From IMG/VR virus record IMGVR_UViG_3300022539_000234, positions 1 to 42,810 of that record: a DNA stretch of 42,810 bases; one strand, given 5' to 3'. The DNA comes from a virus. Of this stretch, positions 1 to 42,810 are shown piece by piece. Each line of letters opens with the position of its first letter. The first letter of the stretch is position 1. The notes under the pieces were generated by a model, which saw nothing but the letters and a program-made list of their open reading frames with translations, made no database searches and was not told the origin of the DNA. A program made the position numbers and the translations under genes.

Positions 1-89
1 GGGCTGGTATGAGAAAGGTTCATGCTATACCACAAAAAAGGAAAATGAAAGGGGCGATCGAGCATTATCCGCCCGGGAAAGCAGGGTAA
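1..89 (+). CDS. 3' end of small hypothetical protein (cut by window start)
   Basis: These bases are the last 29 codons of the 76-residue gene found whole at 39436-39666. The stop is TAA at 87-89. The tail is basic (KRKMKG) and rich in Pro and Gly. It is incomplete only because the linear record begins inside the gene. See the full copy for a description. Confidence 0.85.
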   Translation, partial: AGMRKVHAIPQKRKMKGAIEHYPPGKAG

Positions 90-92
90 ATT

Positions 93-368
93 ATGTTAGA
101 GCAATTGGTTCCGACCGCTGTTAGTACGGCAGCTCTTGGCTTAGTGTTTTGGGGCATACGAGCACAACGGGCAGAGATGATAAAAAAAGTTGATAAGATC
201 GAGGATAAATATCTCCCGGTAAAATACCATGAAAAGCTCGAAGAAATACAGCGGTTGAGCTTGAAGCTACTAATTACTGAGCAAATAGACGATCTGAAAA
301 ATGTTATTTTCCCGGAACTTAGAGCAATAAAGGATCGGTTACCACCTAATGCTAAAAACAAAGAATAA
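93..368 (+). CDS. Small membrane-anchored coiled-coil protein
   Basis: This 91-residue protein has one hydrophobic segment near residues 7-22 (VSTAALGLVFWGIRA), followed by a charged helical region that looks coiled-coil (residues 25-60). It sits between portal and capsid-assembly genes and starts three bases after the previous stop. The arrangement of one N-terminal membrane helix plus a helical tail would fit a small virion or membrane protein, and also some holin or spanin-like proteins, but no family is recognised. An identical copy lies at 39670-39945. Confidence 0.7.
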   Translation: MLEQLVPTAVSTAALGLVFWGIRAQRAEMIKKVDKIEDKYLPVKYHEKLEEIQRLSLKLLITEQIDDLKNVIFPELRAIKDRLPPNAKNKE

Positions 369-933
369 AATACCAGGCAAGCTCAGCTCAACCGTGCTTA
401 TAATGGGCGATGGACAGCGCTTACCCCAGGATATGCACCATTTTTTAGGTATTTGCTGTGGTCCTAAAAGTGAGGGTATCCGGCATGACGTTTTTGCGGT
501 TAACAGATCCATTAACTTTTATGGTAATTGTAGGCATTGGGGAACCGCCGACGGTGAGGAAGCGATATACCAGGCTGTTCAGCTCAGGTTACAACACCGA
601 TATCTTTTGCGTCATACCTTACTCCCGGAAATAGCTGGATTTGACATTTTTTGGGAGCCCGTAGATATCCCGGCGGAAGATTGGAGAGGCAATTCGGCCC
701 TGTTTGCGACTGAGGCTTGCCTGGGTATGGGATATAAGCGGATCGTGCTTGCTGGCTGCCCTATGAATCGTAGCGGGCATTGGTATGCTCCGTACTACTC
801 TGGACCGGAGTGGACCAATGAGGCTTATGAGCGTTGGGAAAGACTTGAAGAAACTAAACCGCCGATCAAATCAATGAGCGGTTGGACTAAAAAACTATTT
901 GGAGAACCTACAAAGGAATGGTTGAAATCGTAA
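349..933 (+). CDS. Rossmann-type GT42/DUF115-like protein, paralogue A
   Basis: This 194-residue protein begins with a beta strand and glycine turn (VLIMGDG), then a DVFAVNRS segment, a HWGTADG segment and a MGYKRIVLAGCP strand-turn motif followed by GHWY. The order (GxG-like first strand, D-x-hydrophobic-x-V-N, conserved D, then GY-x-x-I-x-L-x-G) is that of GT42 sialyltransferases and DUF115/Maf-type proteins, which transfer nonulosonic acids. Family membership is judged from pattern only. The gene at 1153 is a paralogue: both share an RIVLxGxPxxxxGHWY block and an SMSG...G-x-PT-x-(E/D)WL tail. The start has no good ribosome site; the first strand requires a start upstream of residue 16. A 20-base overlap with the 3' end of the previous gene suggests coupling. 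Confidence 0.8.
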   Translation: MLKTKNKIPGKLSSTVLIMGDGQRLPQDMHHFLGICCGPKSEGIRHDVFAVNRSINFYGNCRHWGTADGEEAIYQAVQLRLQHRYLLRHTLLPEIAGFDIFWEPVDIPAEDWRGNSALFATEACLGMGYKRIVLAGCPMNRSGHWYAPYYSGPEWTNEAYERWERLEETKPPIKSMSGWTKKLFGEPTKEWLKS

Positions 934-1166
934 AATTAAGAGACAAGAGCGGAACTATACAATTAACCGTGAAAGAAGCTCTTGAAAATGCACTGAACAG
1001 TAAATTTAAAGCCTGTTCTGTGGTCATAATATTACATTCCGAGAATGAAGATTCTCCGAGTTATGAATATTGGAACGGGGGCGGTCAAGAGCAGATGGAA
1101 ATGCTTTGGCATATAGAACAATTCAAAGCGGCATTATTAGAAGGAAGGCTTGATGAATATGGTTGA
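918..1166 (+). CDS. Hypothetical protein between the two paralogues
   Basis: This 82-residue protein has an AAAGGA site just before its ATG and overlaps the preceding gene by 16 bases and the next by 14, so translation is probably coupled across the trio. It begins with a beta-rich stretch (VEIVKLRDKSGTIQLTVKEA) and ends in an amphipathic helix. No family is recognised. Its tight placement between two paralogous transferase-like genes suggests it acts with them, but that is inference only. Confidence 0.75.
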   Translation: MVEIVKLRDKSGTIQLTVKEALENALNSKFKACSVVIILHSENEDSPSYEYWNGGGQEQMEMLWHIEQFKAALLEGRLDEYG

Positions 1167-1824
1167 AGAAAATCTGATACCAACGAAAATATTAACTGGG
1201 GACGACGTTTACGAGCGCGGTCCTGTCTTAAAGAACGATTTTAGGCATAACGATGTCTTAGCCATAGTGGCTGATGCGCCTTGTGTGTGGGACGACCTGG
1301 AAGCGTTCTGGAACGATTTTACGATACCTCACGACATCTTGTGCGTAAACGAGGTTGCAACGGTTTTTCCATGCAGCTTTCAGCACTTTGCGGCCGGTGA
1401 TTCGCACATGAAAGATATGCAGAAGGTTGCAAAGGAATTACCAAAGGAGGTGATAAAACACGCCTACAATCCCACGTCCAAGAATTTTGATGTACGCTGG
1501 ATCAGAAATGGCGGAGGATGGAGCGGAACGACAACATTTTTCGCGGTTAAGGTTGCCCTGGCTATGGATTACTTGCGAATTGTTCTAATAGGTTCGCCGC
1601 TTACGAATACCGGGCATTGGTATGATAAGCACATAGCCAACAAGGACGATCCGAGGCATTACCGCTTGATAAACCGCCACGAGGGTCATCTCTGGAAGTG
1701 GGTAGAGTTAGCGGCGCGCCCGATCGCCGACTTTATTAGATCTATGAGTGGAAATACGGCCGATATGTTAGGACGACCTACACAAGATTGGCTGGATGAT
1801 GTAAACTATTTCAAACACGCATGA
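1153..1824 (+). CDS. Rossmann-type GT42/DUF115-like protein, paralogue B
   Basis: This 223-residue protein has the same architecture as paralogue A: a first strand (VLAIVAD), an HDILCVNE segment, an FAAGDSHMKDM segment, then AMDYLRIVLIGSPL followed by GHWYD and an SMSG...GRPTQDWLDD tail. These positions match those of GT42/DUF115-like sugar transferases that bind CMP-nonulosonates. Function is inferred from pattern only. The chosen start is the ATG at 1153 because AAGGAAGG lies 4 bases upstream; a TTG one codon earlier is possible. An identical copy is at 40730-41401. Confidence 0.8.
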   Translation: MNMVEENLIPTKILTGDDVYERGPVLKNDFRHNDVLAIVADAPCVWDDLEAFWNDFTIPHDILCVNEVATVFPCSFQHFAAGDSHMKDMQKVAKELPKEVIKHAYNPTSKNFDVRWIRNGGGWSGTTTFFAVKVALAMDYLRIVLIGSPLTNTGHWYDKHIANKDDPRHYRLINRHEGHLWKWVELAARPIADFIRSMSGNTADMLGRPTQDWLDDVNYFKHA

Positions 1825-1837
1825 AAGGAGCGGAAAA

Positions 1838-2911
1838 ATGGCAGAAGAATTAGCAAAATCAGTGATAGAAGAAAAAATCGCCCAAGAGCCTGTAAAAGAG
1901 GCTGAACCCAAAGACAAGTACGCGGACATCGAGGTTGAGGACGCTTTTGATCCTATGGTGGACAGCGAGATTAAGCCACCAGCGGAGGAATTTATTGCCC
2001 CGGACAGCAAGGAACCAGAAGCGGACAAGAAGGAGCCTGAAACCAAGAAGCCCGATAAAGAAAAGGACAAGCCGGCGGACGAAAAGAAGGAAGTCAAGAA
2101 GGAGATCGAGCCTGAGCCTGGAAAAGAAGAAAAGTACAGCAAACGGGTCCAGAAGCGTATTGACAAATTGACTTACGATAAGAAATCCTCCGACGAACGA
2201 GCTGACGTCGCAGAGGCAGAACTCGAAAAGTTAAAGGAAGGCGCGGCCGAACCTGAACCCTCGGAAGCTCCGGCAACCGAGGAAGATAAAAAAGCGGCTG
2301 CGGACAGAGCTAAGTTGATCGACGATCATGTTAATAAGATCGCTCTCAAACAAGCGGGAGAAAAGCCGAAAGAAGCGGACTTCGACAACCTTGACGACTA
2401 CACGATCGCGCTGGCCGGATGGTCGGCCGACGTGAAACATTACGAGTTCAAGGCAAAGGAAGTCGTGGAAGCTAAACAGGAATCCTCGAGGAAAAAGGCC
2501 CTCGATTTCAAGTCCCGGATGGACAAGGGATTTGATTTATACGAGGACTTTGAGGACGTGGCTTTGACTCCGACGCTTGGAATTACAAACGCTATGGTAG
2601 CAGCCATGCAGGACATTGAGGAAGTACCCGAGCTTGTATATTATCTCGGAAAGCACCCAAAGGTAGTTGCCAAAATTGCCCGTATGGAACCTATTAGCAT
2701 GGCGGTTGAAATAGGCAAAATTGTTGCGAGGTTTACCGAGGATCCGGAGTCAAAACCCACGGAAACCCCGCTTAAAAATCCAAAAAAAACCATATCAAAA
2801 GCCCCTGAGCCCATTAGCGCCGTGAGCTCATCGACGTCGTCTAAAAAAGACCCAGAGAAAATGAGTCATGCCGAGTACAGAAAATGGCGAGAGGACGGAG
2901 GGGGCACATAG
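1838..2911 (+). CDS. Scaffold-like protein
   Basis: This 357-residue protein is extremely charged. Residues 1-120 are mostly Glu, Lys, Asp and Pro with low complexity; residues 120-300 are predicted helical; the C-terminus is basic and Ser-rich and ends in a KMSHAEYRKWRE segment. It lies directly before the coat gene, the position of the scaffolding protein (gp8, 303 residues) in P22. Composition and position support a scaffold that directs coat assembly and then leaves the head, probably with its C-terminal end contacting coat. A good site (AAAGGAGCGG) precedes the ATG. There is no sequence motif that proves it. Confidence 0.75.
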   Translation: MAEELAKSVIEEKIAQEPVKEAEPKDKYADIEVEDAFDPMVDSEIKPPAEEFIAPDSKEPEADKKEPETKKPDKEKDKPADEKKEVKKEIEPEPGKEEKYSKRVQKRIDKLTYDKKSSDERADVAEAELEKLKEGAAEPEPSEAPATEEDKKAAADRAKLIDDHVNKIALKQAGEKPKEADFDNLDDYTIALAGWSADVKHYEFKAKEVVEAKQESSRKKALDFKSRMDKGFDLYEDFEDVALTPTLGITNAMVAAMQDIEEVPELVYYLGKHPKVVAKIARMEPISMAVEIGKIVARFTEDPESKPTETPLKNPKKTISKAPEPISAVSSSTSSKKDPEKMSHAEYRKWREDGGGT

Positions 2912-2926
2912 AAAGGATAATTACTA

Positions 2927-4159
2927 ATGACTGTAACACTTTTAAATCCAACGATTATCGCAAAAGAGGCGTTGATGATGCTCGAAAACAACATGGTAAT
3001 GGGAGCTCACGTTCACCGGAAGTACAAAAGAGAGTTCAAAAAGGTGGGCGGTACCATAACCATTCGTAAGCCGGTCAAGTTTAAAGTGACCAAAGCCCGA
3101 ACAAGAACTCAATCGGGCGTAACCGAGCCGTCTATCACGCTTCAGGTGGCGACCCAAGCTCATGTTAGTTGGGATTTTACCACTGTTGATTTAACCTTAA
3201 CCATAGAGGAGTATTCGGAAAGATACATCAAACCGGCCGCAAATGTGCTGGCGAATACTGTCGATACCGACCTGACAGCCCTCTATGACGACGTTTATAA
3301 CAGCGTCGTAGAAAGTACGGGCGATGTAACCCCCCATAGCTTCATTGTTCTTGGGAAAGCCGGGCAAAGAATGGATGAGGAAGCGGTGCCACAAGACGAG
3401 CGCGTCCTTGTCCTTAACCCGGCCGCTAATTGGTCCTTAGCGAACGCACTCCGTACTGTTTACGTCAAGGAGATAGCAAAGCGGGCATTAGAGCGGGGCT
3501 ATCTCGCAACTATAGCCGGGTTTGATATTTACATGGATCAGAATATCTCAACCCATAAAACCGGAGATTACAGCACCACGACGGGAACTATCCAGGTGAC
3601 GGGTACCGGAACTCAAAACGGTACGTCTATTGTCATGGGCCAGTTTACCATCGTTTCATCCAAAGTGCTGAAAGTCGGGGATGTGTTCACGATCGCAGCC
3701 GTGTACGCGGTCAACCCCGTTTCCGGCCTTTCAACCGGCGAATTGCGGCAGTTTGTAGTAACCGCTGATGCTGATTGTTCAGCAACAGAAACCACGAGCG
3801 CGAATAACGTCACGGTCTTTATTAGCCCCGAGATCATTGATACCGGAGCTTACAAGAACGTCGACCAAGATCCCGCCGCTGGTGCAGTTGTGACCATAGT
3901 CGGCACAGCGGGCATTACCAGCCCGCAAAACCTTGCATTTCACAAAAACGCTTTCGCCCTCGTTACCGTTCCTCTGGATGTGCCTCACGGCGTATGGGGA
4001 GCCAGGGCGAGCAACAAAAAAACGGGTTTAAGCATCCGGGTATTGAAAGATTACGACGTCGACTCTGACGAGGAGATTTGTAGAATGGACATACTTTATG
4101 GTGTTAAAACCTTATACCCTGAGCTCGCTTGCAGGATGCGCGGGAAGGGTGTTGCCTAA
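2927..4159 (+). CDS. Major coat protein, P22 gp5-like
   Basis: This 410-residue protein is close to the length of P22 coat (430 residues). It has the typical opening of this family (short N-arm, EALMMLENN helix, then a beta-rich TITIRKPVKF segment) and the conserved EEYSERYIKPAANVLA helix at residues 94-109, followed by a VDTD motif. A Thr/Gly/Val-rich insertion at about residues 215-290 is probably the extra surface domain of P22-like coats. It forms the capsid shell and follows the scaffold gene. A variant allele of its first 102 codons is present at 42504-42810. Residues 96-120 resemble a segment of the Tat protein at 31506. Confidence 0.9.
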   Translation: MTVTLLNPTIIAKEALMMLENNMVMGAHVHRKYKREFKKVGGTITIRKPVKFKVTKARTRTQSGVTEPSITLQVATQAHVSWDFTTVDLTLTIEEYSERYIKPAANVLANTVDTDLTALYDDVYNSVVESTGDVTPHSFIVLGKAGQRMDEEAVPQDERVLVLNPAANWSLANALRTVYVKEIAKRALERGYLATIAGFDIYMDQNISTHKTGDYSTTTGTIQVTGTGTQNGTSIVMGQFTIVSSKVLKVGDVFTIAAVYAVNPVSGLSTGELRQFVVTADADCSATETTSANNVTVFISPEIIDTGAYKNVDQDPAAGAVVTIVGTAGITSPQNLAFHKNAFALVTVPLDVPHGVWGARASNKKTGLSIRVLKDYDVDSDEEICRMDILYGVKTLYPELACRMRGKGVA

Positions 4160-4186
4160 GCGTTTTAATATTAACCTTTAACCAAT

Positions 4187-4208
4187 GCCCGGGTTTAATT
4201 GCCCGGGC
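4187..4208 (+). other. GC-rich hairpin after coat gene
   Basis: GCCCGGG (4187-4193) pairs perfectly with CCCGGGC (4202-4208) around an 8-base loop. No U-tract follows, so it is not a typical terminator. It lies 28 bases after the coat stop, where a stem can protect the abundant coat mRNA 3' end or weaken read-through into the tail genes. Confidence 0.6.
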
Positions 4209-4221
4209 GATTACAAATAAT

Positions 4222-4291
4222 ATGCCTATTTAAGGAGATCTATGCCTATTTAGGGCAATTTGAGCCTATAAGGATATCTATGCCTATATAC
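4222..4291 (+). repeat. Threefold repeat of a translation start (MPI mini-ORFs)
   Basis: ATGCCTATTTA occurs at 4222 and 4242 and, as ATGCCTATATA, at 4280, where it opens the next gene. The second and third copies are each preceded by a ribosome site and ATCT (AAGGAGATCT and AAGGATATCT). The first two copies stop at once (ATG CCT ATT TAA and ATG CCT ATT TAG), giving Met-Pro-Ile mini-ORFs; the third reads on into the gene. A degenerate copy of the linker (AGCCTATAAGGATATCT) lies between copies two and three. Confidence 0.75.
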
Positions 4292-4720
4292 TTTAAAGCG
4301 CTGGCCGGCAAGGGCGATGATACCTATCCCGCATGGCGGTATCACGACTTCAACGAGCCTAAGATCGTCCATAACACTGTCGAGGATATATTCGCGTCAC
4401 AACAGGGCTGGAAGGGTATCGAGCCAAGCCCCTTAACTCCTCACCGGCTCAGGAACTTCGGGACCGACTTCGAGGATCTTTCCGAGCGGCAGATTGTTTT
4501 ATACGCTCATGTTCATTTTGACGTGGATCTTCCCCTTAAAGCGTCGAAAGAAGCGCTTGTAAAGGCGATCTGGTTGTTACACCAGGGCGAACCGGCGATG
4601 AAAGACAACATGGTGCTCTTAGCTCAATCGGCAGAAATGAATTACGATGAGACATTGCTCGAAATCAAAAAGGCGGTTAAAAACGCCTCAGACGTAACGC
4701 ATGAGGTAATTTACTTATGA
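4280..4720 (+). CDS. Probable virion protein between coat and gp4-like gene
   Basis: This 146-residue protein starts at the third copy of a repeated ATGCCTAT start region, with AAGGAT 4 bases upstream. An upstream in-frame start at 4199 would read through the hairpin and repeats and is rejected. It begins with a compact aromatic-rich segment (PIYFKALAGKGDD) and has a helical C-terminal half. It overlaps the next gene by ATGA. The position between coat and tail accessory factor suggests a head decoration or head-completion protein, but no family is recognised. Confidence 0.75.
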   Translation: MPIYFKALAGKGDDTYPAWRYHDFNEPKIVHNTVEDIFASQQGWKGIEPSPLTPHRLRNFGTDFEDLSERQIVLYAHVHFDVDLPLKASKEALVKAIWLLHQGEPAMKDNMVLLAQSAEMNYDETLLEIKKAVKNASDVTHEVIYL

Positions 4721-5418
4721 CAGTACAAGAAATAGTGGAAGCTGCGATATGGAAAGCTAATATCGTGGATCCCGAGGAAAGCCCTTCTGCTGCCGTTCTT
4801 ACTATTGGCCTATCAGTTTTCAGGTCGATGGTGAAGTCGATAAGCGACGAAGATCTGATAATATATTTTGTTGACGAGATCACGGAAACGCTCACATCCG
4901 GCGACGGGGATCTCAGTATCGGATCGGGCGGCGATATTGATGAAGAATGGCCTCTGAGTATTGACAGCGGATTTATACGGGGCGCCGGCGTTGACTATCC
5001 TCTCAAGATCATAGGCAAAAACAGGTACAGCCGGATACCGCAAAAAAGCACTCCCGGAATACCGTTCTTACTGTGGTACAACCCTGAATATCCTCTCGGC
5101 TTGATTTACCTTTACCCCGTCCAGACCTCAGCTCTTGTTTTACATCTTAACACCGTCATACCGTTAGAAGATTTTAGCACCCTGGGCAGTACGGTTACTT
5201 TCCCAGGCTCATACGAGAGGATGTTAATTTACAATCTCACCGTTGAGCTCGGTATCGAATATGGCAAGGAGCTCTTACCCGAAGTTTCAGCGATTGCAGG
5301 AAAGTCAAAACGGTCGATTAAGACGCGCAATGCGGCTAATAAGGTGGAACCTGTCCAGCTTGAAATTTCATTATTATCTAAAAGACGTTTAGCAGGACAT
5401 TCAATCGAGAGTGGTTAA
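4717..5418 (+). CDS. Tail accessory factor, P22 gp4-like
   Basis: This 233-residue protein has the hallmarks of the gp4-like packaged-DNA stabilisation family: an N-terminal helix (VQEIVEAAIWKANIV), a central beta region with RIPQKSTPGIPFLLWYNPEYP, then LIYLYPVQ and a C-terminal helical pair ending KRSIKTRNAANK. P22 gp4 is shorter (166 residues). These proteins dock on the portal ring after packaging and begin tail assembly. Start and stop overlap the upstream gene (ATGA), and the gp10-like gene follows after two bases. Confidence 0.8.
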   Translation: MTVQEIVEAAIWKANIVDPEESPSAAVLTIGLSVFRSMVKSISDEDLIIYFVDEITETLTSGDGDLSIGSGGDIDEEWPLSIDSGFIRGAGVDYPLKIIGKNRYSRIPQKSTPGIPFLLWYNPEYPLGLIYLYPVQTSALVLHLNTVIPLEDFSTLGSTVTFPGSYERMLIYNLTVELGIEYGKELLPEVSAIAGKSKRSIKTRNAANKVEPVQLEISLLSKRRLAGHSIESG

Positions 5419-5420
5419 TT

Positions 5421-7361
5421 ATGGAAATCCCATTTGTAGGCGGTGCATATACCGGAAGATCAAAGAACCTGAACGCTCAGGTATGCCAAAACTATTATCC
5501 CATCCTTGACAAGCAGGGCGGGGAAAAGGTTATTGCGCTCATGGGTACGCCCGGGCTTTTAGAGGTTTACGATTCAAGCCTTACCTATAGAGTGCGCGGG
5601 GTTTTCGCTGATGATAAAAATGGCACTATTTATGCTGTTTTTGGCGATAAGATCCGCAGGTTTAACTCCGCTTACAGCGCCACGAATATGACGGGTGACG
5701 ATCTCGGCACAACTACCGGCAAGGTCTGGATTGAGAGCAACGGTATTGAGATAATGATTACCGATGGCGCTAAGGGTTATATCGTCACTATTGCAAGCGG
5801 AGTAAGCGCCGAGATAATCGATGGTGACTTTCCCGTTCCTTCATCCCTGACTTTCCAGGACGGTTATTTTATTGTAACAGAGAAAGACACGGATAATATA
5901 TTCATATCAGCCCTCTATGATGGGACGAGCTGGGGGGCGCTTGACTATGCAGCGGCAGAAGGATCTCCCGATACGGCCCGTTGCGTGTACTCGAATCGGA
6001 GAAACCTTTGGATCCCCGGGACAAAAACGACCGAAGTATTTTACAACTCCGGGGATGTTGACTTTCCTTTTGAGCGAGTGGCCGGGGCGGTCCTGAACGT
6101 CGGCATAAGATCTGTGGCGGCGATTACTTCTATTGGCGATACCGTGTACTGGCTGGACAGCAACGGGCAGGCCCGCCGATCTATAGGTTACGAAAGTCAG
6201 GTTATATCAACCTCTCAGATCGACTTTAAGATTGCCTCGATGTCTGACATTTCGGATTGTGAGTGTTATGGCGTAGTTTTAGAGGGCGAGGAATCCGTTA
6301 TCTTCCAGTTTCCCACGGCTGATGAAACGCTCGTATATAGCCCGACCAGTGGCTTTTGGCACACGAGAGCAACGGGGATCGGCGACACCCGGCACCCGAT
6401 AGGAAGTAATGCTCTCTTTGGCGATGATCGTGTGGTTGGGCATATTTCGGATGGGAAGCTTTATAAATACGATCTTGGCACCTTCATGGATTGCGGGGAC
6501 ACGTTTAACGCTATTCGGGCAGCTCAGGCCGTTCATGCCAAAAGGAGAAGGATTTTTCACGATGAGCTTGAAATCGAGATGGAACTTGCAGGAACGGGCG
6601 GGGTAACAACAGCCACATTTAAGACAGGAGTTCAGACAGATGATTACGATTGGGACTCGGACGGCAATTTCAGCAATCTTGTCAGCGATCGGCCCGTTGG
6701 TGACGTTGGCGGCGTTTCAGAACATTCGGGTTTTAAGATAAAAAATGTTGCCATTGCAAAAGACTCTAAAATTATAGCTGCTTACGGTACCGTCGCGCAT
6801 GGCGGATCAAACCCCGATACGCAGGATTGCAAGTTTAATTGTTATTTTGAGGATGTAGACGAGGGCGCCGTTCCGGCAGATGCGGCAGCGGCAGACGTTA
6901 TGACATTGACGGATCCTATACCCTGGGCGCCAGTGCCTATCTTCACGGGCGGAGCAGAGTACAACACCCCTTCGCTCGTTAATATTTTACAGAGGATTAT
7001 CAACAGGCAAGGCTTTGTTTCTGGGAATGATATCAATTTTGTATTGAAAAACAACGGTTCGGACACAGGTGTTTATCGTGTATTGTTGGGCGAAGGGAGT
7101 TATGCCACGGGGCTTACTGTTACATGGATTTCAGCCGCGATTGGCAACGAGGAGATTATATTACAGTATTCAGACGATCACGGAAATAATTGGAGCCTTG
7201 AAAAAAGTAGAAATTTAGGAGCTCAAGGAGAGTTCAAAAAAAGAATTTATTGGCAAAAGCTCGGATCTTCGAGGGATCGCATATATAGAATCAAAATTGC
7301 GGATGCAGTAAAAAGAGTCATATTAGGCGCTCAGCTCAAGGCGTCGATAGGTAGGTACTAA
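5421..7361 (+). CDS. Head-closure / packaged-DNA stabilisation protein, P22 gp10-like
   Basis: This 646-residue protein opens with VGGAYTGRSKNLNAQVCQNYYP and a TPGLLEV turn, the usual start of gp10-like hub proteins, followed by beta-propeller-like repeats (GTIYAVFGDKIRRF, DGYFIVTEKD, VYWLDSNGQ). P22 gp10 has 472 residues. The extra C-terminal part (from about residue 360) is a separate beta-rich domain, including QYSDDHGNNWS, as seen in many tail proteins. It plugs the head together with gp4 and gp26. Its stop overlaps the fibre gene start (TAATG). Confidence 0.85.
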   Translation: MEIPFVGGAYTGRSKNLNAQVCQNYYPILDKQGGEKVIALMGTPGLLEVYDSSLTYRVRGVFADDKNGTIYAVFGDKIRRFNSAYSATNMTGDDLGTTTGKVWIESNGIEIMITDGAKGYIVTIASGVSAEIIDGDFPVPSSLTFQDGYFIVTEKDTDNIFISALYDGTSWGALDYAAAEGSPDTARCVYSNRRNLWIPGTKTTEVFYNSGDVDFPFERVAGAVLNVGIRSVAAITSIGDTVYWLDSNGQARRSIGYESQVISTSQIDFKIASMSDISDCECYGVVLEGEESVIFQFPTADETLVYSPTSGFWHTRATGIGDTRHPIGSNALFGDDRVVGHISDGKLYKYDLGTFMDCGDTFNAIRAAQAVHAKRRRIFHDELEIEMELAGTGGVTTATFKTGVQTDDYDWDSDGNFSNLVSDRPVGDVGGVSEHSGFKIKNVAIAKDSKIIAAYGTVAHGGSNPDTQDCKFNCYFEDVDEGAVPADAAAADVMTLTDPIPWAPVPIFTGGAEYNTPSLVNILQRIINRQGFVSGNDINFVLKNNGSDTGVYRVLLGEGSYATGLTVTWISAAIGNEEIILQYSDDHGNNWSLEKSRNLGAQGEFKKRIYWQKLGSSRDRIYRIKIADAVKRVILGAQLKASIGRY

Positions 7362-9652
7362 TGGGAGTTATTCAACCGCCGGTTCAACAAAGAATGTACG
7401 TCGACGACGTAATGACCGATCCCTGGGTACGGTATTTTCAAGGCACTACAAAACAGACTAGTATCTTAACCACGGAAATAGTAGACAAGACGATATCGTC
7501 CGGTGTTATAACGCTGACCGGATCTCAGAAAATCCGGTTTATAACTGTTGATAGCGAGAGTGCGGCGGCAAGCGACGATCTTAATACGATCAGCGGCGGT
7601 AATGTAGGAGAGATTGCTATCCTGCAAGCTGAGGACAATGCGAGAACGGTTGTCGTAAAAGACGGCACGAATATCAAGTTGATGGGCGATTGCAGCCTTG
7701 GCGATACCGAAAAGAAAATTGCGCTACTTTGCGTTTCGAGTGGGGTTTACCACGAAATCGCAAGGCAATTGATAACTAACATAGTCGGTACACTGGATAT
7801 TCAGCATACATCTACGGAAGCGAACGATCACGCCTTAGAAATAGATGTAGATGCCGCAGGTTATGGCGACGTAAAAGCTCTGGATATAGCCTATATAACC
7901 GGCGCCATATCTCCTGGGGAAGATGAAGGTGTTATCCTTATAAATATAGATGAAATAGCAGCAGCCGGGGGAGATGTTTTTGCTGTTGAAGTATTGGCGA
8001 CCGATGGGGACGCGGGTATTTATGCACTGAAAGCAGCCGCATTGGTTGGCCCTATTCATCAAGATTCAGGAGTTTTCATCAATCCAACACTCGGCACAGA
8101 CAATACTCCAACCACCAACGTCCCCTATATGATTGATGGCCTTGTAGCTAACACCACGGACATCTTTGAGGCTCAAAATGAGTATATTATTATTGGTGCC
8201 AATGCTGCCTTCGAAGAAATAGAGTTCATACTTACAACCAACTCAAGCATAAGCATCAAGCCAACTTTTTGGTACTCAATATCAGGCACTAATCAATTTA
8301 CCCAATTTACTCCCGTGGACGGGACTAATGGTTTTAGGAATACCGGAGTCGTTGCTTGGGATGCTTCTGACCTAACTGGACATGTAGCCGATGATGTTAC
8401 TGGAAAGTTTGATATAAAAATCATACGCACTAGGGTTAATATACCGACAGAGCCGGTATTAGGATACGCAAAGACGGCTGCTACAACAGAGTATATTTGG
8501 GATAAGGAAGGAAATGTAAACATTAAGAATCTCGCGATCAGCGATCTTACAGCATCACAAGTCGTTGTAACCGATGGTAATAAGACGTTGGCTTCACGCG
8601 CGATAGGTATTGCTGATGATAATATAGTCGAAATGGATGATGCTGACGCAGCCGATGATGATTATGCTAAGTTTACAGCAAGGGGTCTTGAGGGGCGAGA
8701 TGCTACGGAAGTTAAAACTGATTTAAGTCTTGAAAATGTAGAAAACACCGTTCACTCTATCGATGCTCATACTATGGCAATTGATGGTAGAGATGTCAGT
8801 GCGGATGGAATAGCTCTCGACAGCCTTAATGATAATTCAATGGCTGATGCTTTACACCGTCACTCAGAGCTGAGTGCAAGTGATGGAACGCCTGATGCTG
8901 TTGTTAGTGTAGATTCTGATGGTATTCTATATGCTGATGCTGCTCCTGTAGGTATTGATATACTATATAGTGGTATTATTGGGACTCATCTTACTGTTGG
9001 TAATGATATTACTGTTGGCGGGACAGTTGATGGTGTTGATATAGCGGCAAGAGACCATGCTCAATTGCATGCAGTCGAGCATAAAGACGGTGGCTCAGAT
9101 GATTTACTAGCTGCACCTGGTATTATAGGTGGTGATACACCAGCGGCAGCCGCTTTTACTGATTCAAGCATAAGTGGAATACTTAGCCTTATTGGTGGGA
9201 AGATATTATTTCCTGCTACACAGAGTCCCAGTGCGGGCGCCAACACTTTGGATGATTATGAGGAGGGAGGTTGGACGCCGGACTTGCAATTCGGCGGCGC
9301 TAAGGTTGGGATAACGTATTCGACCCAGGCAGGAGCTTACATAAAAATTGGTAAGGTAGTTGTAGTTATTTTTGCCATTGTGCTAACATCGAAAGGTACC
9401 TCTACGGGAAATGCAAGAATATACGGCTTGCCTTTCACGATGTTAGACTCTCCCGCAATGTATCCTGGCGTTGCAATTCGTTTTGCCTATATTACCTTTG
9501 CCGATATGCTTAATGCAAGAGGGGTTAGGAATACTACTTACATGGAACTTAAAGAGGTAACAAACGCAGGTGCGCCGAGCTCAATACAGGATTCAAATTT
9601 TGCAAACAATTCTATAATAAATGCTACTCTGTTTTATGCGGCTACTGCGTAA
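7361..9652 (+). CDS. Tail fibre / receptor-binding protein
   Basis: This 763-residue protein has a short N-terminal adaptor (IQPPVQQRMYVDDVMTDPWVRYFQ) like those joining podovirus fibres to the tail, then long beta-rich, Asp/Thr/Gly-rich modules, a DYEEGGWTPDLQFGG segment and a C-terminal jelly-roll-like tip (residues about 650-763). The DNA changes character along the gene: the first third uses many C- or G-ending codons, whereas 8560-9180 is rich in GAT, GCT and GGT. That is a sign of exchanged modules, usual for fibres. No enzymatic active site is seen. It is likely the host-range determinant. Confidence 0.85.
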   Translation: MGVIQPPVQQRMYVDDVMTDPWVRYFQGTTKQTSILTTEIVDKTISSGVITLTGSQKIRFITVDSESAAASDDLNTISGGNVGEIAILQAEDNARTVVVKDGTNIKLMGDCSLGDTEKKIALLCVSSGVYHEIARQLITNIVGTLDIQHTSTEANDHALEIDVDAAGYGDVKALDIAYITGAISPGEDEGVILINIDEIAAAGGDVFAVEVLATDGDAGIYALKAAALVGPIHQDSGVFINPTLGTDNTPTTNVPYMIDGLVANTTDIFEAQNEYIIIGANAAFEEIEFILTTNSSISIKPTFWYSISGTNQFTQFTPVDGTNGFRNTGVVAWDASDLTGHVADDVTGKFDIKIIRTRVNIPTEPVLGYAKTAATTEYIWDKEGNVNIKNLAISDLTASQVVVTDGNKTLASRAIGIADDNIVEMDDADAADDDYAKFTARGLEGRDATEVKTDLSLENVENTVHSIDAHTMAIDGRDVSADGIALDSLNDNSMADALHRHSELSASDGTPDAVVSVDSDGILYADAAPVGIDILYSGIIGTHLTVGNDITVGGTVDGVDIAARDHAQLHAVEHKDGGSDDLLAAPGIIGGDTPAAAAFTDSSISGILSLIGGKILFPATQSPSAGANTLDDYEEGGWTPDLQFGGAKVGITYSTQAGAYIKIGKVVVVIFAIVLTSKGTSTGNARIYGLPFTMLDSPAMYPGVAIRFAYITFADMLNARGVRNTTYMELKEVTNAGAPSSIQDSNFANNSIINATLFYAATA

Positions 9653-9662
9653 GGAGAAATCA

Positions 9663-9902
9663 ATGTTAAGTAAACAAATATCTTACGATCACACGGTCAC
9701 AGAGCTTGGGCATATTCAGGTAAGACAAATAACAAGAATCATGGAAGATGGCAAGGAACTATCAATGTCCTACCATCGCCATGTTATAAGCCCTGGGGAT
9801 GATTATTCTGATCAGGACGAAAGAACTCAGGTGCTTGCTAATGCTATTCATACACCGGAGGTTGTGAAGGCGTATAAAGCACAGATTACAGATAAAGACT
9901 AA
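9663..9902 (+). CDS. Small conserved phage protein after the fibre
   Basis: This 79-residue protein starts at 9663 with AAGGAG 5 bases upstream. It reads as a beta strand (GHIQVRQITRIMEDGKEL), a SYHRHVISPGDD turn, then a helix (TQVLANAIHTPEVVKAYKA). This RxxHRHVxxPGDD pattern is common in small proteins beside tail genes in many phages, whose function is unknown. It may be a fibre-associated or chaperone protein. Confidence 0.8.
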   Translation: MLSKQISYDHTVTELGHIQVRQITRIMEDGKELSMSYHRHVISPGDDYSDQDERTQVLANAIHTPEVVKAYKAQITDKD

Positions 9903-9924
9903 ACAAACGAAAAAGGAGAAGATC

Positions 9925-10692
9925 ATGAAGTTAATAAGAATAATAATTCCTGTAATGTTATTTTTAACGCTTGCGCTCGGTTTTCCTCTTGGCTTTGTGA
10001 TGATGAACAAAGCGGATATGCGAGCAAGTGCCTTTGAGATCGCGGATATAGACATCCAGGACCAACCCGTTTCAATGGCGGACTTTGGATTAACATACCT
10101 TGTGGTGTCAACAATTGTAACAATCGGCGTCGCATGGTATCAGAGTGAGCAGCAAAAAAAGGCGCAAGAAGCGCAGCAACAGGCCATAAATAACGCCCGG
10201 GACGAGATGGCACCCTGGCGCGAAGCTCAGCTTGCAGCCATGAAAAAACATGGTGAATTGCTTGAGGCCGGTCCGGGCGAGTACGAGGAAAGTCCGGGTT
10301 ATCAGGCCTTGCTTGAGGGCGGCACGAAAGCCCTTGATATATCAGCGGCGTCAAGGGGTAAGGTTAGAGGCGGAGGCCACGAAAAAGCCCTGCTTCGATA
10401 TGGAACCGGCTTAGCTAAGCAGGATTACGGAAATTTCCTGAAACGCTATTACGACAAACTCAATGCGTGGGCTGTTAAGGCCGGGCTTGAACCTCAATCG
10501 TTACCATCTGAGGTAAATGCACTTATTGGAGCTGGACAACTTCAAGGCCAGGGTTATTTAAATCAAGGCAATATTGTTGCTCAATCAGCTCAGAACCTCG
10601 GAAATACATGGATGGATTATTGGCTGATCAATCAACTACAGCCACAAGGTTCTTATGGTACCAATGCGCCTACATACGGACAGATAGGCTAA
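9925..10692 (+). CDS. Probable DNA-ejection protein (P22 gp7-like position)
   Basis: This 255-residue protein has two N-terminal hydrophobic segments (residues 5-26 and about 55-70), then a helical QQKKAQEAQQQAINNARDEM region, an EESPGYQALLEGG motif and a GLAKQDYGNF segment. The ESPGYQ...EG and LA...Y..F pattern is typical of internal virion proteins annotated as DNA transfer proteins. P22 gp7, encoded after the tail genes, is likewise ejected with the DNA. AAAAAGGAGAAGATC precedes the ATG; an internal Met at 10078 would drop the first hydrophobic segment and remains possible. Confidence 0.7.
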   Translation: MKLIRIIIPVMLFLTLALGFPLGFVMMNKADMRASAFEIADIDIQDQPVSMADFGLTYLVVSTIVTIGVAWYQSEQQKKAQEAQQQAINNARDEMAPWREAQLAAMKKHGELLEAGPGEYEESPGYQALLEGGTKALDISAASRGKVRGGGHEKALLRYGTGLAKQDYGNFLKRYYDKLNAWAVKAGLEPQSLPSEVNALIGAGQLQGQGYLNQGNIVAQSAQNLGNTWMDYWLINQLQPQGSYGTNAPTYGQIG

Positions 10693-10707
10693 TAGGAGAA
10701 ATTAGAT

Positions 10708-11310
10708 ATGGCTTGGGAAGATATTTATGAATCTGATTTATGGTGGTCATGGATACAAACGCAGGATGTACCAGATCCCCACGCTCAACCTTGGGCTTAT
10801 CGGGCATTTGTTGATTCAGCCCGGCGATATTGGGAAGAACATGGCGAATTGCCGGGAGCCGGAGGGCCTTACCCTGACCCCGCTGATCCAACTCCTGTTA
10901 TACCAGAGCCAATACAGCCACCGGCTCCACCTGAACCAACTCCTACATTACCTCCCCTTGTTGGTGGGCTTGTGGGTTCATTGCCGCCGGAAGATGTTCC
11001 TCCTGAATTAGCACCATATGTACCAGTTGGACATGAGTACGGGGATGTAGTTTATCCTGAAGATATTCAGCCCGAGCTTTTTGATCCGACACCTCCATAT
11101 ATCCCGGGCGGACCGGCCCCGCCGCCGCCCGGAATTCCCGGAGCTGCACTCTCGGCTATGCCCGCCAGCGGTATTGCGCCAGCCGCAGGCAGAGGTGCGG
11201 GTGCAGGGGTAGGGGCGCCGCAGAATATGAACGCTTTGCATAATTATTATAACCTATTCGGGCATTTAGGGGTAGTCGGCCCGAGTAAGTACAATGCTCT
11301 TTTGGAATAA
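10708..11310 (+). CDS. Proline-rich probable virion protein
   Basis: This 200-residue protein starts with a Trp-rich head (AWEDIYESDLWWSWIQT), then a long Pro-rich segment (about residues 50-155) with repeated PPEPTP, PPY and PGGPAPPPPG elements, and a Gly/Ala C-terminus ending HLGVVGPSKYNALLE. It lies between two likely ejection-protein genes, 15 bases after the first, with its own AGGAGAAA site. The composition suggests an extended linker protein inside the head or ejection channel; no family is recognised. Confidence 0.7.
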   Translation: MAWEDIYESDLWWSWIQTQDVPDPHAQPWAYRAFVDSARRYWEEHGELPGAGGPYPDPADPTPVIPEPIQPPAPPEPTPTLPPLVGGLVGSLPPEDVPPELAPYVPVGHEYGDVVYPEDIQPELFDPTPPYIPGGPAPPPPGIPGAALSAMPASGIAPAAGRGAGAGVGAPQNMNALHNYYNLFGHLGVVGPSKYNALLE

Positions 11311-11322
11311 GGAGAAAATAAA

Positions 11323-12198
11323 ATGCCAGCAATTATCCCGCAATTTAATTTATTGGAAAAATACGTCACAAAAGAAAAGCTGAAAGGAATCCAAGATCAA
11401 CGAGCACGAAATAAGCTCTTGGATTACCGCAGCGGAATACGCTTTGAGAGAGAGGGTAAAACCTTTGAGCAGCAACAGAAAAAAGGTAAACTTGATATGG
11501 CCGTGCTTAAATTCAAGACTGTCGAGGAGATGAGGGACTCTATCGAGGGCAAGATGCGATTCATAAATTGGGAAGGTTACGCAGCCTCAAGGGATTACTT
11601 CATTGATTTAGGGGCTGATGAGTTTATGAAGGGTACGCTACTTCCAAAGCCCGAGAATTTTGTCAAGCAAGCCCAGGAGAGCGGGAAGTCTGTTGCAGAG
11701 GTCTTTGAAAAGTGGAAAACGGACACTCTCGGCCCTGCCCTAGTGGACATTAAAGAGCAAATTGATAAGAAAAAACTTGAGCAGATGGGGCACCCGGATA
11801 TCGGGGCTTTAAGGAAATTCGAGTCTGGTAGCGAAAAAGTCACAGAGGAATTTAAGGGCAAAGGCGTATGGGGAGAAAAAGCGAGAGCTCCAAGAAAACT
11901 TGAAGGCAAAGATACTGAATTTAAAATCAGAAAGGAGCTCGCCGCTGTTGAAAAGGCGCGAAAAGCCCTTGAAAAAACTGGTGGTATTAGCGATATTTTA
12001 TTCACATTACTAAGTGAATCAAACCCTGAAAAAGCAGCCGAGCTTAAAGGAACGCCCGAAGAAAGCGCAGCTTACCTAAAAGAGTGGGAAGATTGGTTGA
12101 GGTCTCAACTTATAGGCGGGCAAACCACCACACAGCCAGCCGAAGCAAAAGGCTTTACTCACGAGTACAGGAACCGTAAATTATTCAAGGTAAAGTAA
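11323..12198 (+). CDS. Helical probable ejection protein
   Basis: This 291-residue protein is almost wholly helical and charged, with coiled-coil-like heptads at about residues 10-60 and 155-235 and no membrane segment. It starts AIIPQFNLLEKYVTKEKL after an AAGGAGAAAATAAA site and ends directly against the next start. Small helical proteins in this position (compare P22 gp20) are packed in the head and ejected. The assignment rests on position and composition. Confidence 0.65.
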   Translation: MPAIIPQFNLLEKYVTKEKLKGIQDQRARNKLLDYRSGIRFEREGKTFEQQQKKGKLDMAVLKFKTVEEMRDSIEGKMRFINWEGYAASRDYFIDLGADEFMKGTLLPKPENFVKQAQESGKSVAEVFEKWKTDTLGPALVDIKEQIDKKKLEQMGHPDIGALRKFESGSEKVTEEFKGKGVWGEKARAPRKLEGKDTEFKIRKELAAVEKARKALEKTGGISDILFTLLSESNPEKAAELKGTPEESAAYLKEWEDWLRSQLIGGQTTTQPAEAKGFTHEYRNRKLFKVK

Positions 12199-15100
12199 AT
12201 GCCCATTGTCAGCATACCACAAAGAAATATCGTCGTTAAATTTCCCTACAACATGACAGACGAGGAGATCCAGCGGATTATCGAGGAAGAAATATTGCCT
12301 TTTCCTTCTCCCGAAGTGGCTGAGGCAGCTCCTAAATTGAGTACGGATCCGGAGCCGAGTCTTTATGAGAAGGCAAAGCGGGTTTTTAGAGGTGAAAAGC
12401 CGATCAAGGGAGAGATTAAGGTGCCCGTTGAGGCGGGAGATCCAGAGCTTACAGACCCGGCTAAATTTCCGCAGCCCACAGGCCCGGAGGATTATCCGCC
12501 CGGAACATTTGACGAATATGGCAAGCCCATTACCGCCGTTGGTCCGACTAAAACATTCGGTATTTCCGAAACGGGCGAAGCGATCCCGGAACGCCGTTTG
12601 CCGGATCCCGGAATAACTGACATCCCAGCTCCCCCGATAACCGACATTTATCCACAAGGCCCAAGGGCCGGTCCACTCCCGGCGGGTATAGGATATTTGC
12701 AGAAACCTATTGAAACCGCTCTTGACTTCTGGAATCAATACTTGATGTCACCAGGTGAAGAAAAAGAGATGCGGTCTAAATATCCTAACCTCATGGCTGC
12801 TCGATATGCCGCTGCAAGTCTTTTCATCCCTGGTTTAGGAGAAAAGCTTGCTTCACCTATGGAACTTGAGACTTTTCAGCGATTACCTTTCGAGGAGCAA
12901 CAAAATAGAATCATAGGCCTTGCAGCCGGGTATATTTCTTTTGGCGCCGGCACAGAGCTTGCCAAGCAATTAGCCTTGAAGGCCGCTTTAAAATATCCCT
13001 GGTTGACTAAGCCGAGGAAAGGCCCAATCAAGACTTTGTTTGAATCTAATTGGTATAGGCGTTTGAAAGTAAAAGAGCGCGGCCTTCTTGTCCAGAATAT
13101 TGATGTAATGATTAAGGGCATGGAAACCCGGGGCATGAGCGAGGCTCAAATATTGAGAGCACTCCAAAGGCACGATCTCACAGACGCCGCTTATAAACGA
13201 TTTGCCAAAGCTCAGAAGATTGAGCCCGAGGCAGAGGTTATAATCCCGCCTGAACCCCCTAAAAAGCCCGTAGAAGTTAAGCCAACGGCAAAACCGGCCG
13301 AAGTTGTCCCGAAAGAGCCCGTTAAACCCCCTATAAAGCCCTCAGCGCCCCCCACAGCGACGATCGCTCCCGAAGCCATACCTGTAGATATGTCAAGAAT
13401 TTACTCTGTTGCTATTAAACTTGATGATGGAAAAATCTATAAAGGTGTTCCAGGAGAAATCCATAAGGATATTGTAGATAGAGTTCCAAAAGACAAATTT
13501 GGTAAAATGTATTCGAATCTTCAATACGATAATATGGGTTATATTGGTTATGATGGTAAATTTTATACAAGGAAAGAAGCATCAAAATTACCTCCAATAA
13601 CTCCCGAACGCAATCCTTTTCCCGAAAAGAAAAAGCCGGGCAAGGCCTATAAGCCCATAAAGCAGAAAGAGGAAAAGGTATTAACTCTCCGGGGCGCTAT
13701 CCGAAATATGGGCAATCTCAAACCGATTCGTCTGTCCAGCGGTAAGATTTCAATGGAGATGAAAGATATTTCCAGATTCTTATTTGCCCGGGTTACAAAA
13801 GGTCAACAGCGTATGCCTTTTGATTTAGCCGAGGAGCAGCTCAAGCGTGACGGTTGGCTGAATCCTGATGAGGAGCTCCAAACCGTTTTAAAAGATCCTG
13901 CTAATTTCACACGAAACAAGGTTGTCTTTGAGGGTAAGGAAAAGCCCGAGCACCTTAAAACCGAAAAGGAAAAGCGAGTTGATAAACAAGCAGCCTGGGA
14001 GCCCGAAGCTCCGCCCGAGGGCGAATACGTCACGATAAAAGCCGAGGATTTGCCGGAAGGGGCGAAATTGACCCTGATCGAAGATAAGAGTACAACGGGA
14101 TGGGATATCTACGAGGTTTCAGGGAAAGATCCGTTTGAGATCACTATTGAGGACGGGGATGTTATTAAGCTAAAGCCGCTGGACAAGATCCAGGTTTTAA
14201 AAAAGGATTTAGTGGCAGCCAGGCCGGCTGAAATCCCAGAGGAAGCACAGGCTGAGGCTTTGGATATTTATCTTGAGGGTAAAAAGAAGCCCGAAATTAA
14301 AGAAGTAGAAAAAGAGCTTGGGGCAAGAATAGATAAAATTGCCAAAGACGAAACCCAAAGAGGAAGCTTAGAAAGGCCGGCCCCCGGAGCAAAGCCAAGC
14401 AAAGAGCCCGCTAAGCCGTTCAGATTTACAAGTCTTAGAAAAGAGGCTCAGTTTAAAGCCTCTCAAGGCGTACAAAAACCTAGCCTCATGAAAAGAGTTA
14501 CCGAAACCTTCACATCTTTGGCTCAAAAAGCATCAAGGGAATTCGAGCATATTCCAAAAACTAAAGAGTTTGCGGAATTAAGAGTCGCTCTATTAAGGCT
14601 TGCTAAACAAAAGGGAGTTGCATCTGATCGTACAAAAAGAGTTTTACAGGGTATTACTATTGATCTTAATAAAAATAATTACGATCTGTTTTCCCGTAAA
14701 GTTATCATGGATGATCTCGCTGCCACAAAAGATGAGGGCAAGCTTGTCCCGACCTGGTTTTCAGATAAAGAGTATTTAAGGGTGAATGAAGCTGTTAAGC
14801 AGAATACAACTATACAAGCCGCTATTGAAAAACGAGATCGTTTTTGGTCTGCCCTAAAATCTGATTATATCGAAGCTATGAAAGCTATCGGGTTTGATGT
14901 TTCTAAAAAGGTGAGTAGGGATTCTTATTTCAGACACCAGGTTTTAGATTATATAAACATCAAGGGAATATTCGGAGTTGGACGAAAGTTAAAAACGCCG
15001 AGGGCAAGAGGATTTTTAAAGAAACGGATAGGGAGCGAGCTTGAAATTAATACTGACTATCTACAAGCTGAGCATGAAGTTATGGCTCAAATGCTGTATG

Positions 15101-17106
15101 ATATCGAGGTCGCAAACACGATCAGGAAAGTTGATGTTGAATATAATATCATTGACAGTCTTAAAAAGAAGGCCATAAAAAAACGAAAAGAAACCGAAGA
15201 TCCTGATATATCATGGGAGGATTTCATTCCTGATGATTATTCTGCATGGCAGCCCAGCGATGGCAATGTATTCTATATGGCTGATTCTATTCCCGCCAAA
15301 ATTGCAGTCCAAATTGAAAAGGGTCTATTAGAAGAATTTGGTATTACTAAAGATCATTTAAGAAAGGTCTTGGCCGTTGGCTTAAAGCGGCGCCAGTTTG
15401 TTTTAAAAGATGAAATAATTGCTACTCTTGATAATATGGTTCGGCTAAGAAGCGAAAACCCGTTTTTGGAAGCCCAAAGAACTCTTATAAATAAATGGAA
15501 ACAATGGCAGTTAATTTCTCCGCGGCGATTATTTAAATATAATATAAGAAATTTGACTGGTGACGCCGAGGCTGTTTTTGTTGGCAATCCGAGCGGCTTT
15601 GAAAGAATACCACACGCATTAAAAGAACTCTATGACGTTTTTGTTAATAAAAAAACTATGCCAACCAATATGCAAGATTGGTTTGAGCGAGGCGGGATGC
15701 AATCCACCCTCCAAACCCAGGAGATGGGTGATATCAACACTCTTAAAATATTCATACAGCTACACGCAAAGGGAAAAAAGATAAGCGAGATCCCGAAAAC
15801 CGCCTGGAATCAGTACTGGAAAACAGCCAGGCTTTCAACTGATTTCAGGGAAGCAACCCTGAGATACGCAAACTATCTTGATTATTTAGATCAAATAAAT
15901 TCAAGCAAAAATGGATTGCCTAAAAATTATGGTGCATCAATTCCAGAAGAAATCAAAGGCATAAAAAATCCTAAAGACAAGGCTTTTATGTTATCTAATG
16001 ATCTTGTTGGGGCTTATGATAGAATCTCAGTTGCCGGCCAAACGTTCAGGGAGCACGTTTACCCCTTCTGGTCATTCCAGGAAATTAATATGAGGCGGTA
16101 TTTCAGACTGTTTAAAAACGCAGCTAATAACGATAGACTCGCCGAGGCCATCGGTAGGAAAGCTCTCGGGTCGGCGGTAAAATCCACCTTTACGACCATA
16201 AGGGTAGGTAAGCTTTTAATCAAGGTTACTGCCTTTTGGGTTGGACTGCAAATTTACAACCATCTTGTTTTTCCGGAGGAGGAAAAAGAGCTCAGCCAAC
16301 ACGTAAGGAATAGACCCCATATAATTTTAGGTAGAGGTAAAGATGGAAAAATAGATTACTTCAGCCGAATTGGTATCCTGGGTGATTTTCTCGAATGGTT
16401 CGGCCTAGATATTGCCCCAAAATATATCGACGCTCTAATGACTGGCAAAATGACTCCAAAAGAAATCGCTCTCGATATGGCAGAATCGCCAATAAACAAG
16501 ACGGTACAGGGTATGTTCCCATTTATTAAGGTCGGTGCTGAGGTTATCACCCGGAAGGCCTTGTTTCCTGATGTATTCAAACCGAGGGTTATCAGGGATA
16601 GAATTTTTCATTTAGCAAGATCGTTCGCTATGGAGGAAGAATTTAAAGCGGTTTTTGACAGGCCATCGAGGCCATATAAAACAACTATCAAAAAGTTTTT
16701 TATTTATTCTCAAGATCCTAACCAGGCAGCTTATTCAGAGATATTTGAAGAAAAAAGACGGTTCCTAAAGAAGATTGGAAAATATGGGGAGGGTTACTGG
16801 ATAACGCCTCGTGGTGATGCGCTTTATAATATTCGACTTTCTTTAAAGTATGACGACAAAGATTCTGCTAAAAAATATTTACAGGAATACATCCTTGCTG
16901 GTGGTAATATAAAGGGGCTTGAAAGATCGTTGTCTAATTTAGATCCACTCCACGGCATGAATAAGGACGAGAAAATGGTCTTTGTGGAATATTTAAAAAA
17001 GACCGGAGAGACAAAAAAAATAAAAGGGATCGATGTTCCCACGTTATTAGCAAGAGCTTATAAACATTATTTTGATATTCTTACCCTTGAAGAAAAAGGA
17101 AAATGA
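12199..17106 (+). CDS. Giant internal virion / ejection protein
   Basis: At 1635 residues this is the largest gene. It begins with VSIPQRNIVVKFPYNMTDEEIQ, a motif common at the start of phage internal proteins. A Pro-rich linker region (residues about 110-180 and 345-400) is followed by small modules: IYSVAIKLDDGKIYKGV...GYDGKFYTRKEA (about 397-465) and ISRFLFARV...LKRDGWL (about 510-560), both of types recurrent in large polyvalent phage proteins. From about residue 770 the protein is helical, with a hydrophobic segment near 1335-1360 (LLIKVTAFWVGLQIYNHLVF). It resembles the LPD38-type C-terminal region of such proteins, though I cannot confirm this. Role: ejected with DNA, spanning the envelope, like P22 gp16 but far larger. 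No lysozyme or protease active site was recognised. Confidence 0.8.
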   Translation: MPIVSIPQRNIVVKFPYNMTDEEIQRIIEEEILPFPSPEVAEAAPKLSTDPEPSLYEKAKRVFRGEKPIKGEIKVPVEAGDPELTDPAKFPQPTGPEDYPPGTFDEYGKPITAVGPTKTFGISETGEAIPERRLPDPGITDIPAPPITDIYPQGPRAGPLPAGIGYLQKPIETALDFWNQYLMSPGEEKEMRSKYPNLMAARYAAASLFIPGLGEKLASPMELETFQRLPFEEQQNRIIGLAAGYISFGAGTELAKQLALKAALKYPWLTKPRKGPIKTLFESNWYRRLKVKERGLLVQNIDVMIKGMETRGMSEAQILRALQRHDLTDAAYKRFAKAQKIEPEAEVIIPPEPPKKPVEVKPTAKPAEVVPKEPVKPPIKPSAPPTATIAPEAIPVDMSRIYSVAIKLDDGKIYKGVPGEIHKDIVDRVPKDKFGKMYSNLQYDNMGYIGYDGKFYTRKEASKLPPITPERNPFPEKKKPGKAYKPIKQKEEKVLTLRGAIRNMGNLKPIRLSSGKISMEMKDISRFLFARVTKGQQRMPFDLAEEQLKRDGWLNPDEELQTVLKDPANFTRNKVVFEGKEKPEHLKTEKEKRVDKQAAWEPEAPPEGEYVTIKAEDLPEGAKLTLIEDKSTTGWDIYEVSGKDPFEITIEDGDVIKLKPLDKIQVLKKDLVAARPAEIPEEAQAEALDIYLEGKKKPEIKEVEKELGARIDKIAKDETQRGSLERPAPGAKPSKEPAKPFRFTSLRKEAQFKASQGVQKPSLMKRVTETFTSLAQKASREFEHIPKTKEFAELRVALLRLAKQKGVASDRTKRVLQGITIDLNKNNYDLFSRKVIMDDLAATKDEGKLVPTWFSDKEYLRVNEAVKQNTTIQAAIEKRDRFWSALKSDYIEAMKAIGFDVSKKVSRDSYFRHQVLDYINIKGIFGVGRKLKTPRARGFLKKRIGSELEINTDYLQAEHEVMAQMLYDIEVANTIRKVDVEYNIIDSLKKKAIKKRKETEDPDISWEDFIPDDYSAWQPSDGNVFYMADSIPAKIAVQIEKGLLEEFGITKDHLRKVLAVGLKRRQFVLKDEIIATLDNMVRLRSENPFLEAQRTLINKWKQWQLISPRRLFKYNIRNLTGDAEAVFVGNPSGFERIPHALKELYDVFVNKKTMPTNMQDWFERGGMQSTLQTQEMGDINTLKIFIQLHAKGKKISEIPKTAWNQYWKTARLSTDFREATLRYANYLDYLDQINSSKNGLPKNYGASIPEEIKGIKNPKDKAFMLSNDLVGAYDRISVAGQTFREHVYPFWSFQEINMRRYFRLFKNAANNDRLAEAIGRKALGSAVKSTFTTIRVGKLLIKVTAFWVGLQIYNHLVFPEEEKELSQHVRNRPHIILGRGKDGKIDYFSRIGILGDFLEWFGLDIAPKYIDALMTGKMTPKEIALDMAESPINKTVQGMFPFIKVGAEVITRKALFPDVFKPRVIRDRIFHLARSFAMEEEFKAVFDRPSRPYKTTIKKFFIYSQDPNQAAYSEIFEEKRRFLKKIGKYGEGYWITPRGDALYNIRLSLKYDDKDSAKKYLQEYILAGGNIKGLERSLSNLDPLHGMNKDEKMVFVEYLKKTGETKKIKGIDVPTLLARAYKHYFDILTLEEKGK

Positions 17107-17109
17107 GAA

Positions 17110-17265
17110 ATGAATAAATTTGATATCGACGATAAAGACCTCGCGATTATTGCAATAACCTTAATAGCTTTGTGCTCTGTGTTTGTGATCGAGACGCCGG
17201 GTGACATAGTAACCCAGGCTCTTATAGCACTCGGCGCCCTTGCTATTGGCAGGAAAAAGGAATAG
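17110..17265 (+). CDS. Small two-helix membrane protein (holin candidate)
   Basis: The ATG is three bases after the giant gene and opens a 51-residue protein with two hydrophobic segments (LAIIAITLIALCSVFVI and IVTQALIALGALAIG), a short loop with ETPGD and a basic tail (GRKKE). Two-helix proteins this small, at the end of the late operon, are often class II holins or internal membrane proteins. The endolysin, however, lies far away at 31821, so the lysis role is open. Confidence 0.7.
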   Translation: MNKFDIDDKDLAIIAITLIALCSVFVIETPGDIVTQALIALGALAIGRKKE

Positions 17266-17267
17266 TT

Positions 17268-17289
17268 TAGCCACCATTATGGTTGGCTA
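17268..17289. terminator. Hairpin between convergent operons
   Basis: TAGCCACCAT pairs with ATGGTTGGCTA, ten pairs with one bulged T. It lies immediately after the last rightward gene and overlaps the end of the last leftward gene, where a two-way terminator is expected. Neither side has a clear U-tract, so strength is uncertain. Confidence 0.55.
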
Positions 17290-17532
17290 CAACGGATTGT
17301 TAGCCCCGCAAGTACAGGGCTGAAGAACAAGGCGCGTCTTGTGATAGTGGTTAGCCAAGCAGCATGGAGCATGATGCAAATTGTCTACGACCTGCCGATT
17401 CTTTAACCATTTTAATATCCACCGAGTTCCCCATACGGCATGAACATCATACAATCGCATTTGATACTTTAATTTCCAAAGCCTTGTTTGTAGCATTACC
17501 TGTATGAATTTTCTTTCTCGATCAGTGACCAT
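17287..17532 (-). CDS. Small basic hypothetical protein
   Basis: This 81-residue leftward protein is preceded by AGAGAGG 6 bases before its ATG. It is basic and aromatic, with a helical N-terminus (RERKFIQVMLQTRLWKLKYQ) and four Cys in the C-terminal third (CC...C-x-C), possibly a metal site. It is the last gene of the leftward operon. No family is recognised, and part of it overlaps the convergent hairpin. Confidence 0.5.
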   Translation of the reverse strand: MVTDRERKFIQVMLQTRLWKLKYQMRLYDVHAVWGTRWILKWLKNRQVVDNLHHAPCCLANHYHKTRLVLQPCTCGANNPL

Positions 17533-17606
17533 AGTTACCTCTCTTTGGGCTAACGTACCTTAACCATCCGCATTTTTATTCTTTAGATATCCGTTTTTCC
17601 AATACT

Positions 17607-17795
17607 TCAATTTTGCTTGCCCTTAGATCCTCCTTTTTTAACATCTTCTTGGATGCGGTTGCTGTCTGACAAATTCAAATTATTATATAATATTTGAAAG
17701 AGTGCTAATGCCGCAGCGTTACAGCCAATATTATTATTTTCTGGATAGTGTTTTTTACAAAACTCCAAAGTATATTTATTTATATTTAAATCCAT
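17607..17795 (-). CDS. Small hypothetical protein
   Basis: This 62-residue protein starts one base after the Bet gene stop, with AAAGGGA as ribosome site inside the end of that gene. It is mostly helical with a Lys/Gly/Ser tail. No family is recognised. The tight junction favours a real gene of the leftward operon. Confidence 0.55.
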   Translation of the reverse strand: MDLNINKYTLEFCKKHYPENNNIGCNAAALALFQILYNNLNLSDSNRIQEDVKKGGSKGKQN

Positions 17796-17796
17796 T

Positions 17797-19254
17797 TCAA
17801 TCCCTTTCCCGGCCCTTGCCGAACTGAATCGCTCCGTGCATCAGATATTCTTCATACTGCGGGCATTTGCCGTCCAGGCCTTTCTTACACTTAGCGCAGA
17901 CTGTGACATTTTTTCTCTGCCCGTACATCTCGCAATCAATATATTCATCCGGTTTGTCGGGTTTGGCATTAAATACGAATAATTCGCAAGTGATCGCCCC
18001 GTCCACGTTGCTATATAGCTGGCTAAAAGCCCCGCCGCAGCCCTCTTTGTCGCACCTATTACAAAGCTCGGGGATCTCCGCGGCTACCTTGGGATCGTCG
18101 GCCTCGATCGGTTCAGGCTCGTCTTTTACCCTGTCCGTTTCTTTTTCTTCCTGGGCTTCCTCGGTTGTCTCAAATTTCTCCTCCGGCTGTTCCGTCCCCA
18201 ACCATTTTATTGATTTCGGGAAAGGTGGGTTTCCTTTATACATCAAGGCCCACTTACTCACCAGCTCATCAAAATTACCTTTCGGCCAGTATGGGATCTC
18301 CTTAGCGTGCTCCATGACCACTCCGGAAAGCCCGCTCCTGCCCTTGCCCTTTCTTTTTGAAATATAGAGCTTGCGAATCTCAGGATTTATATCGTCGAGA
18401 TATTCCTTTTCCTCTATCTCCTTGATATCGTCTTTCAGGGTTTGGCCGGCAGTTGGCAGCTTTTTTGGCCCCGCTTCCTGTTGGGTTTCTTTTGTAATGA
18501 CGGTTTCCGTTAGTTCCTTCATGAGTCCTCGGTGCGCCTCTCCGGGAGTGTGAATGCCGGTCCCTTCCACTATTGGTATGTCTTTTTCCTTTACGGGTCC
18601 CGATGTTGTAACGCCTTCATCCAGCGCCTTTGAAATATTATCCCCCCTCTGCTCGGGCGTGATGTCGATCGGCTCGTCTGTCCTGTCGATTTCTTCCTCG
18701 GTATAAAGCTGTTGAAACTCGTCCGGCCAAAGCGTTCTAAGCCCCTGAGCCTCGGCAACCTTAGCGATCATGGTCGGTTGCTTTTCCTCAGCCCAAAATT
18801 TAGTTGTCTTGCCTTCCTTTGTTTTTTTGATATAACCCGAGAGGTTGACTTCAAGGCGCCATGACTCGACCCACCCTGTAGGCCTGGCCTCAAACCACCC
18901 GCCAATGAGCGTGTCGTCGGGAAGTATAAGGCCGAAGCTATCCCTAACCAGACCGTCTTTGTTCATAACGATAATACCCTTTTTCCACCCCTGGCAATCT
19001 TTCTGCGCCCGGGCTCGGGATCGGAAGTAGTCTATCGACGTTATGATCGCCGCCGGCGAGTTGTCATATTTGACAAGGTAGGCGTCCCTTTTAAATGGAT
19101 TTAGCCCCCGGGACTTGCAGATCGCGATAAAGAAAACAAGCTCTTGATTGGTGATGAGCTCCTTTTTTCCCTGGACTAAATATTGCTTGATGCTCTCAAA
19201 AGACAAGGTAATCTCTTGTCCATCTTTGGAAACGTATTTTGTAATGTTAGCCAT
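17797..19254 (-). CDS. Single-strand annealing protein, Bet/RecT type, with Cys-rich extension
   Basis: This protein has 485 residues. The first 200 match the phage Bet family: ITLSFESIKQYLVQG, then ELVFFIAICKSRGLNPFKRDAY, then SIDYFRSRA and KVAEAQGLRTLWPDEF. Lambda Bet has 261 residues. The rest is an acidic, low-complexity linker (about 200-280 and 365-400) and a C-terminal part with eight or more Cys in pairs (CNRCDKEGC, CEMYGQ, CAKCKKGLDGKC) that probably binds metal. It anneals complementary strands made by the partner exonuclease at 19422. It is the longest gene of the leftward operon and overlaps the gene upstream of it. Confidence 0.88.
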   Translation of the reverse strand: MANITKYVSKDGQEITLSFESIKQYLVQGKKELITNQELVFFIAICKSRGLNPFKRDAYLVKYDNSPAAIITSIDYFRSRARAQKDCQGWKKGIIVMNKDGLVRDSFGLILPDDTLIGGWFEARPTGWVESWRLEVNLSGYIKKTKEGKTTKFWAEEKQPTMIAKVAEAQGLRTLWPDEFQQLYTEEEIDRTDEPIDITPEQRGDNISKALDEGVTTSGPVKEKDIPIVEGTGIHTPGEAHRGLMKELTETVITKETQQEAGPKKLPTAGQTLKDDIKEIEEKEYLDDINPEIRKLYISKRKGKGRSGLSGVVMEHAKEIPYWPKGNFDELVSKWALMYKGNPPFPKSIKWLGTEQPEEKFETTEEAQEEKETDRVKDEPEPIEADDPKVAAEIPELCNRCDKEGCGGAFSQLYSNVDGAITCELFVFNAKPDKPDEYIDCEMYGQRKNVTVCAKCKKGLDGKCPQYEEYLMHGAIQFGKGRERD

Positions 19255-19429
19255 TCGTTTTTTCCTCCTTTGTTTCTGTTGGATTGTCTGTCTGCTCTGA
19301 CGACCATACTACCAATTCCATCAATGTTGATGTCAACCCCTTTTTCGTGTGGGTGATAAAATCAGCCAGTAGTTCATCAAACATTTTATGCAGTTCATTA
19401 TGCCTCTTCTTGTGTTCCTCTTTATCCAT
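19247..19429 (-). CDS. Small acidic helical protein between exonuclease and Bet
   Basis: This 60-residue protein has an excellent AGGGAGGT site and overlaps both neighbours by 8 bases, so it is translated with them. It is helical and charged (KRHNELHKMFDELLADF). Its position between exonuclease and annealing protein suggests an accessory role in recombination, such as the nuclease inhibitor or single-strand binding proteins of other phages, but there is no motif to decide. Confidence 0.7.
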   Translation of the reverse strand: MDKEEHKKRHNELHKMFDELLADFITHTKKGLTSTLMELVVWSSEQTDNPTETKEEKTNG

Positions 19430-20255
19430 AAATTACCTCCCTTTGATAATACCACTCCGGCAAACTTGCAACCCGGATCCCAGGGTATAACGGTTTCGGC
19501 CATACACCGGCATGACTGCACTCGCCGTACCTGTGGATCAGCATTTTGATGTTATGCTCTCCCTCGTAAAGCATGGACTCGTCTGCGATCTTAACGCAAA
19601 CTTGATGGGGAGCTTCTTTTTCCACCACGATCCAGATGAAGTTAATATATTCAGTTTTTTCGAGAACGGATGTTCCCATCAGGTAGTAAGCTGCTTGCCA
19701 GTGGTATTTATAATTGGCAATAGCTCTATTGAAGTTGATCTCAAGGTTTACTTCGTCCCGCTGTGCCGTGGACATCGTTTTGAGGTCAACGATCGTCCTT
19801 ATACCCGGGATCAGCTTGTCGGGCCGGATTTTACAAAGCACATTACTCTCTCCATCGATCCAATATCCAGAGCGTTCAATATTTCCCCGTGAGGCAATCA
19901 ATTTAAAAGCATCTTCATGCTCTGCGATTGCATCATACCAATTCGTTATGTTTTTCATCTGTTTATCGGTGATGAGCTTAATTCCCTCCTCAGCCGCTTC
20001 CTCTTTCATCTTTTTTGAGCGGACCCCGCTAATGACGTTGTATTTCTTTGAATATTCTTCCGGTTCGAGCAAATATGTATGAAACGCTTGACTTTCTAAA
20101 AGCGCCTCTGTTTCAGGAAATCCTTCATCGAGATATGCCTTGTAGTGCCCTGGGCTTTTTGCGAGCACCCGAAGCCCTGTCGAACTCACGCCTGGGCCTT
20201 TGTGATATTGCTCGTTCTCGATATCGTTAAACCATCCTTCGTTGATTATGCTCAT
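19422..20255 (-). CDS. RecE/YqaJ-like PD-(D/E)XK exonuclease
   Basis: This 277-residue protein has the motif order of the RecE C-terminal nuclease (DUF3799-like): YHKGPGVSSTGLRVLAKSPGH at the start, a LESQAFHTYLLEPEEY segment, then KIRPDKL and IVDLKT (the D and D-x-K catalytic pair), and a YHWQAAYY helix carrying the conserved Q. It degrades one strand from ends to give single strands for the Bet protein. The start at 20255 has AAGGAGGTGGAA before ATG; the longer 297-residue form would overlap the upstream gene without a site of its own. Confidence 0.88.
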   Translation of the reverse strand: MSIINEGWFNDIENEQYHKGPGVSSTGLRVLAKSPGHYKAYLDEGFPETEALLESQAFHTYLLEPEEYSKKYNVISGVRSKKMKEEAAEEGIKLITDKQMKNITNWYDAIAEHEDAFKLIASRGNIERSGYWIDGESNVLCKIRPDKLIPGIRTIVDLKTMSTAQRDEVNLEINFNRAIANYKYHWQAAYYLMGTSVLEKTEYINFIWIVVEKEAPHQVCVKIADESMLYEGEHNIKMLIHRYGECSHAGVWPKPLYPGIRVASLPEWYYQREVIYG

Positions 20256-20584
20256 TTCCACCTCCTTATCCTTTCTTCTTTTATTTCTTTTTGATATGAT
20301 CCGCATTGATGGCAATATCTACTGTTAGAATCTTCTCTCCATTCATGACTACATTCATCTGGTTTGTTTTGATATTCAATCTTTGGGGCCGCTGGAAGTG
20401 GTTGCCAATATTCCGGTGTAAAAAATGAATGTGTGGTATTAAGATCGTGCCAATTTTCTTTTTTATACAACGCCATCATCACGCTATAAGACTGTGGATA
20501 ATTGATTGGTTTATTTAATATCGCAATAAAAACCAAAGAGCTTTCTTTCGGTAATTCAGTTTTCGTTAATATCCATTTACTCAC
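20252..20584 (-). CDS. DUF551-like protein with zinc-ribbon tail
   Basis: This 110-residue protein opens SKWILTKTELPKESSLVFIAI and has YWQPLPAAP in the middle, the two ends of the DUF551 domain common in phage early regions. It then adds a C-terminal CSHEW...YCHQCGSYQ segment with a C-x-x-C pair and His that probably binds zinc. Function is unknown. It overlaps the exonuclease gene start by 4 bases. Confidence 0.75.
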   Translation of the reverse strand: MSKWILTKTELPKESSLVFIAILNKPINYPQSYSVMMALYKKENWHDLNTTHSFFTPEYWQPLPAAPKIEYQNKPDECSHEWREDSNSRYCHQCGSYQKEIKEERIRRWK

Positions 20585-20832
20585 TTAATCACCCCCTTTT
20601 TTTCCTTTTCCATTTTTTCCCTTTCCATTATCAGCCAATCGCTTAAAATTTCATTAACCTTACAAGCTGTTTCGTTAGGGACGAAATAACCGATGGCATT
20701 TTTCAAGCTGTCCGATACTTGTAAGAACAATATACCCTGATTTTCTTTTAGGTTTTGCCTTCGCATTTCATCCCTGGCCGCTATTATACTTGAACTCTGA
20801 GACTTCGTTAATTTAAACTCGTATTCAAACAT
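20581..20832 (-). CDS. Hypothetical early protein
   Basis: This 83-residue protein overlaps the next gene (ATGA) and the one before by 8 bases. It is charged and helical at both ends (KSQSSSIIAARDEMRRQN; MEREKMEKEKKG). No family is recognised. It is part of the leftward operon. Confidence 0.65.
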   Translation of the reverse strand: MFEYEFKLTKSQSSSIIAARDEMRRQNLKENQGILFLQVSDSLKNAIGYFVPNETACKVNEILSDWLIMEREKMEKEKKGVIK

Positions 20833-21166
20833 GGCTTGTCCACCCCTTTTTTTTCCATAATTCAGCCGTTTTTTTCTCGTCCATCACGCCCAGCGGTTGG
20901 ATGAGAACAAAAACAATCTTAGATTGCGAGCCGTTTCCCTCCTGCTTGTCGATTACTTTAAGCTGCATTTGCCGTGTTAAAATGATCTTGTTGTTTACAT
21001 TAAATCTTTTCGTGTACTCGTTGTTGATTGCAGCCAAGGCCGGCGCAAAATATTTATTAAACACCTCGACGATCCCCTTTACCGAGCGACGAGCTTCTCG
21101 GGGCAGCTCGATCTCGACTAAACAGGATTGTTCCCACTCAAGCACGATTGCTTTTTTCTCTGACAT
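20825..21166 (-). CDS. Hypothetical early protein
   Basis: This 113-residue protein has a strong AAAGGAGGTGA site. It contains a beta strand pair at the start (KAIVLEWEQSCLVEIELPREARR), a helix and a KIILTRQMQLKVIDKQEG strand. The mixed alpha/beta make-up and position beside recombination genes would fit a nucleic-acid binding or accessory protein, but no family is recognised. Confidence 0.65.
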   Translation of the reverse strand: MSEKKAIVLEWEQSCLVEIELPREARRSVKGIVEVFNKYFAPALAAINNEYTKRFNVNNKIILTRQMQLKVIDKQEGNGSQSKIVFVLIQPLGVMDEKKTAELWKKKGWTSHV

Positions 21167-21179
21167 TTATTCACCTCCT

Positions 21180-21350
21180 TTAAACTTCCTTAATTGCCTC
21201 GTCAATTTCTTGTATACCACCATCAGCTACTAATTCATAAATAGCAAACATATCAGTATCACCACTATTAAACTCAACTTCAATATCACCAGTATTATGA
21301 TTATATCCGATAATTCTGACATCCGATCCAAGCCTTGTGTGAATTGCCAT
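21180..21350 (-). CDS. First gene of the leftward operon, 56 residues
   Basis: This small gene has an ideal AAAAAGGAGGTAATAAA before its ATG and is the first after the leftward promoter, 42 bases from the -10 box. The protein is acidic and mostly beta in its first half (RIIGYNHNTGDIEVEFNSGD) then helical (IQEIDEAIKEV). Its stop abuts the ribosome site of the next gene. The small, acidic, first-expressed character resembles early host-takeover or DNA-mimic proteins, but this is only a guess. Confidence 0.75.
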   Translation of the reverse strand: MAIHTRLGSDVRIIGYNHNTGDIEVEFNSGDTDMFAIYELVADGGIQEIDEAIKEV

Positions 21351-21391
21351 TTTATTACCTCCTTTTTATAAGTTAAAATATGAGTTTAGCT

Positions 21392-21421
21392 TATATACGC
21401 ACAAAATATATACCGTGTCAA
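21392..21421 (-). promoter_or_regulatory. Leftward early promoter
   Basis: On the minus strand a perfect TTGACA (21421-21416) is followed after 18 bases by TATATA (21397-21392). It faces the recombination operon. A CGTATAT element (21399-21393) overlaps the -10 box and occurs again beside the rightward promoter, a possible operator half-site. Confidence 0.75.
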
Positions 21422-21454
21422 GCTATTTATTTTGATAATTCATAAAAAAAAGAC

Positions 21455-21483
21455 TTGACAAATATAGAACGTATATGTATCAA
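21455..21483 (+). promoter_or_regulatory. Rightward early promoter
   Basis: A perfect TTGACA (21455-21460) is followed after 17 bases by TATCAA, a weak -10 box. Transcription would begin near 21490, at or next to the ATG of the HTH gene. CGTATAT lies between the boxes at 21470-21476. The weak -10 may mean activation or autoregulation by the HTH protein. Confidence 0.6.
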
Positions 21484-21489
21484 GGGTTT

Positions 21490-21690
21490 ATGAATAAATA
21501 TTTATCTGCAAAGTTTGTTAAGCAAACGAGAAATAATTTAAATTTAACCCAAGAGCAGCTCGCGGAAATAATGAGCTCCAAGCAGACCTACATTAGTCGT
21601 TACGAAAGGGGTATAAACATACCCTCTGGTAATTTTATTTTACAACTAATTGAATTTTGCGAAAAAACAGACGCGACTAAAAGTAAATAA
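21490..21690 (+). CDS. HTH_3/XRE-family regulator (Cro/CI-like)
   Basis: This 66-residue protein has one helix-turn-helix of the Cro/CI type: FVKQTRNNLNLTQEQLAEIMSSKQ, then TYISRYERGINIPS. No second (dimerisation or cleavage) domain follows, so it is Cro-sized. The ATG at 21490 is chosen over 21475 because the promoter boxes place the RNA start at about 21490, leaving a leaderless or near-leaderless message as for lambda CI from PRM. It lies between divergent early operons and probably controls both. No integrase is seen, so it need not maintain lysogeny. Confidence 0.85.
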   Translation: MNKYLSAKFVKQTRNNLNLTQEQLAEIMSSKQTYISRYERGINIPSGNFILQLIEFCEKTDATKSK

Positions 21691-21704
21691 TTGGAGCTGC
21701 TTAA

Positions 21705-22457
21705 ATGGCGCGAAATAGAATGATCCAGAAAATTTTTTGGGATGATGAAAAATTGAGCGGGATTTCTAAGCCAGCGAGGCTTGTATTTATCGCCCTCTGG
21801 AACCTAAGCGACGATTATGGGGTCGTAAAAGGAAATCCTTCCTGGTTGAAAAGCCGGATATTTCCATACGAAAAAAATAGTATGGATGAATTTAATGGTT
21901 TATTAAGGGAGATCGAGGATAAAGAATTTATATTTTCTTTTAAGAGCAATAAGGAAAAATATTTCTTTATTAAGAATTTTCAGAAATATCAAATAATTAA
22001 CAGACCATCAAAGCAAAGAAATCCCGAGCCGCCAGATAATTTAGTGAGCACTCATGGAGCACTCATTGACGAAAGAGAACTAGAAAGAGAAAGTAAACTA
22101 GAAAGAGAACTAGAAGTAAAAGGGAATATATATACTCGAGTAGTCCAATATTTAAACCAAAAAACAGGTAAAAAATTCAGCGATAAGACTAAGACAACGA
22201 GGTCTTTTATAAATGCCCGGGTAAATGATGGATTTAGCGAGCAAGATTTTTTAACGGTTATAGATAATAAATGCTCTAAATGGCTAAGCGATCCCAAGAT
22301 GATAGAATTTCTCAGACCACAAACCCTATTCGGTACCAAGTTTGAGTCCTACCTACAAGACATACCCCACCCATTACAGGGAGTCGTTTCATCAAAAACA
22401 ATGAAAAGTATAGAAAATATTAAAAAAGCAAGAAGGAGGTCTGAGGATGAAGAATAG
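21705..22457 (+). CDS. Replication initiator-like protein with Phg_2220_C domain
   Basis: This 250-residue protein has an N-terminal winged-helix-like region (ARLVFIALWNLSDDYGVVKGNPSWLKSRIFPY), a charged variable linker (about residues 115-145) and a C-terminal VVQYLNQKTGKKFSDKTK...LRPQTLFGTKFESYL domain, which matches the Phg_2220_C phage family. Such proteins are replisome organisers that bind the origin and recruit a helicase loader. The linker, with repeated ELERES/LERE units, may be where the origin lies in the DNA (about 22060-22120), as in lambda O. It overlaps the next gene. Confidence 0.8.
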   Translation: MARNRMIQKIFWDDEKLSGISKPARLVFIALWNLSDDYGVVKGNPSWLKSRIFPYEKNSMDEFNGLLREIEDKEFIFSFKSNKEKYFFIKNFQKYQIINRPSKQRNPEPPDNLVSTHGALIDERELERESKLERELEVKGNIYTRVVQYLNQKTGKKFSDKTKTTRSFINARVNDGFSEQDFLTVIDNKCSKWLSDPKMIEFLRPQTLFGTKFESYLQDIPHPLQGVVSSKTMKSIENIKKARRRSEDEE

Positions 22458-23055
22458 AGATTCGTTTGATGAGTTTATGGCAGCGTTGGGAGATATTTAC
22501 GATAAAGAAATAACAGAATTTATAACATCTATTTATTGGAGGATACTTGAAAAATATTCTGATGAACAGTGTAATAAAATGTTTAATGATGCGCTCATAA
22601 CATTTAAATTTTTCCCTAAACCCGTTGAGCTTATCGAGCTTATCACCGGCGGCAAGGACAACCTCGAAGATAAAGCCCAGGTTGAAGCCCTGAAAGTCTT
22701 ACAGGCGATACGCCGGATCGGCGGCGGCGATTCCGTTATATTCGAAGATCCGGTTACGACGGCCGTTATTAAGATGGGTTTTAACGGGTGGGTGCAGCTC
22801 ACGGCGGATTTACTTGTAGAAAATGAAAAATGGTTTGCTAAAGATTTTTGCAAAATTTATGAGACGTACGCTCGCCAGGGGATAAAATCAAGCGGCAATC
22901 TTGCGGGGATTGTGGAGATGGATAATATTGTAAAGGGATACAGAAAACATATACCAGAATCCATCCCGGTTGATAAATATTTAAAACAAATAGAGGATCT
23001 AAGATTAAAAGACTTAGAGACGATAAAACAGAGGCAGATCGAGCACGGGGCTTAA
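22447..23055 (+). CDS. DUF6475-like protein, possible helicase loader
   Basis: This 202-residue protein reads FDEFMAALGDIYDKEITEFITSIYWRILEKYSDEQ, then FFPKPVELIELI and VIKMGFNGWVQL, the pattern of DUF6475 proteins that follow initiator genes in many phages. No ATPase motif is present, so it resembles lambda P more than DnaC. It likely brings the host helicase to the initiator. A strong AGAAGGAGGTCTGAGG site lies inside the end of the initiator gene. Confidence 0.7.
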   Translation: MKNRDSFDEFMAALGDIYDKEITEFITSIYWRILEKYSDEQCNKMFNDALITFKFFPKPVELIELITGGKDNLEDKAQVEALKVLQAIRRIGGGDSVIFEDPVTTAVIKMGFNGWVQLTADLLVENEKWFAKDFCKIYETYARQGIKSSGNLAGIVEMDNIVKGYRKHIPESIPVDKYLKQIEDLRLKDLETIKQRQIEHGA

Positions 23056-23244
23056 ATGACACTTCAGGAAAAACTTAAACGATTAATAAATCCAAAATGC
23101 GCTAATGATTATGGCTTATCTATATCATTATCTGATTTAATGTCATTTAATATTGGGCGTAAATGGGTAAAAGATTTTTTTAACATAAAGGAGGAAAACC
23201 ATGAAATTGATCGAGGCATTAAAAAAAGTACTGGAACAAGTTAG
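23056..23244 (+). CDS. Small hypothetical protein
   Basis: This 62-residue protein starts directly after the previous stop (TAAATG) with only a GGGG stretch as ribosome site. It has a plausible helical make-up (LQEKLKRLINP) but no family. Its last 15 codons overlap a better-initiated mini-gene at 23201. Confidence 0.4.
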   Translation: MTLQEKLKRLINPKCANDYGLSISLSDLMSFNIGRKWVKDFFNIKEENHEIDRGIKKSTGTS

Positions 23245-23299
23245 TTTTCTTTCTTTTATCAACCAGAACTTTTCAGGCTTCTTGCTTGGGAGGGCATAA
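23201..23299 (+). CDS. 32-residue peptide gene
   Basis: A very strong AAAGGAGGAAAACC site precedes this ATG and opens a 32-residue peptide with an amphipathic helix (KLIEALKKVLEQVSF) and a hydrophobic end. The stop is 16 bases before the next gene. The ribosome site is the main evidence. It overlaps the 62-residue frame above, so at least one of the two is likely spurious. Confidence 0.5.
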   Translation: MKLIEALKKVLEQVSFLSFINQNFSGFLLGRA

Positions 23300-23315
23300 T
23301 TTACAAGAGGTTTAA

Positions 23316-23660
23316 ATGATTGTAAAACCACAAAATACAGAATACCCGTTCCACCCTCTCTATATTTTAAAGATGAATAAGCTCGAAAAGGACTATGCCT
23401 ATCAGCTTGAGATGCTCATGCTTTCCGGACAGATTTTGCGATGGTATTATGAACACTTAAATTTTAGGTTAGCGCGCAAAACATTCTATATGCCGGATTT
23501 TATGGTTGTTAAAAAAGAGCAAATCGAGCTTCACGAAGTTAAGGGTTTTTGGCGCGACGACGCTCGCGTTAAGATCAAGGTTGCCGCTCAAATGTATCCC
23601 TGGTTTAAATGGGTGGCTGTTCAATGGAAAAATAAACAATGGATTTATGAAGAATTTTAA
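23316..23660 (+). CDS. DUF1064-type phage endonuclease
   Basis: This 114-residue protein matches DUF1064: EKDYAYQLEMLMLSGQI, then RLARKTFYMPDFMVV, then ELHEVKGFWRDDARVKIKVAAQMYP. The PD...E-x-K arrangement (Asp of MPDF, Glu and Lys of HEVKG) is the metal-binding site of the nuclease fold shared with T7 endonuclease I and archaeal Holliday-junction resolvases. It probably resolves branched DNA made by replication and recombination. AAGAGG lies before the ATG. Confidence 0.82.
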   Translation: MIVKPQNTEYPFHPLYILKMNKLEKDYAYQLEMLMLSGQILRWYYEHLNFRLARKTFYMPDFMVVKKEQIELHEVKGFWRDDARVKIKVAAQMYPWFKWVAVQWKNKQWIYEEF

Positions 23661-23681
23661 CAATTTAAGGAGGTAATAAAA

Positions 23682-23957
23682 ATGTCAACAAGAAAAGGAA
23701 AACCAATAACCGCTGAGGCTAAAGAACAAAAACACATGAGCTTAATCAGTGCCAGGTATAGGGTTAGGAAGGCACTAAGGATGTTGAAGGAACTTTTAAG
23801 CGACGTGGGCGGTTCGACCTTTGACGAAAAAGACAAAGAGCCAGATGAGGTAACACCAAGCCTCGTCGGAGTTTTAAACCACACAGGGGCCGAAATTAGC
23901 GAGCTTGCGGATCAGATAATTTCTATAACCGACGAGCTAAGAGACAATATTCTTTAA
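23682..23957 (+). CDS. Hypothetical helical protein
   Basis: This 91-residue protein has an ideal AAGGAGGTAATAAAA site. It is basic at the N-terminus (STRKGKPITAEAKEQKH) and acidic and helical in the rest (SELADQIISITDELRDNIL). No family is recognised. It belongs to the replication-side transcript. Confidence 0.7.
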   Translation: MSTRKGKPITAEAKEQKHMSLISARYRVRKALRMLKELLSDVGGSTFDEKDKEPDEVTPSLVGVLNHTGAEISELADQIISITDELRDNIL

Positions 23958-23996
23958 CAACCAAACCCAGGGATACGATTTAGAGGAGGAAAGAGC

Positions 23997-24230
23997 ATGA
24001 TTAAAAAATTGATATGTTTTATTTGGGGCCACAGTACCGTTCACAAAGCTTATACAGGCGAAAAGATGAATGTCGTCGGAGCATTGGGGAATAGCTACAC
24101 TATATCTTTGTATAAATATGAAACCACGCCATTTTGTACGCGGTGTGGCAATCCAGCTACCAAAAGGTGTCCTAATGAGAGTAACCGCGCTAATACCGGC
24201 AAGAAAGGGATCAAAGAGAATCCCGAATAA
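23997..24230 (+). CDS. Small protein with one zinc-knuckle-like Cys pair
   Basis: This 77-residue protein begins IKKLICFIWGHSTVHKAYTGEKM and has FCTRCGNPATKRC, with C-x-x-C plus a further Cys, a probable metal site. Proteins opening K-x-x-C-x-x-x-G-H are common among small phage proteins of unknown role. GAGGAGGAAAGAGC precedes the ATG. Its last 56 bases overlap the NeuA-like gene in another frame. Confidence 0.65.
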   Translation: MIKKLICFIWGHSTVHKAYTGEKMNVVGALGNSYTISLYKYETTPFCTRCGNPATKRCPNESNRANTGKKGIKENPE

Positions 24231-24933
24231 AAACATAATCGAAGTCGGCGGGCACCCGCTCATCTGGTACTCGATCGTAACCGCTCTTTCGTGCGAGCCC
24301 ATACAAGAGCCCGTGTATGTTTCAACAGACTCGCTCAAGATCGCGGCTTTCGCGGAAGATAGCGGCTGCGAGATTATTCAGCGGCCAAAGGAGTTAGCCC
24401 AGGACAACAGCACGGATTATGATTTTATTTTACATTTCCTCATGTCAATAGCTCCTTTTGAAAAGCTTCCGGATCTTCTCGTTATACTTCTCCCGACATC
24501 ACCGTTAAGATCGCTCAGTATTGTATCGGGCGCAATAAGCATTATGGTTAAAATTTTGGAGGGGACGGAAACCTGCCACAAGCCCACGTCTTTAAGATCC
24601 ATTGAGAAAATGTCAGAATCAGCATGGAAGTGCTTCGAGCTCGAGGCCGGGATTATGCTCAAGGGCCTAGGGAAAATAACCGTCGATCGCGCCGGGGAGC
24701 CTAACCAGACCTTTCCGCAAACCTACCGTCCAAACGGGTATGTCGATATCGTTAGGCCGGAGCTGGTAATCAGGGACCGCCGGGCATGGGGGAATCGGGT
24801 TTACGGCTATGTAACACCGAGGATCACCGAGCTTGACGAGCCCGAGGATCTTAAAAGGCTGCAATTTGATATAGCAACCAAGAGGGGGGAAGATGTTTTA
24901 TTCAGAAGTATGGGAAAAGGCCCAGGGCGCTAA
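24175..24933 (+). CDS. CMP-sugar (acylneuraminate) cytidylyltransferase, NeuA-like
   Basis: This 252-residue protein matches the NeuA/KdsB-type cytidylyltransferases: TALIPARKGSKRIPNKNI at residues 4-21 (CTP-binding P-loop-like motif R-x-G-S-K-R-x-x-x-K-N), LIWYSI, VYVSTDS, then LLPTSPLRS (about residues 105-113) and YRPNGYVDIVRP (about 184-195). It activates a nonulosonic acid with CTP to the CMP-sugar. The length fits the short bacterial form (Neisseria, 228 residues). The start at 24175 gives the canonical N-terminus; upstream codons read a different frame of the preceding gene. It overlaps the aminotransferase by 41 bases. Confidence 0.88.
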   Translation: MRVTALIPARKGSKRIPNKNIIEVGGHPLIWYSIVTALSCEPIQEPVYVSTDSLKIAAFAEDSGCEIIQRPKELAQDNSTDYDFILHFLMSIAPFEKLPDLLVILLPTSPLRSLSIVSGAISIMVKILEGTETCHKPTSLRSIEKMSESAWKCFELEAGIMLKGLGKITVDRAGEPNQTFPQTYRPNGYVDIVRPELVIRDRRAWGNRVYGYVTPRITELDEPEDLKRLQFDIATKRGEDVLFRSMGKGPGR

Positions 24934-25954
24934 AGTCTGGATCAAGGGTAAAGAGTATATTGATTTCACCAGCGGCGGTATCTTTTGCGCTAACCTGGGT
25001 AACAACAACCCAGCGGTAAGAAAGGCAATCGCCGACGTGCCGTTTATGAGCAGCTACCGATACGATACCAAGATCCGCCAGGAGTACAGGGAGAAACTTC
25101 TCGATGTGACCGGGTATGAGGATGTTGCTTTTTTTAGTGATGGCTCTATGGCTGTTGAGGCGGCGCTCAGGGTGATGGATTTGCGCTATACATGGGGAGA
25201 TACCAAGAAACTTTCAGGAACATTCCACGGAAAAACCAAAGGACCGCAAGGCTTAGAAGAAGTCAGGATTTCCGAAGGATGGGTACAGATCGGAGGCGGG
25301 AATAACTATATCGTCGAGGGGTACAGGGGGGAAGATGCTCATTTTTGGAGCCCGGAAATCATTAGCGAACTACGAGAGTCCCAAAAAGCCGGATCCTTGA
25401 TTTGTTTCGACGAAATTCAATCCTGCTTTGGACGGACCGGCAAGATGTTTGCTTATGAGCATTACGATATCAAGCCAGATCTTCTGATTATCGGCAAAGC
25501 CGCTGGTAACGGATTTCCGCTATCCGCTGTCTTGACTCGCTATAAGGAATTTTTTAATGGCGTTGATCTTTCCTGCACTCACGGCGGAAATCCTATGGCA
25601 ATGGCGGCGGGCCTGGCGACGATTGAGATATTTGAGAAGTTTAATTATATGTATCACCTATGTGTTGACGAGTATATGCTTCAAAAGCAGCTAAGGAGAA
25701 TGAGGGAAAAGTTAGCTTGCAAGGTCGGTGGTATCTGCCCGAAGGTGAACGGGCGGGGAATGGTTGCTGCCCTGATTTGCAAAGATGAGCTCGAAGCCGA
25801 TGAAATATATATCAGGGCTTTTAAAAAGGGATTATTACTTGTTCACACTGGTAAAAACACGGTTAAAATCGGTCCACCGCTTACAATCTCATGGCCGGAT
25901 CTCAACAAGGGGCTTAGAATCTTAGAGGAGGTATTACATGATATTCAAAATTAG
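24893..25954 (+). CDS. Class III (GSA-like) PLP aminotransferase
   Basis: This 353-residue protein has the fold-type I class III motifs: IDFTSGGIFCANLGNNNP near the N-terminus, FFSDGSMAVEAALRV (about residues 80-94), CFDEIQSCFGRTGKMFAYEH (171-190, with D173 binding the cofactor) and IIGKAAGNGFPLSAV (199-213, K202 the Schiff-base Lys). It lies between NeuA-like and VOC genes, overlapping both. Relatives beside NeuA/NeuB genes are thought to aminate the sugar or its aldehyde precursor. It is short against the usual 420-residue family. The substrate is not known. Confidence 0.85.
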   Translation: MFYSEVWEKAQGAKVWIKGKEYIDFTSGGIFCANLGNNNPAVRKAIADVPFMSSYRYDTKIRQEYREKLLDVTGYEDVAFFSDGSMAVEAALRVMDLRYTWGDTKKLSGTFHGKTKGPQGLEEVRISEGWVQIGGGNNYIVEGYRGEDAHFWSPEIISELRESQKAGSLICFDEIQSCFGRTGKMFAYEHYDIKPDLLIIGKAAGNGFPLSAVLTRYKEFFNGVDLSCTHGGNPMAMAAGLATIEIFEKFNYMYHLCVDEYMLQKQLRRMREKLACKVGGICPKVNGRGMVAALICKDELEADEIYIRAFKKGLLLVHTGKNTVKIGPPLTISWPDLNKGLRILEEVLHDIQN

Positions 25955-26276
25955 GCACGTTGGACTCAAGGTGAAGGATCTCGACAAGAGCATAAAGTTT
26001 TATCGCAACTTAGGCTTTTCTGTCATTTCAAGAGGAATCGAACATTGGGACTCGGGCCCGCCGATCGGTGTTTGCAAGCTCAAAACGATGGGCGGGGAAA
26101 TATTAGAGCTGATCGAGGCTGTCATTTGGCCGGAGAATCACTTTGCACTTACCGTGAATGATCTCTGGTCCGTGGATCACCTGAAAATATTGAAAGAGAA
26201 AAAGAGCATAAAGTATCATGTGATCTATGTAAAAGACTTGGATGGGCACTGGATAGAGCTAGTTCAAAAGAATTAA
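25938..26276 (+). CDS. VOC-family (glyoxalase fold) protein
   Basis: This 112-residue protein reads IRHVGLKVKDLDKSIKFYRNLGF, then LELIEA, and ends VIYVKDLDGHWIELVQ, the two beta-alpha-beta-beta-beta halves of the vicinal oxygen chelate fold. H7, a Glu near residue 56 and E108 could bind metal. In sugar clusters such proteins act as epimerases, isomerases or dioxygenases. It overlaps the aminotransferase by 17 bases with a GGAGGTATTAC site, so it is a true cassette member. Confidence 0.8.
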   Translation: MIFKIRHVGLKVKDLDKSIKFYRNLGFSVISRGIEHWDSGPPIGVCKLKTMGGEILELIEAVIWPENHFALTVNDLWSVDHLKILKEKKSIKYHVIYVKDLDGHWIELVQKN

Positions 26277-26292
26277 GAAATAAGAATAGCCA

Positions 26293-26826
26293 ATGAAATT
26301 AATAAAAGAATTGGATCGGCGAGGTTTTAAAAAGGGTAATAATAAAGCTAGATGGGCCGTGTTTGAGTGTCCGTATTGTCTCGTCTTTGTAGAGAAGCAA
26401 AAACCGAACGGAATAAGAGATAAAAGCTGTGGTTGTGCGAAGCTGTGGCTTATTAGCGAGACGAACACCGGCCGCACGTTTGTAATGGCTGAGGAAACTA
26501 AAAAGAAAATAGCTGTTTTTCATAAAGGAAGGCCGAAAAGCCAAGCGCATAGAAAAAATATATCAATATCAAAAATGGGGAGCAAAAATCCAACATGGAA
26601 AGGTGATGATGTTGGCTATGAAGCATTACACGATTGGGTAGCAAGGAGAAAGCCAAAGACAGAATTTTGCGAGCATTGCGGGAAAGCTCCTCCGTATGAT
26701 CTTGCAAATATTTCACAAGAATACAAGCGAGATGTGAACGATTTTGAATGGATTTGCAGAAAATGTCACATGATAAGTGATGGCAGAATGGAGATGATTA
26801 AAACAATAAATCTAAAGGAGGTTTAA
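26293..26826 (+). CDS. NUMOD3-containing HNH homing endonuclease
   Basis: This 177-residue protein has an N-terminal Cys pair region (CPYC...CGCAK), a NUMOD3-type DNA-binding motif (HKGRPKSQAHRKNIS, about residues 77-91), a WKGD motif, then a zinc-ribbon HNH-like part (CEHCGKAP...WICRKCH). It is AT-rich compared with its neighbours and has no clear ribosome site. It interrupts an otherwise overlapping string of sugar genes, which marks a selfish insertion between the VOC and NeuB-like genes. It cuts DNA to spread itself into endonuclease-free relatives. Confidence 0.82.
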   Translation: MKLIKELDRRGFKKGNNKARWAVFECPYCLVFVEKQKPNGIRDKSCGCAKLWLISETNTGRTFVMAEETKKKIAVFHKGRPKSQAHRKNISISKMGSKNPTWKGDDVGYEALHDWVARRKPKTEFCEHCGKAPPYDLANISQEYKRDVNDFEWICRKCHMISDGRMEMIKTINLKEV

Positions 26827-26829
26827 ACT

Positions 26830-27657
26830 ATGGCTTTTATAATCAGTGAGTTGGGTATAAATCACAATGGAGACCTTAGTCTCGCAAAAAAAATGATAAC
26901 AATGGCTAAGGGGTGCGGCGTGAGTGCAATCAAGCTGCAAAAGAGAACAATCGAAACAGTTTATACGAATAAATTCTTAAAATCACCAAGAGAATCTCCT
27001 TTCGGAAACGATCAAGAATCTCAAAAGCGAGCACTTGAATTTAGCAAAGACGATTACGACGCGATAAACGAGCATTGCGTAAAGCTCAACATCCCGTGGT
27101 TTGCCTCGGCCTGGGATCTCGAATCTCTTAAATTTTTAGATCAGTTTGACTTGAAATTTAACAAGATCGCTTCGCCCATGCTCACGAACGGGGGGATTTT
27201 GCTCCAAGTTGCAAATAGGAAAAAAATGACATTTATTTCAACGGGGATGAGCACAATTGAGGATATAGACGTGGCAGTTGAAATATTTATAAATGCCGAG
27301 TGCCCCTTCATAATCATGCATTGCGTGTCTGTTTACCCGTGCCCGGATCATCTTTTAAATTTAAGAACAATTCCATTTTTAAAAAATAAATATAAACGCA
27401 TGATTGGTTATTCAGGCCACGAGGTAGGTGTCATGCCGTCCGTTATGGCGGTTGTTTTGGGTGCACAGGTAGTTGAGAGGCATATTACGCTCGATCGAGC
27501 CATGTACGGCAGCGATCAGGCGGCGAGCTTGGAGCCACAGGGGCTAAAGCGCCTTGTTGAGTATATCCGGCAAGCCGAGCTTGCCCGTGGCGAGCAGGAC
27601 TTCATCGTGTGGCCCGAGGAGGAAGAAAATGCTAAAAAACTAAGATATTGGAATTAA
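26830..27657 (+). CDS. N-acetylneuraminate/nonulosonate synthase, NeuB-like
   Basis: This 275-residue protein carries the NeuB motifs: ISELGINHNGD (residues 5-15), AIKLQKRT (33-40), FNKIASP, FISTGMST, IMHCVSVYP, MIGYSGHEVG and ERHITLDRAMYGSDQAASLEP in the last quarter. NeuB joins an N-acyl-mannosamine-type sugar with phosphoenolpyruvate. Here L36 replaces the more usual Phe of KFQ, and the C-terminal SAF (antifreeze-like) domain that caps the partner active site in 346-residue NeuB is absent. The TIM barrel looks intact, so it may be active with altered substrate or need another cap. Confidence 0.88.
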   Translation: MAFIISELGINHNGDLSLAKKMITMAKGCGVSAIKLQKRTIETVYTNKFLKSPRESPFGNDQESQKRALEFSKDDYDAINEHCVKLNIPWFASAWDLESLKFLDQFDLKFNKIASPMLTNGGILLQVANRKKMTFISTGMSTIEDIDVAVEIFINAECPFIIMHCVSVYPCPDHLLNLRTIPFLKNKYKRMIGYSGHEVGVMPSVMAVVLGAQVVERHITLDRAMYGSDQAASLEPQGLKRLVEYIRQAELARGEQDFIVWPEEEENAKKLRYWN

Positions 27658-27666
27658 GGGGGAACC

Positions 27667-27771
27667 GTGGAAATACTTGAGCTTATAGTAGATTTATTAA
27701 AGGCTATTGCGTGGCCTTTAGTGATTGTTTTTATTTTAATTTACTTAAAAGTTATTAACAAGGGAGATTAA
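27667..27771 (+). CDS. 34-residue single-helix membrane peptide
   Basis: A GTG start lies just after an AAGGGGGAACC site and 9 bases after the NeuB-like stop. The 34 residues form one hydrophobic segment (AIAWPLVIVFILIYLKVI) with an acidic N-terminus. The next gene starts 3 bases after its stop. The spacing on both sides favours a real gene. It may be a small membrane anchor or a holin-like peptide. Confidence 0.6.
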   Translation: MEILELIVDLLKAIAWPLVIVFILIYLKVINKGD

Positions 27772-27774
27772 ATT

Positions 27775-28008
27775 ATGGCAGAAAGAATCATAAGCCCGAT
27801 GGAGTCGATCACCATCCGGGCCAGGCAGCCGGATAAGCTCAAAAAGGGGCCCGTGGCGATCGAGATCGCCCTTACTATTGACAAAAAATATGTGCAGTTG
27901 CTTTTCCCGGACCGCCTGGAACCAATGGAGGGTATGATGTTCACGGGGAAAGAGGCCATGAGAATAGGAGATCTATTCCACGAAAAAGCAAGGTTGGTGA
28001 TAGAATGA
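27775..28008 (+). CDS. Hypothetical protein, beta-rich
   Basis: This 77-residue protein is beta-rich in its first half (ITIRARQPDKLKKGPVAIEIALTID) and ends in a helix, with a KGPVAIEI strand. It overlaps the methyltransferase gene by ATGA and follows an AGGGAGATTAAATT site. No family is recognised. Confidence 0.7.
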   Translation: MAERIISPMESITIRARQPDKLKKGPVAIEIALTIDKKYVQLLFPDRLEPMEGMMFTGKEAMRIGDLFHEKARLVIE

Positions 28009-28703
28009 AAACATTTAGCGGAAATAATGGGGAAAGGCTCTATCTCGAAACGGCAAAGTTCTATTCTGAATCGCAGAGAGATGGTGTCACGGTTTTAAAG
28101 ACTGAAACCGAGGGGCTTGAAAACTTGGTCGCCCGTCACAAAGCGCGGTACGGCCTGGTTGCTCTTTTTTGTAGACCCTGGCTTAAGGTACTCGACTTCC
28201 CATGCGGCAGCGGGTATGCAAGCAAGCTATTGGGGGAGTATGGCGTTTTCTATGAGGGCCGGGATTACGACTCGGTTACGATAGAGTATGCCAACAGTAT
28301 TTATCGCAGATCTATTTTTTATAAAGATCGTTTCGGCAACCTTCCCCGGTTTATCCTGGACGATTTACGCTGGTCGAATTTACCAGACGAGGCTTACGAC
28401 GTTATCGCTTTTATCGAGGGGATCGAGCATATCGAGCAGAAATACCAAGCGGGAGCGATTAAAGCTCTTGAGAAGGCCTTGAAGCCAGGGGGAGTTTTAA
28501 TCGTGAGCTCTCCCGAAGCACCAGGAGGGAAATCAGGTCCAAGCAAAATGAATAAACACCACCTTTGGGAATTAACCAAGTATGATTTTGTCCCTTGGTT
28601 AACATATATAAGCAATTTTAATAAAATCGAGCTGATTACGCAGATCGACAAACTACATACTGGCGAAACAACTAATTGTTTTTATGCGGTGTGCAGGAAA
28701 TAG
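28005..28703 (+). CDS. Class I SAM-dependent methyltransferase
   Basis: This 232-residue protein has the SAM motif I VLDFPCGSGYAS (about residues 62-73), an acidic motif II position (GRDYDS), YDVIAFIEGIEHI (motif IV) and LKPGGVLIVSSPE (motif VI). It belongs to the Methyltransf_11/25 type that commonly modifies sugars or small molecules. It overlaps its upstream neighbour (ATGA) and is the last gene before a hairpin. In this setting a role in methylating the cassette sugar is plausible, but a protein or nucleic acid target cannot be ruled out. Confidence 0.82.
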   Translation: MKTFSGNNGERLYLETAKFYSESQRDGVTVLKTETEGLENLVARHKARYGLVALFCRPWLKVLDFPCGSGYASKLLGEYGVFYEGRDYDSVTIEYANSIYRRSIFYKDRFGNLPRFILDDLRWSNLPDEAYDVIAFIEGIEHIEQKYQAGAIKALEKALKPGGVLIVSSPEAPGGKSGPSKMNKHHLWELTKYDFVPWLTYISNFNKIELITQIDKLHTGETTNCFYAVCRK

Positions 28704-28768
28704 GAGAAATTATCCGGGAATTAGAGGAAATCAAAGGGGCTGATTTTTGGTAAATTTAGAGTGTTTTT

Positions 28769-28792
28769 TCACTGATCAGTGAGGGCTTTTTT
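28769..28792 (+). terminator. Probable terminator after the sugar cassette
   Basis: TCACTGATCAGTGA is a perfect 14-base palindrome (28769-28782) followed by GGGC and seven T's. The stem is only five pairs with a GATC loop, so termination may be partial. The 140 bases after it up to the next gene are GC-rich and hold short inverted repeats (such as CCGGCGGATCCTCCGG) but no gene or recognised RNA. Confidence 0.55.
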
Positions 28793-28932
28793 TAAGTGAT
28801 TAAAATTATTGAGTTTAAAAAAATCTTCCAGGTCGGGATATCGCTCTGCAGGAGCTCGCCGGCGGATCCTCCGGAGAAAAATGTAATCCGGCCTAATCGG
28901 CGATAATCAGACGTGATGAGGAAAAGCGCAGA

Positions 28933-29433
28933 ATGAGCAAATTAGATTTAAGAAATGAAAGATTTGGAAGACTTATTGTCATTGGCGATTCGGGATTCAG
29001 GTTTGGGAATCAAAAAGCTGTAGCATGGTTGTGTCTTTGTGATTGCGGGAGGGTGAGAAAAATAATAACCGGCGATTTAAGACAAAACAGAACGAAAAGC
29101 TGTGGCTGTTTGAACAGGGAATTATCTGCAAAAAGATGGTTTAAACATGGTGAAGGAAAAACAAAATTGTATCGGTTGTGGCGAGGTATAAAAACACGAT
29201 GCTTAGACAAGGGAAGTCATGCTTATCATAGATACGGCGGAAGGGGAATTAAAATATGTAAAGATTGGCTTGACTTTATACTTTTTAAAAAGTGGGCTTT
29301 AAAAAGCGGCTACAAAGAAGGTTTAAGCATCGACAGAAAAGATAATAACGGCAATTATGAGCCAAAAAATTGTCAATGGCTAACATTAAGAGAAAACAGC
29401 CTTAAATGGTGGCAAATGGATAGATTATTATGA
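28933..29433 (+). CDS. HNH/AP2-like homing endonuclease
   Basis: This 166-residue protein has an N-terminal zinc-ribbon-like part (CLCDCG...KSCGC, about residues 36-64) and a C-terminal LYRLWRGIKTRC...HRYGGRGIKICKDW segment, then LSIDRKDNNGNYEPKNCQW. This YRLW-x-x-I-x-x-RC...GGRGI...W..F...ID-R-x-D-N-x-G-x-Y-x-x-x-NC-x-W pattern is a well-known phage HNH endonuclease type. Its stop overlaps the radical SAM start (ATGA), so the element sits directly before, and is coupled to, that gene. It is AT-richer than its neighbours. Confidence 0.82.
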   Translation: MSKLDLRNERFGRLIVIGDSGFRFGNQKAVAWLCLCDCGRVRKIITGDLRQNRTKSCGCLNRELSAKRWFKHGEGKTKLYRLWRGIKTRCLDKGSHAYHRYGGRGIKICKDWLDFILFKKWALKSGYKEGLSIDRKDNNGNYEPKNCQWLTLRENSLKWWQMDRLL

Positions 29434-30848
29434 AAATATTATTTATTGTTTATTGCAATGGAAGTCACCTACCGATCTTCCCGCAAAACATAGCCTATCT
29501 CGTGTCAGCTTGTAAAGCAGCCGGGCACCAGGCCGACGTTTATTTGCAGGATATTCATCATTTCCCGGACTCTCACATTACGCAGTTTTTGGATGAGAGC
29601 GAATACGATGTTGTAGGCCTGGGATTTGTCGCGGGGTATTATCAGTATCGAAAGGCGATAGATATCGCCCAGGCAGTGAACGAGTCGAAAAGGCGGGGCG
29701 ATTTCATATTCGTCCTGGGCGGGCACGGCCCGAGCGCGGCGCCGGAGTATTTTCGGGAGATCCTAAAGGCGGATCTTGTTGTTATTGGAGAAGGGGAGAG
29801 GTTTTTTGGAGAACCGGAGTTTACCGTATTGCCAGATGAGAAAAAAAACGCTGAGCTCCTAACGGTTTCGAATTGCGTGTCGAGCGATCTTAACTTTGGC
29901 GTAATAGACGACGTTGATCGTATTCATTGGCCGGCATACGAAGATTTCCCGATCGAAATTTATCGCCTGTCTCAATTTCCGACATCGAAAGAAACCGATT
30001 TCTGTATGCCGATCCTCTCAGGCCGCGGCTGCTTGTGGAAATGCACGTTTTGTTATCGCATGGTCCCGGGCTTTCGTCCGAGGGATCCTTGGGCCGTGAT
30101 TGACGAAATGAGCTATTTACAAAAAGAATGGCAGATAAACCACTTTAATTTTTCAGACGAGCTTTTTATGAGCTCAAAAGAAAGGATCCATCTGTTTTGT
30201 GAGGCGCTTATTAAGGCAAGAATGGATCCTATACCTTGGGCGGAGACAAAGCTAAAACCGTTCAAGTGGGATTGCAGTGGGAGGCTAAACTTTGCAAAAC
30301 CGAAAGAGCTTGAACTTATGAAGCGGGCCGGGTGTGAGTATGTGAATTACGGTATCGAGTCGCTAAATGATAATGTCTTAATGAAAATGAAAAAGGGCCT
30401 GTCTGTCCAAACAATAACGGAAGGGATTAAAGCGACTCTCGAAGCCGGTCTCACACCTGGCCTTAACTTTATGTGGGGCAATATTGGCGATAACGAGGAA
30501 ACCTTGGACGAAATGGTGAGCTTTTTACTAGCTCATGATCGCTGTATGGAGCTGAGAACGATTCGGCCCGTTACTCCATACCCTGGTTCGCCTCTTTTTG
30601 ATTATGCGGTTGAAAACGGATATCTCGAAGGCGTAGAGGATTTTTACGAGAATAAGCATATCAACTCGGATCTGCTCACCTGTAATTTTACGGATATTCC
30701 GGATGAGAGATTTCATCATCTGTTATTTACGGCAAATGCTATGCTTATTAACAACTATACAGGAGAGGTGCGAGCTCAGAATTTAGCGAGAGCTCGCAAG
30801 CTGTATGACATGAAAGATAAAACATTCCGGGGCTTTCGGCCAATATGA
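29430..30848 (+). CDS. B12-binding-domain radical SAM enzyme
   Basis: This 472-residue protein has an N-terminal Rossmann-like cobalamin-binding region (residues 1-130; YDVVGLGFVAGY, FVLGGHGPSAAPE, VVIGEGE) and a radical SAM barrel with GRGCLWKCTFCYR, giving C201, C205 and C208 in the C-x3-C-x2-C pattern. YVNYGIESLND and PVTPYPGSPLFD are further family motifs. Members carry out methylations and ring or carbon rearrangements with SAM and cobalamin. The typical cobalamin ligand D-x-H-x-x-G is not clear. Placed after the sugar cassette; the substrate is not known. Confidence 0.87.
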   Translation: MKILFIVYCNGSHLPIFPQNIAYLVSACKAAGHQADVYLQDIHHFPDSHITQFLDESEYDVVGLGFVAGYYQYRKAIDIAQAVNESKRRGDFIFVLGGHGPSAAPEYFREILKADLVVIGEGERFFGEPEFTVLPDEKKNAELLTVSNCVSSDLNFGVIDDVDRIHWPAYEDFPIEIYRLSQFPTSKETDFCMPILSGRGCLWKCTFCYRMVPGFRPRDPWAVIDEMSYLQKEWQINHFNFSDELFMSSKERIHLFCEALIKARMDPIPWAETKLKPFKWDCSGRLNFAKPKELELMKRAGCEYVNYGIESLNDNVLMKMKKGLSVQTITEGIKATLEAGLTPGLNFMWGNIGDNEETLDEMVSFLLAHDRCMELRTIRPVTPYPGSPLFDYAVENGYLEGVEDFYENKHINSDLLTCNFTDIPDERFHHLLFTANAMLINNYTGEVRAQNLARARKLYDMKDKTFRGFRPI

Positions 30849-31087
30849 AATTGATAAAAAATATTATACACAAGCTCAAAAGGTGGTGGCTTGCAAGGCC
30901 GGTTCTTTTTATTGATTGCGATTATTATCTTTTAGCTTATCAGTGGCGCGACGGCATTATTGAGTGTATCCAAGAGGGTAATTTGGGGCCGTGGGAATAT
31001 GTCAAAGTTCCAAAAAATACAATGGTTTATTATGACAGAGGGAGATACTTAGTAAAAACCAGCCGGAAAGTAGGGTTAATAAAATAA
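30845..31087 (+). CDS. Hypothetical basic protein
   Basis: This 80-residue protein starts with a basic stretch (KLIKNIIHKLKRWWLARP) and is then beta-rich with many Tyr (CDYYLLAYQWRDG, YYDRGRYLVKTSRK). It overlaps the radical SAM gene (ATGA) and the Tat-signal gene (TAATG), so it is translated with them. No family is recognised. Confidence 0.65.
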   Translation: MKLIKNIIHKLKRWWLARPVLFIDCDYYLLAYQWRDGIIECIQEGNLGPWEYVKVPKNTMVYYDRGRYLVKTSRKVGLIK

Positions 31088-31503
31088 TGAACATTACAAG
31101 AAGAAATTTCCTAAAAAGCGTGGGAATTTTAGCAGCGGGTAGTTTGTTCATTCCTTATTTCAGGATTCTTCTCCCCGGCGACAAGATTATGGGAGCCGAA
31201 ACTAAACTTTTTAAGATAAGAAAACTTTGCGGCTATGATCTTGAGGCGAACGAAATAGTTGTAAGATATGATGTAGCCTATTGGAACAAAAAGCGAGTGG
31301 CAACACAATATCATGTGTCTGCCATACTCTCAACGGAGAACATCAAAAGAGATGAATTTATCCAGAGGTATCACCGGCCAATGACGGCGGTATTGAGAAA
31401 GCAGATTCGATACGACAGAGTGTTGCTTGGTGAATTGATGCCTCTTGGATATCCGCATGGTTATTATGAACCTGAATGGTTTACCGAGCTCATAAGAGGC
31501 TAA
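31087..31503 (+). CDS. Tat-signal protein (exported folded?)
   Basis: This 138-residue protein starts with an excellent twin-arginine signal: NITRRNFLKSVGILAAGSLF (residues 2-21), RR at 5-6, then a hydrophobic core. Tat exports folded, often cofactor-bearing, proteins through the inner membrane. The mature part has a beta-rich KIRKLCGYDLEANEIVVRYDV segment and a basic, Tyr-rich end. No enzyme motif is recognised. A phage-encoded Tat substrate is uncommon. The neighbour at 31506 carries a second such signal. Confidence 0.75.
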   Translation: MNITRRNFLKSVGILAAGSLFIPYFRILLPGDKIMGAETKLFKIRKLCGYDLEANEIVVRYDVAYWNKKRVATQYHVSAILSTENIKRDEFIQRYHRPMTAVLRKQIRYDRVLLGELMPLGYPHGYYEPEWFTELIRG

Positions 31504-31505
31504 TT

Positions 31506-31805
31506 ATGAACAGACGAACATTTTTAAAATATATTTTTACGGGATTAGCGACGGGAATTATAGCACCTAAATCTCTTATCAAAGCAATCCCGGAAATGAC
31601 AAAAGCATTGATAAAAACCCCAAATATTAAACCTGTAGAGATACTTGAACTGATGAATTTTTCTGAAAGCTACATCAAACCGGCAGCTCAAGCACTTGCA
31701 AATGAAATTGATGCTGAAATTATAGAATCCTTTAACGGGACAAGATGGACAGACCAATTCAAGCACAGGAGAAAACAACCTTTAAAAATTAACAGGATTT
31801 CATAG
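31506..31805 (+). CDS. Tat-signal protein with a coat-protein-like segment
   Basis: This 99-residue protein starts NRRTFLKYIFTGLATGIIA (RR at 3-4). Residues 52-76 (FSESYIKPAAQALANEID...) align with coat residues 96-120 (YSERYIKPAANVLANTVD...), sharing YIKPAA, LAN and D. At DNA level TACATCAAACCGGC is identical in both genes (3224-3237 and 31671-31684). The tail is basic. It looks like a fusion of an export signal with a piece of coat, or a relic of a second coat-like gene. The ATG is 2 bases after the previous stop with only a weak ribosome site, so coupling is likely. Confidence 0.7.
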   Translation: MNRRTFLKYIFTGLATGIIAPKSLIKAIPEMTKALIKTPNIKPVEILELMNFSESYIKPAAQALANEIDAEIIESFNGTRWTDQFKHRRKQPLKINRIS

Positions 31806-31820
31806 AGAAAGGATAAAATT

Positions 31821-32129
31821 ATGAGAAAAAGACAATCAGTAAGAGAAAAGCAATCAATATTCGCTTTGATGGTAGCTCAGCTCATCATATTTGCGTTTAG
31901 CAAGGGGTATGAGCTCACGTTAGGGGACGCCTGGGCTAAGAACGGAGAGGGGCGCAAGCACTCGGCGAAATCTAAGCATTACATAAGATTAGCTATTGAT
32001 CTCAATCTGTTCAAAGATGGTAAATTCCTGAGAAAAACAGAGGATCACAAGGAGCTCGGGGCCTTTTGGGTATCTCTCGGCGGTATCTGGGGCGGAGATT
32101 GGAAAGACGGGAATCATTACGAGCTATAA
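31821..32129 (+). CDS. Endolysin, M15 (VanY/L-Ala-D-Glu peptidase-like) fold
   Basis: This 102-residue protein matches small phage M15 peptidases: KHYIRLAIDLNLFKDG at residues 52-67, with H53 and D60 as zinc ligands, then LGAFWVSLGGIWGGDWKDGNHYE (H99 the third ligand). It cuts peptide bonds in peptidoglycan and lyses the host. The first 30 residues are basic and helical and give no clear signal. A spaced AAAGGATAAAATT site precedes the ATG. Holin candidates lie nearby (32270) and at 17110. Confidence 0.85.
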   Translation: MRKRQSVREKQSIFALMVAQLIIFAFSKGYELTLGDAWAKNGEGRKHSAKSKHYIRLAIDLNLFKDGKFLRKTEDHKELGAFWVSLGGIWGGDWKDGNHYEL

Positions 32130-32134
32130 AACTT

Positions 32135-32252
32135 GGGCCAGTGGCGGAATCGGCAAGGTAGCTATGTGCTGAGTGGTAGGAACAGTTAAGACACAACTCC
32201 ACGAACAGGTTAGAATCCTGCTCTGCTTGCCAATGATAGACGCTCCTGGCCC
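32135..32252 (+). ncRNA. tRNA-like structured RNA (unassigned)
   Basis: GGGCCAG (32135-32141) pairs perfectly with CTGGCCC (32246-32252), and GGCG then continues the stem with CGCT. Inside, GGCAAG (32152-32157) pairs with CTTGCC (32226-32231). AGTT-loop-AACT (32184-32198, 7-base loop) and CAGG-TTAGAAT-CCTG (32206-32220) look like anticodon and T arms, and GCCA follows the T arm at the canonical distance. TGGCGGAATCGG matches a tRNA-Leu D-arm start. The parts do not make one standard cloverleaf, so it is a decayed, interrupted or rearranged tRNA or another structured RNA. Confidence 0.5.
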
Positions 32253-32269
32253 ATTTAAATCATCAAGCT

Positions 32270-32365
32270 ATGGTATCTAAAATCATTGATTTTATTTTTA
32301 GCGTTCTATTCCTGGCCGCAATAGCCTGGCTTATCGCGCGAGCTGTTTTTGAGATTTTGCACTGA
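32270..32365 (+). CDS. 31-residue membrane peptide
   Basis: An ATG at 32270 opens a 31-residue peptide that is one hydrophobic segment (IIDFIFSVLFLAAIAWLIA) with R and H at the end. It ends 13 bases before the next start. No strong ribosome site is visible, which weakens the call. Position after the endolysin makes a small holin or antiholin possible. Confidence 0.45.
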   Translation: MVSKIIDFIFSVLFLAAIAWLIARAVFEILH

Positions 32366-32378
32366 AAGGAGGTTTTGG

Positions 32379-32546
32379 ATGAGCATAATATCATCAATTT
32401 ATGCCGAAAAAGCAGAGAGAGTAAGAAAGGAGTGGGTAGAAAAGCTAAAATCGGCGACAACAACATCCCGACTCAATGATTCACAAAAACTAATATTAAT
32501 CAAAGAAATAATTGACGAAATGGATGCCTTTTATTTTTCAGAGTAA
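32379..32546 (+). CDS. Small helical hypothetical protein
   Basis: This 55-residue protein follows an ideal AAAGGAGGTTTTGG site. It is helical and charged (EKAERVRKEWVEKLKSATT; LILIKEIIDEMDAFY). No family is recognised. The start at 32379 is chosen because of the ribosome site; a longer frame would start within the preceding peptide gene. Confidence 0.65.
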   Translation: MSIISSIYAEKAERVRKEWVEKLKSATTTSRLNDSQKLILIKEIIDEMDAFYFSE

Positions 32547-32561
32547 TTGAAAGGGGGTATT

Positions 32562-32789
32562 GTGAAAAAACGAAACGAAACTTATAAATCAAGACTTGAT
32601 AAACTTGAGGATATTGTTTTCGAGAAGCAACGAGCACAAACTATGCGCATATTGGAAGAATTGACCGACAGGGCATGTGTACGGCTTCCCGCCAATATGG
32701 ATTTAACTAAGTTTATTGATTGGCTTCGTAGTCTTTATCCGGAATTATATAAATCTAACAAATCGCGGAGCACCATTTTACAGATTTAG
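32562..32789 (+). CDS. Small helical hypothetical protein
   Basis: A GTG start at 32562 sits after AAAGGGGGTATT and gives 75 residues, basic and helical at the front (KKRNETYKSRLDKLEDIVFEK) with a Trp-containing helix later (KFIDWLRSLYPELYK). Its stop overlaps the next start. No family is recognised. Confidence 0.6.
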   Translation: MKKRNETYKSRLDKLEDIVFEKQRAQTMRILEELTDRACVRLPANMDLTKFIDWLRSLYPELYKSNKSRSTILQI

Positions 32790-32998
32790 TGATATTCATA
32801 ATGACCATTGGGTTAGCTTATACAAGCATCCAAGTTGAAAAGATGAAGCAAAGGGTGCTCGTAGCCGAGGCCAAGGTTATTCAACTAAAACAAGCTGTTA
32901 AATGGGTCTCAATCCTTGAGCAGATACTTCCTGAGCTCGCTAAGGACGAGCTTAACCTTCTGGACGAGCAGCTCAGGCAAAAGAAACAAGGAGGATAA
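32789..32998 (+). CDS. Membrane-anchored coiled-coil peptide
   Basis: This 69-residue protein has a hydrophobic start (IFIMTIGLAYTSIQ) and a long helical coil (VEKMKQRVLVAEAKVIQLKQAV). The GTG overlaps the previous stop; an ATG at 32801 is an alternative. The shape recalls an inner-membrane spanin (Rz-like) but is much shorter than usual, and no outer spanin is seen. Its last codons hold the ribosome site of the next gene. Confidence 0.55.
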   Translation: MIFIMTIGLAYTSIQVEKMKQRVLVAEAKVIQLKQAVKWVSILEQILPELAKDELNLLDEQLRQKKQGG

Positions 32999-32999
32999 A

Positions 33000-33833
33000 A
33001 TGTTAAACGGATTAAGCGGAATAAATATTGAGCTCACGTCCAGGTGCAACAAGGATCCTGGTTGCTGGATGTGCGGCCGGAGAAAGATCGAAAAGGAATA
33101 CCCCGAGCTCGTAAATTGGGGGGATATGCCTATCGAGATGGTCCTGCAAATAGCCAAGCAGATCCCAAGAGGAGTATTCGTTCAGCTACATTGGAATGGC
33201 GAGCCGCTCCTATACCCGGACTTGGGCTCAGCGATACGTTACTTTTCTCATTGTTACACCGGTTTAGACACGAATGGCAAGTTGCTTGTAGAAAAGAAGG
33301 ACGAGCTTAGCTTACTTGATACGCTCACGATCTCGGTTATCCAGGATGATCCCGAGGGTGCTGAACAGCTTGAGATCATAGACGAGTATCTTTTACAGAC
33401 TAAATTACCATCGATTGTAATATTTCGCGTGCTTGGGAATATCGGCATAAATAGAGAAATGATCCTGAATGATTTTACCCTTGAATTTAAGGGTGTTAAT
33501 ATAGCAAGGCGTGTCCTTCACTCTCCCAACGGTTCACACGACTACGAAAAGCCAGTCACGATCCCGGAAACCGGAGTATGCCAGGAAATGCTCCACAAGC
33601 TGAGCATAGACCGATTCGGAAACGTGAGCCCATGCGTCAGGTTTGATCCGCATGGTAAAAATAGATTAGGGATAGTCAGTAATATTTCGTCAAAAGATCC
33701 CTTCTTGACCACCCTGAACGATATCTGGTGTTCGGGTGAAAGGCAGAGTTGGGTGCAAGCCCATCTTGAGGGCCGCAGGAGCGACGTGCCGTTGTGCGCT
33801 GAGTGTCATTATTGGGGGATACCGAGGGGGTGA
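33000..33833 (+). CDS. Radical SAM/SPASM enzyme with C-x5-C-x2-C cluster motif
   Basis: This 277-residue protein opens INIELTSRCNKDPGCWMCGR, with C16, C22 and C25, a C-x5-C-x2-C spacing instead of the usual C-x3-C-x2-C. LHWNGEPLLYPDL is the GGE-like SAM motif. The C-terminal half has SPASM-like Cys (VCQEML, VSPCVRF, IWC, PLCAECHYWG) for a second iron-sulfur cluster. SPASM enzymes modify peptides, sugars or proteins. The ATG at 33000 follows AAGGAGGATAA. It is 2.1 kb from the B12-type enzyme and shares its transcript direction. Confidence 0.85.
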   Translation: MLNGLSGINIELTSRCNKDPGCWMCGRRKIEKEYPELVNWGDMPIEMVLQIAKQIPRGVFVQLHWNGEPLLYPDLGSAIRYFSHCYTGLDTNGKLLVEKKDELSLLDTLTISVIQDDPEGAEQLEIIDEYLLQTKLPSIVIFRVLGNIGINREMILNDFTLEFKGVNIARRVLHSPNGSHDYEKPVTIPETGVCQEMLHKLSIDRFGNVSPCVRFDPHGKNRLGIVSNISSKDPFLTTLNDIWCSGERQSWVQAHLEGRRSDVPLCAECHYWGIPRG

Positions 33834-33834
33834 G

Positions 33835-34074
33835 ATGAATAAAGAACAGGTTCAAAAACATTTTAACAGCCGCTTAAAAGAGAATGACCTGCGAGCAGGT
33901 TCTAATTATATGATAGACGCAAAAGATACGGTTTGGTGGTGTGAGGTTTGGGTCTTGGGTGGAATTTGGTTTATTAAAGAGATTAGCAAAAAAACAGTAA
34001 GTCAGAAAGAATATTATAATAAAAAAATATGGGCTGAATTACGTGAAGATACTCTATGGGAAAAAAGGAAGTGA
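33835..34074 (+). CDS. Hypothetical protein
   Basis: This 79-residue protein starts two bases after the radical SAM stop, with GAGGGGGTGAG as site. It has a helical front (KEQVQKHFNSRLKENDL), a Trp-rich strand pair (VWWCEVWVLGGIWFIKEI) and a basic end. No family is recognised. Confidence 0.65.
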   Translation: MNKEQVQKHFNSRLKENDLRAGSNYMIDAKDTVWWCEVWVLGGIWFIKEISKKTVSQKEYYNKKIWAELREDTLWEKRK

Positions 34075-34078
34075 ATAA

Positions 34079-34348
34079 ATGAACAAAAGAAATTTAGGGG
34101 TTTTCAGGATCAATGCTCAGATTGTGGAAAATAAGCCGGACGAGGTTGCAGAGATGTTCGCGCTCTTAAAAATTGTGCCTCTAAAAGTCGAATATCGGCC
34201 GGATTGGGACGCCTATCAATACTTAGCGATAGGTGAGGGGTTTCCAGAGCTCAAAGAACATCATCCCGCCCCGGAATACGAGATTGTCGTAAGGAAATTT
34301 AATACATCTGGGTTTCCGGTATTAGTTGAGGCCGTTAGGAGTGAATAA
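34079..34348 (+). CDS. Hypothetical protein
   Basis: This 89-residue protein is alpha/beta (GVFRINAQIVENKPDEVAEMFALLK; LKVEYRPDWDAYQYLAIG; YEIVVRK). This make-up is like small phage proteins that carry ubiquitin-like or ferredoxin-like folds, but no family is recognised. AAAGGAAGTGAATAA precedes its ATG. Confidence 0.65.
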   Translation: MNKRNLGVFRINAQIVENKPDEVAEMFALLKIVPLKVEYRPDWDAYQYLAIGEGFPELKEHHPAPEYEIVVRKFNTSGFPVLVEAVRSE

Positions 34349-34351
34349 AAA

Positions 34352-34600
34352 ATGATGAAAAAAAATAAAACTATATTAAAGTGCTTCCCTTCTAAAATGA
34401 TAACTATTCAGGGAAAAAAGTTTGTAATTACACCTTTCAACGTGAGAAGAATAGATAAGCCTGCCAAAGATGATGAATTAAATATAGAAATGGGTTGCGA
34501 TTGTGGCGATGATAATAATAAAAATAACGGCAAACCAAAACCATGGGCTGACCTTTTGGATGTATTTGAATTTGATACAGAAAAAAAAGACTTGACATAA
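34352..34600 (+). CDS. Small protein with Cys pair and Asp/Asn tract
   Basis: This 82-residue protein has two N-terminal basic strands (TILKCFPSKMITIQGKKFVIT) and then MGCDCGDDNNKNNGKPKPW, a C-x-C pair next to an Asp/Asn-rich turn that could bind metal. It is the last gene before the late control region; the -35 box of the late promoter overlaps its last codons. Confidence 0.6.
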   Translation: MMKKNKTILKCFPSKMITIQGKKFVITPFNVRRIDKPAKDDELNIEMGCDCGDDNNKNNGKPKPWADLLDVFEFDTEKKDLT

Positions 34601-34621
34601 CATTTTGTCATAGAGTATAAA
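34592..34621 (+). promoter_or_regulatory. Strong promoter before the late operon
   Basis: Perfect TTGACA (34592-34597), 18-base spacer and TATAAA (34616-34621). Its start near 34628 gives a short leader that meets a terminator after about 95 bases, in front of the terminase genes. The arrangement matches lambdoid late promoters, where an antiterminator lets polymerase through. Confidence 0.75.
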
Positions 34622-34627
34622 AATCGA

Positions 34628-34723
34628 TTCAGCTAATATATTGGGCTCAAAGCCTGAGAAATGAGCTGATTTCCATCTTATTCTCCTCTTTATAAAGCTC
34701 GGGCTTCGGCCCGGGCTTTTTTT
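34628..34723 (+). ncRNA. Short leader RNA ended by a terminator
   Basis: Between the promoter and the terminator lies a 95-base non-coding stretch. It can form a stem CAGCT/AGCTG closing a smaller GGCT-CAA-AGCC hairpin, followed by a U/C-rich linker (TTATTCTCCTCTT). It would be made as a free short RNA unless transcription reads on into the late genes. It may be only the leader of the late operon, as lambda 6S RNA is, or a regulatory RNA. Confidence 0.55.
34694..34723 (+). terminator. UUCG terminator in late leader
   Basis: AAAGCTCGGGC-TTCG-GCCCGGGCTTTTTTT: eight pairs with one G-T wobble, a stable TTCG loop and seven T's. It is the best intrinsic terminator in the window and lies between a strong promoter and the terminase genes. 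Confidence 0.85.
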
Positions 34724-34751
34724 GTCTTGAGTTGATCCCTCAAGAGTAAAA

Positions 34752-34810
34752 CCCAACAAAACATAAAGCTGTTTCTGGTGCACCAGCCAGGAGCGGCTTT
34801 TTTTGTTGGG
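34752..34810 (+). terminator. Second long hairpin / terminator in late leader
   Basis: CCCAACAAAA (34752-34761) pairs with TTTTGTTGGG (34801-34810), and AAAGC pairs with GCTTT within, 15 pairs with a 3-base bulge. The loop holds CTGGTGCACCAG, a perfect palindrome. The GCTTTTTTT run would stop transcription; the outer stem may instead act as an antitermination or RNA-binding element. Confidence 0.65.
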
Positions 34811-34833
34811 GAAGGTATAAAAAAAAATACACC

Positions 34834-34847
34834 ACTCAGTACTGAGT
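34834..34847. repeat. Palindrome ACTCAGTACTGAGT, site 1
   Basis: This perfect 14-base palindrome has CTCAG/CTGAG arms. A second site with the same arms lies 76 bases on (34911-34926). Such paired sites in front of terminase genes could bind a regulator or the small terminase. Confidence 0.6.
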
Positions 34848-34910
34848 ACTTAGTTAGACGATTTTTTAGAGAAAACTGTCAACCACGGGTTTTTAGCTCT
34901 TTTTACCCCT

Positions 34911-34926
34911 CTCAGTACTGCCTGAG
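34911..34926. repeat. Palindrome CTCAG-N6-CTGAG, site 2
   Basis: CTCAGTACTGCCTGAG repeats the first 10 bases of site 1 (CTCAGTACTG) exactly, but the two arms are 6 bases apart, not 2. It touches the following palindrome. Confidence 0.6.
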
Positions 34927-34940
34927 CCTTCTAGAAGGCT
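34925..34940. repeat. Perfect palindrome AGCCTTCTAGAAGGCT
   Basis: This 16-base perfect inverted repeat lies about 60 bases before the terminase gene, right after site 2. It could fold as a hairpin in RNA or serve as a dimer-binding site in DNA. Apart from these palindromes, nothing else was recognised in the 402 bases between 34601 and 35002. Confidence 0.6.
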
Positions 34941-35002
34941 ATTGAGCTGAAAAATTAGCAAAGGGATTATTGATAAGGAAAAGATGCTGGAGATTTAGAA
35001 CA

Positions 35003-35473
35003 GTGACACAAAAGACAGACAAAGGTGGAAGGCCGCCAACATACGATGAGAGCTATCACCCTAATGAAGCTTACGAGCTCATAGTTGAGATGGGAGCAAA
35101 TAACGCTAAGCTCGCTCGTAAATTTCATATTGATCAAGGTACGATTAACAAATGGCTCGCACAACATGAGGAGTTTCGCAAGAAAGTGATCGAGGCCCAG
35201 GATATTTGGAACACAGGGGAGATTACGATTGCGCTTGTGAAGCGAGCAAAAGGCTTTGAATTTACTGAAACGACGAGAGAAGGTATCGGTACTAATATGT
35301 TTGTTACCAAGAAAGTCCGCAAGTTTATTGCACCTGATACTCCGGCGATCAAATTTGCTCTTACCAACATGGCGCCTAAGCGATTCGCCGAGAAAAAGGA
35401 GCTCAAAGTCGAAACGCCTGATACATTAGAGCTCATAATCAACACAGGAGTAAAGGAGGTAACTAAGAAATGA
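35003..35473 (+). CDS. Terminase small subunit
   Basis: This 156-residue protein (from GTG 35003) has an N-terminal helix-turn-helix (NEAYELIVEMGANNAKLARKF, then TINKWLAQHEEF) and a helical rest with AKGFEFTETTREG and PAIKFALTNMAPKRF, a pattern of small terminases. It recognises the packaging site and forms a ring feeding the large subunit. The start is uncertain: GTG 35003 has GGAG 10 bases upstream, TTG 34970 has AAGGGA close by and would add 11 residues. It overlaps the next frame (ATGA). Confidence 0.82.
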   Translation: MTQKTDKGGRPPTYDESYHPNEAYELIVEMGANNAKLARKFHIDQGTINKWLAQHEEFRKKVIEAQDIWNTGEITIALVKRAKGFEFTETTREGIGTNMFVTKKVRKFIAPDTPAIKFALTNMAPKRFAEKKELKVETPDTLELIINTGVKEVTKK

Positions 35474-35631
35474 CGGAAATAACACCTGCACAGAGAATAA
35501 TAAACGAAGTCGGGGAGGCTTTAAAGATATATAAACCACGATTTGAGAATGTTCCAGTTTTTGAAACTTTAATTGAGGCTGATTTTGAGTGGCCAGAATG
35601 GGTTATTTATGAAGATCCGCCACGTATATAA
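35470..35631 (+). CDS. 53-residue protein overlapping terminase large start
   Basis: ATG overlaps the small terminase stop (ATGA), with AAAGGAGGTAAC upstream. The acidic protein (TEITPAQRIINEVGEALKIYKPRF ... EWPEWVIYEDPPRI) ends 23 bases inside the large terminase frame. It could be a separate small protein or the true N-terminal part of the large subunit if the frame is shifted. The good ribosome site belongs to this frame, not to the large subunit. Confidence 0.6.
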   Translation: MTEITPAQRIINEVGEALKIYKPRFENVPVFETLIEADFEWPEWVIYEDPPRI

Positions 35632-37075
35632 TGCACATCCCACGATAAGCCACTTTCATGCGAGCAGGGCTTTTCATAGGTGTATCAGAGGACCAAGAGG
35701 AAGCGGTAAATCAACGGGCTGTTCAATGGAGCTGATGGTAAAGGGCCAGGGACAAGAGCCCGACTTAGATATGCGTCGACATACTCGCTTCGCAGTTATC
35801 AGAAACACATATCGAGAGCTGGAAGATACCACGCTTAAAACATGGTTGAGATGGTTCCCGGAAGATCATTTCGGAGTTTTCAACTATAACAAGATGCGAC
35901 ACATGATCAGGTGGCGAGATCTTGAGATGGAAGTACTTTTCAGGGCATTGGACCGTCCTGGTGATGTTAGGAAAACACTTTCCCTTGAACTCACCGGCGC
36001 ATGGGTCAACGAGGCAAGGGAAGTGCCATTTAGTATCATTGAAGCCCTGGGTGATGCTGTCGGCAGATACCCGCCGGTCGTGAACGGCAAGGGCGGTCCC
36101 ACCTGGCAGGGGATACTAATGGACACTAACTCACCCGATAGTTTTAATTGGTGGTATCGACTGAGCGAAAAAGAGAAGGGGAAGTTAAACCCTGAAATGT
36201 GGGAGTTTTTCAACCAACCAGGTGGCCTAATTGAAAGAGATGGGGAATTTTACCCGAATCCAGAAGCGGAGAACCTCTTAAACCTTAAAGTTCCGAGCAA
36301 GATCAACTATTATATGTTCAAGAAAGAAGGTAAAACCCTTGACCATATCAGGATATATTACTGTAATCAGTACGGATTTATTGTTGAAGGCAGACCCGTG
36401 CACCCCGAGTTTGTCGACGCTGTTCATGTGGCAAAAGAAATCCTATACCCTGTACCTGATAGAGTGATTTATATTGGCATTGACTTTGGCTTAACCCCGG
36501 CTGCTTTGTTCGGGCAAAGGCTGGTTGATGGCAGATGGATAGTGTTCGAAGAGGTTATAAGTGAGCACATGGGCACAGCTCGATTTGCAGATATGCTTTT
36601 GCCGGTGATGAATGGCAAATATAAGGGATTTAAGTTTCAGATATACGGGGATCCGGCCGGAGATAATGAATCCGAAACAGACGAAAGGACTCCATTTCAG
36701 ATATTAGCTGCAAAGGGCATAAAGGCGGATAAGGCATGGCGTAATAATGACACTACGATTAGGCGAGAGTCACTCAGGGCGCCTCTTTTACGTTTAATAG
36801 ATGGCAGACCGGGGTTTCTTTTATCTCCCACTTGTGAAGTCACCAGGCACGCCCTTAAAGGTGGTTTTCATTATAGACGGATACAGGTATCAGGCGTAGA
36901 AAAGTATCACGAAAAACCGGAGAAAAATCAATATTCACATCCGGCAGAGGCTTGTGAGTATATGTGCTTAGGTGCAGGAGAAGGACAGCTTGCAGTTGGT
37001 TCACAGCCAAAAGTGACGGCAAAACCATATAAGGCTCCGCATTATCGAGAGCAAAGATTAGGATGGATGGCATAA
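35609..37075 (+). CDS. Terminase large subunit (ATPase and nuclease)
   Basis: This 488-residue protein has Walker A GPRGSGKST at residues 28-36, a Walker B-like GAWVNEARE segment, then the nuclease strand VIYIGIDFGLTPAALFG with its Asp and IYGDPAGD, which fit the RNase H-like metal site. It drives DNA into the head and cuts concatemers. The start is uncertain: ATG 35609 has a weak site and gives a short N-terminus before Walker A. The upstream overlapping 53-residue frame may supply missing residues. Length is near P22 gp2 (499). Confidence 0.88.
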   Translation: MKIRHVYNAHPTISHFHASRAFHRCIRGPRGSGKSTGCSMELMVKGQGQEPDLDMRRHTRFAVIRNTYRELEDTTLKTWLRWFPEDHFGVFNYNKMRHMIRWRDLEMEVLFRALDRPGDVRKTLSLELTGAWVNEAREVPFSIIEALGDAVGRYPPVVNGKGGPTWQGILMDTNSPDSFNWWYRLSEKEKGKLNPEMWEFFNQPGGLIERDGEFYPNPEAENLLNLKVPSKINYYMFKKEGKTLDHIRIYYCNQYGFIVEGRPVHPEFVDAVHVAKEILYPVPDRVIYIGIDFGLTPAALFGQRLVDGRWIVFEEVISEHMGTARFADMLLPVMNGKYKGFKFQIYGDPAGDNESETDERTPFQILAAKGIKADKAWRNNDTTIRRESLRAPLLRLIDGRPGFLLSPTCEVTRHALKGGFHYRRIQVSGVEKYHEKPEKNQYSHPAEACEYMCLGAGEGQLAVGSQPKVTAKPYKAPHYREQRLGWMA

Positions 37076-37076
37076 G

Positions 37077-37298
37077 ATGGAAAAAATTAAATATAAAGAT
37101 CAAATTATTACGAAAACAGAGCAAAAGTTTAACCTAATAGATCGCATACGAATTTTATTTGGTTGCTCAGTTCATTTACGGATTGAGACTCATACCGAGC
37201 ATTTGCCGGGTATGGTAATTTCAGAAAGCAAGGGATGGGTTGAACCATATTTTAAACAGAAAAATAAACTTAGCGGAGCATACGAAAGAACTGAATAA
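37077..37298 (+). CDS. Small protein between terminase and portal
   Basis: This 73-residue protein is basic and beta-rich (EKIKYKDQIITKTEQKFNLIDRIRILFG; LHLPGMVISES region). It resembles small proteins often found between terminase and portal in phages, without known role. The ATG follows the previous stop by one base and its own stop lies two bases before the portal start. Confidence 0.65.
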   Translation: MEKIKYKDQIITKTEQKFNLIDRIRILFGCSVHLRIETHTEHLPGMVISESKGWVEPYFKQKNKLSGAYERTE

Positions 37299-37300
37299 TT

Positions 37301-39247
37301 ATGGAAATTAAAGCAGAAAAGCCAGGAACGATTGAAATTAAAGCCGACCACAAATCAAACGCAGATCTATTGAAATTAGCCCAGGAGCGGTACACGTCAG
37401 CGGTTGAGGCTCACGAGACTAACCGGAATAATTCAATCGAGGATCTTGAGTTTATCGAGGGCGGACATCAGTGGCCGGAAGAATTAAGTGGCCCAAGAGA
37501 TATAGCTGGGCAACCATGCCTCGAAATTAACAAGCTCCCTGGGTATCTCGATCAACTCGTAGGAGAACAAAGGCAGAACCGGCCGGCGATCAAGGTTGTT
37601 CCCTTCGATTCGGAGTCGGATCCCGAAACAGCGGAGATTTTCACAGGGCTTATTCGTAATATCGAATATGTATCTATGGCAAGGGTGGCCTACGATCACG
37701 CTTTTGAACACGCCGCGGCTTGCGGAGAGGGCTTTTTCCAGATACTTACCGAGTACGCCGAGGATGATATCTTCGAGCAAAATATAATAGTCAAGCCGAT
37801 CCTGAACTCCTCGACCGTTCATTGGGATCCGAGTGCCGAGGATGTCACGCTTAAAGATGCTGATTGGTTTTTCGTAGAGACGAAAATAAAGCGACACGAC
37901 TTCGAGAAGAAACACCCAAATAGTGCGCTTGTAGGATGGAATGACACCGAAGATTACGACGTAGAATGGGTGACAAAGGACGAGATCAAAGTTGCCGCAT
38001 ACTGGCTAAAGGTCCCGATCGAAAAAATGATTTACCAGGTGTTAAACAATGACGGCAGCACAAAGATAGTTGAGAAGCTCGAAGAAGGCCAGGAATCCGT
38101 AAAGGAGCGACTCGTAAAGACCCATAAGGTTGTGAGGTATCTCATCACGAGCCACGATGTATTAGAGGGCCCGAGCGACTTTGCTTCAAAGTATATTCCG
38201 ATTGTTCCGGTATGGGGTAAAGAGCTGAACGTAAACGGCCGAAGGGTGCTCCGGGGTATAGTACGACACGCTAAAGATCCCCAAAGGATTTATAACTATT
38301 CAAGATCGCACGGCGTAGAGATCACGAGCTTACAGCCCAAAAGTCCGTTCTTAGCCACACCCAAGCAGCTTGAGGGCCACGAAAAACAATGGAACAGGGC
38401 TAATAAAGAAAACTATGTTTACCTGTATTACAATCCTGATCCAGAAGCGGCCGACACGAAACCTACGAGGCAGCCACCGCCACAGGCCAGTTCAGCGATT
38501 CAACAAGAGATCATTATAGCAGATCAGGAGATTGACGATACAACGGGATTGTACGAGGCAAGCCGGGGCCAAAGATCGAACGAGAAATCCGGCAAGGCGA
38601 TACTCGCGAGGCAGGCTAAGGGATCTATAGCGAATTTCGCTTATATGGATAACCTGGCGCGATCGAAGATCCACGCTGGTAAAATCTATATTGATTTAAT
38701 TCAGAATGTTTACGACACCGAGCGGATCGTGCGGATTATGAACGAAGACGAAACCACTCAGCATATTACCATTAATTCCTATGATGAAAAGGAAAGCAAG
38801 CCGCTCAATGATATCACTATCGGTAAATATGACGCCATAGTCACGATAGGCCCATCGTATGTCACGCAGAGAGAGGAAGCGAGCGACAGCATGATGGCGT
38901 TTATCACAGCTTACCCAGCCGCAGCACCCATTATCGGCGATCTTATTGCTAAGAATCAGAACTGGCAGGGCGCCGACAAAATAGCCGAGAGACTCAAGAA
39001 ACTTTTACCGCCTGGCATAGCAGACGAGGAAGATAAAGACAAGTCCACCCCAGGGAGCGGCCCAGCCCAGCCGGGTCAACCTCCGCCCGGTCAAGCCGCT
39101 CCCCCCGCCCCTGAGCAGATACAGGCTGGTATTGAAATTAAAATATTACAGGTGAAATTAGAACAGGAAAAGGCGGATTTAAAGAAAAAGCAAGTTCAAG
39201 TCCAGGTAGAACAGAAGAAATTAAGTATGGAAGGAGGTGGGTTTTAA
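37301..39247 (+). CDS. Portal protein, P22 gp1-like
   Basis: This 648-residue protein (P22 portal 725) has the P22-portal signature: NSIEDLEFIEGGHQWPEE at about residues 44-61, PCLEINKLPGYLDQLVGEQRQNRPAI (about 70-95) and CGEGFFQI. The middle has HWDPSAEDVTLKDADWFFVE. The C-terminal 70 residues are Pro/Gln-rich then coiled-coil (the barrel). It forms the dodecameric DNA channel at one head vertex. Confidence 0.92.
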   Translation: MEIKAEKPGTIEIKADHKSNADLLKLAQERYTSAVEAHETNRNNSIEDLEFIEGGHQWPEELSGPRDIAGQPCLEINKLPGYLDQLVGEQRQNRPAIKVVPFDSESDPETAEIFTGLIRNIEYVSMARVAYDHAFEHAAACGEGFFQILTEYAEDDIFEQNIIVKPILNSSTVHWDPSAEDVTLKDADWFFVETKIKRHDFEKKHPNSALVGWNDTEDYDVEWVTKDEIKVAAYWLKVPIEKMIYQVLNNDGSTKIVEKLEEGQESVKERLVKTHKVVRYLITSHDVLEGPSDFASKYIPIVPVWGKELNVNGRRVLRGIVRHAKDPQRIYNYSRSHGVEITSLQPKSPFLATPKQLEGHEKQWNRANKENYVYLYYNPDPEAADTKPTRQPPPQASSAIQQEIIIADQEIDDTTGLYEASRGQRSNEKSGKAILARQAKGSIANFAYMDNLARSKIHAGKIYIDLIQNVYDTERIVRIMNEDETTQHITINSYDEKESKPLNDITIGKYDAIVTIGPSYVTQREEASDSMMAFITAYPAAAPIIGDLIAKNQNWQGADKIAERLKKLLPPGIADEEDKDKSTPGSGPAQPGQPPPGQAAPPAPEQIQAGIEIKILQVKLEQEKADLKKKQVQVQVEQKKLSMEGGGF

Positions 39248-39248
39248 T

Positions 39249-39407
39249 ATGCACTTTAAAATATTCATGGCGATTAAAATTGGTTACATTTTAGTAACCG
39301 AGATTAAAAAGGCAGCTAAGGATAAACATATAACTATAGATGAGGGGATGATGATATTAAGTAAAGTATTAAAAATTCTTGGTATATCTATCTCGGGCCC
39401 ATTTTAA
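39249..39407 (+). CDS. 52-residue hypothetical protein
   Basis: The ATG follows the portal stop by 1 base with GGAGGTGG as ribosome site. The peptide is basic and helical with a hydrophobic start (FKIFMAIKIGYILVTEIKKAA) and an IDEGMMILSKVLKILGI segment. No family is recognised. Confidence 0.6.
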   Translation: MHFKIFMAIKIGYILVTEIKKAAKDKHITIDEGMMILSKVLKILGISISGPF

Positions 39408-39435
39408 AACAATAATTTAAATAAGGAGCGTTAAA

Positions 39436-39666
39436 ATGGCAAAGAAAACAATGGACGGTCTGATCATGGCTAATGTGCTCGACTTCGCCGATTACTTAAC
39501 CGGGCTCGCCGAAGATCAAGAGCTCGTAATGTCCCGGCGCAGGGATCCGGCGATCATGAAAGGCCACGTCAAGCGGTGGGCTGGTATGAGAAAGGTTCAT
39601 GCTATACCACAAAAAAGGAAAATGAAAGGGGCGATCGAGCATTATCCGCCCGGGAAAGCAGGGTAA
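39436..39666 (+). CDS. Small basic protein before the repeat genes
   Basis: This 76-residue protein starts after ATAAGGAGCGTTAAA. It is helical (DFADYLTGLAEDQELV) then basic (SRRRDPAIMKGHVKRW). The junction of the terminal repeat falls in it: base 39578 equals base 1 of the window. No family is recognised; it may be a small virion protein. Confidence 0.7.
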   Translation: MAKKTMDGLIMANVLDFADYLTGLAEDQELVMSRRRDPAIMKGHVKRWAGMRKVHAIPQKRKMKGAIEHYPPGKAG

Positions 39667-39669
39667 ATT

Positions 39670-39945
39670 ATGTTAGAGCAATTGGTTCCGACCGCTGTTA
39701 GTACGGCAGCTCTTGGCTTAGTGTTTTGGGGCATACGAGCACAACGGGCAGAGATGATAAAAAAAGTTGATAAGATCGAGGATAAATATCTCCCGGTAAA
39801 ATACCATGAAAAGCTCGAAGAAATACAGCGGTTGAGCTTGAAGCTACTAATTACTGAGCAAATAGACGATCTGAAAAATGTTATTTTCCCGGAACTTAGA
39901 GCAATAAAGGATCGGTTACCACCTAATGCTAAAAACAAAGAATAA
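39670..39945 (+). CDS. Second copy of membrane coiled-coil protein (93-368)
   Basis: The gene is identical to the one at 93-368 and describes the same locus if the genome is circular. See that entry. Confidence 0.7.
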   Translation: MLEQLVPTAVSTAALGLVFWGIRAQRAEMIKKVDKIEDKYLPVKYHEKLEEIQRLSLKLLITEQIDDLKNVIFPELRAIKDRLPPNAKNKE

Positions 39946-40510
39946 AATACCAGGCAAGCTCAGCTCAACCGTGCTTATAATGGGCGATGGACAGCGCTTA
40001 CCCCAGGATATGCACCATTTTTTAGGTATTTGCTGTGGTCCTAAAAGTGAGGGTATCCGGCATGACGTTTTTGCGGTTAACAGATCCATTAACTTTTATG
40101 GTAATTGTAGGCATTGGGGAACCGCCGACGGTGAGGAAGCGATATACCAGGCTGTTCAGCTCAGGTTACAACACCGATATCTTTTGCGTCATACCTTACT
40201 CCCGGAAATAGCTGGATTTGACATTTTTTGGGAGCCCGTAGATATCCCGGCGGAAGATTGGAGAGGCAATTCGGCCCTGTTTGCGACTGAGGCTTGCCTG
40301 GGTATGGGATATAAGCGGATCGTGCTTGCTGGCTGCCCTATGAATCGTAGCGGGCATTGGTATGCTCCGTACTACTCTGGACCGGAGTGGACCAATGAGG
40401 CTTATGAGCGTTGGGAAAGACTTGAAGAAACTAAACCGCCGATCAAATCAATGAGCGGTTGGACTAAAAAACTATTTGGAGAACCTACAAAGGAATGGTT
40501 GAAATCGTAA
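39926..40510 (+). CDS. Second copy of GT42/DUF115-like paralogue A
   Basis: The gene is identical to the one at 349-933. In the assembled circle it is the same gene. See that entry. Confidence 0.8.
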   Translation: MLKTKNKIPGKLSSTVLIMGDGQRLPQDMHHFLGICCGPKSEGIRHDVFAVNRSINFYGNCRHWGTADGEEAIYQAVQLRLQHRYLLRHTLLPEIAGFDIFWEPVDIPAEDWRGNSALFATEACLGMGYKRIVLAGCPMNRSGHWYAPYYSGPEWTNEAYERWERLEETKPPIKSMSGWTKKLFGEPTKEWLKS

Positions 40511-40743
40511 AATTAAGAGACAAGAGCGGAACTATACAATTAACCGTGAAAGAAGCTCTTGAAAATGCACTGAACAGTAAATTTAAAGCCTGTTCTGTGG
40601 TCATAATATTACATTCCGAGAATGAAGATTCTCCGAGTTATGAATATTGGAACGGGGGCGGTCAAGAGCAGATGGAAATGCTTTGGCATATAGAACAATT
40701 CAAAGCGGCATTATTAGAAGGAAGGCTTGATGAATATGGTTGA
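40495..40743 (+). CDS. Second copy of hypothetical protein (918-1166)
   Basis: The gene is identical to the one at 918-1166 and is the same locus in a circular map. Confidence 0.75.
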   Translation: MVEIVKLRDKSGTIQLTVKEALENALNSKFKACSVVIILHSENEDSPSYEYWNGGGQEQMEMLWHIEQFKAALLEGRLDEYG

Positions 40744-41401
40744 AGAAAATCTGATACCAACGAAAATATTAACTGGGGACGACGTTTACGAGCGCGGTCC
40801 TGTCTTAAAGAACGATTTTAGGCATAACGATGTCTTAGCCATAGTGGCTGATGCGCCTTGTGTGTGGGACGACCTGGAAGCGTTCTGGAACGATTTTACG
40901 ATACCTCACGACATCTTGTGCGTAAACGAGGTTGCAACGGTTTTTCCATGCAGCTTTCAGCACTTTGCGGCCGGTGATTCGCACATGAAAGATATGCAGA
41001 AGGTTGCAAAGGAATTACCAAAGGAGGTGATAAAACACGCCTACAATCCCACGTCCAAGAATTTTGATGTACGCTGGATCAGAAATGGCGGAGGATGGAG
41101 CGGAACGACAACATTTTTCGCGGTTAAGGTTGCCCTGGCTATGGATTACTTGCGAATTGTTCTAATAGGTTCGCCGCTTACGAATACCGGGCATTGGTAT
41201 GATAAGCACATAGCCAACAAGGACGATCCGAGGCATTACCGCTTGATAAACCGCCACGAGGGTCATCTCTGGAAGTGGGTAGAGTTAGCGGCGCGCCCGA
41301 TCGCCGACTTTATTAGATCTATGAGTGGAAATACGGCCGATATGTTAGGACGACCTACACAAGATTGGCTGGATGATGTAAACTATTTCAAACACGCATG
41401 A
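40730..41401 (+). CDS. Second copy of GT42/DUF115-like paralogue B
   Basis: The gene is identical to the one at 1153-1824 and is the same locus in a circular map. Confidence 0.8.
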   Translation: MNMVEENLIPTKILTGDDVYERGPVLKNDFRHNDVLAIVADAPCVWDDLEAFWNDFTIPHDILCVNEVATVFPCSFQHFAAGDSHMKDMQKVAKELPKEVIKHAYNPTSKNFDVRWIRNGGGWSGTTTFFAVKVALAMDYLRIVLIGSPLTNTGHWYDKHIANKDDPRHYRLINRHEGHLWKWVELAARPIADFIRSMSGNTADMLGRPTQDWLDDVNYFKHA

Positions 41402-41414
41402 AAGGAGCGGAAAA

Positions 41415-42488
41415 ATGGCAGAAGAATTAGCAAAATCAGTGATAGAAGAAAAAATCGCCCAAGAGCCTGTAAAAGAGGCTGAACCCAAAGACAAGTACGC
41501 GGACATCGAGGTTGAGGACGCTTTTGATCCTATGGTGGACAGCGAGATTAAGCCACCAGCGGAGGAATTTATTGCCCCGGACAGCAAGGAACCAGAAGCG
41601 GACAAGAAGGAGCCTGAAACCAAGAAGCCCGATAAAGAAAAGGACAAGCCGGCGGACGAAAAGAAGGAAGTCAAGAAGGAGATCGAGCCTGAGCCTGGAA
41701 AAGAAGAAAAGTACAGCAAACGGGTCCAGAAGCGTATTGACAAATTGACTTACGATAAGAAATCCTCCGACGAACGAGCTGACGTCGCAGAGGCAGAACT
41801 CGAAAAGTTAAAGGAAGGCGCGGCCGAACCTGAACCCTCGGAAGCTCCGGCAACCGAGGAAGATAAAAAAGCGGCTGCGGACAGAGCTAAGTTGATCGAC
41901 GATCATGTTAATAAGATCGCTCTCAAACAAGCGGGAGAAAAGCCGAAAGAAGCGGACTTCGACAACCTTGACGACTACACGATCGCGCTGGCCGGATGGT
42001 CGGCCGACGTGAAACATTACGAGTTCAAGGCAAAGGAAGTCGTGGAAGCTAAACAGGAATCCTCGAGGAAAAAGGCCCTCGATTTCAAGTCCCGGATGGA
42101 CAAGGGATTTGATTTATACGAGGACTTTGAGGACGTGGCTTTGACTCCGACGCTTGGAATTACAAACGCTATGGTAGCAGCCATGCAGGACATTGAGGAA
42201 GTACCCGAGCTTGTATATTATCTCGGAAAGCACCCAAAGGTAGTTGCCAAAATTGCCCGTATGGAACCTATTAGCATGGCGGTTGAAATAGGCAAAATTG
42301 TTGCGAGGTTTACCGAGGATCCGGAGTCAAAACCCACGGAAACCCCGCTTAAAAATCCAAAAAAAACCATATCAAAAGCCCCTGAGCCCATTAGCGCCGT
42401 GAGCTCATCGACGTCGTCTAAAAAAGACCCAGAGAAAATGAGTCATGCCGAGTACAGAAAATGGCGAGAGGACGGAGGGGGCACATAG
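41415..42488 (+). CDS. Second copy of scaffold-like protein
   Basis: The gene is identical to the one at 1838-2911 and is the same locus in a circular map. Confidence 0.75.
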   Translation: MAEELAKSVIEEKIAQEPVKEAEPKDKYADIEVEDAFDPMVDSEIKPPAEEFIAPDSKEPEADKKEPETKKPDKEKDKPADEKKEVKKEIEPEPGKEEKYSKRVQKRIDKLTYDKKSSDERADVAEAELEKLKEGAAEPEPSEAPATEEDKKAAADRAKLIDDHVNKIALKQAGEKPKEADFDNLDDYTIALAGWSADVKHYEFKAKEVVEAKQESSRKKALDFKSRMDKGFDLYEDFEDVALTPTLGITNAMVAAMQDIEEVPELVYYLGKHPKVVAKIARMEPISMAVEIGKIVARFTEDPESKPTETPLKNPKKTISKAPEPISAVSSSTSSKKDPEKMSHAEYRKWREDGGGT

Positions 42489-42503
42489 AAAGGATAATTA
42501 CTA

Positions 42504-42810
42504 ATGACTGTAACACTTTTAAATCCAACGATTATCGCAAAAGAGGCGTTGATGATGCTCGAAAACAACATGGTAATGGGAGCTCACGTTCACCGGAAGT
42601 ACAAAAAAGAGTTTAAAAAGGTGGGCGGTACTATTACTATCAGAAAGCCGGTCAAGTTCAAAGTGACCAAAGCCCGAACGAGAACTCAATCGGGCGTAAC
42701 CGAGCCGTCTATCACGCTTCAAGTGGCAACCCAGGCTCATGTTAGTTGGGATTTCACCACTGTTGATTTAACCCTAACCATAGAGGAGTATTCGGAAAGA
42801 TACATCAAAC
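42504..42810 (+). CDS. Coat protein 5' end, variant allele (cut by window end)
   Basis: The first 102 codons of coat are present, cut off at the window end. From codon 35 on there are 15 base differences from the copy at 2927. Only one changes an amino acid (R35 to K); the rest are silent, for example acc/ata/acc/att/cgt against act/att/act/atc/aga. This is the mark of a second, functional strain allele under purifying selection, not of sequencing error. Confidence 0.85.
   Translation, partial: MTVTLLNPTIIAKEALMMLENNMVMGAHVHRKYKKEFKKVGGTITIRKPVKFKVTKARTRTQSGVTEPSITLQVATQAHVSWDFTTVDLTLTIEEYSERYIK

Follow-up and report, generated by a model that had tools for sequence, protein, structure and literature searches.

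Glycosyltransferases of family GT42 are inverting CMP-sialic acid transferases, with His188 serving as the general base in CstII (PMC4202792). A GT29 relative in plants has been proposed to use CMP-Kdo (PMC11288761), and the superfold around which these enzymes are built would therefore accept both donors. Phage-encoded transferases can also act on the virion itself, with the capsid and tail tube subunits of mycobacteriophage being glycosylated in this manner (Freeman 2023, as cited in PMC12619734). Here we describe a P22-like phage lineage that carries a pair of predicted transferases in its capsid gene block, together with genes for the synthesis and activation of a sugar; this arrangement suggests that the lineage coats its own virions with sugar.

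The window, by which we mean the whole stretch of 42,810 nucleotides that was analysed, comes from an uncultured P22-like phage. Its first 3233 bases recur at 39578-42810, and it is thus read as a circular or circularly permuted genome with a unit of 39,577 bp; owing to this terminal repeat, the two genes under study, ORF-A and ORF-B, appear twice in the contig but once in the genome. The repeat ends are identical for 3 kb except at 15 differing positions (3030-3197 against 42607-42774, at the start of the coat gene), so that the assembly probably merged two variants. The genes concerned are the following:

349..933, + strand: ORF-A, 194 aa, predicted single-domain CMP-ulosonate transferase (fold, tree, motifs)
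918..1166, + strand: 82-aa ORF of unassigned function, running from the end of ORF-A into the start of ORF-B with overlap on both sides (ORF list)
1153..1824, + strand: ORF-B, 223-224 aa, predicted single-domain CMP-ulosonate transferase (fold, tree, motifs)
1838..2911, + strand: scaffold-like acidic protein (position and composition; clade homologs in the equivalent position)
2927..4159, + strand: P22-type coat protein (PF11651, 2e-58)
37301..39247, + strand: P22-type portal (PF16510, 1e-180)
39926..40510, + strand: second copy of ORF-A, the same gene (terminal repeat)
40730..41401, + strand: second copy of ORF-B, the same gene (terminal repeat)

The original prediction had placed two genes, starting at 349 and 1153, between portal and scaffold, and these coordinates are confirmed; ORF-B starts with ATG at 1153, and an in-frame TTG lies at 1150. 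A small ORF at 93-368 overlaps the start of ORF-A, and the 82-aa ORF, which shows no conservation in the compared relatives, bridges ORF-A and ORF-B, the whole forming an overlapping gene string that resembles, by its layout, one of co-translated genes. A TarS-linker match to the 93-368 ORF and a NinE match, both from the Pfam and PHROG scans, were discarded as noise.

ORF-A and ORF-B are paralogs, as had been claimed from the sequence, sharing 33% identity over ~150 residues (E 7e-17) and falling into sister clades (support 0.92). The P22-like ORF-B homologs make up one clade (17/17, support 0.99) and the ORF-A homologs another (support 0.99), with three third copies inside the latter; from the separation of the two clades it follows that the duplication is old and has been kept. 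Third copies of the ORF-A type lie near the tail genes of three P22-like relatives (L007:7247-7981, L011:20277-20654 and L019:19847-20302). The motifs on which the transferase prediction was based are present as quoted, with DVFAVN at 47-52 and YKRIVLAG at 129-136 in ORF-A, and DILCVN at 62-67 and YLRIVLIG at 141-148 in ORF-B, the second of each pair being the Y-x-RIVLxG block. Candidate active-site residues are conserved within each clade: N67, H79, D84, H104, H177 and H180 are invariant in 17/17 members of the ORF-B clade, in which D49 and RSMSGNT are invariant or nearly so, and H63, D68, H89 and H144 are invariant in 12/12 members of the ORF-A clade, as is D28, with Gly taking the N52 position in 11/12 and the ORF-A of the window keeping Asn. 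Many polar residues are invariant though the members are only 45-55% identical.

The pair belongs to a large and unnamed family, and neither ORF-A nor ORF-B, searched singly against Pfam and PHROG, has a usable match. With a viral scan by ORF-B alone returning zero relatives, the family was recovered only by a motif-based alignment scan, in which a search of IMG/VR with [IV][RK]SMSG[NW]T gave 131 related places, 80 of them being kept for analysis, and iterated profiles gave 119 matches in 81 loci (107 distinct). The family signature is [VI]-R-S-M-S-G-x-T, and the first-loop Gly and Asp, G-[ST]-S, R-I-V-L-x-G-x-P, W163/W184, G-x-P and W191/W214 are likewise conserved. As for the Asp and Asn that were predicted to be conserved, the former stands, occupying the D28/D49 position in 91% of the family, and the latter holds in part (Asn in 66% at N52/N67, Gly in 30%). 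Since 105-119 ORFs were recovered, with the Asp at this frequency and G-x-P and SMSGxT nearly invariant, the family is not a product of chance. We found no description of it in the open-access literature, a scope outside which most subscription papers lie. An ORF-A relative occurs in one of 50,697 phage records, and a scan of bacterial genomes with a 4-member alignment as query yielded eight loci (alphaproteobacterial genomes, and deltaproteobacterial and verrucomicrobial MAGs), the family gene adjoining phage head genes in those that were mapped. Fused forms exist too: L024:4491-5705 joins the family domain to a C-terminal glycosyltransferase (phrog_1962, 1e-16) and adjoins KdsB, and L073:7169-10261 encodes a 1030-aa protein that combines the family domain with a methyltransferase domain and with a conserved domain of unknown function (phrog_6804).

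The fold of both proteins was predicted with confidence by AlphaFold (AF2), with pLDDT 94.4 and pTM 0.91 for ORF-A, and pLDDT 89.3 and pTM 0.88 for ORF-B. Foldseek against the PDB placed CstII (GT42) first for ORF-B (E 0.01, prob 0.98, TM 0.46-0.50), the first 14 places being held mostly by CstI/CstII, ST3Gal1 and ST8SiaIII, with SteA and archaeal MptE among the rest; for ORF-A, ST3Gal1 (GT29) headed the list (prob 0.80), and thiamine pyrophosphokinase came in fourth place (prob 0.87). The E-values of the best PDB matches are just 0.01-0.04, at TM ~0.45-0.50, and a single superfold spans CstII, ST3Gal1, MptE, thiamine pyrophosphokinase and SteA, so that pyrophosphokinases are included in it. 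Matches among viral models were to phage proteins, some uncharacterised (E 5e-9) and some MptE-like, and to a GT29 of mimivirus. A transferase-type structure had been anticipated, and the comparison agrees in giving sialyltransferases as the best matches and no unrelated non-transferase fold.

Sequence profiles lead to the same superfamily. Single-sequence phmmer against the PDB gave noise only, and neither ORF-A nor ORF-B reached the curated models PF06002 and PF01973 or any PHROG; a 76-member profile run against all PDB chains (E up to 10) found nine chains, all of them GT42 (E 0.05-0.3). Scanned singly, 15 of the 76 members weakly matched PHROG 4603, 'alpha-2,3-sialyltransferase' (best 2e-4), eight touched the MptE-like PF01973 (best 0.012, below the curated cut-off), and one touched CST-I (PF06002), at 0.064. 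A bridge is provided by profile A7, made up of remote family-profile matches (E 1e-7 to 1e-3) in the NeuB-bearing phages L130, L137, L173 and L177, the members of which match PHROG 4603 down to 9e-25 and PF01973 with up to 25.3 bits (cut-off 34.6). As a profile, A7 aligns along almost its whole length with GT42 (5e-7) and also matches PDB chain 5mu5, which we take to be Maf, at 0.0014, and hhalign of the family profile A2 with A7 gave a probability of 97.9% (E 5e-13) against 1.3% for a NeuB profile and 0.7% for a cytidylyltransferase profile used as controls. The placement of ORF-A and ORF-B in the sialyltransferase/Maf/MptE superfamily is thus well supported, although they lie below every curated threshold. 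The earlier assignment to GT42 and DUF115/Maf survives as regards the superfold but not as regards curated membership in GT42, MptE/Maf or a PHROG, and we rejected filing the family under GT42, Maf or PHROG 4603, because the matches fall short of the thresholds and the family as a whole does not conserve the catalytic His of GT42; the name GT42 conveys kinship and a likely mode of action here rather than membership.

A donor for such transferases could be made by a module encoded in the same genome:

24175..24933, + strand: NeuA/PseF-like cytidylyltransferase, predicted maker of the CMP-sugar donor (PF02348, 4e-18; TIGR03584 PseF, 3e-23, below cut-off)
24893..25954, + strand: class III aminotransferase, second gene of the module (PF00202, 1e-50; conserved place in the clade)
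25938..26276, + strand: glyoxalase/VOC-like protein (PF00903, 1e-7; L161 and L094 have similar proteins in this position)
26830..27657, + strand: NeuB-type nonulosonate synthase (PF03102, 9e-68; TIGR03569, 7e-71, below cut-off)
28005..28703, + strand: SAM methyltransferase, possibly a module gene (PF13489, 8e-12; weak kin in L091 and L094)
29430..30848, + strand: B12-binding radical SAM protein (accompanies NeuB in the clade, and likewise in the unrelated L137/L159)
33000..33833, + strand: another radical SAM protein that the module conserves (clade conservation)

The NeuA- and NeuB-like genes expected at 24175-27657 are therefore real. In the P22-like clade, the gene order runs NeuA, class III aminotransferase, (glyoxalase), NeuB, B12 radical SAM, radical SAM, methyltransferase, terminase (TerL), portal, ORF-A, ORF-B, scaffold, coat, as taken from the window, L091, L094, L098, L102 and L161, with single genes being missing or cut off in some. 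Linkage to the donor genes is strict in this clade: NeuB is found in 6/6 P22-like contigs that carry the pair and reach the region, usually together with NeuA and the aminotransferase, and a seventh, L096, starts inside the B12 radical SAM gene. Outside the clade, three loci have a CMP-sugar synthetase immediately following the family gene (KdsB over curated cut-offs in L024 and L039, PseF-like in L083), and in L137/L159, which are of a different phage type, NeuA, NeuB and B12 radical SAM lie upstream and a remote family gene follows shortly after the likely capsid gene. The co-occurrence proposed at the outset is accordingly observed both within the clade and beyond it. Three CMP-sugar synthetases and three NeuB genes were counted in 79 family loci and none of either in 120 random loci; conversely, a family-profile match was present in 12/80 NeuB-bearing viral loci and 0/120 random ones (10/68 against 0/100 once near-duplicates were removed, p 8e-5), the random loci being drawn by random 15-mer, the counts ignoring shared ancestry and many contigs being fragments.

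NeuB relatives are present in only 3/50,697 phage records. In a reverse control, isolates with a P22-type coat number 94 records, the best matches being ~35% identical, and in two of these isolates, Xanthomonas phage PBR31 and Shewanella phage X14, the portal is followed directly by the scaffold. In most records that bear a family gene, neither NeuB nor a CMP-sugar synthetase is seen, and such phages would therefore need a host donor such as CMP-Kdo. Gram-negative hosts make CMP-Kdo, and we predict that these phages could use it. That the donor class is a CMP-activated nonulosonate or Kdo is fairly secure.

The module has several features of its own. Between NeuA and NeuB, at 24893-26276, the class III aminotransferase and the glyoxalase-like protein replace the usual NeuC or PseB/PseC, a layout that possibly represents an undescribed nonulosonate route. 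B12 radical SAM follows NeuB, often with the second radical SAM protein, in the window, L091, L094, L098, L102, L161, L137 and L159, and this neighbourhood suggests an unusual, perhaps C-methylated, ulosonate. A weak homing-endonuclease-like ORF (26293-26826) sits between the glyoxalase and NeuB of the window, and an ORF at L098:410-778 opens with a copy of the NeuB N-terminus followed by HNH-like sequence. Tat-signal-like starts (RRxFLK) are seen in the small ORFs 31087-31503 and 31476-31805, and at L096:2135-2434, a start of this kind runs on into part of the coat protein N-terminus.

The family keeps a constant place among virion genes. It is near the major capsid gene in L083, L001 and Paracoccus phage vB_PkoS_Pkon1 (in Pkon1, the record of which shows neither NeuB nor a CMP-sugar synthetase, it is gene p38, immediately after that gene), before a portal-like gene in L065, before head-morphogenesis-like genes in L028, L071, L068 and L032, and between tail-completion genes and the likely major tail protein, in glycan islands, in L024, L046 and L077, the structural gene names in metagenomic loci being partly read from sequence and position. 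The islands contain GT2, DegT aminotransferase, hexapeptide acetyltransferase and methyltransferase genes; glycan islands with a family gene occur in the tail blocks of L046, L077, L024, L061 and L307, most of them directly before the likely major tail protein. This placement favours virion proteins as the target, with the host surface as the rival, and the acceptor is most likely coat, portal or tail.

Taken together, these observations lead us to favour, with some reservation, the reading that ORF-A and ORF-B are CMP-activated nonulosonate or Kdo transferases acting on virion proteins. The aminotransferase and accessory enzymes would prepare a sugar precursor, NeuB would condense it with phosphoenolpyruvate, and the NeuA-like enzyme would activate the resulting nonulosonate with CTP. 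ORF-A and ORF-B, presumably translated together with portal, scaffold and coat in the late phase of infection, would then move the acidic 3-deoxy-ulosonate (a nonulosonate in this phage and Kdo in some relatives) from its CMP form onto the assembling coat, portal or tail protein, with one of them perhaps initiating on protein and the other extending. In ORF-B, the helix after the G-x-P loop carries H177 and H180, and in CstII His188 falls in this same stretch of the chain, a correspondence of chain position rather than of superposed structures. The ORF-A clade has no His in this region, so that in ORF-A another residue must serve, or the protein works differently.

The same enzymes and donor might instead act on the LPS core or O-antigen of the host, altering the receptor and blocking superinfection or re-adsorption. 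Ulosonates are normal in Gram-negative LPS, surface modification is a known trait of P22-like phages, and the bacterial family genes (in alphaproteobacterial contigs and in deltaproteobacterial and verrucomicrobial MAGs) adjoin phage head genes; against this, the genes lie inside the capsid string and not beside lysogeny genes, the proteins are small, soluble-looking single domains, and unrelated phages likewise carry the family among head or tail genes, which makes a host-surface acceptor unlikely. Less likely still is a small-molecule enzyme of the MptE/thiamine pyrophosphokinase branch that moves diphosphate instead of sugar. The ORF-A match to thiamine pyrophosphokinase, the ORF-B match to archaeal MptE (prob 0.72-0.75) and the members touching PF01973 would suit it, but the adjacency of KdsB/NeuA and the linkage to NeuB, GT42 being the only PDB sequence-profile match, and neighbours that are glycan rather than pterin or thiamine genes all speak for a sugar.

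That the family consists of catalytically dead superfold domains, retained in the head for a structural or binding role, is a reading to which we give little weight: it would account for the lack of a family-wide GT42 catalytic His and for Gly replacing N52/N67 in 30%, but neither the invariance of so many polar residues at such low identity nor the strict linkage to a donor pathway is what it would lead one to expect. Glycosylation of phage DNA or nucleotides appears the most improbable of all, for although phages use diverse glycosyltransferases on DNA (literature as cited in PMC12619734), these genes are placed with capsid genes, and the annotated part of the window revealed no gene recognisable as one for hypermodified-base synthesis. 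CMP-ulosonate donors are, to our knowledge, not known for DNA.

If the transfer of nonulosonate or Kdo to virion proteins is correct, a large unannotated family across the head and tail blocks of environmental phages gains a function, and phage particles bearing acidic sialic-acid-type sugars become a testable idea, with a bearing on phage adsorption, particle stability and immune recognition. We put forward tentatively, as possible rather than probable, a broader generalisation in which widespread compact nonulosonate/Kdo transferases, acting directly on protein, decorate virions with a sialic-acid-like sugar, the donor pathway being complete, reduced to KdsB/NeuA or replaced by host CMP-Kdo, and the P22-like pair splitting initiation and extension. 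The predicted use of host CMP-Kdo by members without their own synthetase is testable in the isolate Pkon1.

Compared with known systems, the family shares with GT42 (CstI/CstII, PF06002) its predicted fold and an alignable N-terminal glycine loop, DVF-x-x-N strand and TSG...GYxxIxLxG helix-strand; it differs in lying below the curated cut-off, in the length of ORF-A and ORF-B (194-224 aa), in its phage capsid location, in having G-x-P for G-I-D and the extra RSMSGxT motif, and in having no family-wide His188. With the Maf flagellin nonulosonate transferases and MptE-like proteins (PF01973), it has in common the superfold, the linkage to CMP-nonulosonate synthesis and a probable protein target, whereas ORF-A and ORF-B are single-domain proteins, the models of which leave no room for the Maf flanking domains, there is no flagellin, and the matches stay below the PF01973 cut-off. 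PHROG 4603 includes remote family members from NeuB-bearing phages (those matching down to 9e-25), yet ORF-A and ORF-B do not match it directly, and the best of the 76 members reaches 2e-4. The virion glycosylation of mycobacteriophage relies, as far as we know, on other glycosyltransferase folds and on no phage-encoded ulosonate pathway. What the present locus shares with phage virion glycosylation systems is the presence of a predicted transferase gene inside a block of structural genes.
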